Assembly: GCA_026874595.1 (NCBI GenBank)
Contig: CM049313.1
Coordinates: 13,203,508 to 13,267,507 of the forward strand
Origin: Sipunculus nudus
Taxonomy: Eukaryota > Annelida > Sipuncula > Golfingiida > Sipunculidae
Direction of reading: 5' to 3'
DNA: 64,000 nt
The number at the start of each line of letters is the position of its first letter. Positions within the stretch are counted from its first letter, which is position 1. The notes below the pieces were generated by a model, which saw nothing but the letters and a program-made list of their open reading frames with translations, ran no database searches and had not been told where the DNA came from. Position numbers and translations under genes: made by a program. Positions 1 to 64,000 of the stretch are shown piece by piece.

Positions 1-269
1 AAATTTTATTACAAAATAAAATCAGTTTCAGGCAAAAAATCAAAAATACCGGTATCAGAAAAATATATCGCGAAATGCAATATGTTCTCTTTCTCGCATT
101 ACTTTGCAGAATATTGTTATGACAATCGTTATCGGTCAAGACAGATGTGTTTGGTTTGTTTTTATTACTATACTATTTGTTCCTAATTCTAGTCTCTCAC
201 CAATGATTGTACTCTGAAAGGAAACTAATCCTTCTGCAAGAATCTCACCAGACCATTCATCCCCTCCTT

Positions 270-272
<3 letters not shown>

Positions 273-345
<73 letters not shown>
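273..345. repeat. (TA)n microsatellite
   Basis: About 73 bases of uninterrupted TA dinucleotide, followed by CACATACATA. Its apparent reading frames (Tyr-Ile repeats) are an artefact of the repeat and are not genes. Confidence 0.97.
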
Positions 346-351
<6 letters not shown>

Positions 352-372
352 CATATATTGATTGCGCCCCCT

Positions 373-412
373 CCCCCCCCCCCCCCCCCCCCCCCCATCC
401 TGGATACGCCAC
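373..412. mobile_element. Poly-C tract with the end of a GGATCC-type MITE
   Basis: A run of 24 C is followed by ATCCTGGATACGCCACTG. On the - strand this reads CAGTGGCGTATCCAGGAT and then poly-G, which resembles the ends at 53930-54131 (CAGTGACGGATCTAGG) and the GGGGCGGATC at about 9693. I infer a terminal fragment of one short transposon family. The partner end was not located. Confidence 0.45.
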
Positions 413-3134
413 TGCTGAGTGCGTCACTCGACGATGTGCTTCAGTGATTCTACTTCGTGGACATTGATAAAAAATATACCAGTTGTCCACGGAAGACAGT
501 GGTATTGAGAGCGCCACCTATTGACAAACATTACAACTAATATTACTCTCTGCTCATTACACGAGTGTTTCACTTACAAATTCCCCTAGGCAAAATAAAT
601 TTGCTAATGGCAAATCATTTCAATCTTTATACTAAAGTGGCAAATAATTAATAAGAAATTGTGTAATAGCATGTATGAAAATATTCACAGAGATGTCTTT
701 CTACATGGTGTGTAAATAAAAGTCCATTTTGGCTAATGTCAGTAGTTAAAAGATCTGCAGAAATTTAAACTTAGTACATAAGAAATTGGTTTCCTTGGAA
801 CTACCAAGGAGCAGAGCATGTAAAAAAAGGGGATTCTCCCTTCACTTGTCAGAGATGTAATCCACTGTCAACATGTTCATATGACAAGTCAACCCTCTGT
901 CCCTCACAGTACCAGATTTTGTAAAAACAAAAAAGTAACACTTTTGTTGGGCATTCCCTATTATTTTTTGTGTGTTATATAGCTATTCAGTGATATGTTT
1001 TTGCATTTAAATTATGTATTTGTTTAAATAACTGGTATATCTTTATATATGTGTGTGATCTTGCCACACTATATAGAACATGTTCTCTAGAATATATTCA
1101 ATTGTCATGTATAAATTTGAATTAACTTAATTGAATATGTCCAATAAAAATGACCAATATTTTGTTTTAATCTCATGTTCAACTGGTTTTTTTTTAAACA
1201 AAAGTGTTGCAAAATCTTCCGATTGTCAATGTATGTGTATGGTTAATGACCATGTGAATGTAATGTAATGGATCTCCATATTAAAATGAACATCTCTGGA
1301 AGTAGGGTCTACTCTATTGATCTGAAATGGTTTTGAACCTTCTCTTAATTGGATTAAAGCAACCCGTGTAAATTTATTTGACTTTTTCCTGGAACCACAC
1401 TGAATTTAAATAGAATACCATGAACTCTAAACAGAACAGGCTTAACCTTTGCTGGACACACATTACTATTATACTACACAACTCATGGTAAGGAATTTCA
1501 TACATATGTCTATGTATTAAAATAATGTAGCATAAAAATATTTCAGGTAATTAAATTATACAAAGAAGAATCTTCATCCTTATCAGTGTTGGCACATATG
1601 TCGTTATGCAGTTTTATTTTATACATATAAACTCACATGAAACACTGATGACTGTTAACAGTTAAAAGAAAAACCTAAGCCGACTGCATGGAGCAGCCTG
1701 ATTTTATAATTAATTGTGTGGGACTGGGGGAGGGTGCTGTTCGCTCATAAATATTTATTGCTGATGGAACTGTATGGAAGCAGATACGAGGGTTGTGCAC
1801 ATACTTGATCTACTTACTGGAACACAAATATGAATAAACCAACTGTTGTGAAACCCAGAACTAAACTCAGCGTTAATTAGAACCTGATAGGTACTAGAGA
1901 GAGAAAGACAGATAGACAGAGAGAGTGACAGACAGAAGCAGAGAGAGACAGACGGACAGACAGAGAGACAGACGGAGAGAGAGCAGCAACACTATAAATA
2001 ACAACAGACTTTCACGGGATGAAACCGGGCTTAATGTTGTTTTAATGAACCACCAGGTGTCGCCAATGGTTATCATGCGCATTCTGGGTTCCTTAGTCCC
2101 GCCAAATGATTGCCAGTAAGATGATATCTGTAAAGTATTTTAGTAAAACATTTTTTACAATTCAGGGTTTATGTAATCGGGACATTTAGGTTATTCCAGT
2201 ACAAGAATTTAAACGGAAAAAACCTCAACAGAATAAATGACAGAACCATGGTATAAAGTTAAGTGCTGGTTATTATTTAATTTTTGTCCCATTTTTTCAT
2301 TTCCCTTATATGGCTTAAAAAAGTATGTTCAAATATGTGTTATATTTTGCCAAGAAATGAAGCTCAGAAGAAAGGTAATTTCATACCTGCACAATGGAAA
2401 CATATGCTGTTCCTTCCGTACGAGCACGATCACTGGTACTGCATACTTTTTTAATGAAAAAAATTAATCAGTACAGCATGAGCAGCAGTCAGGTATCTTT
2501 ATAAGGCAAGCTTAAGTTGTAGATTCAGATAAGACTGATGATAAAATAGTGTGACAGTTACATGATATCTTACGGGTTATGGGATAGTTGGATATACATT
2601 ATTTGCTTACGTCATTGAATGCAGGGCATGTCAGATGCAGGAGCTGAATGCATATGATTGATTGAAGCATGCTTTCTTTTTTTTACATTTGTTTTTTTTT
2701 TTATTCCAGATAACCGTATACAAAAAGTGTACCTTTGGAGGCCTGCTTAACTAATGTTGATTTCTCTGGCACCGTGATCAAAAGTAAGATGGCGCATAAA
2801 CTAACCAAATGACATGTACCTTTTGTAGAAAACTTATGCCTTCAATGTAAAATTATTATTATTTTTTTTTAAATTAGAATAACTGTAATTTGCAAGAGGA
2901 TTTCTAAGGAATTCAGCAAGCATACAACATTCCTTTATTGCATTTTTGCATTTAAAAAAGATGTAAAATAATTTAGTTATTGTAAGGTAATAAGACAATT
3001 GTTATTGTGGCCATACCTGGATTCCGATTCCTTCAGCCAAGAATTAGGTACGTATGCGCAGTTTGTTATAAATTGCCGTTCCTATAATAAATCAGTATTG
3101 ATTCAAAGGCCCTTTCATTTTTTATAACTCGAGA

Positions 3135-3136
<2 letters not shown>
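413..3136. other. Gene-free AT-rich stretch
   Basis: No credible coding region: the reading frames are short, lack recognisable motifs and carry no splice-linked neighbours. The only structured sequence is the GACA/GAGA tract at 1895-1983. Confidence 0.6.
1895..1983. repeat. GACA/GAGA-rich simple repeat
   Basis: Purine-rich interrupted microsatellite of GAGA, GACAGA and GACGGACA units. Short frames over it on both strands are repeat artefacts. Confidence 0.9.

Positions 3137-3210
<74 letters not shown>
3137..3210. repeat. (TA)n microsatellite
   Basis: About 74 bases of perfect TA dinucleotide, ending at CGCGTCTAGA. Confidence 0.97.
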
Positions 3211-3211
<1 letters not shown>

Positions 3212-5501
3212 GCGTCTAGAAAACTATACCGGCGGGAGCTACATACCCATAACTCAATTGACTACAGATATCCGTTGCTCTTAGTCAAGAAAAATTAACA
3301 CTTACTACCCGAAAAAAAATTTTAATGGGACTTAATATTTGCAATCATATATGCATTGTCTCACGTCTTTTGTTAATTGGCTGAATACAACATTTTTCTT
3401 GCAAAACCATCCCGGCACACGGATGTACTATTTCCAGTTTACCTTTTTATACATTTTATGGTTCTGTATGCGAGTCCACGAGTGTCTGTTTACAATAACA
3501 AGACTGAGTGGCTAGAGGTCCGATCCTGCGTTTGTACGACTCCAAAAAAAGGAAAGGTGACTTAAAAGAAAAAACACAGAGGAAACACCAGATGAAAGCT
3601 TGAAAAATATTGATTTGGGATTTTACGCGGTACGGCCACCAGGTGGCAGGCGTTCTTTGTTTATATTTTGTACCACTGGACTCGCCCGGTAACATATTTT
3701 TTGACCACTTGTGCACAGGGGTAAACTCAAGGATCAGAATGAAGTATTGGCCGATACCATAATATTTAAAAATAGAAACATTATATTTGTATAAAGTGTA
3801 TAACACTGCATGTGTATATTCAATATATAATTGAATAGGTCCCTTTAATATAAACCAAAAATAAGTTAAGACAATCCCAGACTGTTTTGAGAAACAATGT
3901 TTGCCTTAAGTAGGTAAAATAAACTTACTTTGCTCTTGATTTTTTTTTACTTTGTTTTATTTTTAGGCCGCAGTATTTTTTTATTATTATTATTTTTTAA
4001 GCATTTTAAACAAGGTTAAGGAGTGACATATTTTTACCAACAAAATTTACTCCGAACGAATTTTCTACATATATTCCTACACTTAAAGCTTATTATTATT
4101 CCTGTCTTTTAATGTTCAGATGTATTTGAACATCTTTTGGCGTGGGGCGTGGAAGGACTGTGTGTGAATGTTGTGCCTGGTCTTAAAATCTGAAATTTCA
4201 GTGCACCCTTGTAGACTTCTTCCTCGCTGTCTGTTTTAACTGTTGTGTTATAAACACTTATAAACAAGAAACTTTTTTTCTGGCAGTTACATTGATTCAG
4301 GGGTACATGTGAAGTGTTATTTATATTGGAAATGTTATGTTTGCTGATCTTATAAGACATGTTTAGCAACAATATCTGTTTTTCAAATTGTTAAAAAGCT
4401 AATAGTAGTTGTGGTTTTCCGACTAGCTTTGTAAACTGCTTTCCTATGCTAGTTTTGAAATGAAGACCGAAAGACATAACATTTTTCCTGTACATTTGAT
4501 TTTTTTTTTGGTTAGCGTAACATATCATAATGGGTTAAGATTTTTATCAAGGGCCCTTCATCACAAAAGATGTCTGATACGCCATAGTGCCCACAATGTG
4601 CACATGTTGACTGACGTAACCTGCGGGTAACAACGCCGTAAAATACGTCAGGCGTGACCAGTACAACTTGTTTACGTCCTATACTTGTCGTTTAACCTCG
4701 ACATCCCCTTAACTTAAGGAGGCCTGTGGGCTATATCGCATGTACAACAGGTATTACTAGTAGTATATGATCCTTTAATGGCGCGAAAGAAGAAACAAGA
4801 TTAACGACCATGTCCATGTTGCCGTCTGGTGTACACCATGCTCTATTTCAGACGACATCATGAGAAAAAAAATATATGGGGAAAATATGAAAACATGTAA
4901 CAGCTGGCCCCCGCCTACACGTTTCTTCAGTAAGAGTATTGCAGGATTTGATATAAATTTAAAACACATCACCTAGAAGCATATAAATAGACATAGAGGA
5001 CCCAGGCTACGTGTCTGGGGGAATATGTACGACAGATTCTTAAGAGATCATATGACACATTTATTTGTAGGCCTGAACATCATGGTATATGTTAAATGTC
5101 TACCCCGCACAGTTACCGTGCATAACACTACATTTATCATATTGTGTCATAAATAATTTGTTAATATATGCCTATGTTCATTTGTCTTAATCGTACGCAA
5201 ATGATGTTTATTGGATGTACACCATGTTTCTCAATGCCATCTGTTTTAACAGAGTATTCGAGAATTAAATTGAATATATAGAGCGAAAGACATCTTTGTC
5301 AAATGTTCATATTTTCATCGCAAAGTGGAGTCTCTCACATTCAATGTTTTAAATAAACAGTTTGTAGTGTGGTAGAAAGAACTTATAGGTGGTTCGAAAT
5401 AAATAGTTTAACCATCAACATTAACAAATCACAGGCGCTTAAATGCCTATTTATATTTTAATCTTCATATACAATGTTCTTTGAGACACAACGACTAAAA
5501 C
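3211..5501. other. Gene-free stretch
   Basis: Both strands were scanned. The longest frames (87-116 codons on the - strand) have no motif, no conserved-looking composition and no splice partners. No RNA gene or repeat unit was recognised. Confidence 0.55.
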
Positions 5502-5960
5502 CAGGTCAAACGCCCCGACAATAAAACGGTAATACCATTTTATCACTTGTAATATTACAAGGTAGGCAACTCAGCCATGACCATTCGACGGCGGGCAATT
5601 CCAGATGGGTCACGTAAGGTCATGCCACAGCGCATCACTGAACTGTCAACAACGGCCGCTTCCGCCACGGTTTGGAATGGACGACGTCGAAATTCAGACA
5701 TCACCACAAAAGGTTATCCAGGTAGCTTGTATGGATGGTTGAAAACAATGGAAATTGGGTTGATTTGATTCTTTAACTCCCGCAGTATGGAACGATCATA
5801 TGGATTTCGCATAAAAGGAAGATAAAGAGAGTTTAAACGGGTCGAGAACGTAACTTTCCTTATCATCGCACGAAATTTAATTAATTGGCCGAGTTGTCTA
5901 CCGTGTCATATACAAGTAATAGCACGGTATTACCGTTTTATTATTGGGTCGATTGACCTG
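5502..5960. mobile_element. MITE-like element with terminal inverted repeats of about 75 bp
   Basis: The left arm (5502-5575) and the reverse complement of the right arm (5885-5960) align over their length. Both contain AGGTCA, AATAAAACGGTAATACC, ACTTGTA and CAACTC. The interior of about 310 bp is more GC-rich and encodes a frame of 63 codons starting at 5577 that resembles nothing I recognise. No transposase is present, so the element would be non-autonomous. A target-site duplication is not clear, and the superfamily is unassigned. Confidence 0.7.
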
Positions 5961-6576
5961 ATTTCGTCGAAGCATCTTAAAGAACATAGGAGATATGAAG
6001 ACTTTATTAAGAACAGGGATTCAAGCGATGTGAACAAATCTCCTGTCATGATGTATGGTACTGGAAGTTGTGATAAATATAATGGCCTATATGCATCATA
6101 ACAAATGGTTTTAAGATGGTATTAAGTCCTACTTAAAACATAAATGCTAATCTATCAAGTCCCATGCAACATGCCTATGCAAAAACAATCAACCACAAAG
6201 CAAGCACTGTTACATAGCCTTTCTCAACTATTGTCAATTAATACATTAAAGAAAGTCTACAGTACCACAATTCGGCCTTATTTTTAGACTACGCGGTTAG
6301 TGGGTTGGGCAAGACGAAAACGTCAGTATGCCACACATAAGTGCAAAAAAAAAAAAAAAAATACAAAATCCCGTATGCACGTATAGTTACTATAGCTCTT
6401 ACGATTTCGATATCCAAATCGCAACACTACAGAAAGAGCTACAATGTCTTAAAGTTTCTAAAAGATTTGAATATTTTATATCCATTCTAATGCATTAATA
6501 TGATTATAAAATGTGCATCAACAATTCGAATAATTTTACGTTTGCCAAAGATATAATGTTAATGGATCTGCGATAA
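5961..6576. other. Gene-free stretch
   Basis: AT-rich sequence with a poly-A tract near 6344-6360. No gene or repeat was recognised. Confidence 0.5.
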
Positions 6577-8109
6577 GAGACCTGTTACGACACATATTGT
6601 AATAACCGGCCCGTATTGTAATAACAGTATATTTAATATAACAGTATAATAATAATATACAGTATAATATTAATATGTAATAACAGTATATTTAACAATA
6701 TTGAAATGAAAACGACCCATATGGTAATAAATTTAAAATGCAAATATTGTATTAAAAACGGCCAATATTGTCATAATTTTACCTTTTAATATTGTTATAA
6801 AAACGAGAAGTTTGAAAAACGTCCAATAATGTAAAAACACATTTTAAAGCCCAAGAATGAATCCCAAATCAAACAAGCGATATGTCGTTTGAGAATACCT
6901 TCTCAAATGACAGCTATTTGGGTTCCTCATTAGTATAAAAGATGCAGTCGTAAAAGAAATCCAGTGCTTTTCATATTTGTATATTCACGTAAACATTTGC
7001 GTCACAAGAAGTCAACATGATGTTGTGTAGGTTAATTTGACATTAATTTAATCTTCAATTTTACAATATTGGTCTTTTTGCCATTTTAACCCCCACCATG
7101 CTGATTACAGCAAATGTAAGGTAATGTTATTGCAATGTTACTCATTTATTATTACAGTATTGACCATTATTACAATATTTCCCGTTTTTAATACAATATT
7201 GGCCGTTATTGCAATATGGGACGGTTATTTTAATATAGGGCGTGACATAATAACCGTTCCATGTGGTAATGTTGCAATATTTTAATAAAAACAACCCATA
7301 CTGTAATAATTTCAATGTGCCGATATTATAATGAAACTGGCCAATATTGTTTTTTTTTTTAGTCTAAGAACAGTTTTAGCGCATCTGACCATATGACTTA
7401 TTCTCCGAGCTACTGAACAAAGACATATATATGCTTTTAAGATTCTTCTTAGTGAAACGGATGGATTGTCCTTGAATTTGAAATGCTTCATTATCTTGAA
7501 GACCGTAAACTGCTTCATTTTCTTCATTATAACACATTTCTACTTTTATTTTTGAGAACTACATATATAACAATTCTCCTACACTTAATTTATTAAGCCT
7601 CCCTCCTCAGGGAGGGGACGCTTCTACGGGTTGATGAGTTTATTTATATATCAATATTTGGGGCTAAATATTTTGTTGGACTTTGTTAGGTCCCCCGAGT
7701 ACAAATCCACTTATTAATTTTTTCATTCTCCTGCCCTTATGTGCCAGAGCTCCAATATGACTGTTTTTCAAAAACTGACCTTCGGCCACAGTTTTAGTCA
7801 CGGGAGACGGATTTGCACCTGATATTTTTTTTTACCTTGACCTTATTACCAAGCTTTCTGAAGACTATATCCGATCACCTATTATCACTCGGTTGTCCCA
7901 GTTTGAGCTAGTTCTCCAATACGGCTGATTATATAAAACTTACTGGGTCAGCGTAATACTGACAGGTAATAGATTTGCAACTTGTGTTTATTTTGGACTT
8001 TAGCCTTATTTTCAAGCTACATAGCCAATCCGACATCCTTATTCGTAGGCGAGCGAACAGCATTTTGATTGGGGACGGGTTGTAAAATATATAACATGGT
8101 TGGAGGATG

Positions 8110-8175
<66 letters not shown>

Positions 8176-8522
8176 TTACCCTGTTTATCCTGTTTGAATA
8201 CTTTATCATCCCATCAAAACAGGATTCAAGAAAGGATTAACATGACACATGGTCATATTTCGATCAAATTAGCTTGGTGACCGGCACTTTGGTTTTTTAA
8301 ACAGATAGTCATTATGTAAATCCAGTGGTTTTTCATACTTGTATGTTCACTTACATATTCGTGTCACGAGAAGTAAATATTTGAATTGTCTAAGTTAATT
8401 TACATGAAATTTGAATTATTCCATTATTGGCCGTTTTACCCACTTGCGATTTTTATTACAATATGGGTCGTTTTTATTACAATATCGGCCGGTTATTACT
8501 ATATTGGTCGTAACAAGGCCTC
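6577..8522. mobile_element. TIR element rich in AATATTGTAATAA iterons
   Basis: The left end starts GAGACCTGTTACGAC and continues with ATTGTAATAACCGGCC. The reverse complement of the right end starts GAGGCCTTGTTACGAC and continues with AGTAATAACCGGCC. Inside, copies of AATATTGTAATAAAAACGGCC-like sequence recur on both strands. About 150 bp near 6945-7100 is repeated directly near 8305-8450. This suggests two copies of one element, one partly deleted, in tandem or nested. No transposase was found. A (TA)n tract lies at 8115-8169. Confidence 0.65.
8115..8169. repeat. (TA)n microsatellite
   Basis: About 55 bases of perfect TA dinucleotide inside the TIR element. Confidence 0.97.
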
Positions 8523-9783
8523 CTATCAGTGCCGAAACCAAAAAAAAAAAAGAAAAAAAAAAAGAAACAGAAAAACAGATTTTCATAAAAAAGGCCCTTC
8601 TGTTTGGAACTCATTTTCAAAGGACAACAGGTCTTGAACATCATTACCAACTTTTAAATTACCAATACTTTTCTGTTCATGTCATGGTCTTGTATATAGG
8701 GAGAAACTGAGAATAATATTAACTTTTTACAACTCATATGACACGCTTTTCATAAACCGCGATATGCAGATATGTATTCTGATTATGCTCTGTTTTATTT
8801 TTTTTTTAACATCTAAGACATTTTAAAGTCATCTGAAACATATTTTAGTCGTGACTGTATAAAAATTACCTGTGATTATCATTTTGCTTAGTAGGTTTGT
8901 GCATTAGAGTATTTATGGCACGATTAGTGTTTTATATATAATTATATATAATGTTTATGTTCTTGTATTTATGTATCATTTGTCCGTTCACTGTATCATT
9001 AGTAAGCATATTGTATGTTTTGTCAGTCTATGTAATATTATATTGTATTGTACAATGACAGGGTCATATGTAAGAACATTTTATCACTTATTTTTATCAC
9101 TGGTTACCCTTTATAAATATGTTGAATAAATAAATATGTATCTCATTAGTATCTCACATGAAATGTTTTATTGTACACATGATTTAATTCTGGTTCATCT
9201 TTTAAATGAAATTTCAACTAACTAATTAGAATTTAAATGAAACAATATGAAGTCTTGAAATATTCATAATCATCCACATGCATGCAGAGCAAAATGTTCA
9301 ATATTGTCAATGCGGGATCTCCTTAATTAATCCTATATTTATTATGTATATTATACCTAAAACGTAAAGAATTACAATAAATGTGATCCTGGCCCCTGGA
9401 TGATTACTCCTTGTCATGTTACGTCATGTGACGTGTAACCATGGTTATGACTTCCTATATGAAAACCTGGAGCCGGGAGGCAGAGAAGTCATCTTTTGCT
9501 AGAATAACTATCATTCTAAACATCACACGTACGGGGGCGGGACAATGCATCGTCTCCTGACAGGGAAATATTACGGTATAACGTGACACCGTTAATTACA
9601 GTATAAAACTGTCAGGTCACTGCGCATGTGTACACACTGGTGGTTTCTGATTTATTCCTGTCAGAACGAGGCTGGATGACTCATACATAACAGGGGCGGA
9701 TCATGATATTTCAAATGGGGTGACTCTATATGGGATGATTATATATTTCTGATACCACACATAAATACATAAATACATATATA

Positions 9784-9860
9784 CTGTGGTTGCTTTTGTT
9801 CGAGGTGGTCTCAAATTCGCGATGATCGAGAATGGGAAAAATGAAACTTTTGGGCATAAG
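9784..9860. mobile_element. Truncated copy of the CTGTGGTTG MITE family
   Basis: TACTGTGGTTGCTTTTGTTC followed by TTCGCGATGATCGAGAATGG matches the left end of the full element at 19460-19879, including the preceding TA. The other terminus was not found nearby. Confidence 0.55.
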
Positions 9861-10206
9861 GCGCCTTGATCGTCTTCACAGGTAAAGGTACATGCATAAT
9901 GTATTCTCATTGCCATTGTATGTATGTTATCCGCTCGAGGTTTTATAGTAAAGGGAAAAGATATTATATAAAATAGCATATATTTTATGTTTCCTGTAAA
10001 TCACAGATTAACATTATAAATAATATCAGGTCTTTCATATTATCTGTCAATAGGGAATAAGGATGTCTACTCGTTCTAGTTGGACCTCGTCAGATTGTTA
10101 CGATTACGCGCGCATGTTAATTAATCATTGTAATAGTGGACTATGTGAAGGTTACTGCATTTTAAGATCCCGAAAATGGAACCCCGTTTAACAACGAAAC
10201 AATTAA

Positions 10207-10218
<12 letters not shown>

Positions 10219-10257
<39 letters not shown>
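10219..10257. repeat. (AT)n microsatellite
   Basis: About 39 bases of AT dinucleotide following a short CATA repeat. Confidence 0.95.
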
Positions 10258-10264
<7 letters not shown>

Positions 10265-12653
10265 AATATATAGCTGTGATCTACTTAAATATGTTATTTA
10301 TTTGACTATGAGATTAATATTTAATCCGTTTATCGTCAGTATTGAGGAAAAAACATTGTTCACAACCTCATGTATTTTGGAGTAACAGGTGGCGTTAATA
10401 TAGGATTATAAGTAGCCATAAAATACTTACTCCCACTAACCTCTCGTCATCAAGTCCCCTCGATTCAGAGGGTATTCTAACTGGACCGATGATGCCTATT
10501 TTGCGTCATGACAATTGGTATGTCGAAAACTGCAAAGACCGTTCATACTACCACAAAAACATCACTGTGCACGCTCGGTCAGATTAATATCACGCCCTCT
10601 GTGGGAAATTAACACACACAAAAAGTGAATGTGCGAATAAAAGCATAAATCCTATCTCTGTGTTGTTGACCACCGTCATTTCCTGTCCCTGGTACGACTT
10701 AGCTGTCACTCAAATAACCCTTACAAGGCACAATGTGTGCGGTAAGAAATCAAAAATCATATTGGGAGATTTGAATATATCCCCGAGTTATAGCGGGATC
10801 TCTTTCCAACATGGTTGGTTTTAATAGTAAGTAAACAAGAATAAATAATGGCTTGGCTGGTTTATTTTAAGTGACATGAAATTTAACGCCGTTTGGCTTT
10901 TTCAAAACTATGGAATCAATCTGCTTCATCATCGAGACTTTCAGCGTAGTTTTTTATATAACATGAGGCGCTACTCCGACCTAGTAACCCTCCCAATGAT
11001 TTCCCTAATGCTGCACTGATCTGCCCTGTCTGAAGGCCACCAATTCACGCCATATTTTTCATCGGGTTCGTCCATTTTCCTTTGTTATAATAATGAACAT
11101 ATTAATGCACATGTGTGTACACTGTGTAGCGGGTTAAAATAAGTTCAATGTAAACACGTGGAAAATCAATAAATAAAAATAAAACCGACCAAAGAAAATA
11201 TGTGTAATTGTGTTAAACTTCAATTTGAATACATTTAAGACAAATAAAAAGATAGCATCAAAACATTAATTATTGTCATTCCTGTAGATTCTATGACCAA
11301 CGTAATTTTTGAATATGTAGAGACAAGAAAGTACAAATTGTTAGTTGCATAGGCGTTAAATAAAAAAGAAAAGAGAGGTTTACACATTTCTGTGGAATTA
11401 TAGATCAGCCTTTATCAGCTTGAAGAGAAACGATCGAATTGAGTTGCATTCAAGGTTCGTAGACATAATGTTAATATAAATTATTTAGAAGATTTGTTTA
11501 CAAGTTGACAACAAACCAAAAGCTCAAAAAATGGGACCAAGGTACGTTATCATGTTATTTTCACTTCAATGAGCACATTAATGAATATATATATATACGA
11601 TGGACTTACAATAGGATACAGAAACATGCGAGAGTCATTATAATTTTAATAGTTACTTTAAAAATACTATAATTGATAGTTCATATTTTGTGTTGCTAAA
11701 TCATTGTCATTATTATTGTTAGATTTTTTTCTTCTTTATTCTCTCCTCCTCACCCTTCTTCTCTTCTTATTCTTCTTCTTCTTATTATTATTATTTTATT
11801 ATATATTTATCATTATTATTTTTTATATTATCATATAAATATTATTGTCACTATTATTGCAGTTAAATTGTTGTAGTACTTAATATAATGAGTTCTCGTA
11901 CTAATATTAAAAGTGTAAATGTTATGACACTCAGGATAATTTCTTATATAATCGTTTTATTACATTATTATAATCATTTTTCAAAATAATAGTCATTGTC
12001 ATATTAACGACATGATTTAAATATAACTGCCTAGTATATATGAATGTTGTTAGGTTGTATACAATCGTATATTGTAAGTGCTTGTGACATCACCGTAGTA
12101 TTGATGTCTTGTGTATATAGTGAACAATAAGATACAGGCGCAGAACTTAACCACAAAGCTGTGGGGACTGAATATTCAAACCCGATCTTGGCTGCTTTCA
12201 TGTCACGTTATTCAAGTATCTGTATACCGGCGGTACACGTATGACACGGAGACTATCCAAACCTTCACTTGTGTTCAGGTCAAAATTATGGAGAAAGTAA
12301 CATAATAAGGTTTACATTACAGCCGCATGTAATTGTAATATAAATCGTCCGTCTTCACTTCAGACATGGTCATATTTATTATGAAACTAAGGTTGTGAAG
12401 TATACATACAGCCGCACGATATTATTATACATACAGTATACTGTTTGGAAGCACCGGGGCGGAAAGGTTCTGGAGGCGGCTTGTGGCGCTCAATGTGAGA
12501 ATCAGAGCGAGACCGCCAATACAAGACCGTGGGACATCTCAGAGCGTTCCTGTATGCCAGCGTTTAGCTATGCTGATGCGTTTTTGATGCTCTGTATTAC
12601 AAACCGGATGGACTTACGGTGATAGCCGACCACTGCGGTCAGCAGCTGGCATC

Positions 12654-13898
12654 ATGAACGGCGCCACCCCGCCCGTAGTTTCGGAGAGTCTCCGAGAACT
12701 ACAGTGGAAGGGGTTGGTGGGAGCTGGCAGGTATGGCTTGGTCTATAAAGCCTTCTGGCCAAAGCTGAATCGGCTCGTGGCCATTAAAAGGCTTGAAGGA
12801 GAACTAGACCACGAAAAATGTTTGCGTGAAGTCGCAATATGGGCCAAGCTGGACCATCCAAACATCGTTAAGTTGTACCACACGGATGTCGTGGATTACA
12901 AAAAGGGACACAGTTTTGGATTTTTAGTGTCACTTGTGATGGAGTACGCGCCGAACGGTTCGTTGTATGACTACCTCAAACAGAAGCAGAAGCAATGTAA
13001 ACGTTTGAAGGAAGATAAAATAATCAAGTGGTCGCACCAACTTGCACAGGCGCTCCACTACTTGCGTTCTTCATCCATCATTCACAGAGATCTCAAATCG
13101 TCAAATATCGTACTTGACGAGAAATACAACGTGAAACTGTGTGACTTTGGGTCTTCTCGTTTCATGTCCAGGTCGAGGTGCGTCTCGATGCACGGTACGT
13201 TTGCGTGGATGGCTCCGGAGCTTATGAAGGGCCAGATCATTTGCAGCATGCCGGACATGGGCTATACGTACTGCGACATATACTCTTTTGCGATGGTTCT
13301 TTGGGAAATGGTAGCACTAGAAGTGCCATTCAGAGACTTAGATAACGAATTTCAAATAGTGTTTGCTGTATGTCAACATGGCGAACGCCCGGCCATGCCC
13401 CCTCACTGTCCGGAATATCTGCGTGATCTGATTGAGGCTTGCTGGGATGAAAGTCCAGCAAGACGACCGTCGACCACGGAAATATTGCATTGCCTTGATA
13501 AGAGGAACAGTAAAAACATACGTGAGAGAAAAATGAACTCCCCAGATCTAAAGAAACCAAATGTGGGAGGTCTAGAAACGATACCCGAGTCTCCAGTCTG
13601 TGACAAATCAGAACTTTGCTGGTCAAAAATTCTACCAAAAAGTGAGGAGGTAAATGAGAACACTCCAACCAAGCCGAGCAGTGATGAACCCAAAGCCGAC
13701 GTTAAACCAGCAGCTATAACCAGGAACCGCAGGGCAGTAACGCTGGACACCAGTCGTCCGAACGCTGACAGAAGCCGCCAGAAAGCTCGTGACGCCCTGG
13801 CAACCAGAAGACTATCACTTCCGGAAGAAGAGAAGAATTTAGCGCTGATGATTGGAGCACCGGGGGAGTTCGTGGGCAGAGGGCTCTCGTCAGCTTGA
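12654..13898 (+). CDS. MAP3K-like (TKL group) serine/threonine protein kinase, intronless, 414 aa
   Basis: Predicted cytosolic kinase. Seen: glycine loop GAGRYGLVY (23-31), VAIK with catalytic Lys45, probable alpha-C Glu59, HRDLKSSN with catalytic Asp146 and Asn151, DFG at 164-166, activation-segment end GTFAWMAPE (181-189), CDIYSFAMVLWEM around Asp208, and RRP at 270-272. All key residues are present, so it should be active. The HRDLKSSN and GTxAWMAPE pattern is typical of MLK/DLK/ZAK/TAK1-type MAP3Ks, known to phosphorylate MAP2Ks. No SAM, leucine-zipper or SH3 region follows. The tail (about 285-414) is polar and basic, with an RRLS site at 385-388. The start is the first in-frame Met after an in-frame TGA at 12585-12587, with A at -3. 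The absence of introns suggests a retrocopy or a lineage-specific single-exon gene. The exact orthologue is uncertain. Confidence 0.93.
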   Translation: MNGATPPVVSESLRELQWKGLVGAGRYGLVYKAFWPKLNRLVAIKRLEGELDHEKCLREVAIWAKLDHPNIVKLYHTDVVDYKKGHSFGFLVSLVMEYAPNGSLYDYLKQKQKQCKRLKEDKIIKWSHQLAQALHYLRSSSIIHRDLKSSNIVLDEKYNVKLCDFGSSRFMSRSRCVSMHGTFAWMAPELMKGQIICSMPDMGYTYCDIYSFAMVLWEMVALEVPFRDLDNEFQIVFAVCQHGERPAMPPHCPEYLRDLIEACWDESPARRPSTTEILHCLDKRNSKNIRERKMNSPDLKKPNVGGLETIPESPVCDKSELCWSKILPKSEEVNENTPTKPSSDEPKADVKPAAITRNRRAVTLDTSRPNADRSRQKARDALATRRLSLPEEEKNLALMIGAPGEFVGRGLSSA

Positions 13899-14515
13899 GA
13901 TTAAACACAAACCCCTGAAAATATATTTTAAATCTGTGCTGATATGGCTGAATTCAAGGGCCACGGTGACTTAGCTCACAACTACGATCTTGACCGGCCG
14001 GTTGTCAGAGAGTAGATAAGGTCATGTATTATACCTGACCAATTGTTTTGACGGAAAAGGGAGTTTCCGAAGAGAACTGCACACGTGATCCAGATACAGT
14101 CAGTGACTGGAGTATATCATATTAATGAATGCGATGTGACAACGCCTTAACATTATGGAGTGTACTTGGACCACCATGAAGTTAATGTAGTACGATTCAT
14201 GGAGTAAGCGATGTGTAAATCATACCAAAACAAACTGGAGTAGACAGGATACGGACAGCTCTACACAAGGTAGTGTTCCGTATGATCTTTGCTGCTGTCG
14301 AGAATTAAGTTAGGGACAATTTTGTTTCCTCACGTTTCATGTAAATATTTTATATTCCTGAAGGTGTAATTTGACATAGAAGATTATTTCTTTTCTTTTT
14401 TTTTTTTCTTTCCTGAGGATCAAATGTGTCATACAAAAGCTATGTGTATAAAGTCTGTACTTACGAAATACAAAAAGGTCACTTGCGAGGGAATATTTAT
14501 TATTGAGGGTGGAAT

Positions 14516-14521
14516 AATAAA
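14516..14521 (+). promoter_or_regulatory. Candidate polyadenylation signal of the kinase gene
   Basis: AATAAA about 620 bases after the stop codon; a second AATAAA lies at 14644-14649. Assignment rests only on motif and distance. Confidence 0.4.
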
Positions 14522-14649
14522 GATTTCAGCGAGAAACAGCTAAGAAACAGCGAAAAAGTCTATTTACAACACTGACATTATATATTGGCGAATATGAAAG
14601 ACGAAACAGTTTAAACCCTTAAGCTAAAAGTAACACATATGTTAAATAA

Positions 14650-15985
14650 AACTGAGAAGATGCCTCAGACAGACCCACTCAATATAAAGCCATTCACTTT
14701 TTATGTGTACATATGGAATACATGTGTAAGTTGATAGTCATTGATATAACTTCAGACTCTAGGTCAAGATGATATTGCTCAGTTTTAGCATATAGTTTTA
14801 TATAGATTTATATACCAGTGTTTTAATGTTTTGTACCTGTACTCCTGTTCCGATACCCTTTTCTTCGTGTTGTGAGGCACACTAAGTATACGAGCCATGC
14901 ATGAAACCAGCTCAGTGATGCATAGGGATCGTTACCAAATGATAAAACACCACCACCGTTCAGCAACAGTTATTTTTGTATCTGTACGTTTTGGCCGTCA
15001 ATTGATAAAGCAGTTGAAATAATTGTAGTTTTTTTATTTCATTTGACATTCAATTCTGCATAACGGAAACAATACTATAATGTGTATAATAATATACTCT
15101 TTGAAAATTAGAGAGTTGTAAAAAAATATAGATTTTTTACCAATATTTCCTTAAATCTCCTTCAACATGAAATCTATAAAACGTTGCTATAATTGCATGG
15201 GTATGCACAATTGTGATTGCAAGGTCACGTGACTTATTTGATAAAGCCTGCAATACGTATTCTGTGTTAACGACAACACTACAAAACATATTGAGTGTAA
15301 TGTCCTCGTAGAGACGCCTATTCATAGAAGGCTATGAGTCATTTTGGTCGGTGGAACTGAGTGCAGATCATCCTATGGGCTCAGTATCGTGGGAGGAACA
15401 TAAATAAACCCCATATTGTCCATCCACTACAAAGGCTACCTGGTTTGATTGACACGGGTGCGTGCAGTCAGCGGTCCTGGTTAAATATACCTGTAGTTCG
15501 AGTGCAATATTTTGACTACTTGCTATGCACTCATTTGGAAGTTTTAACCAAACACTGTACTTGTATTGTGCTATACTTAATCAATTACTAACAATTTAAA
15601 TAGTCTTTTCCAAACTGGTTTTGATTTCATTTTACTGATACCCTGCAGACTACAGCTGAGGGACCATAACGTAAAATTCCTCCCGCGTATTCCGTTCTTC
15701 GTTAATTATGAGGTGTATAGATCAATATGTTTCCTTTATCTTACACACATAATTCATGAAATAGAATGCAATAAGGATATTATTTTTTTAAAAGATTTAA
15801 AGGAAAAAAAATAAATAAGTTAATGTAATTCCAATGTATAATTAGAATCATGGGTCATAACACATGCATTAGTTTTACAAAAAAAAACAACGTGAAAATT
15901 AACCTTTCTGCAGATTAAAATGAGACGCAACAAAAAATATTAGTTAGTCACTAATTATATTCAGCACGAATTATATTCAAAATAA

Positions 15986-16031
<46 letters not shown>

Positions 16032-17640
16032 TAGAAGCTTAACGTCACTTTCGATTATAATATGAAGTGAATTGAAAGTGCATACATAATGAATGAAATT
16101 TATGTAATAAATGTTAATTAAACGTTTGGCTCTAGGATGACTCACTCTTAATGAGGAGCTGTTGAATTGTGACATTGTCATGCACGTTATTTGTAATAAT
16201 GATTTGTAAGGAAGTTGTTGTACACCGCGGACTGTCCTGTAATTTGATATGGTACTGAGCAGGTTGATATTGGCTCCTGTGTGACCTCTGATACGTGTAT
16301 AGACCTGTGACAGTTATTTTTGTAGTTTTGCCGAATATTGCATATAAACTGAACAATATTAGACTCGTTTACTAACATGGGTACAGTTACTAACTCTGCA
16401 TCACCTGTTATTTTCCTCAGCTCATGCGGTGTGCCCGATCACGTAATTTAGTGAAAAATAAGTATTAAATAATTCCGTACAAGTGTTACGGCTGTTGCTT
16501 CACCTCGCATTTGTGTTAATTTGTTATTTTTTTTCCATACAAGCTAGTAGGTTATTTGTATCAGTTGTTTGTCAAGAGTTTGTCATTCCATGTAATTCAC
16601 GTTTGCCTCATCCAAGAATTCCCTTCAGTGTCATTCAGATTTTTATTATTCTGCTTATAAAATTACCATTTGTTACGCATTCCCCTATATAAATATATGT
16701 CATCACACCCACACACACGCTGAAATATTTGGAATGTCATATGCATACATGTAAAAAAAAAAATTTAACTAATATGATTTTTCTTTTAAAACTTTATGTG
16801 TTCGATAAACTGTTTTACCACAAAAGTGATACATTGTAAAAATATTTATATTTATAGTCATATATATGAAGGCCTTAATGTTGAGTGTGAACATAAAAGC
16901 AGGCCAAAGCGAGTCACGAATATTGTATTCCCCCAATATGTTCTTGATAAGTTTGACCCGGACAAATGATTAATAAAATGTTGACCTGCTGCACCGAACC
17001 GAGCAATAATCCGATTGATATTTTGTTTTAATTGTATTAATTTAATAAAAACGTACAAAAGTCTGCTGACTGCTATGTGTAAAAGTAGTATGTGCGTTAG
17101 GGTGTGTGTATGTGTGTGTGTGTGAGAGAGAGAGAGAAGGGGGCGGGGAAGCATTTTAGAACAGCTACGACACACAGCGGCATTTTTGGAACCTGAATTT
17201 CCAGTGTGATGTAAAGTGTACGAGATGACGAACAAATCACAGGATATCTGGTTTAAGTGCTCTCACTCTGTAAGTCGTGCAGGTCAACAGATCTACGAGA
17301 ATCATAAGCAACACACATACACACAAACAATCAACCCACACAATAATTCAAATACACGCACACACGTTCACTTATTCTTCTCCGGCGTGCACCCTTTTTT
17401 ATTACTAATAATTCTTGAAATATGACCTACCAGATGTGGAATACTTTTTTTATTGATTCCCTGGGTTGGGGGGGGGGGGGGGGCTAACACATATCACTAT
17501 ATCACTAAAATGGTATTTTTTTCTATATATTTTTACAGCCTGTAAGTGCAATGCTGCATGGCACTATCATCAGGTGTGTAGCATTAATGTACGGACATGG
17601 GGTTTTTAATATGTTCGTCCATTAATTGTGTGCCACAACA
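14650..17640. other. Gene-free stretch
   Basis: No coding region is supported on either strand. It holds a (TA)n tract at 15991-16026, a GT/GA repeat near 17108-17137 and a poly-G run at 17468-17483. Frames of 60-125 codons here have no motifs. Confidence 0.55.
15991..16026. repeat. (AT)n microsatellite
   Basis: About 36 bases of perfect AT dinucleotide. Confidence 0.95.
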
Positions 17641-17642
17641 AT

Positions 17643-17835
17643 GGGGCCTAGACAGTCGAGGGATTAAACGCTCGGCCTTCTTCGCTGGCGACCCGGGTTC
17701 GATCCCTGGTGAGACTATGAGAGTGCATGGGTTGTAGTGGCCCGTCTAAGGCCGGTTATTTTCTCCGGTTTTCTTCACCCCCAGATGCTACCGAACGCCC
17801 CCACCGGAGTCATGGAGAGTGCCTTGATTATTTAT
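17643..17835 (+). mobile_element. tRNA-derived SINE
   Basis: The head resembles a tRNA gene with internal RNA polymerase III promoter boxes. The A-box-like GGCCTAGACAGTCGAGGG region starts at about 17645, and a near-perfect B box, GGGTTCGATCCCTGG, spans about 17695-17709. A non-tRNA body follows (GGTTATTTTCTCCGGTTTTC and onward) and fades into AT-rich DNA by about 17835. The arms do not fold into a full tRNA, so it is not called a tRNA gene. The 3' limit is approximate. Confidence 0.7.
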
Positions 17836-17982
17836 GATAACTATTAGTATAATTCATGTGAAAGAAATATATTTGTAATTAACACTTTTTCCTCAAGTGG
17901 ACTACCTGGATGTACGCCTTAAATATCGAAAATACAATGTTTGGGATTCATTGCCCATGTAGAACTAGATATTGCTTTTTTA

Positions 17983-18430
17983 GGACTTGGACTTGTACTC
18001 GAGGGCCTTGGACTCGGACTTATACTCGAGGGCCCTGGACTTGGACTCGAGGGCCTTGGACTCGGACTTGAACTGGGTGGCCATGGACTCGCACTTATAC
18101 TCGAGGGCCTTGGACTCGGACTTGTACTCGAGGGCCTTGGACTCGGACTTATACTGGGGGGCCTTGGACTCGGACTTGTACTGGGGGGTTTTGGACTCGG
18201 ACTTGAACTTGGGGGCCTTGGACTCGGACTTGCACTCGAGGGCCTGGGACCCGGATTTGTTCTCGAGGGCCTTGGACCAGGACTGGTACTCGAGGACCTT
18301 GGGCTCGGACTGGTACTCGAGGGCCTTGGATTCGTATTTGTACTCGAGGGCCTTGGACTCGGACTTGTACTCAAGGGCCTTGAATTCGGACTTGTACTCG
18401 AGGGCCTTGGACTCGGAATGATAGTCGGAC
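17983..18430. repeat. 27-bp minisatellite (about 16 units)
   Basis: Tandem units of about 27 bp, consensus close to GGACTTGTACTCGAGGGCC plus TTGGACTC, many with an XhoI-type CTCGAG. Because the unit is a multiple of three, several frames stay open on both strands (LVLEGLGLG on +, SPSPRPSST on -). There is no start context, splice partner or extra domain to support a protein. A degenerate remnant of the same unit lies at about 18640-18700. Confidence 0.92.
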
Positions 18431-18440
18431 TCGAAGGGGA

Positions 18441-19457
18441 GGACTGGAGAAATAAGGCCAGTAGAATAGAAATATCTGTTACAGTGGTACAAATGGGTTA
18501 ACTATTAACAGAATATAATAACAAATAAGACCATACACACTTAGTTTTATTTTTGCATCACGTGGTAAACTTCAAATTCATGTAAAGTATACTTGTGAAC
18601 TAACATAACAGTTGCATGATTATCTCAAATATCTCAAACCTCAAGGACTCTGACTTGGACTCGAGTGGCCTGGAGTCGGACTTGCACTAGGACTCGGATG
18701 GTGTGGACTCAACTTCATTACTGCATGGCCATGTCATCATGCAAAATCTGAAGACAAATGTCCAACTAGTTTTCCATAAAAGTCGCAGACACATGGGTTA
18801 AATGGACTGAGTCTGAGCTCATTGTCATTCACAGCCATACTGTTAGGATTGATTAATTTCATTCAAACATTTTTGGGCCTCACCAATTAAGAAAACCTCT
18901 AATAGGCTCATGAGGTAAAAGGTGGCAGTCAAGTTATCTATACAATGGTTTCCAGGTGATTCCTCAGTAGGAGGTGATTACTTTTATTCTAAATTCAGTT
19001 CAAGTGTATTGAATATCACTCTGGAAAGAAATCACTTGTTTTTTGGCAAAAGGTCATGGTCATTTCAAAGAAACATGGAAATATTTAGTCATTGGCCCTT
19101 TTTCAAGATATGTTCGAAAAAAAATGTTTGCGGTTACATTGGCTCACGTTTCCTGTGATTAGGAAAGCGATAGTAATATGATGGCAAAAAGAAAGCTACC
19201 TAACAGAGAATTCTTCCTGCACAGACACTGCGAGTCACGCGCTTTCGACGCCGGTTTAGCTCCTTTCAGGAAAACTTGGCCTGGACTTGACTTGAAAGCG
19301 AGGTGATGTAGTGATGATCATGGGGGGGGGGGGGGGGGTAATTTATAATTCTCAGTCTTAAATTGACGGCTATACAGCTTGATCCTGCCACTAAGGTTAT
19401 AGAAAAGACAGGTATAACTACAGTATCTGCATCGTAGTTTTACACGTCGGGCGTGTT
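18441..19457. other. Gene-free stretch
   Basis: No gene is visible. It includes a poly-G tract at about 19322-19338 and the minisatellite remnant at 18640-18700. Confidence 0.5.
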
Positions 19458-19459
19458 TA

Positions 19460-19879
19460 CTGTGGTTGCCTTCTTGTTCGCGAGGGTTTTAATTTCGCGA
19501 TATTCGCGAATGGGAAATGATCGCGAAAATGAAACCCTCGGGAATAATCGGCCAATTGAGAATGTTCTTCTTATTAAGTGTAATCAATACTTGTATGGTA
19601 ATAGGTTAGAACAGAGAGAATTTTTTAATAAATTACATCCTTGCAGTTTTAGGGAAATTTAAACCTTAAATTTGAACTAAACCACCTATGCTGTGTGTAC
19701 TGGCCCATCATTATATGTCACAAACTCATGACCTATTCTCATTTTATAAAACACAAAGATTGCCAAAGATTTGATATACTAGTAGGTTCTTGTGAGATCG
19801 GGAAAATGAAACCCTCACAAAACATTAAAAATGGAAAAATCGCAAAATTTCAGCCTCGCGAATATGAAGCCAACCACAG
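19460..19879. mobile_element. MITE with CTGTGGTTG termini and TA target duplication
   Basis: The element begins CTGTGGTTGCCTTCTTGTTC and its reverse-complemented end begins CTGTGGTTGGCTTCATATTC. Both termini continue with GCGAGG. TA flanks both ends (19458-19459 and 19880-19881). TA duplication with short TIRs and no transposase fits a Tc1/mariner-type non-autonomous element. A truncated relative lies at about 9784. Confidence 0.8.
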
Positions 19880-19881
19880 TA

Positions 19882-21156
19882 TGTTACTATAGTGAAAAAA
19901 CGGGGAGTGGGGGTTGGGGGGGTCTTTTATCTGCTTGGAAGTAACAGACTGCTTCCTGTACTCAAAGATTTATACACTTCATGTCCACGAATGACAACAT
20001 GACTCATGAAAATGGACTCCGGGAATGAGGTGAAATTATAAAATTACTACAGTTGTTTCAATTTTCACTTAAGCCGCCATGCTTAACAAATTAATAGTAA
20101 TACAATATTGAATGTTTTTAAAAGATGAACATCTAATATACAAATATATATTCTACGTATTTTAGCAACCTTTCTTGGTCTTTAAGATTGCTGAACAAAT
20201 ATATTGCGTCAGCTCATGAAATTACAATAATATCCTTGACTAATAACTCTTGAAAAAGTTCAACAAAATCGACCCAGACATGTCTTCAATAGCGTCCCCT
20301 AAACGTTCAGTCCGCATAATGCTGCTTAGCTTTGGACGTTGATGATATTTTGGTATTTCACAGACAGTCAGTAGGCTATTTTGCACTTAGTGAAGTAAAC
20401 GACCTGTACGTTTAACTGAGTCATCAATTATTTAACGGGTGTTACGCTCGGCTGTACAATAGTGGTACCAGTCACTTGACCAGTCAATTGTACAGAGTCA
20501 CTGAACGAGTGTTGACGCTTGTGCCGAGTGACTCCGTTACCCGGGGGGCACGTGGTTAGCATGCTTTGTCGGCATGGTGATGTTCCGTAACATGAGTCTG
20601 ACATCATTTGTTAAATGTAAATGATTGTGTTATCTCAGAGCTTGCGTTATTGCTGTGAAAACAGGCACTTGAATCCTTATACTCCCTCAACGTTTGTAAA
20701 CGATAACTAAATCAATATCAAGATGTCTACCAGTATTGTATATGATATATTGAAAATGTTGTGTTCCGGGGATAGCGTACTCGCGATGTTCAGCTTTGCT
20801 TGGTTTGTGAGAGGTTTTCTTCATTCAGCATAGGTCCTACAAACACTAATATAGTCCATGCGGTGAATTTATTTAAAATATTGAATTTATTTGAAATTAT
20901 AATCCGTTACAGTCCGTGTTGAATACATACTGATCTCAAAGTTTTCCAGAAGTAAAATTTCCTAATGACTTGGGCGTCTTATAATTTTGATAAGATTACC
21001 GAAACATGCGCAGATCATCTGGGGCTAATTCCTTATATACACGAGATTTCACCCAAGCACTTGCAGCAGAGATGTCTGCAGCATGAGATCACAGTAAAAT
21101 GTACATATTAACCAGATATTGAAACTTATAATATCATGTCAATATACATGCCTCGA

Positions 21157-21219
<63 letters not shown>

Positions 21220-22339
21220 CACCAAGAGATGATCTGATCAGAGTTTTATATCATTTCACAGGAATTTGGTGACACAACATTCTTGGTCACCCGGACTTGA
21301 TAGCTAATATAGCTATATGCATCACTATGCCGTGTACCATTTTTTTTTATATATTAGGTAAAATCTTATGAAGAATAGTCATATTTAATATCCCTTAAAG
21401 AATCCTGAAAAATAATACAGTATCATCTCATTATAAATAACTTTGTTAATGGACCATATCCTATAATTACAAAATGTGGCTATGGTAAATAATAATTAAT
21501 ACTGGTTATCATACATTGAAATAAGGTTATCGGTATGTAGTGCAGTATTTATATGACCACAATAGGCTTCATGTTCAAGAATTTGTTGAAGGATCCACAA
21601 TAGACTCCATGTTTAAAAATTTAAGCGCCCATTATTGTGACCGCCCATTATTGTGACCGTCGGGAAGGCGAATCCGACCTAGCCACACTAAATTTGAAAT
21701 GGTATTAATGAAGTACACGAAGCAATTTAAACTTCTTAAGAGACTGAAATATTGTTGATAAAACAATAACAAACAATCTGATCAGTGGCTGACCGGTTGA
21801 TGGGGTTTAGTAGTGGTGTGTGCGTGCGCCGGCATGGCGCGTGTTTGTGTGTGTGCGTGGGAGGGGGGGGGGGGGTAGAAGGTAATAAACCATATTCTTA
21901 GGATCAAGAAGACCGAATTGTAAGCTTACTATAGATTCTATACATGTTGTTAAGGTTTTAATCTAATACAGTCAGTTATGCTGAATGTAGTTGTTATATA
22001 ATATGATACCCACGACCATATTAGTTTTGCCCGATTACATATTCATTTCTATAACAGTCTGTTCAGTCTGGTAATTTTCAAAGTTCATTTCTGAGCATTA
22101 CTGAATAAAGGCTATTTATTACACATGGGCATTAAGGTTACATATTTCGTTCGTATTAAGACTATTTAAGCCTATGATCTTAACGTGAATAAAGGTCAAG
22201 ACTATATGTAAAATTGCGAGTAAGAGTTTTGAGTAAACAGTGCTACACAATACATGCGTCTGGTAATTTATGATCGGGTTGAACGCTTCTTAAAAATTCA
22301 TCTAAACTTCGCTAATCCTTGATTTCGTGATTGTTGTTG
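19882..22339. other. Gene-free stretch
   Basis: No supported gene. It holds a (TA)n tract at 21159-21216 and a poly-G stretch near 21862-21876. Confidence 0.5.
21159..21216. repeat. (AT)n microsatellite
   Basis: About 58 bases of perfect AT dinucleotide. Confidence 0.96.
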
Positions 22340-24245
22340 TTTTTTATGCCCCACCACAAAGTGGCCGGGGCATAGAGTTTTACCCATGTCCGTCATTCCG
22401 TCATTTCGTCCTTCCGTCCATCCGTCCTTCCGAAATAAAAAAGTTGTACGGACTTTTTTTCGCAATGCCTGCAGATATTGGCCTGATTTTTGGTGTGTCG
22501 GCAGATAATGAGCAGTTACAGATCGAGTTAGCGTTTCGTCCCGGTTGACCTACTTTTGACCGTTTTACGGCTCCTAAACTTAGAAAATTTCATGAAATAT
22601 AGAAATTTTCATGACAAATACACATGTACGGACTTTTTTCGCAATGCCTGCAGATATTGGCCTGATTTTTGGTGTGTGGCCAGAAAATGACCAGTTACAG
22701 ATCGAGTTCGCGTTTCGTCCCAGTTGACCACTTTTGACCGTTTTACGGCTCCTTAACTTAGAAAATTTCATGAAAAATATAAATTTTCATGACTAATACA
22801 CATGTACGGACTTTTTTTCGCAATGCCTGCAGATATTGGCCTGATTTTTGGTGTGTGGGCAGATAATGACCAGTTACAGATCGATTTCGCGTTTCGTCCC
22901 AGTTGACCTACTTTTGACTGTTTTACGGCTCCTGAACTTAGAAAATTTCATGAAAATATAAATTTTCATGACAAATACACATGTTCTGACTTTTTTTTGC
23001 AATGCCTGCAGATATTGGCCTGATTTTTGGTGTGTAGGCAGATAATGACCAGTTACAGATCGAGTTCGCGTTTCGTCCCAGTTGACCAACTTTTGACTGT
23101 TTTACGGCTCCTGAACTTAGAAAATTTCATGAAAATATAAATTTTCATGACAAATACACATGTTCTGACTTTTTTTTGCAATGCCTGCAGATATTGGCCT
23201 GATTTTTGGTGTGTAGGCAGATAATGACCAGTTACAGATCGAGTTAGCGTTTCGTCTCAGTTGACCTACTTTTGACGGTTTTACGGCTCCTTAACTTAGA
23301 AAATTTCATGAAAAATATAAATTTTCATGACAAATACACATGTACGGACTTTTTTTCGCAATATTGGCCTGATTTTTGGTGTGTCGGCAGATAATGACCA
23401 GTTACAGATCGAGTTCGCGTTTCGTCCCAGTTGACCTACTTTTTACTGTTTTACGGCTCCTGAACATAGAAAATTTCATGAAAATATAAATTTTCAGGAC
23501 AAATACACATGTACTGACTTTTTTTTGCAATACCTGCAGATATTGGCCTAATTTTTGGTGTGTGGGCAGATAATGACCAGTTACAGATTGAGTTCATGTT
23601 TTGTCCCGGTTTACCTACTTTTGACCGTTTCACGGTGGTCTAACATAGAAAATTTCATAAAAAAGTGCACATGTATGGACTTTTTTTCGCAGTGCCTGCA
23701 GATACGGGCTTGATTTTTGGTGTGTAGGCAGATAATGACCAGTTACAGATCAAGTTCTTGTTTTGTCTCAGTTGACCTACTTTTGACCATTTGACTGCTC
23801 CTGAACATAGAAAGTTTCATGAAAAATAGAAATTTTCATAACAAATGCATGTGTTCCAACTTTTTTTCCTCAATGCCTGCAGATACCACCCTGATTTTTT
23901 ATGTGTGAGCAGATAATGACAGTTGCAGATCGAGTTTGCGTTTATCCCGGTTGACCTACTTTTCATTGTCTTACGGCTCCTAAACATAGAAAATTTCACG
24001 AAAGACAGAAATTTTTATGGAAAATGCACATGTATGGACTTTTTTTCACAGTGCCTGCAGATACTGGCCTGATTTTTGGTGTGTTGCTTGATAATAACCC
24101 GTAACAGATCGAGTTTGCATTTTGCCCTTATTGACCTACTTTTGACCATGTGACACCTCCTGAACTTAAAAATTTTTTCAAAATTTAACAAATGTTTCTA
24201 ATTTGCCCCAGGCGGGGGCATTCGTGTCGTTCCGACACATCTAGT
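22340..24245 (+). mobile_element. Helitron/Helentron-like non-autonomous element with about 10 internal 179-bp tandem units
   Basis: The 5' end holds a hairpin, TGCCCC ... GGGGCA with inner CCAC-AAA-GTGG (22346-22373), then a CCGTC/TTCCGTC-rich lead. The body is about ten copies of a unit marked by TGCCTGCAGATATTGGCC; the first five starts are 22466, 22645, 22824, 23003 and 23182, spaced exactly 179 bp. Later units are more diverged or carry deletions. Near the 3' end is TGCCCC-AGGC-GGGGGCA (24204-24220), then a perfect hairpin GTGTCG-TTC-CGACAC (24224-24238), then AT and CTAG (24241-24244). A 3' hairpin followed by CTAG is the Helitron terminus. Short frames on the - strand inside are repeat artefacts. 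The 5' limit is approximate. Confidence 0.8.
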
Positions 24246-25689
24246 TTTTAATAAAAAAATCACTCTGTACAATAAACATCTTTCGGTCCCTCCCTTCAAG
24301 ATCTACGGATCCGCCCATGTTTGTAATTATATTTTTTTTTGTAATTTTGTTAATTATATTTATTTGGTATTATAAATTATATTTTTTTTCCATGCATATA
24401 CATACATTTTCTGTATGAAGTATATGCATTTGGCCTGTATTTTATCGGGTAGTACTTTGAAATCTCCATGCACTTTGTGTTTACCCTAAATTCAAAATAA
24501 CATTTATTACTATAATTTATCTTCAGATTTTAATCGAGATTTCAGATTCATATATGTATATATTTACTCATGGTCATGAATCTTTCGGGTTTATTTGCTT
24601 ACATGAAATTATTAGAACCTTAAGAGTTTTTATTGATAGCATTACACGCCTACCCTCATTAATGTCGAACAACTCAGGGATATGAAAAAAAATGAACTCA
24701 TGATGGTTTATTAACACATTATTTTAAGTGCGTTCTGTCTTTGAAATCTTCACAAAACGACAAATTTTCACCGTCAGGACCACGATTGTGCCGGACTTCT
24801 GTCCTACGAAACTATTATGTTTTTCCTTCGGTGACAATCAGTGTTAAAACATGAACCCCTGCGTCTGAAGAAAAAAACTGAAAATTTTGGAGGTTAAAAC
24901 CCGTACCTTTACAATCAGATCTGGAACTTTCAACTTGTATTGTTTTTTATTCTATCAGAACCTCGCTAGGACATTGACATGTACTGAATTGTCTGGTGAG
25001 GCCCGTGCTCATTTCAGGATTTCATTAATGACCTTGACCCCAAACCAGTGACAATGATTGTGGTATGTCAGGGATCCGAGAAATGTAGTCAGTTTCAACC
25101 AGTCCGGAAGTGAAGTTCAGGGACATAAATTATTAACCAGTTCTTTTGTTAGCTGACAACCAATCCTACATTCCACGCGACTTCAGCGACCTTGTGGTAT
25201 GCGGTAAATCACATTAATACATAACTTTTTTTTCTAATTAACGTAAGCCCTATAACAAACATTTCCCTGCCGTTGCAGCGGTCTTAACCGTTTTTGCGCG
25301 ATAAATGTCTGGTCTGTTTTTTATGACAGACATGCTTGCGGGGGTGAAAGTGCATGTCAGAGCGTTTTATTTTACAAATTATTTACATTAAGGCTTATAT
25401 ACGAGAACCCTAGCAGGTATAATGCTTTGATATTATATATAAAATAACTGCATGGCGCCAGCAATGCCCTTGCTGATACCATGGTGACTTGCTTTTTACC
25501 GCTTGCTTTAACATTATGGTATATGTCGATGTTTTAGCGCCAGTTTAATTTTTTTAATAATAATCATCTATATTAGGTACGTGTAAGACTTCCAAATATT
25601 TTTTTTATAATATGTTATTTTTATGAATATATTTTACGTTTCTGTGAAGAATATTGTGTAAACACAAAAAACGGTAACCATAAGTCTCG
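24246..25689. other. Gene-free stretch
   Basis: No coding region was seen. ACGGATCCGCCCATG at about 24306 recalls the ends of the GGATCC-type MITE family, but no partner end was identified. Confidence 0.5.
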
Positions 25690-26170
25690 CTGACAGGAGA
25701 GAAAACGGACGTAAAAATGGGAATCACGTAATAGGGTCACAGGTGCATGAGCTAAAAAGGAGCAGGCCTTGATTCTGTTGTTATGCTTATATCAAAAGAA
25801 ATTGCCATAACCAGACATAAATAGACATTTAAAGGCCATTAAAACAATGTTTAGATAAACGAGTCCACGATGTTTGACAGAGTACGCTGCCATACAGACT
25901 AGGGGTAGGGGATAAGGTTAGGATATCAAGGTAGATACTGGCACCTATAGGTAAATCCCTTGTATACATGTATGACATCATGTCACGACTGAATATTTAA
26001 TCATTGCAAGTCACGACACCTTGTCAACAATATAAATAAAAAAAAACTTCTAAAGATGAAGGCCTGGGTACGCATGAACGATAGGCTGTATACATTATGC
26101 TGACAAACGTGACTGGAGCCTGACGTGCATATATCGTGTAAAAACTATGTACAGATATACCAGAAATAAA
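25690..26170. repeat. Older, diverged copy of the segment at 27870-28330
   Basis: The sequence from about 25690 (GAAAACGGAC, AATAGGGTCACAGGTGCATG, AGACATTTAAAGGCCATTAA) to about 26170 matches 27870-28330 in order, with scattered substitutions and small indels. The two flank the recent 897-bp tandem repeat, so an older duplication preceded it. No coding content was recognised. Confidence 0.75.
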
Positions 26171-26250
26171 TTAGATCAGTTCCAAGCAACGTTATTGTGC
26201 ATGTAAATACGTTGATAGATACAACATAAGCATCTGTTGCAGCTCGCAAA

Positions 26251-27147
26251 ACTGAGAACAGAACCAGTTGTTACTATATCAATCTATATATTAATAGAGT
26301 AAGGCGATTTTTTGTAATTTTCCGTATCTCCTCTGATAAAACCGTGATTTTCGGCATACATATACTCCGGATTTGTCCGAAGAGTCCACCCGCTTTTATT
26401 AGCAACATTTGCGTATTTCGTGCATAATTAATAATTTTAATATTTGCTCCCCCCGCGGGCGCCTCTTTTCTTTGTGTCTTCGGCCCCGGTAGCGCAAGCC
26501 ATAGAGTGTGTGATGGCGGGAAAGTTTTACTACGGGGGCCCTAACTGGGTTTTCGTATATTCGCGGTCACCGACCCGAAAAAAACCCCCACCGGCGATTC
26601 CTTCTCAAAAGGGGGATCTTTGAAAGATTGTTTTGCAGGCCTTTCTGCGACCGGGGGGTCTCGCGAAGGGGAAAAGCATGAAAATTACAGCTTTTTTTTT
26701 TGCTAAACGAGTAAAAGCACTACAAAACAAAGGAAATCTGATCAAAAGTTGATTCTTGAAAGATGAAAATCCAAATAAAAATTTTTGATGGGGGGGGGGG
26801 GGGGATAAAATTGACGCGGGCGGTGCCTGAGATCCATACCTTTTATTATTTTAATTTTTTTTTTTTTTTGCCATAACAGCCGCACACGGTCGAATGAAGT
26901 CCAGGGCCTTGCATGCAATTGGTTTCCATTGCAATTAATTTTTATGCTGAACTGTATCCATTTAAGGCTGAAAGGAGGGAAAACGGACGGAATAAAGGGA
27001 ATCAAGGTAATAGGGTCACAGGTGCATGAGCTGGAAAGAGAAAATCATGATTCTGTTGTTACACTCATACCAAAAGAAATTGCCATAACCGGACATAAAT
27101 AGACATTTAAAGACCATTAAAACAATGTGTAGATAGGCGAGTCCATG
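26251..27147. repeat. 897-bp tandem duplication, copy 1
   Basis: It starts ACTGAGAACAGAACCAGTTG and is followed directly by a near-identical copy at 27148. The only difference noticed is the length of a poly-G run (15 against 14). It contains a GC-rich block (about 26445-26670) and a truncated copy of the GGCC-type MITE (about 26660-26868). The frame on the - strand at 26742-27005 is not supported as a gene. Confidence 0.9.
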
Positions 27148-28043
27148 ACTGAGAACAGAACCAGTTGTTACTATATCAATCTATATATTAATAGAGTAAG
27201 GCGATTTTTTGTAATTTTCCGTATCTCCTCTGATAAAACCGTGATTTTCGGCATACATATACTCCGGATTTGTCCGAAGAGTCCACCCGCTTTTATTAGC
27301 AACATTTGCGTATTTCGTGCATAATTAATAATTTTAATATTTGCTCCCCCCGCGGGCGCCTCTTTTCTTTGTGTCTTCGGCCCCGGTAGCGCAAGCCATA
27401 GAGTGTGTGATGGCGGGAAAGTTTTACTACGGGGGCCCTAACTGGGTTTTCGTATATTCGCGGTCACCGACCCGAAAAAAACCCCCACCGGCGATTCCTT
27501 CTCAAAAGGGGGATCTTTGAAAGATTGTTTTGCAGGCCTTTCTGCGACCGGGGGGTCTCGCGAAGGGGAAAAGCATGAAAATTACAGCTTTTTTTTTTGC
27601 TAAACGAGTAAAAGCACTACAAAACAAAGGAAATCTGATCAAAAGTTGATTCTTGAAAGATGAAAATCCAAATAAAAATTTTTGATGGGGGGGGGGGGGG
27701 ATAAAATTGACGCGGGCGGTGCCTGAGATCCATACCTTTTATTATTTTAATTTTTTTTTTTTTTTGCCATAACAGCCGCACACGGTCGAATGAAGTCCAG
27801 GGCCTTGCATGCAATTGGTTTCCATTGCAATTAATTTTTATGCTGAACTGTATCCATTTAAGGCTGAAAGGAGGGAAAACGGACGGAATAAAGGGAATCA
27901 AGGTAATAGGGTCACAGGTGCATGAGCTGGAAAGAGAAAATCATGATTCTGTTGTTACACTCATACCAAAAGAAATTGCCATAACCGGACATAAATAGAC
28001 ATTTAAAGACCATTAAAACAATGTGTAGATAGGCGAGTCCATG
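27148..28043. repeat. 897-bp tandem duplication, copy 2
   Basis: Near-identical to 26251-27147. It ends where copy 1 jumps back to ACTGAGAACA, while copy 2 continues into GATGTTTGCATTATACGCTG, the arrangement also seen in the older segment at about 25869. Its near-identity argues for a recent event or an assembly artefact. Confidence 0.9.
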
Positions 28044-28330
28044 ATGTTTGCATTATACGCTGCCATACAGACTGGGGGCAGGGGATAGAGGTGGGTATCA
28101 AGATAGATACTGGCATCTAAGTAAATCCCGTGTAAATATACATGTATTACATCGTGTCACGACTGAATATTTAATAATTGCAAGTCACGACACCTTGTCA
28201 ACAATATTAATAAAAAAAAAGACTTCTTAAGATGACAGCCTCGGTACGCCTGAACGATAGGCTTGTACATGATCCTGACAAACGCCTGACCTGCATATAT
28301 TGTGCAAAAAAATGTACAGCTATATCAGAA

Positions 28331-30483
28331 AAAAAGTTTGGAACCGTAGAGGTCCCAAATTAGGGTCCCACGATTGCCACACTCTCCAAAAGACCATATT
28401 CGATGTCAGGTTGTCTGATTTTTTTTATTAATAATTAACAATAATAATTTATTACTTATAAAGCGAATTTTCCATTACAATGTAATGTTCAAATGCGCTT
28501 TACATGATTAAAAGAATAAAATGAATAAATAAAATAAAAATAAATAAAATCACTAAAGGTATACACTAAAGATTTCTAAAAATTTCAATGTCAGTTGAAA
28601 AACAATGTATCAAAACAAGATCTGAATCATAAAATGTAAGCTTCTATGAATAAGTATATGTCTAAAGACGTAATTTAAAGTTTTACTACAAATAATGTAA
28701 AAGAGGCATTTTTAAAAAATAAAAATCACAGCATTATCTCAAAATTTATTCAGAAATTACTTTGAAATATTTGCCTGGCAGCCATATTGGATTACCGCGT
28801 GCGAAAGGTTAAGTAAACCTACAACACGCGCGTTTCTTGTGTGAATGGAGGATTTCATCTTGATCCAAGACTTTGGCTTGCTTTGATTGGCTTGTACACA
28901 TGTGACATCATGGACTGAATTTTATCAACACCTCAGATCTAGTAGTGCATGTTGTTTTTATTCACTCCTGAAAATTTGTGACCGACAGTGGCAGAAATAC
29001 TGCGCTTTTACTGAGATCAAGAATTTTTAGTCACGGGTTTTCCCAGTGTGTGACGTCACTGCCGAGTGGACAGTGGTCATAGATGTGCCAATAGTTTTTG
29101 AACAAATCATACAACCTCATGTTTTTATTGGGAAAATATACAGAAAAAATGTTTTTCCTCCAGGAATTGGGCTCATTTTATGTAGAATCTATATTAATAT
29201 TTTTTACATAACCAATTATGTTATATGATAATATAATGAGATTTGGAATACGTTTGCTTGACCGAAAGAAAATCAATAATTGTGCTCTGGCGGCCATATT
29301 GGAATGTCGACAGGTCTGTAATTCGATATGTCTGGAGACCTCATAGAGCCCAATGATTCCTCTGAAATTAAGAAAGATCTGAATGACTATTTTTATGCAT
29401 GACAAACATTTTGAAAGGTTTGCAAATGCTGTGTTGTATTGGAAAGTGTTCTGGTGTAAATTTAGGGGTGCGCGATATCATCGATATATCGGTATATCGA
29501 GATACGGTCCCTCACATACAGCGTATCGCGATACAGTTTTCAAATATCGATAATTTTCGATATTTTGTTGAATGTGCGTTAAACGGATTTTTATAGTAAA
29601 ACTGATTGTTTCTGTTACAAATTTAAACATCTTAATACTAAATGGATTAATTACAGGCATAAATTGAAAGCCGTTACCTTTTCTTTACACCTATTCTGGG
29701 AATGTTCAAGTAGTCCTGATATGCATAGAACAAGGTCCATCCCATGATATTTGATTGTCTGCTCGTTGACATTTTATTGTACGAGAAATATATCCATACA
29801 ACAAAAAGAACGGCAAAAATAATACTGTTAACATGATACTTGATCTACCTGCAGTTATCATAAGATGTGAGGAGTGACTATTAATGAATAATCAATCATT
29901 CTGACCGTTTTCAGCACTTCTTTCTTTCTGCTGTATGGACCCCTACTAGTTTCAGGTGCAGTCTTTAATATTGCGATATTGTTTTTTGAAACTTAGATAT
30001 TGCATGAAATGTTATCTCATACTTTTTCAGCTGCAACGCCACATGGTACCTTTGGCCGCATGAAAAACGATGGGCTTCTAGCCTGGGCCAAGCATAAAAT
30101 CTTGACAATTTTGATGAACAATAAGAAAGACAGACAACTGGACAATCAGAAACGCAGATAAGTCCAGTTGAAACGGCGACCATAACAAATGTAAAGATTA
30201 AATAAAGAACAAAATGAGGTAAAGGGTTCGCGAGAGAGATGCAAATTGTGCATGCTGTACAAGGTGGAAGTCGCAGAGGTGGCGCCATCTTCGGAAGATA
30301 TTGGGAACTAATTGGTGTCCAAGGAAAAATAACAGAATTTCGTATCACATCATTTGAAGAATTTAAGGCCCTGTAGAGGAATGCCTTATATTCGATTAAC
30401 AATTGCAAGCACGCTGCGAGAATAATATATTCTCTTGAGCTTTGAACGACCAGTCAGTAAGTAACCTTTTAGTCCGGTAGCCA
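28331..30483. other. Gene-free stretch with repeat fragments
   Basis: No gene is supported. At about 28425-28520 a TTATTAATAATTAACAATAA tract followed by AATGCGCTTTACATG resembles a widespread invertebrate repeat with an AAGCGCTTTACA signature (low confidence). A TATCGATA-rich tract lies at 29463-29575. Confidence 0.45.
29463..29575. repeat. ATCGAT/TATCGATA-rich self-complementary tract
   Basis: GGGGTGCGCGATATCATCGA, then TATATCGGTATATCGAGATA, GCGTATCGCGATAC and ATATCGATAATTTTCGATAT. The sequence can fold on itself in many ways and resembles the terminal part of a MITE. A second terminus was not found. Confidence 0.5.
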
Positions 30484-30720
30484 CTACTCAACCTTGTTTT
30501 AGTCTTAAGTTTTTTCTTTGTGGATTCTGTTTGCCCTTATATCAGGTGTGAAAAAATATGTTGGTTGGGCCGCTGTCAGCCTTGGGAAAATTTTAGCTAA
30601 TTAGCATATATCAAGTAGCCGACAAAATACAACTAAAATAGTCAAATGTCATGAGTACCTTAACATTTGACATAGAGGGTCAACCAGTACATTAATTCTT
30701 GGGTATTATGACCTATAGAG
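30484..30720. repeat. Left arm of a large imperfect inverted repeat
   Basis: Matches the reverse complement of 31768-31992. Shared blocks in order are AACCTTGTTT, TTTGCCCTTATATCAGG (ACCCTTATATCAGGG in the other arm), GGCCGCTGTCA, CCTTGGGAA, and ATTTGACATAGAGGGTCAAC at the inner side, then ATTATGACC. The arms are about 230 bp, separated by about 1.05 kb. Confidence 0.75.
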
Positions 30721-31384
30721 AAAACATATCTGGTATTGTTGTAACAATAATGACCGCCGTTTTCAAAATAGTTGTTCTGCCATTTGATTAAAGTGTCATT
30801 CTTGAATAAACTATACGTTGAACACCGGATTTTTCCACGTGTATTCCAAAGTATTCTGCAGATATAGGTTACTAAATTAAACTAATTAAGCATATAGATG
30901 TAGATGCCTAAACGTTCCGAAAAGCAGCTGGTATTCATTATATGACTAACATTATCCACACTTTTGAGGTTCCCCCTTGTGTCACCTTGAGGGCAGATAT
31001 TTGGAACTTAAGCGAGTTATTTTTAGTTTAGGGAAGCGGGGCAGGTATGGATTAAATAAGCATTGTTTGAGTCAAATTTATTCAAAATCGGAAATAGAAA
31101 TTGTTCGATTGCACACGTAACAGTTATATGTGTTTGCATTTATGTCAAGTCTGTTAACCAATATTTCAGGTATACGGCTGCCATAAGCATCATCTAATAG
31201 AATAGTGTTGAAATGGAATCATTATATGGAAATAATCAAGTTCAATCAATAGCATAATCTGACAACTGATTTGTTTGAATTCATCGCAGACGTCATTTCT
31301 GTTATCAAATATTTCAGGAATAGCCGCAGTCTTCAGTACTAAAACTTACCATTTCTTCATGAAATGTAGTTCCGTTAGTTAGCG

Positions 31385-31665
31385 TGTAGGTCACCCCTCA
31401 ATCTCGTGGTTTGGGGTTACGACCCCTACCATCCCGCCACTTGGGCCGGGAGCCACGGGGCGAAAAGACTGGCGACCTCTGTTACTCTCCCCCTGCTGCG
31501 CACAATGACGTGGTGGCGAGCGGGGCGCCGGCCTCTTAGGAGGTTGACGTGGTTGTGACCAGTCGGACACTGGGTGAGGGGTCGGAGTCACCTTAGCGAC
31601 CTTAGCCTCCCGCACGACCCTTGTGATGGCACGAGCATACACCTCCTTTAGGTGACCCCTACATA
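31385..31665. other. GC-rich island inside the inverted repeat
   Basis: A strongly GC-rich segment in AT-rich DNA, bounded by similar sequences TAGGTCACCCCT (about 31387) and TAGGTGACCCCT (about 31650). A frame of 83 codons on the - strand is Pro/Arg-rich and has no recognisable domain. It may be a separate insertion, but its nature is unknown. Confidence 0.4.
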
Positions 31666-31767
31666 TTATTTTATCATGAGATCTGAAGTTCCAAGGACAC
31701 GCTCAAAGACGGGTTGGATGGGTGGGTGGGATGAAAACTGTAGACATTATAGATATGGTAATGCCAG

Positions 31768-31992
31768 AAATTAATTCTCGGGGTCATAATTCACCAGAAT
31801 CCATGTATTGGTTGACCCTCTATGTCAAATGCTATTTTCGTATTTTGGCGGCCATTTTGTTTTAGACTAATTCGCAAAAAATTCCCAAGGGTGACAGCGG
31901 CCAACTTCAATATCAATATTTTCCATCCCTGATATAAGGGTAAACAAAATCCATAAAGAAAAAAAAAACATAAGACCCTTAAACAAGGTTAG
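31768..31992. repeat. Right arm of a large imperfect inverted repeat
   Basis: Read on the - strand it follows the left arm (30484-30720) block by block. The conserved core is GCATTTGACATAGAGGGTCA. The interior between the arms includes a GC-rich segment (31385-31665) unlike its surroundings. Confidence 0.75.
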
Positions 31993-33021
31993 AAGAAATA
32001 TTGACATTTGGCGGCGTATAAAAAATAAGGATGGCGCTGCTGGTCTTCTACGACAGATAAAGCTCCGCAAGATCCATTGCATTCCATAAATTGGTTACTT
32101 GTGGAGCTGTTTTGGTTAAATTAATTCAAATTTGCATGCTGACAGGGGAACTTTGTAAATAGGGTTCTTAATTTTAGTTTTTCCTGTCGTTAGCGTTTGC
32201 AAAATAGCGTTAAAAATTTTTGGCTTCAATAGTGGTCAAAATAGTGTTTTGGTGCAGCTTGCAGGATAAAAGTCACGGTGACCTAATTTATAGTATCAAA
32301 GGAGATTTCACAAGGATTTGTCTGGAGGTTAAGGTAGGTAGTTCCAAGTCTTCGCCGAAAGGTAAATAAATATTTAAGTTCTGTTATCAGACGACAGGTC
32401 GGACAAAGATCCATTAATGTAATTTACGACGGTTGGTCATATTATTGACAATGGATTCACCATCACAAATAATACCACTTTGCCTGGTCCCGGAGGTTGT
32501 TTAAATGTAAGGTCTCACATAAAAATCCCACAATTTAGACCACCCCGAAAATCAGAAAAAGGACCACCTTTTTGGTCCCTGGAGTAAGAAATTACTCATA
32601 ATTAAGACCACCTTATTATAGGCCATTTCAGGAGTGTACGGCATCAGTTTCTATACACCTTAGTCCACTCAGGCATGAAAATTAGCAAAATGTGCATGGT
32701 CAGCTTACAATAGATCAAAGTATGGTATCTCTTCTTGTAATAACTGACAACTTTCTCAGTTATGATAAGCCGCCCTGTTAATCTTCATTGGTTCCCTAGC
32801 CAATGCACTGCATATTTGCTTAGGAAAAATATAACATCTATAGTACTGGTCCATACATTGGGTTAGGTGATCCAGTTTGCTAAATTTGTACTCGTTTCCC
32901 TGCCGAGTTGTTCTCACTCAGTTATATAATCCATGGAGTCTGCAACTCGGGGGAAACCAATTGCCACACACCATCTGACTGCTGTTAGACAGGGTATTGA
33001 GGTTTGCCGCTTCATCTCGTC
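31993..33021. other. Flank of the pogo-like element; no gene
   Basis: Contains repeated AGACCACC/GGACCACC motifs (about 32535-32615), as in untranslated ends of pogo/Tigger-type transposons. A clean terminal inverted repeat was not identified. Confidence 0.4.
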
Positions 33022-34326
33022 ATGGCTGCTAGTCGTAAGCAGAAGGAGCTCTCCTTGAAGGACAAGGTAGCCCTGATCCATGCTTCTTCTGGCCGTAGCA
33101 AGCTTCAATTAGCTCAGTATCATAAAGACGCAGGTCAACACCATCCTAAAACGCAAGGCTGAGCTGTTGACATCCTTTGAGGATAATATGCAAGGAGACC
33201 GCAAGCGTGCCTGCAACAACTATCAGTATGAGGCTACTGACACTGCGACTTTTGAGTTGTTTCAGCAAGCTAGATCCCGTAAAATCACTGAGTGGGCCCG
33301 TGATCAAAGAGCAGGCTACCAAGTTCGCCTCACAGCTGTGTATTTTCGACTTCAAGGAGTCTAATGGATGGTTTAACAGGATTAAGGAGCAACATAATTG
33401 AATATTGGACAGGCCAAAGTGTGTGGTGAGTGCGCTGCTGTGAAAGACACGACTGTGAAGGTATGGAAAGCCAAGCTGCCAACCCTTCTAGAGGACTATG
33501 CCCCTAAAGATCATTTCAACATGGATGAGACTGGCATGTTGTATCGTGCTTTGCCCGACAGGACTGCATGTAAAGGGTCATCCATGCAAAGAAAGGAAGA
33601 GATCAATGGACCGGGTCACCATGATGCAGTGCGGCAGTGCCCTAGGAGAGTTTGAGCGCCCCCTCATCATTGGCCACGCAGAGAATCTCAAGTGTATGAA
33701 GAATGTGTCGTCGTTCAACCTGCCTGTGACATACAGAGTCAATCGTAAGGTATGGATGAATTCAATGCTGTACATGAGTTGCTGGCTGGCTTCAATCGTC
33801 GCATGCTGAGTCAAGGACGCAAGGTCATACTGTTTGTGAACAACGCCCCTTCACAACCACGAAATATCGAGCTGTGTTAAAGTTGCGTTTCTTCATGCGA
33901 ACACAACATCCGTCTTACAGCCCCTGGACCAAGGAATCATACAGAATGTGAAGGCTTAAACTTCTGTATCGCCAGCGCCTGCTCCGACGTGTTCTGAGCA
34001 GAATGGAGAGAAAGCTCAGTGCTGAAGAGATCGCCTGCAGTGCGAAAGTGCTTGGCGCCTGCCAATGGATCGTCTCCGCTGTGAATCAAGTTCGCCCTAG
34101 CACTGTTGAGAAGTGCTTCGCCCAGTGTGGCATGTCTCCATCAGCAGCAGATATCCCTGAGAGTGACAGTGAATTTGACCCGCCCTTGTCTCGTCTCCTG
34201 GAGTTCGCAAGTGACCATGGCGGCTGTGATGACAATCTGATAGACCCACAACTTACACTGACCTTGCCACACAGGACACTGGTGATGACTGGGACTTTAT
34301 ATATGACCACCGGTCGCCAAGGCTAA
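33022..34326 (+). pseudogene. Decayed pogo/Tigger (TIGD-like) DDE transposase
   Basis: A transposase spread over all three + frames by several small indels. Seen in order: an N-terminal CENP-B-type helix-turn-helix start (MAASRKQKELSLKDK, ATG at 33022), KRKAELL (about 33150), KEQATKFASQL and DFKESNGWF (about 33310-33370), NMDETGMLYRALPDRT holding the first catalytic Asp (about 33520), LIIGHAENLKCMK, then LFVNNAPSQP, where families of this type have DN at the second catalytic Asp, and LQPLDQGIIQNVKA (about 33930) with the third. The C-terminal part (34003-34326) is open but acidic and poorly conserved. Frameshifts, premature stops and the Asp-to-Asn change show that it is inactive. Pogo transposases normally have about 450-550 residues. 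Confidence 0.88.
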
Positions 34327-37300
34327 CATCATAAACATCATGAATGTAATAAACGACACAAGCGACAAACAGTTGTGGGTGATGTTTTAATTGCTTTATC
34401 ATAGCTTCATACAACTATATGTATATCTGAGTATGACATACAAAACTCAATCAGTAGAAATGATAACGTCCATATTTAGGGTTACAAAAGAAATCTTAAA
34501 TATACACTATCACATACGGACATGTATACGGTTTGCATGATATCAGTCGGCCATGCCAGTCCTGGCCGTCACGTGACCTGACAGCCACCATGTACACTCA
34601 ACCCGGAATATCCGAGTATTTAAACATTCACATTTTACAGACAATAATGTACCCAGGTGTTATCTTTATCAGAGTAATTCTCATGATCACTTGATAATAG
34701 ATTCAACTGGACACAATCTAAAGCAGAGCAAGAACTCGCTGCAACAGCTCAGCGAAACAAAATATCTAATGCATAAAATAAAAAACCCGACCGGTAATAT
34801 TATTGCATTGCGGGGACTTTCCTAAATTGTGTATACCTAGTAATTCATTCCAAAGATGTTTATGATCAGTTTTGTTTGTACCGGGTTCACCTAACGAAAT
34901 TTAACAATAGTCTGCCAAAATCTTACAAATGTACATGTTCTATACAAATCGGATGAAGTCAATAAGTTTTCAGATCGACAGATGCGGTCAAGAAGTGTTT
35001 AAAGGTAAGACACTCCCAACTCAGGTTAATAACAGGTACCAGGGGGAACCAGTGAGGACCCAAGTTAAGAGTTAAGTATCAGGTCCCACTGTTCACAAGG
35101 TGAAATTCAAACAACAGCATGATCTCTTCACATTATCGCATGAACTGTTTCGTGCAAAGCAACGACACAGAACGAAATCAGAATGTACATTTTCATGAGA
35201 ACAACCAAATTTACATACGTCAATCAAACTGTCAGATATAATATGATCAATTTACAGAATTATGTGCGCGTGTGTGTACAGACAGCACATGGTGCCATAC
35301 TGCCAGTGGTTTAGCGTGGAGTTTCTTTAAATTTTCCCATACCAGGTTACAAAACAACATGAAAATACATAACGTCCGTTCCATCAAACAGGTTCCACTG
35401 AAATTTGGCTTTATTCACATCCACCTTTCATATTAAGCCGCTCCTGCGCATTAAGTTCCATGAAGACAAAGGCGAAATGTGATGAGACCTCAAATTTGCA
35501 CTGCTCAACTATACTCAATGCCAGAAACCCATCTGTATACAAGTCACTGGACTCGGGTGTTTTCTGCCGAAACGAACTTATTACATCTTAAGGCACTATT
35601 CAAGTCTGCTGCAGTCACCATAGTTACTGCACTGATGTAATTGGTAACCAAGGTGACATAAGCAATGGGTCGGCCAAGCTACACACAATGCCAATGTACC
35701 AAAACTTCTACTAGACGAAGGCGTTTCTACTTTCGGTTCCCCGAAGAATTCGTGCTGCATGTTTTCTCAAACCGTAAGTACAAATTTGAGATTTTCTTAA
35801 GATAAAGCTTTGATGACAAATAACTTGTTTTATAATTTACGGCTAGAATTTCTTTTTATGTTGAAGGTGGATTCAGATACACATACACAAAATCCTGATA
35901 TAACGAATGCAGTGAAATGCTATGGCAGAAGAAAACAAAAGAAAAATCATCTACAAAATTACCTCTGGGTATCTACAATAGCTAACATGCCATACTGCAT
36001 GAAATCATATTTTTAAGTTGATACCAAGTAAAGCAACTTATAAGAGTGACAAAAAATATCACATACTTTAAGGACTTAACTCCCATACATTGTTATCACA
36101 TACACTCACAATCTTTACGATAAACACTCGAATTGTGAGCTGCTCAAACAGTCTGAAAAGGGATTGAACGAGCTGGCATCAAGCGATAAGATCCTGTTCA
36201 ACATAAAATAATATTTCCAGTTGGAACTAATCAGAGGGTGATTATTGTGTTGAGCATGGTCTGATATAACATTTTTTTTTTTCAAAAACAAAATACATGA
36301 ATGTCCCTGTTTGACAGTTTTGTGATGTGCTCAACAAATGTCCACAAATCAAGACTGCCATCCACTATTTCTGTAATAGTATAGATTAAAGCGCCTGCTG
36401 GGGCAATTCCAATGACTATCACCAAATCAGAGACACCTGTCTAAGCCTGTAGTGATTCTTAAAATGCATAATTCCTTGAAAAATCAATGGGTACCAATAC
36501 ATCTAATAGTGCCTTAAAATGAAAGCCTGGTCAATTAGCAGAGGAATCTCATCCAGTGGTATATTATTCATTTAAATGGGAAACTTAGTATGTAGTAATT
36601 GAAATTGTCACAGTGAGACAGCACTGGGAGTGTAATCTGCTTGATTCAACTGACCAGATAAATATCAGTTGTATCCGTAATTCACGAAACAAAGGAGGTG
36701 ATTTAACCAAAAAGGTCGCCACAAAAGAGAATGATAGCCTTTATGTTTTGAGAACATGATTTGATATCAGTAATAGATTTCCTGATGGGAATATATGATA
36801 TGATACAGGTAGACAAGCTGTTATATTTAACAAAGAGTGATTATCATGAATGTACATGCCCAAAATTACATTAATGATACAATTTCTTTGAAATGAGATC
36901 TCGTAGAAAGTGTAACATATCAATAATACCATCAGTGTGCCCGGCTTTGAAAACCAAAATTACCCCACATCAATTGACCATGCATCAGTACAGACCTTGC
37001 CCAGCGCACTGGTGACACCTGACGGTAATTAATGACACTGGATTTTGAGGTCCGGTACATTGACAAAGAAAAATCATATGTATAGATATAATTTGATAAG
37101 CTATTTATATGAGTAACTGTATAAATCTGGGAAATTTTCTTGCTTGATTCAAACACTGTAGAGGCTCAGTATGCAGTGAACATGCTAGGGGAGAATAGTG
37201 CGGAAATTTTTCGTAGACTACTATGTATCCTTGCTAATAAGCAAGAAATATACTATGAACATTAAAGTCAGCCCCGACACTAAATTGTGTATGTTATTTA

Positions 37301-37796
37301 CAAAAAGCTGAGTCTCTGATGAATGAAGTATAACTTTTTACCATCTGTCTGTTGTAATATCAATCACTTGTACATATCTGGCCAAACCATACATAATATT
37401 ATTATAATCTACTTGAATTTAATCTTATTTTCTTCTAAAATCCTCTCTAACAATGTTTACTTGTGCTGACTCGACAGGTTTTTTTTAATATATATTACCA
37501 TAAATGGACAGATCTTAACCAATGCCCTCAGAATAAATAGACCAATCTCCTGAATATGCATTAATTAATCATAATGATCTATCTACAGACCAATTACAGT
37601 TCTGAGTAGTCTTGTCTGTTTACTGTATCATCTCTCAATCATGTCACAATCAAACCGTCACAATCATTTAATGCAACTTATCATGTTCACCATCACTACA
37701 ATCAAACATTAAATTTAAAGTTTTCCTCATATTTCTACACTAATTTGGTTAAATGTTTTATAATTTGAAAGGTGAAATGACCTAATTACCATCATC

Positions 37797-38090
37797 CCCA
37801 CTTCATTAATTTCCCCAAGGAGGTTATGTTTTCACCTATGTCTGTCGGTTTGTTTGTCTGTTGGTTTGTTTGTCTGTTAGCATGCTTGTAAACACAAAAT
37901 CTACTGTACCAACTACCACAGAACTTTGGTGTGGTCTCTGATGTAGTAGCTGTGTTTCAATATTTTACTTTTTTAAGATTATTCCCTCCAGATGTCTCTC
38001 CACAACAGCTAAGATTCACCTGTGTCAAGCCCACCAGACTACTTTCTTTGACCTGATCATATCAGACAGGTGCTTGGTAAAACTGAACAT
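37797..38090. mobile_element. Dispersed repeat with CCAAGGAGGTTATGTTTTCA and GTTTGTCTGTTAGCA
   Basis: The combination CCAAGGAGGTTATGTTTTCA, a GTTTGTTTGTCTGTTGG run and GTTAGCA is a recurrent non-autonomous repeat in many animal genomes (from memory). No terminal repeat was demonstrated here; limits are approximate. Confidence 0.4.
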
Positions 38091-38953
38091 ACTGGTATAT
38101 GTGACTCAAGGCATCACTGAAAGTTATGGTGGAATATCCTTTTAAATTACATAAAAAGATACATTCTTCATTTTACCTGGTATACAGTTAGAAAAGAAAA
38201 CAAGATCAATTTGTATGCTATCAGATTTCCTGACTGAGTTCAACAAAATACTGGTCACTTTTTGACAGTGTGAAATCTCAGATGGCAGAGACCTCTGGTG
38301 GACACTGTATGTATTAATTAACATGTGATGAACAGTGAGACTTGTGCTGGCCAAGACTACACAAAAGTAAAATTCTGGATTACCCATAACAGCTACAAAC
38401 CTGTCAATTATAGGCTGGTACAGTTTTAAAGTTTCTTAAATATAATCAATTTGAGTTTCATATATCATGTCAGATTCTGAAAATCTTCGAAGTCTTTCAT
38501 TCTCCTAATCAAGGTCTTTCACACAAGAGTTGTATATGGCACACTATTCAAGGTTGACTTCATCCTATAATAACGGAGGCACTTAATACTTACAAATAAA
38601 TAGCCTTAAACATTGATGATACAATACAAATCTCAAGCATGACTTTTCATGGGCCTAAAATAACACATCTGGCAATTTAAGGCCTCAAATATTGTGTTCA
38701 AATTACAATTAAAAGGTGACAGAAATATTCTGTCACAGAACTGAGTTGCTAGGTGACATTTTCAGGTTTAAAATACAAATTCTTTTTTTTTTCTTTATAC
38801 TGAAAATAGAAATCTGATATTTTCAGGAAAGGTCAGACTTTCAATGAACCCCCTATACCAGACTTCAACCTCATTTATTACATTTTGTGAGGTTTCATGA
38901 GATCAAAATCAACAAAATATTACACATTGTACAGTGGAGTTCAGGCTGTAATT

Positions 38954-38959
38954 TTTATT
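38954..38959 (-). promoter_or_regulatory. Candidate polyadenylation signal of ARIH1
   Basis: AATAAA on the - strand about 365 bases past the stop codon; another is at 38874-38879. Motif and distance only. Confidence 0.3.
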
Positions 38960-39321
38960 GGAAATACCCAACCGAAGCTCATACTGCAACACAAAACAAT
39001 TAAATTTTGGCTTTTTTACACAAATATAAACACTTAATAATCAAACAGTGAAAAATTAATCAATTCTGTAATTTCAGTTCAGATTATAACAGCCTAAAGG
39101 CTGAAAGTTGAATAAATCTATGGTGGCTCCATCTACTGGACACAAGGTACGTAAGTGAGAGTATCTTCCTTTCATCACCCAAGTCTGTATGGTACCCAGT
39201 AAAGAGCTCATCCTAACTGTTTTGCCGTTAAATACACGCACACACCCATACACATATCACACAAACTTGTCAAGCAACTGAAATATATGACCATCCAGCT
39301 TGTGTTGGAACCTCGTTAAGT

Positions 39322-39409
39322 TCACAAATTGTCCTGGTGCTCCCACAAATCTTTCTCGTAACCCTCATGAACGTGATCCAACAAGACTTTACGACGGCTC
39401 TCACAGTAT
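39322..39409 (-). CDS. ARIH1: ARIH1 terminal exon with stop codon
   Basis: One base completes Arg, then [28 protein letters not shown] and TGA (39322-39324). Acceptor TTTTCAG. The human protein ends LWEYIED, so only the last few residues differ. Confidence 0.94.
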
Positions 39410-42400
39410 CTGAAAAGATGAAAACACTGAATGTCACTTGCATCCTTCATTTCATTTTCCTTGCTTACAGTATTATCGTTTGTTTTTACTTGACGCTAAT
39501 CTACATGTTAGCAGACCAGTTTCATAGACCAATTTCAGGATGTGATTAAAATTAGAGTTGATTTACAATGCAAAGTCAACCTATCTGGATCAATACTAGG
39601 TCTACAAGGCATATAAATGTGGTTCAGCCCTTTGTCTTGGGTCCTCTCACAGAATACCACCGATTCACCACCATTCAGCAGACTGGTGCCATGGGGCATA
39701 ACATAACAAGAGCACCGCAGGAGTACAAAATACGCCCACTGAACTTATTGACCTTTGACTTTATAAAATATGCAAACAACTGAACCCAGAGGAGTAACTT
39801 TAATAATCTAATATTCATATTGTCAGCAAAATCCATCAAATTCCTAGTTATCACAGCCATACCAAAAATATCAGACCCACCACTGGTCACACATATGATT
39901 GTTTCAGCGGGCGGGGTGCATGTATTATATTGCAGCGTTCACATATGATTGTTTCAGCCTGCGGGGTGCATGTATTATATAGCAGCTGGGTGGGCCAGGA
40001 GGTTAGCAGTGATGATACAACACCTGACAATCGCCCTTGCTTACTAGGACATGCACCCAACACACCAGGTCATAACAGGTGCTGCGCAGACCATTGTATG
40101 TACTCTGTGAGAGGCCAGTGGCTCTGTATATACTACAAAGCATCTCTCACCTTAATAAATATACATTATTACAATTAGGCAATATTATATTGGTTAATAT
40201 TTTTGTTGGGTTTCAGGAAAACCCATCAGATGTTTTGGAAGTCAACATGGCGCCACCAAACTCTAGTGACCTCTGACCTAATGAAATATCCATGGCATAT
40301 GCCAGGAATTGAACTTTGGTCAGATATTATACTGGTTAACATTTCTGTTGAGTTTCATTAAAATCCATCAAATTCCTGGGAAGTTACCATCAGCATCACC
40401 ACAAAGCAGCAAGGTGAGTTCTGACCTCTTTAAATAAGTCTGGACTATGCGTAGAATTGAACTCAAGTGAAATGATCTGTTGGCAAGTAGTCATAATGAG
40501 TTTCATGAAAATCTATCAATGCCCTGGTATGTTATCACAGTGACACCAAAAGTTAACAGACAGTAAGAATGCCATAATATGTCCTGTCTGAGATGGGCTT
40601 ATAATAATAATTATAAAATGATTTTACCTGTATTTATCTTGAACTTTCTGTTTAATGTCTGCCACCATGTCAGACGTGATGTCCCTTTCTAAGTACTCAG
40701 ACAGCTGCTCTGTGGCGTTCTCCAAGTCTTTCTGATTATCCTGTAGAGCATAAAAAATGTAAATGAACACTTGTAGGGTCAGTATGTACAGCTTCTTTAC
40801 AAGGATAAACCACAGTCTCTTGAATTATTATTTGTGGCTGATATATGGCCCAAAACAAGGTCAATTCTGATATTAACAGAGAATCCACGAAGTCTGTTCC
40901 AAAGGAACGGAAGTACGGAGAGTCCAGTGTTTGGGTACACACAGTGATTTGGTGTTTTAAGCCATTACTTTCGCTGTTCAGCTGGAATACATATAGAAAA
41001 CCATATAAATACTGTCATTTGTGATCTTTTCTTCCTACCTGCTGCTCAAAGCTGCAGTAAGATTTTGATGTGAAATATATACAGCCGTTTCAAATCAGTT
41101 AAATTCTGAGTTGACAGATCACCCTTTGCTCACCTGCCATGTTTACAGAAGATTCACAGTCCCGCACAGAATGAAGTCATCATCACTAATTTGTTGTTCA
41201 TGACTTGATTCATTACAAAATGTAAGCATATCAAAAACAGAATACACTGGTACCTTTCCACAGTTACAATTTTTTAAAGAACAGACTGGTACCTACCTCA
41301 AATATTATAGACTGGTTGTTCTTACGCAGGAAGAAAGCAAACACATAGGTGTACATGAGCATCTGGCGACACTGGCATAGCACATCCACGGCTTTCTTTA
41401 GGAACTGTACCTCGATCCACGACATGTTATGTTGCTGCATCTCCTCCATCTTTAACTTGACTGATGCATACAGCTGACGAAAAAATACCGAAAACAATGT
41501 TAAGGTCAACAGCTTACAAAAAATACCGTAAACAATGTAATGGTCAACAGCTGACAAAAAATAGTGTAAATAGTGTAAAAATCAAGAGATGACTATCATA
41601 TACTGCAATTAATGTTATGATCACCAGTTGACTAATACATTTGATAAATAAAATAACATTCGACAACTGACAAAAACAAGGGACCCATGGGTCACGGCGC
41701 TCAGCTGATCGTGATTGGACTATAAATGTTTCTCCACTGTGATCCTATATCGAGTCGATAAAGCTTGTGAATATCATGTACATGTTGGGCTATTATAAAG
41801 GAATTTAATGTAATATGTGAGTAAATGAAAAATGAAATTACCTGACTGATGGATTAATAGAGTCAAATAAAGTGGTTTATTTTTTATTTATTTAGGAGGG
41901 GTTGAAAATTGTGATATATTTGAGCAAATATGAATGCAATGACAGCAGTAATAAGCAGTAGTAGAATGGTAGTCTGCAAGCGTTCAATTTGACAGATATG
42001 ATGTTATGATTAACTATGCTGATGAAGTGATTTATGAATATGTGACTGTATGACACAATATCTCTTTAGTCTTGACAAGGTACATTATTGTGATGCCCAC
42101 TATGTCTACATATTACACAATATTGACATAATTTCTGGCATGTAAATAGGTACCTATGGATGAATAGTTATACAAACTAGAATACGGGTAGACGACAAGC
42201 GACTACGTGTATCCGCCAAAATCAGAGAAGGACGGGTGAAGTAAGGCATGGATTGAGTGGCAAGGGGATATAGAGTTACATGTGTTAAATATTAGAATGG
42301 ATCTCTGCCACATAAACATGATTGTAGGTGGCGCCACCTGTTATTTGAAACTATCCAAGATATATACACAAGCAAAATTTCATGTGGAAAAGTCAAACCA

Positions 42401-45400
42401 CTGCAGAGATATGAGTGATTTTATCCCACAGCAGACAAACAGATGGAAGCTGTGCAAAAATGGCTGCAGGTGGCCCCAACATTTTTGTGTATGTTATAAA
42501 GCTATCGAAGAGCTACATTTGTGTAAAAAAATTTTCCTGATTGGTTGAATGAGTCCAGAGATATAAGCATGGATGTCTACAGCGTGAAGGTGAATGTAGG
42601 TGGCGCCATCTGTCATAAAATCAAGAAAGCTATGCGGGATGTATAAGCATGCTGAATTTCAGGTAATTTGGTCAAACCACTGCAGAGATATGAGTGATTT
42701 TAACCAAAGGCAGACAAACAGATGGACGCTGTGTTAAAATGGCTGCAGGTGGCGCCACCATTTTTGTGTATGTTATAAAGCTATCCAAGGGCTACATTTG
42801 TGTAAATTTTTCTTCCTGATTGGTCAAACGGTTCCCGAGATGAGCTTGGATGTCTGCAGGGTTAACTTGAATGTAGGTGGCACCACCTGTCATAAAATCA
42901 AGAAAGCTATCTAGGATGTATACGCATGCCGAATTTTAGGTGAATTAGTCAAACCACTGCAGAGATATGAGTGATTTTAACCCCAGGCAGATGAACAAAT
43001 GGACACTGTGCAAACATGGTTGCAGGTGGCGCCACCTTTTGTTGTGTATGTTATAAAGCATTCCCAGGGCTACATTTGTGTAAATTTTCTTCCGGATCGG
43101 TCAAACGGTTCCCGAGATATATGGGTTTATGTGTGGAGGGTTTACGTGAATGTAGGTGGCGCCACCTGTCAAAAAATCGAAAAAGCTATCTAGGATGTAT
43201 ACGCATGCCGAATTTTAGGTGAATTAGTCAAACCACTGCAGAGATATGAGTGATTTTAACCCCAGGCAGATGAACAGATGGACACTGTGCAAACATGGTT
43301 GCAGGTGGCGCCACCTTTTGTTGTGTATGTTATAAAGCTATCCCAGGGCTACATTTGTGTAAAAATTTTGTTTTGGGGAACCCGGTCAAAAACATAGTAT
43401 CCGCAAAACTTCGTTTTGGCGGATACAAATATTAAAGTATGAATATATCTGATTCATCTTGTTCTTGTTTACTGAGGCTGACTTTGGGATGGGGTTCGGA
43501 GAAGGGAAAAGTGAGGGCAGCATGAAGGTGGATGTAGAAATATACTATTGTAATGTTTTTCATTTATATAAGAATATGAAAAGCTAAGAGGAAAGGGGCC
43601 CTCCTACTTGGTTATAGTAAAGTTCTAAATATATGATTGCAAACTAATACTCTGACAAGACTGTCATGAAGAAAACAGTAAAAGTTTTGAGATACTGTGT
43701 TGCATACGAAAATTAACAGATGGACAGGCAAGTGGACAGAATGGACTAATACCTTTATTTCACTTTCAAGAGAATAATGCATTTAAGTTTATATATAATC
43801 CTATTTTTTTTAGCAGATCCACTTTTTCCATTAAGAAGTTTTTATCTGAATCTTTTTTTTATTTACAGGTTTATAAATTTTTAATTTAAAAAACCTGAAA
43901 ATATAAGTTAAAATATTAGAATTGTTGCAAAAGTATATATACAGAGTAAAATACATTGGGTCATATTATGCATACACATATATTTTATTATTTTGAAATC
44001 ATAAATGTTTAAACTGATTTAAGAAGAAAATAATGCCACAACATGGCATCTACAAGAATATTCCTTGAATCACTATTAAAAAGTTTTGCACAATGGAGTT
44101 TTCAGGACATGCTTAATTTTATTCACCAAAATAAAATAAAAGTAAATTTGATAAAATAAAACATCTTTTCAAATAAAGTATACACACTGTTGGTTGAATG
44201 AGGGACAAACAATATCATTGTGCTAATTACTATCCCAGTTTTAATTAATTACTGGAATTAATAGTCAATTTCACACCTGGTGAAGTTTTTACTCTTCTGA
44301 AGTAAGGAATTACTTATCTCATGAACATCCACACTTTCACAGCAATACACCACTTTGTGGACACAATTAAATGTACACTTTAATCATTGTAACCCTGGTG
44401 GTTCAATACAAAATCTAAAATGTAGCATGTCCAAGAATAAAATAAAATACAGAAAAATCATAACATTCATCTAGTTTATGCACCAGCTGGGGGGGGGGGG
44501 GGGGAGGGATGAGTGCAGGGCAGAGGGGAAGCCTGCTAGTAGTGGCCAAGCTGGGCCAAGGTAAGCTGCCTGGGGTGGGTTACATAATGCAAGTGAAGGC
44601 TGTACTACTAGGTGGGCCAGATGTAAACAACACTTGTCATGGTGTATGAAAACATGAATAAAAGCTATTCATTCCAATCAATTTCTTTTGAAAGTTCAGA
44701 TTTTAAAAGATTAAATCCTTATGCATATATGCTGGGAAAATTAAATCAACAGTGCCAAAGTTGGAAAAAATTTAAGGTATTGATTTTTTATTTATGTTAA
44801 AAACTTGTAAAATTTGCAAAATTCAGATCTAATTTTGGGTAAACAACTGAATCTTGATTAAATAAAGTTATATTACTGAAAAAAAGTCTCTAGGTTCAGC
44901 AATTCTCATGTTAGGTGAGTAAATATATTCCTGATTTTTTTAAAAATTGCATTATGTTTGGGCCCATCACTTCAAAATAAAACTCAATACTGACCTAATT
45001 TTTTGTATGTTCATAGAAAATGTATAAAAAAATGTGAATACTAAATACGATCAAAAACAGATCAGTGGTTTTGATATTAGGCAGCCTTGAAGTGTAACAA
45101 TGGCTTTTTTTTATGGAAAACAGAGTTTTTTTCCTTAATATCTCGAAGGAACAAAGTCCTAATGACCCAATTTTCTGTATGGTAGGAGATTTTGGGGGAC
45201 ATCTAAAATTATGTCAACAGCCTGGGGAGCATAGAGATGTGCACTGAATGACCTACAGTCATCAAAGTGGACTGCTTGACAATGTAAAGGAATACAAAAA
45301 GAGCCTCCAAAATAATTCAATAACTAGCCTAATTTTGCAGCTTTTATTTTCAAATTTCAGATTTTAACAGATAAAATCCTTATGTATACATGGTGTGAAA

Positions 45401-45962
45401 ATTAAATTCACAGTACTTACAGGAAAAAAACGTGCCATGGCCAAAGTTTGGCAAAATTTAAGGTACCATTTTTATATTTTTGCCAATATTTAAAAAAATT
45501 TAACAAATTTTGATCTAATTTTTGGTATACAATTAAATTTTGATTAATTAAAGCTGTATTACTGGAAAAAAGTCCCTACCTTTAACACTTTTGGTCTTAA
45601 GTGACCAAATATCTTCCTGATTTTTTTACAAAGTCCATTATGTTTGGGCCCATAACTTTTTTAAATTATATAGTACTGACTTAATATCTGGCATGTACAT
45701 AGGAACTATATAGAGGAATATTTATGGTAAATATGAAGAAAACCAGATTAGTGGTTTTGATATTAGGCAGTCCTGAAGTGTAAAAATAGATTTCTAATAA
45801 AAAATTGAGGTTTTTCCTTAATATCTCAAAGGAACGAAGTCCTATTGACCCAATTTTTGGCATGGTAGGAGATTATGGGGACATCTAACTGTATGCTGAA
45901 ATTCAGATTCGTAGGTCCAAAGGTGTCAAAACGTGCCAGTCTTACGGACGGACATCCAGACG

Positions 45963-45993
<31 letters not shown>

Positions 45994-48900
45994 AGACGGA
46001 CGGACGACGGACCATGACAATAGCTCAGATGACTTATAGTCAGCTGAGCAATAAAAACATTTATAACTTTATGATAACCAGTTGATGAAAATCTACCATA
46101 AATAACAATGATCATCAGCTCACAAAAAAATCCATAATGTAATGATCATCAGCTGATGAAAAAATATTTTTAAAAAATTTAATGATAAACAGCTGACAAA
46201 TAAATACCATAAAGATTAAACCAAAAGCTGATGACAAAATTTAAAAAAAAAAAAACAAAATCGACAACTGACAAAGAAAACATCAAAAACTCAATCACTA
46301 ACTGACAAATCAATACTGCATTAACTAAATAATAAATATGAGCAAATGCATGGAATTTATGTCCCCCTGCTTTCGCCTCTTGTTGTCCCCTGCTTGCCTT
46401 ACAAATATATTTTAGATTTTATTGTCCCTGAAGATGTCCCAACATGTCATAGTGGCATGGTGTTTTAGTTTTCATTGCCCCCGGGAAATGTCACAACATT
46501 AATTTTTGGTTGTGAATTGGACCAAAGGGGAATTGTGTTTTTGTTTTTGAGCTGCTGATCATAAATTGTGAACTTTGGGTATTCCATAATACGTCCAGTC
46601 ATAGAAGAGCATATAAAAAGTTGAAAATCAACAGCTTATGAAAATATCTTTAAAACCTTATAACAACAGGTAATGAATGAATACTGTTAACACTTGTAAT
46701 TCAATCAGATAGAGAAGTAAAATAAATAAAGCTACATGTATAAGTAGCAAATACACAACTGATGAAAAATAACTTGAAACTAGAATACGGGTAGTGGACA
46801 AGCGACTACGTGTATCCGCCTAAATCAGAGTGGAACGGGTGAAGTGAGGCATGGATAAGTTGCAAGGGGAAATAGAGTGAAGTGTTGCATATTAGCATGG
46901 ATGTCTGCAGCCAAATTGTGTATGAAGGTTGCCCCCCCTACCACAAAATCCAGAAAGCTGTCCCAGTTGTATACATATGCAAAATTTAAGGCAGATAAGT
47001 CAAACCACTACATGTATATGAGTGATTTTAGCCCGTGGCAGACAATCAGATGGACGCTGAGCAAAAATGGTTGCAGGCGACGGCACCAGTTTTGCGTATA
47101 ATAAAGAGCTATGTGAGAACTCTACACATGCAAAACTTTGGCCCAATCGGTCAACGGTTCCAAAGATATGAGCTTGGATGTCTGCTGCATAAACTAGAAT
47201 ACAGGTGGCTCCACCTGTCATAAAATCAAGAGAGCTGTCGGGGATGTATAAACCTGCAAAATTTTAGCCAGATATGTCAAACCACTGCCGAGATATGAGT
47301 GATTTTATCCCATGCCAGACAAACAAACAGGAGCTGTGCAAAAATGGCTGTAGGTGGCGCCATTAGTTTTGCATATGTTATAAAGCTCTCCAAGGGCTAC
47401 ATGTGTGCAAAAAAATTTTCCTGATAGGTCAAACGGTTCCCGAGATATGAGCTTGGATGTCTGCAGCGTAAACATGAATGTAGGTGGCGCCACCTGTCAT
47501 TAAATCAGAAAAGCTATCCAGGATGTATACGCATGCCCAATTTCAGGTGAATTAGTCAAGTCACTGCAGAGATATGAGTGATTTTAACCCAAGGCAGACA
47601 AACAGATGGACACTGTGCAAACATGGTTGCAGGTGGCGCCACCATTTTTTGCATATGTTATAAAGCTCTCCAAGGGCTACATTTGTGCAAAAAAATTTTC
47701 CTGATCGGTCAAACGGTTCCCGAGATATGAGCTTGGATGTCTGCAGCGTAAACGTGAATGTAGGTGGCGCCACCTGTCACAAAATCAGAAAAGCTATCCA
47801 GGATGTATACGCATGCCAAATTTCAGGTGAATTAGTCAAGTCACTGCAGAGATATGAGTGATTTTAACCCAAGGCAGACGAACAGATGGACACTGTGCAA
47901 ACATGGTTGCAGGTGGCGCCACCATTTTTGTGTATGTTATAAAGCTCTCCAAGGGCTACATTTGTGCAAAAAAATTTTCCTGATCGGTCAAACAGTTCCC
48001 GAGATATGTGGGTTTATGTGTGGAAACAGACACACAAACGGACGCAGAGCGCAGAGGAAAGGTCAGAGGTCAAAACAAAATCAGGGCGCAGCAGTTCACA
48101 TGTGACCCGAACATAATCCCGGGTTTCGTAAAATTCCGCCCAGCGGTTACGGCGGAGTTCTCCGGAAACCTACGCGGCGGCGGCGGCGGCGTTCAGCTGA
48201 AAACATAGTATCTGCAAAACTCTGTTTTGGCGGATACAAATATCTCCAGCATTTGAATAGACAAAAAAATTTAAATCTGAAGTGGAAATAAAATTTTTCA
48301 TATGACACTAAACACAGCTGATTTTGGCTGAGACTTAAGATTACTCACCTTATGTTCAAACTTGAGACTCTGCATATGGTTCATATAGCGGTTGCAATAA
48401 AATAAGTATCGTTGTAGGGCAGACCTCGACTTCTGTAATCACAAAACAACACATAGGACCAAGCTGACATCCACTTTGTGTTACAGTTGAAAGATCATAT
48501 ACAAATAATGGACCCTGTTAAAAGTGATTACAAGTCAGGAAACAATTCCCATTCTCCATCCTTCAGCACAGTTTAAGCAAATTTATTTAACTCCTCAGGC
48601 AATCCCTCAGCACAGTCTTGGCTGCTAATAGTCTTGGTCTTGTACACAGTCTAGCTGCTGACACAGCCCTGGTCTTGTACACAGTCCTGGCTGCTGACAC
48701 AGTCCTAGTCTTGTATAGAGTCCTTGTCTTGTACACAGTCCTTGTCTTGTACACAGTCACTGGTGCTGACACAGTCCTGGTCGTGTACAAATTCCTGGCT
48801 GCTGACAGTCCTGGTCTTGTATACAGTCCTGGCTGCTGACAATCCTGATCTTGTATGCAGTCACTGCTGCTGACACAGTCCTGGTCTTGTATACAGTCCT

Positions 48901-51900
48901 GGCTGCTGACAATCCTGGTCTTGTACACAGTCTAGCTGCTGACACAGTCCTGGTCTTGTACACAGTCCTTGCTGTTGACACAGTCCTAGTCTTGTATAGA
49001 GTCCTTGTCTTGTACACAGTCCTTGTCTTGTACACAGTCACTGGTGCTGACACAGTCCTGGTCGTGTACAAATTCCTGGCTGCTGACAGTCCTGGTCTTG
49101 TATACAGTCCTGGCTGCTGACAATCCTGATCTTGTATGCAGTCACTGCTGCTGACACAGTCCTGGTCTTGTATACAGTCCTGGCTGCTGACAATCCTGGT
49201 CTTGTACACAGTCTAGCTGCTGACACAGTCCTGGTCTTGTACACAGTCCTTGCTGTTGACACAGTCCTAGTCTTGTATAGAGTCCTTGTCTTGTACACAG
49301 TCCTTGTCTTGTACACAGTCACTGGTGCTGACACAGTCCTGGTCGTGTACAAAGTCCTGGCTGCTGACAGTCCTGGTCTTGTGTACAGTCCTGGCTGCTG
49401 ACAATCCTGGTCTTGTATGCAGTCACTGCTGCTGACACAGTCCTGGTCTTGTATACAGTCCTTGTCTTGTACACATTCCTCGTCTTGTACACAGTCATTG
49501 CTGCTGACCCAGTCCTGGTCTTGTACAGTATTGGCTGCTGACACAGTCCTTGGCTTGTACAGTCCTAGATTTGTACACGGTCCTTGTTTGTACACATTCA
49601 TTGTCTTGTACACAATCATTGCTACTGACACAGTCCTGGTCTTGTATACAGTCCTTGTTGCTGACACAGTCCTTGGCTTGTTCAGTCCTTGTCTTGCACA
49701 CAGCCCTTATCTTGTACACAGTTCTGGTCTTGCACACATTTCTGGTCTAGTACACAGTCCTTGTTTTTTACACAGTCCTGGTCTTGCACATAGTCCTTGT
49801 TTTGTACACAGTCCTGGTCTTGCACATAGTCCTTGTCTTGCACACATTTCTGGTCTTGTACACAGTCACGGCTGCTGACAGTGTCCTGGTCTTGTATACA
49901 GTCCTGGTAGCTGACACAGTCCTTGTCTTGTACACAGTCCTTGTTTTAACCCTTTACTGTTTGTATTTGGTTGTCACAAAACACCCCCCTTACTGTTCAG
50001 ATTAATTTTAGGTTTCTCACACTTTGAATTTTGACACACTGTACATTAATGTTATGACTGATAACTTTATCAGTTTTTGGTGTATCCTTGTGAAATTTTC
50101 AACACATTTTACAGAGATACCAAGCAAGAGGTTAATGACTTAATCAATCATAAATTTCACATATATCTAATAATAGAGCCAGGTAAATCAGGTATATTCA
50201 GGTAAGTAGTGTCTTTGTTGTTTTAGCATATTTGTACATAAATGTCTGCAGTATATCCCAGTGAAGACATTGTAGAATTTAGGACCAATAAGGGAATTAT
50301 CATCCACTGGTACCAGGTGTATTGTCATGAAAGATCTAGGTAAAACAGGTTAATGAAATATGATTAAGATTATTAATGTTATGTAGGTGTGGAGTGCTGA
50401 AATAAATTAGACAAAACCATATATGATTTGTTCCAAGAAATGTATAAGAATAATAATTGTATATTTAACATGAAATATTATGTTGATTTCAAATAAGGAT
50501 CAAATTGCCACATCCCACCTTTTGGGGTATGGAAAACTAATTAAGACCAGGTGAACTTCAAAGAAAAGTGAAAAAAAAATATTCACAGATTTACTCATCA
50601 AATATGTATAAAATCCAATGGAAAATCGCCAAAAGTCTGACAGAATGGTAAAATCAAACATTTCTACATGTTTTTCTCCCTTTATAATGTTTACTTGGAT
50701 CGTTTTGGTACTCCCGGTAAAGTCCATATCACTTTTATGTTGCCCGTGACAGAACATACAGGGAAATCCCCCTCGCATTGCATTATGGTTATCAAGTGTC
50801 AAAACGATGTCAGACGTCATTTTTATCTTAAAACACAAGCAAATATTCACGAATTTGAGTAACTAAAGTTTATTGAACATTATTTTATGTTTATTTTGTT
50901 CAAAACATGTACTGAAAGTTGTCAAAGCACGATGTCTATCAAGCAGCAAGTCCGACTGCTGCCATCTTGAAAATTAATGACATTGCTCGTCCTTCATAAC
51001 AGGCAAAATAAACATAGAAAATGTCTTAAGGAATGAGAAATATTCACATTTTAAGTCCAAAATGATTATAATTTAGATAGATACCAATCTTTTGTGGAAG
51101 TTTGGTATGGTTTATTGTCATAACAACGTGGCACGGTCAGCTGAAACGTCGCGTTTGTTGACATCCGGGGTGTCAATTGCCGACGCCATTCAACCAATCG
51201 GCTTTCCAACAGAGTCTAAATTAGAATTTTATGAATATTTATGAGGATTTCCCTGGTGAATGAATAAATAATTAACAACTTTAGGGTAGGGGTTTCCTGG
51301 AACCTTATAGAACCGAAATTAATCGTGTCCAACGTTAATTTTACCTCCAAGACCGAGCTAAAACCGGGAGTGTCCCCCCTGAGTGCGTTGTGGTGTGTTA
51401 TGAACAGATGAGGGGATGTCACATGACGGGGCTTAGAGTGCGCTGTCAGATGTTAAAGAGTTAAACACAGTCCTGGTCTTGCACACAGTCCTTGTCTTGT
51501 ACACATTTCTGGTCTTGTACACAGACATGGTTGCTGACACAGTCCTGGTCTTGTTTACAGTCCTGGTTGCTGACACAGTCCTTGGCTTGTACAGTCCTTG
51601 TCTTGCACACAGTCCTAGTCTTGTACACAGTCCTGGTCTTGTACACAGTCCTGGCTGCCGACACTTTCCTGGTCTTGTAAACAGTCCTGGCTGCTGACAC
51701 AGTCCTGGCTGCTGACACAGTCATCAAATCCTACTTACCTCTTGAGCATCTCTGGCCTTCTTTGCTTCATCCTCATCATAACGATTACAGTTGTACCTGT
51801 ACAACACACAGTTATACAAATTTTATACATAATTATACAAATATGTGCAACTTTGCTCGTATAGTCCTGAGGTGGCACAGTGTTATACTAATAGAAGTAT

Positions 51901-54900
51901 TACAACCTTGCTGATACATGACACCTAACACCACCATTTTAATGAAGCATCATTAAAGTCACCTGTCAAAGTTCATAAGTTTTTCTTACAGGTTGCACAA
52001 TAAGAGATCACATGACCTAAGTGTAATCATGTGACCCTCCTACTGTCACATTATTCCAATGAAGGATTGCAGAAAAAATAATGAAAAGGGATTACTCCTG
52101 AGCAACCAGTTTTACCACTTCTTATAGACTGAACTTTCATGACTACTTAGGGATTTTTAAAGACATACAAACCATAATACTTATATCAACCAATGTTAGG
52201 ATACTATTGGTACTCATTTTTGAACTCAACTGTGAACCAAAGCCTTCCATTCAACAAATGTCAAAACCTGAACGATAAATTCTATAATAAAAACACAAAT
52301 GCTCATCATTACATCAAATACCATGTAATTGAAATTTCCGCCAAATGTTAAGAAGGATACACTTATTTACTAGCAGAATTATAACTGATTCATCAAAACT
52401 TCATTATGATATACAAGTAATCAGTCTCAGATTTAATATCTATACTTCATTTAATGACATCACAAACTGATCATGAACCTAGTGCATAAGGAACAGATCA
52501 TCAGATCTGTTACCAGGGCCTACACATTTCACACAGTCTATACATGCCTGTACCTAATAAACTTAGTCTATACTCAAGGATGCTGCAGCTGCGAAAAATT
52601 AACATTATATTTATATCACAATTTTCAATGACATAAAGGAACTATTCTGGTACAGTATAGTGCATTCTGAACTCTACATAAGAAATTTGTTTAAACTGTA
52701 CATCATTAGAAAATGAAGGAAGGGCAAGGTGTTTGGCAGTTTAATCACTTTGATATAAAAAGTAGATTATTAGGCCAAAAAAAAAAGGTTTGGTTCTCAG
52801 CAACTTATTTCAGAAATCAATGCGGGTTGGCCGCTTTTTATATAAAATTTTTTAAATGTCAAATGATAAGGGAAAGCATGATAATAACAGATTTATTTTA
52901 CTAAACAAGTATAATCACTACATAACAGGAAATTTCTATAAAAATTTTTTGATTTTATCTTCTTGAAAGAAATGTCTGAGCAGCTGGAGCACAAAACTGG
53001 AAAGTTTCTATTGAAAATCAAAATAAAAATTTTTGATGCGGGCAGTGCCTGAGAACTATACCTTTTATTTTTTTTGGCCTTACAACTTTCAACTGGCTTT
53101 CTAAAGATATCATTCTGTAGTTTATTTTGCAAAATTGTCACCAGGTTCAAAATTAATAATAAGCTTATCAAGGCTGCTGCGTTAACAGACCAGTTTAAAT
53201 GACTAAATTTCAGGTGTACCTGACCATCAATCTGTGAAAGCTTCAACTCTCATGATCAGAGCTGAGAGGAAATATTGCAATCAGAGGATAACAATAAAAC
53301 TGACTGATTTCAAATTTCAACATGCAAGTGAAATATAATACTATTGTATCTGTTATGACTGTAATATGTATATTAAATTATTATATGTTGACAGCAAACA
53401 CACATTCCCCATGCACTTAGGTCTCATGCATATCCATTCCTGTCTGACATCATTCCTGAGAGCATTATTCAAAGTCCCTGATAGTCCGGCGTACCATATT
53501 TCCTGTATTATCTGATTGGTGCAGCTGACTATCACTAGACTAGGGACAGAGTTGATGTCTAGGTTTTGAGGGAGGTCTCTTGAGGGAGGTCTTGAGTATT
53601 AGGACCTTATTAGTGGTTCTTTAAAAGGACCTTGTAAACACAAGGTGTGGCTATAAATAGATGTGCAGCCATAAAATGGGGATCTTCAGTACTTACTGAA
53701 ACATCATACTGAATACACTAAACAGATAATACTTATATAGGAATAATGAAGTTTTATATTTTGTACTAATTTCTCAATTTATATTTAAATTTATCATTAC
53801 ATCAGTCAAGAAGACTACTTTTTCTATTTTTAATCATTATTCATAATCAAAGGAGACTTCAACTGACATCAGTTTAATAATTTTAATTCAATATCAGCTT
53901 AAACTCAGAGTCACACTGATTTTACAATTACAGTGACGGATCTAGGGGAAAGGGGTCAAGGGGCTCCTACCCCCCCCCCCCCCTTTTGATGCCAAAACAA
54001 CATTTTTTAGTTTCAAACCAAATTTTGCGACCCTGACCCCCTCCTTCCCTGACCTGAGGACCTTTTATTAGATTTTCTTTCAATCTTCCTGGGCATGACC
54101 CTTTCCTTTCTAAAATCTTGGATCAGCCCCTGTTTTAATACTTCATATTCAGACTACGCTACAGGTACTAATAATCTTTAGCAGCACATTGTCTGTATAT
54201 ACTGTATGCCTGAAGCATATATAAAGTGCTTTTTTGAGGCATTAAGTGTCCTCCAGTATAAATGTCCTCCAGTATTAAATACAAATAATTGTTGACCAAT
54301 TTACTTTATTAGCTGTTTTTATTCAAGGATTTTGTATGTATCATTTACTGCACAAAACTCATTGGCAATTAAATATAAATCCATGATACTCGTTACGTCA
54401 GCCAAACTAGCCTACGACTGGACAAAAATCTGTAAACTTGTTACATTTTAAATGTTACATGGAGTCTGGACAATGTGAGCTAGATTACAGTTTACCGATG
54501 ATGCAACAGACTCACCATAGTGTTAGCTTATGGGCAATCATTAATTTGTTAAATGTGATATAAGTATACATGAACAGTATTTTAGCACACACTGTTAGTA
54601 TCACATTAACATGCCTTGACGCATATTTTCCAAATCATTTCAAATTATACAAGCAAGCAAAAAGCACCTGAAACCTCCCCAGTCAGTAGAAATAAAACCA
54701 ATTCATGTTAGCTGTTTATGCCTTAAAACCTTGTTCACAAAAGCCAAACCAGCCATTGATTACTGCAGAAATATGTATTTCCCCTTAAATTAATAAAGTG
54801 TAAAAAATCCATACATCAGCTGAATGTTCCTTTAAAGTACATAAAAAGTCCTAACAATGAGGACATATTGGTATACTGCAGAGCAGCAGTACAGAACAAG

Positions 54901-57900
54901 CCCTTACAGTAATGTTAAGTTTGTGGCAAACCCAAGCACAGAACATAGCAATCATAAATACTGGAATCCAAAATTAAGCACCAAAGGGGTTCCTGTAGAA
55001 AGTAATGCAACCTGCATACAACTCTTTTAAGCATGGGACTTAATACCTGCAAAAAATCTTTTGGTCCTTTTATAATCTTGAGACTTTATTTCAGCTTTCC
55101 TTTGACAAAGAAAAGCATTGCACCCCAAACAGTTAATTTAGTTCACCTATACCTTGATTAATGATTTGTGATCAACGGCTGGTTTGGCTTAAACAGAGAA
55201 CTTTAAATATCTGAATTATCAGCAGTTTACGAACTTGAAACAAACACCGTAAACTACCCAAAAAAATTCTGTTTGTGCCTCTGGTGTACCTACCAAGATG
55301 AACCATGTGGCTCCCAGGGCCCGAGGCAAACCCAGCAGAAGTCGAACCTACACTTTTTACAGACCATGTGGTTACAGCCCCCGTCCTTCTCGATGGTAGC
55401 CACACACTGCGGACACTCCTAGCGGGCAACATTAGACCAAGCGTTAACGGTAGGGCCCTCCCTTGCAGCAACACACACATACATACACACAAGACAGCAA
55501 ACATGTGTCCCTGTATCAAAAGCCAGTCATGATCACTACTATGTTAACAGAACACTTGACATTTACAAGCATATTTGACATTATCAATGGTCATCTTATT
55601 TTTTTTTCTGCTTACCAATCATATTATAGCCCTTTATTACTTTATCCACCCCTGCAAAATTATAATATTACTTTTAGTGGTACCATAAAACCAAAGCTAC
55701 TTGGATATTGGATCATTATGACCAAACGTTAAATGGTGAATGTCAACTGTTACATAAGGGACAGGGTCATAAACTTGTAGAGAAAACTTCTGTCAATATT
55801 AACAGCTACATAATTCCTTTTATGAAAGATCTGCTTGAGATTAATGAATATGCAAGAGGAACTTTTACTCATTTGAACACTGTTATATAACCAATTCAGC
55901 AAGATTTAAAAGCAAGTTTACAAAGAGTTATTTAGAATATTCAATACCTGGTTAGTGTCAATAATGCACTGTATATATAAAACCTATTATAAAAAAATTT
56001 GTTTCAGCAAAAAGTTTACATTAAGTACACTGGTTAATAGTGGTTTTAAGTGTTTATGACTGCAAAAGTGTTTTCTGACATGGTAAGGCATCATATAAGG
56101 CGTAGGAAAAGGTACAGCTGTATGACCATTGCAACAAAAGTTCTAAGAAATGGAAACCCTTCCTTTCCCCACTGTTAAAACTGTCGATGAACAGACTGAC
56201 TTGAGACACACAAGATACATGTATACTTCCTTGGAGCAAGGCAGTGCAGAGAAACGTTCCAGACATCAGCACTCTGGTGGCAAGCTATGGAACTAATCAA
56301 CCCGGATCCCACTAAACTTCTCTCTGCTCATACTTTTTGTGTTCTGAATCTCTCAGTACAGTAAATCCAACATTTCTCCATATACATTACATTTGATATA
56401 ACATATTCAACAAGAGCACCGCAAACGTGCATAATACACCCATCGTGTATCTGGTCACCTGTGACCTCATCAAATATGCGTGAATTTTTATGAGAATGTA
56501 ATTCAGGTGAGAAACTATAAGTAAATATGTATAATGGGTTTCATGTAAAACCCTAGGATTTTTGTAAGTCACCAAGGTACCTCCAAGTGTGGTGACCTCT
56601 GACCTCATTAATTATGCATGGATTTTGCTGGAATTAAAACTTAGGCGAGATATTTTGTTGATCAACATTTCTGATGGTTTTATCAAAATCCTTCATATTC
56701 TCCATAAGTTATCTTGATGACACCAAGAAGTAGCCGAGTGACATGTGAACTAATTAAATATGCGTGGACGTTGCCCATAATCAAACACTGACAAGATAAT
56801 CTGTTGACAAGTACTTATGGTGAGTTTCATGAAAATCCATCAAAGCCCTGGTAAGTTATCATGGCGAAACTAAAAGTTAACGGGCGGATGGACATACCAT
56901 TATACTCCTGTCATATACTGACAGGCATATAAAAATAACTTCCCTCTCCATTGTTTAAGCTGTAAGTAAATATACACATAATTTTTCATAATTTGCTTTG
57001 TATATAATTTATTGCAATAATAAGATATCACCACAAGCTTTTTTCTGAAAATTTGTATATTTCAGTGTTACCTCACAGACAATGCCACCTGTTGGCAATG
57101 CTTGTGACTAACCATTTTTTCAGTAAACATGTTTGTATGAGCAGGCAAGTTTGAATGGGATGCAGGTTTTGATGACATACACATGAACATTGGTGGTCAG
57201 CAGGTGCAAGCAGCTCTAGTTCCACTACCACTCACCAGGAGGAACCATGAGGCTCCCAGGGGCCCAAACACACCCAGCAGAAATCAGCTCGGCATGCCTG
57301 GTTCTTGCAAACCATGTGATTACAGCCTCCATCTTTCTCTATTGTCACATGACACTTGGGACACTCCTAAGCGAACAAATGGTGCCCCAAATTAGTCACA
57401 TGACAACATGAATAAACATGAGTTGTGAAAATTTACAACATCTGACTGGCAAGCAATGAATGACAGGATAGCAAAACATATAAAACTTGACATGACTTTG
57501 TTCTATGTGACACTGCATATAACTGACAATGAACAACACCAAAACATAAGTCCATGAGTTGAAAACTCAACCTGCAAATGTAAAACAAATATTCAATAAC
57601 GATATAATTCACATTACTCACATATATCTGTCAGCCCATTACAGCCCAAGACTTCCATGGGATCTATGAAAATGTTTGGTCTTGGACATAAATCTGACAT
57701 ATGATTGACGATACTGAAGTTTCACCAGCGGAGAAACTAATCCATGTCTTAACAGCTTCAATATTTCAAAAATTAAAGTTTTCTTGGATAGAATCAACGT
57801 TTAAAAAGTTAAAATTATAGTTTTCTGGGACAGAATCAATTTATCTCCAGAAATTATCAGGCCTGGAGTTTCGTCATGTGTCAAGAGATGCTGTGAATGA

Positions 57901-60900
57901 CAATTAAGGCCACCTGGTGGACCAACTCATTAACTAATATTTCAAGCAGGATGGAGATGTCGCCATCATGTGTATAACTGCTTGAAATCAACAGCTACAA
58001 GTGGCCGTCTCAAACACCTAAGTCATGACATTTGGAGGATCTCATTAGATCTTAATGGTTTTATTGACTCTCTGAGATCTGCTGGATTCCAAGAGGCACA
58101 AATGTCATGGGATACATCGTGTCCAGATTTTGCCTATTTTACAGGTTATTAAGCCATAAAAAAGAAGATGTTCTATACGATTACTGTTCCTATTTTTCAA
58201 GAATCAAATTTGAGTTGGTCAATAAGCACAAGGTCCTTGGTAATACTCACTTACTGGTGCTCTTGCCTCAATCACTTCAGAGAAATCATTACATGTAATG
58301 ACAATGCAGAAATATCACTGATAGAGGTGGCATATAAGTAGATTAGTGTAGTTCATCTGCATCACTTTCCTAAATAAATGTTACACATATTTGTTTCCTT
58401 CCTATCAGCTGACAAAATTCAATGTATTTTTTCTTGTCTTGACCCCTGAATATATGCTCCCGATTTTTAGGTCCTGAGCCCACCAAATAATATATTTTAT
58501 ATGTGGCCTAATTGGCCTTACCACCACAGCCCTTGTGCTCCACCTCTTTGACCTGGTTATGCTAATAAGCCCAATAAAAGCTCCTTCACAGGAAGCTTTC
58601 CATGCCTGTGGCTGTTTATAAGACTATAGTAACAAAAGAATGGTCGCATATGACCGTCACATTGACTGACGTCATCCGCTGGAATTGCTATTTCTGTGTT
58701 CTCCAGTGATGAATTTATCACAATTACTGTGAAGTATTTCCCCTTATTTGGGATTATAAGTCTCATACTAATTCAGTGCAGGGTAAGACATTATTATTCA
58801 CACGCAGAACAGCTCCTGAAAACCTTTGACCTAATGCAAGGTAAGACATAATTATTCACACATCAGAAAATTTTAAACCGTCTCCTTTGCATAAAAAATA
58901 TTCTAGAAAAACATGTGGACAGGGGTACTGGTACAGTACGTGTTCTGTTTTGAAAGTCACCCATATTATGCAAATTCTGCGCTTGTCAGGTGATTGACTG
59001 TTTACACTGCCAACCTGATTGGTTGCTCACCACTACTCTGCTCATGATTATTCATTGAATGAATATGTGATTAAAGTCACATAGAGTTCATGGTTCAGTA
59101 AATTGTTAGATTCAGTGTCAGGCCACCATAGCACATACCGTTGCACTCTCTGTCAACAAACAGGATAATCTTTGGAAGTGGTGCTGAATAAATCCTTACA
59201 ACATGTGACATCATTTCTCCATGGTTACAAGCCTTTCCAATCATGTGTGATATTTCAGCAGCCATGGCAACAATGTCAACAAATCAACAAACATGTCTAG
59301 CACTTCAGTAATGAGGATAGGACCAGGAATTCATGGACGACGGTTTAGTTACCATGAAGAAAGGATCTGTTAGACCCAAATTTTGTGTGACAATTATATA
59401 ACCTTAGCAACAGGGCCAAAAGATCAACAAATGAGACCCAAATTATGAGTGACAATTACATAACCTTAGCAACAGGGCTAAAAGATCAACAAATTATGTG
59501 ACCATGATTGATAACCATGGTAACAAGCCAGAAAGATCCTCCCATTTGTGACACCAGTTACCATGGTAATATATGTATAAGAGCCAGACAATGTTTGGCC
59601 AAGGTTTCCATGGTATAAGGACCCCATAAATCAATATAAAATATGATTCTTTAACAAACGGTCAACAGGGCCAGATAGGTTATCACAACAAGCATATCAC
59701 TAGCAAGTAACCAAGGCCAAAAAGATCCAAGCAACTGCCAGGCAATGGTAACTGTGGCAACCACAGCAGCAGGGCCCATACATCCTCACAATGTGTAACA
59801 TTTTGGAACTGTGGCAATGAAGTCCCAATAAAACAGTTTCAGTAACTACAGCAAGTGTGCACCACATATGCAACATATATACATGTAAAACAGCAGGAGG
59901 AAACTTATAATTTTGATTAATAGGTCACAGGACAGCTGCAATATCAATCAAGAGTAAGCAAACATAATCTGCAAACAATTTAAGGGAAGTCTAGAGCAGG
60001 CTAAAAACGACAGCATTATTTTCTCTGTTTAGGATGCCTGGAATTCCAGTCAGGAGGTTGTATTACAAATAGTGACAGCTGCTACTGGAGGCTTCACATA
60101 TTTTATATTAACATGTTTCTAAGTCTGGATATATGAACAGAAGCAAATAAATAAAACTTGTAAATTAGTATAGAGATCTAGACTAAACTATTATAGTCTT
60201 AAGTCATCAATTAAAAATAACATTAAAATTAATCAAAACCTGACTTTAATAAATTTTTTTACAGAGAGACCTTATATACTTTACCCTGTGCATTCTCTTG
60301 TGAAACAATGGACAATTTTAATCCATTCCTCATTCCCCAAGTCTAATTACCTTTGTGTTGGCAGCGATCCAGTTTGATGTTTCACTGTCATCGTCACATT
60401 TTTTTATCCATTTCCTAAGCCAATAGCACTTGACAGGGTCATGCCAGTTCTCACCGCATGCAAAACTGAAATCACAACATCATTATTCATGAGGAAACCA
60501 AAATAATAACATCAATCTTTCTTTTTTTAAAAGACATCTTCTTGCTTTATTGCTAATTTGACTTTACATTCACTCTGCTCTTCAAATGGCCAGAAACCCA
60601 TCTTACCATTAAGTAACTGTATTATTGTTATTCCTCACTTAGTGCGACAACCTTTCCCATTATTAACTCAAACCAGTGCTTTCTACAGTCCATTTAGAGC
60701 ATGGCCAATTTAATTTAATTTTCCTAACAACACTGGAATTCATTCCTCATTTAGAACATTAACCAATTCAAACAATATCTCTTTGTAACACTACTTTCAT
60801 CAACAATTAACATCTTTTAGAGCACCCATCTGCTCAAATTTTCTGTTATAACAATGCTTTCCCCAATTTACTTGACATCCAAAATGCAACCAAAATTAGA

Positions 60901-63197
60901 TTCTATGGAACTTAAAATGAAGGCAACTTAAAGTCTGTTTTATGTACTTACATACAGACTCCTGTTTGAGAAATTTATAAACTGTACGTTCACGTAACTA
61001 ACCAAAACGTATGTCCACAGGCACATGTGACGGGCTGAGCATCATAATACTGTACTCGAACCACATGGCCGCAATCTGGTGTCGGGCACCAACGTAGTAA
61101 CCGGTTACACTGAAGATAAAATGGAAAATCTTGTAAATTACATAATCATTGTGAAAACTACAGAACCCTGTCATTTGTCCGTCTCTCCAGACAGCCTTAC
61201 ACTTTTCTTAAGTGAAAACAAAGCATACACCTAAAATTTTCAGTTGTAAAAAGGAAGGAATTTTTAAGATGGCAGTCTGATAGTCATACTGGATTTCTGA
61301 AAGGTCTGAAACTGGACAGTACAAATCTTCTCATAGAAAATAATTTTAGTTAATATTTCTTCTTTCTTTATATTTATTGACAGTATTGTTTGATTTCAAT
61401 AAATCTGTTATTCATTAATTCTTATATATTAAAATTTCATAACATTTTTCATAATTCACTGTATATTACTCTTCAAATTTACAAACTTATGCTGTATGAA
61501 AGGGTAATAACTACTTAACAAGTAGCAATATTACATGCTTAAAGATTTCATTATATGGTTCATACACAGATCAGGAGTTAAATTAAACAGAGTTGATACT
61601 CACCCCTACAAAGCTATTCGTTATAATATGTTGATATTTCAATTTTACCCTTGGGTCTGTAATTAATTTCCTGCAACAGACAGAAATGCTTATTGAAAAG
61701 ATTATAAGTACTGGCTATAGCCCTGTGAAATGTTATGCAATGTTTTATTAGGTGTGTGTCATACATGGGAATCACAAGGTGAAGCCGAGTGAATGCCATG
61801 ATTAACACACACCAAGTAAAATGAGCATATACACAAGAGTAGTATTTAGGGATATCACTCCCAAACTTGCACTGCTTTCTGAGAAAGATAATCATATAAA
61901 ATCAATATGGTGTCTATGAGCGAGAAAAAGGTCATTCAGGGCCTCAAATAGGAATTTATTCAAATGACTAGGCAATTTAGCTAAATATTGTGTTTTTGAA
62001 TGAAAACAGAACTCGCTTATAATACTTTCCAACAACTATTCTTGAAATACCTCTTGATCAGAAACAACTATTTGCGTGGCCTTAGCCCAGAGAGCCAGAC
62101 TAGCAGGTGATACGTAACATTGTACAAAGTTTACCCCACAGGATTCTGGCTCGAACTGACTTTGAGAGAACAAGGGGGCGTTTTTTTTTTTTGCAGTTTA
62201 TCACCATGCACTGATCAGTGCTTATCAAACAATTTGTAAAGTGAAAAAGACTGCCAAAGTGTACATAAAGTTGTATTGTTGAAAGGACCTCATACAACTC
62301 CAATTTTCACTTACATGACAGTAGCATCATCAACTAAGATATCACAACCGTGGGCAGCACAGGATATCGTCTGTAAATAAATCAAAAGGATTAACAATTT
62401 TAATTCACAAATATTAGGCCAAAATAAAAAGAAGTATGGTTCTCCGGCACTTCTTTTTCAGAAACTAATTTGGGTGGGTGACATTTTGTTTTACCTTTTT
62501 TTGATGTTTCGAAAAAATGTCATATGATCAGGGAAAATCATGAAAACATAATTACTGTTTTGCTAAACAAGCAAAAGCACTACATAACAAAAGATATCTT
62601 ATCATACATGTATTATTATATCTTCTTGAAAGATGATAATCAAAATAAAAAGTTTTGATGCAGGGTGGTTAAAATTGAAATGGGCTGGTGCCTGAGAACC
62701 ATACCTTTTAGTTTTTTTGGCCTTAAGCCTGCAAATTCAAGTATTTCAAGACATATCCCAACTATTACTTAGGCATTATAATTATATACCCAAACTTTCT
62801 GGGATATAGTAAATATGAACCCATTATTAAATCTTACTGGTTCAATAAACTTCAAACCCCATATCTTAATAAACCTCACAGTCTCAGTACTTTGAAGTCA
62901 GTTTAAGAACATCTGATTAAGAAAAAGATGAAACTTTCTTTGTAAATTTATAAAAGTAGAGATTAAGATATGAGGCATTGATTGTTAATTATTTTAAAAA
63001 ATAAGTAGACTCAGTCTGCTAAACTTGGGTGATTGTTGACAATCTATCAGCTCATCGTACCTGGCTCATGCCTTCATCCATTATTTTAGATGTAAGGTAC
63101 TCACCTGGCCCATGCCTTCATCCATTATTTTAGTCGTTAGGTACTCAGCCCAGCAACGGGTACAGAACCTGTGGCCACACTCCAGTCCTGTCATCAC
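39322..63197 (-). CDS. ARIH1: ARIH1 (Ariadne-1/HHARI) RBR E3 ubiquitin ligase, 3' eleven exons, partial at 5'
   Basis: RBR-family E3 ligase that takes ubiquitin from UBE2L3-type E2s onto a catalytic Cys and, in animals, works with neddylated cullin-RING ligases. Coding exons (transcript order): 63105-63197, 62315-62370, 61604-61670, 61003-61109, 60351-60465, 57236-57366 (or 55294-55418), 51739-51796, 48349-48432, 41297-41473, 40628-40740, 39322-39409. All junctions are GT-AG and phases match, giving 362 aa plus stop (360 with the alternative exon). Domains: second half of RING1 ([12 protein letters not shown]), IBR (CNRLLRWCP to [14 protein letters not shown]), Rcat with GGCNHMVC, and an Ariadne domain ([37 protein letters not shown]). 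Human ARIH1 has 557 residues, so about 190 are encoded beyond the right edge. Introns are loaded with repeats. Confidence 0.95.
39690..40600. mobile_element. Dispersed repeat of the AACAAGAGCACCGC type in an ARIH1 intron
   Basis: Begins near AACAAGAGCACCGC and contains repeated segments with GACCTCT/GACCTAATGAAATAT, ATTGAACT, GATATTATACTGGTTAACAT and CCATCAAATTCC. The same order of motifs recurs at 56396-56935. It carries a 50-bp tandem duplication at 39889-39988. No coding content; limits are approximate. Confidence 0.55.
39889..39988. repeat. 50-bp tandem duplication
   Basis: Two adjacent copies of a unit starting ACACATATGATTGTTTCAGC and containing GGGGTGCATGTATTATAT, differing at a few bases. 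Confidence 0.85.
40628..40740 (-). CDS. ARIH1: ARIH1 exon: Ariadne domain
   Basis: 37 codons plus two bases of Arg: [37 protein letters not shown]. Acceptor CTCTACAG, donor GTAAAA. Confidence 0.94.
41297..41473 (-). CDS. ARIH1: ARIH1 exon: Ariadne domain core
   Basis: 59 codons, phase 0, including [20 protein letters not shown] and [19 protein letters not shown], almost identical to human ARIH1. Acceptor CGTCAG, donor GTAGGT. Confidence 0.96.
42172..43432. mobile_element. Helitron-like element with AGGTGGCGCCACCT palindromes, copy 1
   Basis: The left end has CTAGAATACGGGTAG, ACAAGCGACTACGTG and TATCCGCCAAAATC. The right end is a strong hairpin, TATCCGCAAAAC-TTC-GTTTTGGCGGATA (about 43398-43425). 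In between are tandem units of about 290 bp, each carrying the 14-base palindrome AGGTGGCGCCACCT or a close variant twice (for example 42326-42339), with AGAGATATGAGTGATTTTA and GGTTCCCGAGAT as markers. Frames inside are artefacts. It lies in the ARIH1 intron between exons 48349-48432 and 41297-41473. Confidence 0.7.
45949..46008. repeat. GACGGACAGACA simple repeat
   Basis: Tetranucleotide GACG/GACA repeat, interrupted, inside the composite element; explains the Val-Arg-Pro-Ser frame on the - strand. Confidence 0.9.
46777..48241. mobile_element. Helitron-like element with AGGTGGCGCCACCT palindromes, copy 2
   Basis: Same family and orientation as 42172-43432: left end CTAGAATACGGGTAGTGG, ACAAGCGACTACGTG, TATCCGCC; right hairpin GCAAAACTCTGTTTTGGCGGAT. 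It differs by carrying a GC-rich segment with a (CGG)n tract (about 48010-48200) before the right end. Confidence 0.7.
48349..48432 (-). CDS. ARIH1: ARIH1 exon: Ariadne domain
   Basis: 28 codons, phase 0: [28 protein letters not shown]. Acceptor GATTACAG, donor GTGAGT. Confidence 0.94.
48590..49945. repeat. 18-bp minisatellite with 281-bp higher-order repeat, larger block
   Basis: Sense-strand (-) units alternate between two related 18-mers, GACTGTGTACAAGACCAG and GACTGTGTCAGCAGCCAG, with variants. A higher-order period of 281 bp is visible from the marker TTGTATGCAGTCACTGCTGC at 48851, 49132 and 49413. As 18 is a multiple of three, long frames stay open on both strands (for example 209 codons at 49038-49667); they are not genes. 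The array lies in an ARIH1 intron. Confidence 0.93.
49950..51460. mobile_element. TTAA-flanked piggyBac-like non-autonomous element inside the minisatellite
   Basis: TTAA borders both sides (49946-49949 and 51461-51464). The element begins CCCTTTACTG and its reverse complement begins CTCTTTAACA, giving short inverted termini of the YCYTTTA type. Minisatellite sequence stops exactly at the left TTAA and resumes exactly after the right one. Removing the element and one TTAA rebuilds a normal repeat junction. The 1.5-kb interior encodes no transposase that I can recognise. Confidence 0.8.
51465..51727. repeat. 18-bp minisatellite, smaller block
   Basis: Same units as 48590-49945, in the same orientation, separated from them by the TTAA-flanked element. 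It ends about a dozen bases from the splice donor of the ARIH1 exon 51739-51796. Confidence 0.92.
51739..51796 (-). CDS. ARIH1: ARIH1 exon: end of Rcat, start of Ariadne domain
   Basis: One base completes Trp, then [19 protein letters not shown]. Acceptor TGTACAG, donor GTAAGT. Supplies the last Rcat Cys. An 18-bp minisatellite begins about a dozen bases after the donor. Confidence 0.93.
52773..53079. mobile_element. PIF/Harbinger-like MITE, copy 1
   Basis: About 307 bp, from GGCCAAAAAAAAAAGGTTTG to a reverse-complement end GGCCAAAAAAAATAAAAGGT, flanked by TTA (52770-52772) and TTA (53080-53082). A TTA target duplication and termini starting GGCC fit PIF/Harbinger. No transposase. In an ARIH1 intron. 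Confidence 0.75.
53083..55293. other. ARIH1 intron sequence
   Basis: Intron between the version B Rcat exon and the exon at 51739-51796. Apart from the MITE at 53930-54131 no further exon, RNA or repeat was recognised. Confidence 0.5.
53930..54131. mobile_element. MITE with CAGTGACGGATC-type ends and a poly-C tract
   Basis: Left end CAGTGACGGATCTAGGGG; the reverse complement of the right end is CAGGGGCTGATCCAAGAT. An internal poly-C tract lies at 53971-53984. Related ends were seen at about 373-412 and 9693. About 200 bp, non-coding. Confidence 0.6.
55294..55418 (-). CDS. ARIH1: ARIH1 Rcat exon, version B (shorter, Cys-x2-Cys), putative mutually exclusive exon
   Basis: 41 codons plus two bases of Trp: [41 protein letters not shown]. 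It is homologous to the exon at 57236-57366 and lies 1.8 kb downstream of it in the gene. The catalytic Cys (GGC) and every zinc ligand are kept. Between the third and fourth zinc cysteines two residues are missing (KK in place of KNQA), giving the C-x2-C spacing known in ARIH2 and HOIP. Acceptor CCCGCTAG, donor GTAGGT. Length 125 nt, phase 0 in, 2 out, so it can replace version A exactly but cannot be added to it. There are no stops or frameshifts. Expression is untested. Confidence 0.88.
56396..56935. mobile_element. Dispersed repeat of the AACAAGAGCACCGC type, second copy
   Basis: Starts CAACAAGAGCACCGCAAACG and shares the series GACCTCATCAAATATGCGTG, GTTGATCAACATTTCTGATG, CCATCAAAGCCCTGG with 39690-40600. 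It ends near CATACTGACAGGCATATAAA-like sequence. It lies between the two Rcat exons. Confidence 0.55.
57236..57366 (-). CDS. ARIH1: ARIH1 Rcat exon, version A (canonical Cys-x4-Cys)
   Basis: 43 codons plus two bases of Trp: [43 protein letters not shown]. The catalytic Cys is residue 15 of the exon (GGC, equivalent to Cys357 of human HHARI). The next two ligands are Cys20 and Cys25, spaced x4 as in human ARIH1 and parkin. Acceptor CGCTTAG, donor GTGAGT. Length 131 nt; phase 0 in, 2 out. Confidence 0.95.
57367..60350. other. ARIH1 intron upstream of the Rcat exons
   Basis: About 3 kb without a supported exon. It was searched for a third Rcat-like exon (HMVC/FCWVC motifs) and none was seen. 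It includes a 62-bp tandem duplication at 59373-59496. Confidence 0.5.
59373..59496. repeat. 62-bp tandem duplication
   Basis: Two adjacent copies starting GACCCAAATT and containing ACCTTAGCAACAGGGC and AAAAGATCAACAAAT, with a few substitutions. Confidence 0.85.
60351..60465 (-). CDS. ARIH1: ARIH1 exon: IBR end and linker to Rcat
   Basis: Encodes [20 protein letters not shown], then [18 protein letters not shown]. Acceptor TTTCAG, donor GTAATT. Ends in phase 0, directly ahead of the two alternative Rcat exons. Confidence 0.95.
61003..61109 (-). CDS. ARIH1: ARIH1 exon: IBR domain, first part
   Basis: Encodes [32 protein letters not shown] and HTF plus two bases of Cys. The IBR Cys ligands are visible. 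Acceptor TCTTCAG, donor GTTAGT. Confidence 0.94.
61604..61670 (-). CDS. ARIH1: ARIH1 exon: linker between RING1 and IBR
   Basis: One base completing Met, then [20 protein letters not shown] and VG. Acceptor TTGCAG, donor GTGAGT. Human ARIH1 has Glu where Gly is found at the last codon. Confidence 0.92.
62315..62370 (-). CDS. ARIH1: ARIH1 exon: end of RING1
   Basis: Encodes [18 protein letters not shown] plus two bases of Met. Acceptor TTTACAG, donor GTAAGT. Supplies the last RING1 ligands (SC-AAHGC). Confidence 0.93.
62417..62722. mobile_element. PIF/Harbinger-like MITE, copy 2
   Basis: About 306 bp, with GGCCAAAATAAAAAGAAGTA at one end and reverse-complement GGCCAAAAAAACTAAAAGGT at the other, flanked by TTA at 62414-62416 and 62723-62725. 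Same family as 52773-53079. It sits about 45 bases upstream (gene sense) of the ARIH1 exon 62315-62370. Confidence 0.78.
63061..63104 (-). repeat. 44-bp tandem duplicate of the 3' end of an ARIH1 exon, with its donor
   Basis: Matches 63105-63148 (the 3' 44 bases of the RING1 exon) with about six differences, and keeps a second GT donor (GTACGA) at the equivalent place. Reading on from the exon into it meets TAA after eight codons, so use of the second donor would truncate the protein. Confidence 0.85.
63105..63197 (-). CDS. ARIH1: ARIH1 exon: second half of RING1
   Basis: 31 codons, phase 0 on both sides, starting [20 protein letters not shown]. Acceptor CAG at its 5' side, donor GTGAGT. It carries Cys/His zinc ligands of RING1 (CGH, FCTRC). 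The 3' 44 bases are duplicated just downstream in the intron (63061-63104). The preceding exon, with the CQIC-type start of RING1, was not found in 63198-64000. Confidence 0.93.
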
Positions 63198-63214
63198 CTG
63201 AAGCAACACCGATA

Positions 63215-63412
63215 TTAATATAAAAATCACAGCAGTATATTGACATAACAATCATGACACAATATATTAATCCAACAATCATGACACAGTATATTAATAT
63301 AACAATCATGACAGTATATTAATATAACAATCATGACACAATATATTAATACAACAATCATGACAAAGTATATTGATATAAGAATCAGGACACAGTATAC
63401 TAATATACCTTA
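63215..63412. repeat. AT-rich minisatellite, unit about 27 bp
   Basis: Units of the form ATATTAATATAACAATCATG followed by ACACAGT, about seven copies, ending before ACCTTAAATTTCCGC. In the ARIH1 intron, 18 bases from the exon at 63105-63197. Confidence 0.88.
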
Positions 63413-63720
63413 AATTTCCGCATATACGTCGAGAAATTTGCTCCTAAAAAAATAATCCAGGAATGGGGGGTCGCCTTATATGTGGGTCTAAGCCTGACAG
63501 TTCAAATTTTACCCAGACTTCGTCAAACTGCCGATCTGAATGTCCAGCTGACGCAGATAGGACTTGCCTAATCGCTCATCAGATTTTTCGGGGATGTCGG
63601 GTACACATGGCCCTTTCAGTCATTAAATACTGTAGAATTAGACTTCCATACTATTTTTGTTCAAGTTCGGCCATTTCCGCAGTCCTTTATATTGGGTAGT
63701 GCGGTATATCAAAATTCATG
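63413..63720. mobile_element. DNA transposon end or fragment
   Basis: TTTCCGCATATACGTCGAGA and GGGGGGTCGCCTTATATGTG resemble the terminal sequences of pogo/Tigger-like elements, in which CGTCTTATACGCGGGTC-like motifs recur (from memory). The following frame of 78 codons on + has no domain I recognise. No second terminus is visible. Confidence 0.4.
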
Positions 63721-64000
63721 CGATAAACCTGGATGCTGACAACCAGCACGTGACCCCGCGCCTAGTTATAATTAATGAGCTTCACTCATGGGCGATTGAG
63801 CATGGGCACTAGAGGCCAGGTATTGCGTAATCAATTGGGGTTTTATCAATGGCATCAACATCAAAGTCTGTTTAAGAACTGATCGGCAACAACATTTGAT
63901 GCTTGCACAAGCGAGCAAACACGAAAATGACCACGGGCTGCTGTTTGTGAATATGAACAGGTGACAAAAGGTGGGCGAACTCAGGTGAACTTCAAAGCCA

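Follow-up and report, generated by a model that had tools for sequence, protein, structure and literature searches.

A putative mutually exclusive pair of Rcat exons in the ARIH1 gene of Sipunculus nudus

The window, by which we mean the whole 64,000-nucleotide stretch of the Sipunculus nudus genome that was analysed, carries on its minus strand the greater part of a gene for ARIH1 (HHARI in human). The exons were placed one by one by tblastn using the human ARIH1 sequence, with borders set by phase and GT-AG, and the exon for the first half of RING1 was located by a CxxC scan. Besides the exon pair described below, the model contains 14 coding exons, ten of which lie inside the window between 63197 and 39322; the first four lie upstream on the same contig (C8), at window coordinates 91918-80859. 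Every intron of the model is bounded by GT-AG. The second half of RING1 is encoded by exon e5 (63105..63197), followed by e6 (62315..62370), e7 (61604..61670), e8 (61003..61109; IBR) and e9 (60351..60465), the last of which encodes the end of the IBR and the linker to the Rcat domain. Beyond the pair, e11 (51739..51796) encodes 19 residues, presumably including the final zinc ligand of the Rcat domain (Cys389 of the human protein), while the Ariadne domain is encoded by e12 (48349..48432), e13 (41297..41473) and e14 (40628..40740), and the C-terminus and stop codon by e15 (39322..39409). The UBA-like, RING1, IBR, Rcat and Ariadne regions follow one another in this order, colinear with human ARIH1, and the identity of the gene as ARIH1 is supported on this model.

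The locus has several further features. The end of exon e5, including its donor, is tandemly repeated at 63059-63147 on the minus strand (44 bp, 2.0 copies, 91% match); the second donor, as read from the sequence, would shift the frame and lead to a stop, and the repeat looks like a young, non-productive duplication within ARIH1. The intron between e11 and e12 holds two blocks (48611-49941 and 51465-51710) of an 18/36-bp minisatellite (AGTCCTGGTCTTGTACAC), one of which begins about 29 nt past the e11 donor. On the plus strand, a 436-residue open frame without introns at 12588-13898 reads as what we take to be a protein kinase resembling MOS.

Between e9 and e11, on the minus strand, lie two versions of the exon that encodes most of the Rcat domain. 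Exon A (57236..57366; 131 nt, 43 residues plus TG) is the canonical version; it shares 38 of its 43 residues with human ARIH1 and scores 93.9 bits to PDB 1wd2. Exon B (55294..55418; 125 nt, 41 residues plus TG) scores 73.6 bits to the same structure and is thus further from human ARIH1 than A, so that B would appear to have been the freer of the two to change. Both exons run from phase 0 to phase 2, and both are flanked by AG and GT and contain no stop; these properties, together with the coordinates, lengths and translations given in an earlier note on this DNA, were re-derived from the sequence and agree with it, as do the splice partners at 60351 upstream and 51796 downstream. The two are adjacent, internal and homologous (36 of 41 aligned residues identical), with similar lengths that differ by a multiple of three, equal phases and compatible splice sites. 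With either exon placed between e9 and e11 the frame is kept and full-length ARIH1 results, of 510 residues with A or 508 with B, each transcript being open from start to stop, whereas inclusion of both or neither leads to an early stop. With A and B joined the stop falls 322 nt before the last exon junction, and with both skipped it falls 420 nt before it. By the usual rule, mRNAs with such early stops are targets of nonsense-mediated decay, which is therefore predicted for both non-productive forms. The earlier note had taken this frame arithmetic as the signature of mutual exclusion. It does mean that a productive transcript can contain just one of the copies, but it is not independent evidence of regulated splicing, since any two copies of a phase 0-to-2 exon must have lengths that leave a remainder of two.

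All open AG..GT stretches of 107-155 nt running from phase 0 to phase 2 were collected from the gene strand of 39000-92000 (n=377) and scored for similarity to A; A itself scored 270 and B 218, with the next best at -2, so that only A and B resemble an Rcat among these stretches. When the B peptide was searched against the 1.43 Gb genome, with only the best candidates scored, it matched itself (E 2.8e-25) and A (E 3.8e-19), and the remaining 28 of the 30 matches listed showed at most 58% identity, those inspected being other RBR-like sequences. These results, together with the 32 of 123 aligned nucleotides at which the exons differ and the unrelated intron sequence around them, led us to reject chance resemblance and an assembly artefact as origins of B. 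A second or processed copy of ARIH1, of the kind that would have proved splicing of B, was absent from the 23 matches of the full isoform B protein to the genome; among the matches listed, all those of at least 76% identity lay within the ARIH1 gene on C8 and the best elsewhere had 52%. Pattern matches in IMG/VR (48) and in GTDB contigs (33) included no confirmed relative, and an Rfam search of the window returned 0 matches.

The genome searches also turned up sequences outside the locus. Open frames of 1047-2139 residues at C7:43431753-44100532 and C5:10888579-69202120 (L003, L005, L016 and L017) contain eight RBR-like sequences that match ARIH1 at 25-32% identity, in most cases from RING1 through to Rcat; we read them as a putative family of large RBR proteins whose long exons are free of introns. 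Two similar Rcat-like exons (L014 at C1:56413987 and L006 at C1:56434594) stand 20.6 kb apart on the same strand and may be a further exon pair or belong to RBR genes in tandem. Nine matches to bacterial-type cytochrome oxidase subunit I, in frames of 577-578 residues, were found on C60, C61, C62, C66, C72, C74, C75 and C89 (L018-L020). A search of GTDB with one of them placed the best 80 of 582 loci at 52-58% identity without a clear group, and the assembly is likely to include contigs from a bacterial associate that has several related genomes.

The divergence between A and B is strongly skewed towards silent positions. In an alignment of 41 codons, with the two-codon gap positioned for fewest differences, a Nei-Gojobori-style count gave 23.5 synonymous differences at 23.5 sites, which is saturated and leaves dS undefined, against 8.5 nonsynonymous differences at 99.5 sites (dN 0.09); 9 of the 12 comparable fourfold sites differ. 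At the protein level only five of the 41 aligned residues differ, and the sole change in length is a clean, in-frame gap of two codons (6 nt). A recent duplication is rejected by the synonymous saturation. Neutral drift of B away from A was simulated (n=5000) with varied shares of the synonymous change assigned to the B branch. Five or fewer residue changes were seen in 0 of 5000 runs if B took half of the change, when 77% of the simulated sequences contained a stop, and in 0.4% of runs at a share of 30%; the figure rose to 7% at 20%, 15% at 15% and 30% at 10%. The test loses power if nearly all of the synonymous change fell on A, and neutrality of B would be compatible with the simulations had B carried only 10-20% of it.

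Other features of B point the same way as the skew. It scores above A on the Pfam profiles IBR_1 (58.9 vs 55.0 bits) and IBR (35.8 vs 27.4), with the order reversed on IBR_2 (45.6 vs 49.7). Its base composition (56% GC, GC3 0.68) stands out from that of its flanking introns (36% and 34% GC), which fits an exon under maintenance better than intron sequence in decay. The flanking introns share no significant residual homology or selector-like repeats, the best matches being one 13-nt direct (E 0.13) and one 12-nt inverted (E 0.31), and this lack of clear homology suggests that the duplication is old. We conclude that there is strong evidence, at the level of sequence, for B having been kept as coding sequence.

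The three introns around the pair contain few pointers to how a choice between A and B might be made. The intron between e9 and A (57367..60350, minus strand; 2984 nt) has the donor AAG|GTAATT and the acceptor cgcttag|GAG, with a branch-like CTAAT whose A lies at -26; that between A and B (55419..57235, minus strand; 1817 nt) has the donor CTG|GTGAGT and the acceptor cccgctag|GAG, with a branch-like TTAAC whose A also lies at -26; and that between B and e11 (51797..55293, minus strand; 3497 nt) has the donor TTG|GTAGGT. An intron of 1817 nt is long for exclusion by steric hindrance, and inspection of the gene model by eye for U12-type donors, against the motif /GTATCC, found none. Pairing between competing introns showed no excess over shuffled sequences in a crude test based on whole-intron duplex energy, which covered the I9-I10 pair (-721 vs a shuffle mean of -726, n 12) and the I9-I11 pair (-1044 vs -1080, n 5). 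The acceptors of A and B are among the three of 15 that end in TAG, and their T content is the lowest of the 15 (0.35 vs 0.45-0.65), while their pyrimidine content is ordinary (0.60 and 0.65 vs 0.45-0.75). Acceptors low in T are frequent in regulated exons. A UG-rich stretch lies in the A-B intron at about 55491-55469, and of the nine TGTGTG hexamers that the three introns (8298 nt) contain, three fall within 150 nt upstream of B; this cluster was seen after the fact and would be only a lead towards a UG-binding splicing factor. Our best reading would be a regulated choice of acceptor backed by nonsense-mediated decay.

The differences that B would introduce into the protein are confined to part of the Rcat domain. 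In human numbering, in which E343 is the first residue of the exon (PDB 7b5l), B differs from A by K346Q, H348V, V349A and A369F, and residues 363-366 change from K-N-Q-A to K-K, which is shorter by two residues and includes one replacement. The 13-residue segment around the catalytic cysteine, with Cys357 and His359, is identical in the two exons, and both also carry Asp at position 370, where human ARIH1 has Glu; residue 370 therefore does not separate A from B. The seven zinc ligands assigned to the Rcat exon are all unchanged in B. The cysteine pair of zinc site 1 is spaced Cx4C in A, as in human ARIH1, and Cx2C in B, a spacing that other RBR proteins also show; B is in this respect a variant form of Rcat although it belongs to an ARIH1 gene. 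The claim of the earlier note that the two products would differ only in the catalytic domain is thus right, with the refinement that the catalytic loop is identical and the differences lie in the flanks of zinc site 1. Structures of the human ARIH1 Rcat (PDB 1wd2, 2m9y, 4kbl and 7b5m) contain the same domain, the same catalytic Cys and His and the same C-terminal 13-residue stretch. All seven distinct ARIH1 chain sequences that were matched align to A over 42 residues with Cx4C spacing, unlike B with its Cx2C and five replaced residues; the matched stretch of human ARIH2 is 40 residues, as in B.

Published work on these enzymes bears on what such changes might do. The catalytic triad of HHARI consists of Cys, His and Glu370, and loss of any one inactivates the enzyme in vitro, although in cells parkin depends less on the Glu (PMC3940038). 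In active ARIH1 the ubiquitin tail is gripped by Rcat residues (PMC7904520), and the residues changed in B are not named as tail-gripping in the portions of that report used here. In ARIH2 the catalytic-cysteine loop is held by a groove of the Ariadne domain, and ARIH1 can be superimposed on ARIH2 in the way that Ariadne and Rcat are arranged (PMC8460447); on this basis isoform B should remain autoinhibited and switchable.

Other readings of exon B were weighed against its being an old duplicate kept by selection. That B is a dead or dying duplicate, never spliced into mRNA, would fit its TAG acceptor with low T content; however, synonymous saturation with only five residue changes, the absence of a stop, intact GT-AG sites and an in-frame gap, together with family-profile scores comparable to those of A, would require a very recent death after a long functional life, and we regard this as unlikely. 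The stop that A+B splicing creates 322 nt before the last junction would also suit a mainly regulatory role, in which A+B, or B in some state, produces NMD-sensitive mRNA and lowers the dose of ARIH1. A poison exon need not keep the Rcat fold, though, and the constraint on B at the level of residues points to a translated product, so that a role of this kind seems rather improbable. Each donor is followed directly by an in-frame stop (TGG TGA and TGG TAG), as might be expected if A and B belonged to separate transcripts made by alternative promoters or polyadenylation, but each exon has an internal acceptor matched by a donor, and it is the exons further downstream, common to both forms, that encode the Ariadne domain and, presumably, the last zinc ligand; we consider such an arrangement very unlikely.

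The Cx2C spacing also raised the question of capture or gene conversion from ARIH2 or another RBR gene. The Rcat domains of human ARIH2 (TRIAD1) and CUL9 have the length of B, and B scores above A on both (55.1 vs 50.8 bits and 36.8 vs 25.9 bits, respectively). Nevertheless, B matches ARIH1 far better (73.6 bits), keeps a 15-residue ARIH1 sequence and sits inside an ARIH1 gene with ARIH1 exon borders, whereas the exon of the ARIH2-like locus L015 (named by resemblance) appears to end after GGCNHM. The differing exon borders disfavour an origin from ARIH2, and capture or conversion from any RBR gene strikes us as extremely improbable; most simply, the ARIH2-like zinc loop of B would have arisen through changes in ARIH1 itself.

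Exclusive exons that arose by tandem duplication have been described before (PMC5740500, PMC9741552 and PMC3228551). The human examples, like A and B, are adjacent, homologous, similar in length and equal in phase (PMC5740500, PMC9741552), and length, phase, splice sites and freedom from stops are the features by which such exons are recognised (PMC3228551, PMC5740500). Among genes whose clusters were validated, one comparison reports frame incompatibility for 20 (71%), with NMD on joint inclusion (PMC5740500), as predicted here for A+B. Exon 10 of the alternative oxidase gene (AOX) in the oyster Crassostrea virginica offers a closer parallel: it is also a tandem exon duplicate in a single-copy invertebrate enzyme gene, the choice of exon changes residues near the active site while key residues stay, and one copy is canonical and the other diverged (PMC5589949). 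The AOX exon is terminal, however, and its variants have been demonstrated at the mRNA level, where they shift when the animal is exposed to air, whereas the ARIH1 exons are internal, coupled through the frame and known here from genomic sequence. The term ARIH1 is absent from PMC9741552, as are the words ubiquitin and ligase from the main text of PMC5740500, and among open-licence full texts we found no paper linking ARIH1 with exclusive exons or exon duplication, although isoform records in databases may list B. The earlier note had considered this a way of switching an E3 ligase that was not known to its author to be described; the splicing class is known, and searches of open-licence papers brought up no report of it for ARIH1.

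We therefore favour, with fair confidence, the reading of B as an old tandem duplicate of the ARIH1 Rcat exon that has been kept by selection as an alternative to A, the two forming mutually exclusive exons. It is probable that S. nudus can produce ARIH1 in two forms by choosing one or the other, and from the earlier proposal of two enzymes the identity of the gene, two complete isoforms differing only in the Rcat exon and the apparent retention of B as coding sequence all stand. The spliceosome would pick the acceptor of either A or B, and wrongly spliced mRNA, whether A+B or skipped, would be cleared by nonsense-mediated decay, making the choice mutually exclusive at the level of protein. 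Isoform B is likely to be an active ligase, given that Cys357 and His359, the acidic residue 370, the seven zinc ligands and the whole cysteine loop are unchanged. Autoinhibition and E2 use would be kept, and the rebuilt face at zinc site 1 would be likely to alter the handling of the ubiquitin tail or of the acceptor site on cullin-RING substrates. A bolder version, in which splicing swaps the catalytic face of ARIH1 to give an active E3 isoform with an ARIH2-like zinc loop and a different acceptor geometry (another lysine, or serine/threonine) on cullin-RING substrates, in a tissue- or stage-specific manner and from an exon pair ancient in the clade, is possible but doubtful.

ARIH1 acts in priming cullin-RING substrates, and its solved human structures contain a single Rcat. 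A second Rcat shaped by natural selection within one and the same protein offers a clean test of the zinc-site-1 face, since the rest of the enzyme is identical. Mutations in the Rcat are reported to be able to alter which acceptor site is modified (PMC10657180), and a role for B in selectivity is thus directly testable. The A/B pair is a real and well-supported candidate in an unusual and testable place. If B is expressed, the cell would change the catalytic domain of an E3 by splicing and not by gene duplication; if the bolder version were true, mutually exclusive exons would select the chemistry of an RBR ligase.
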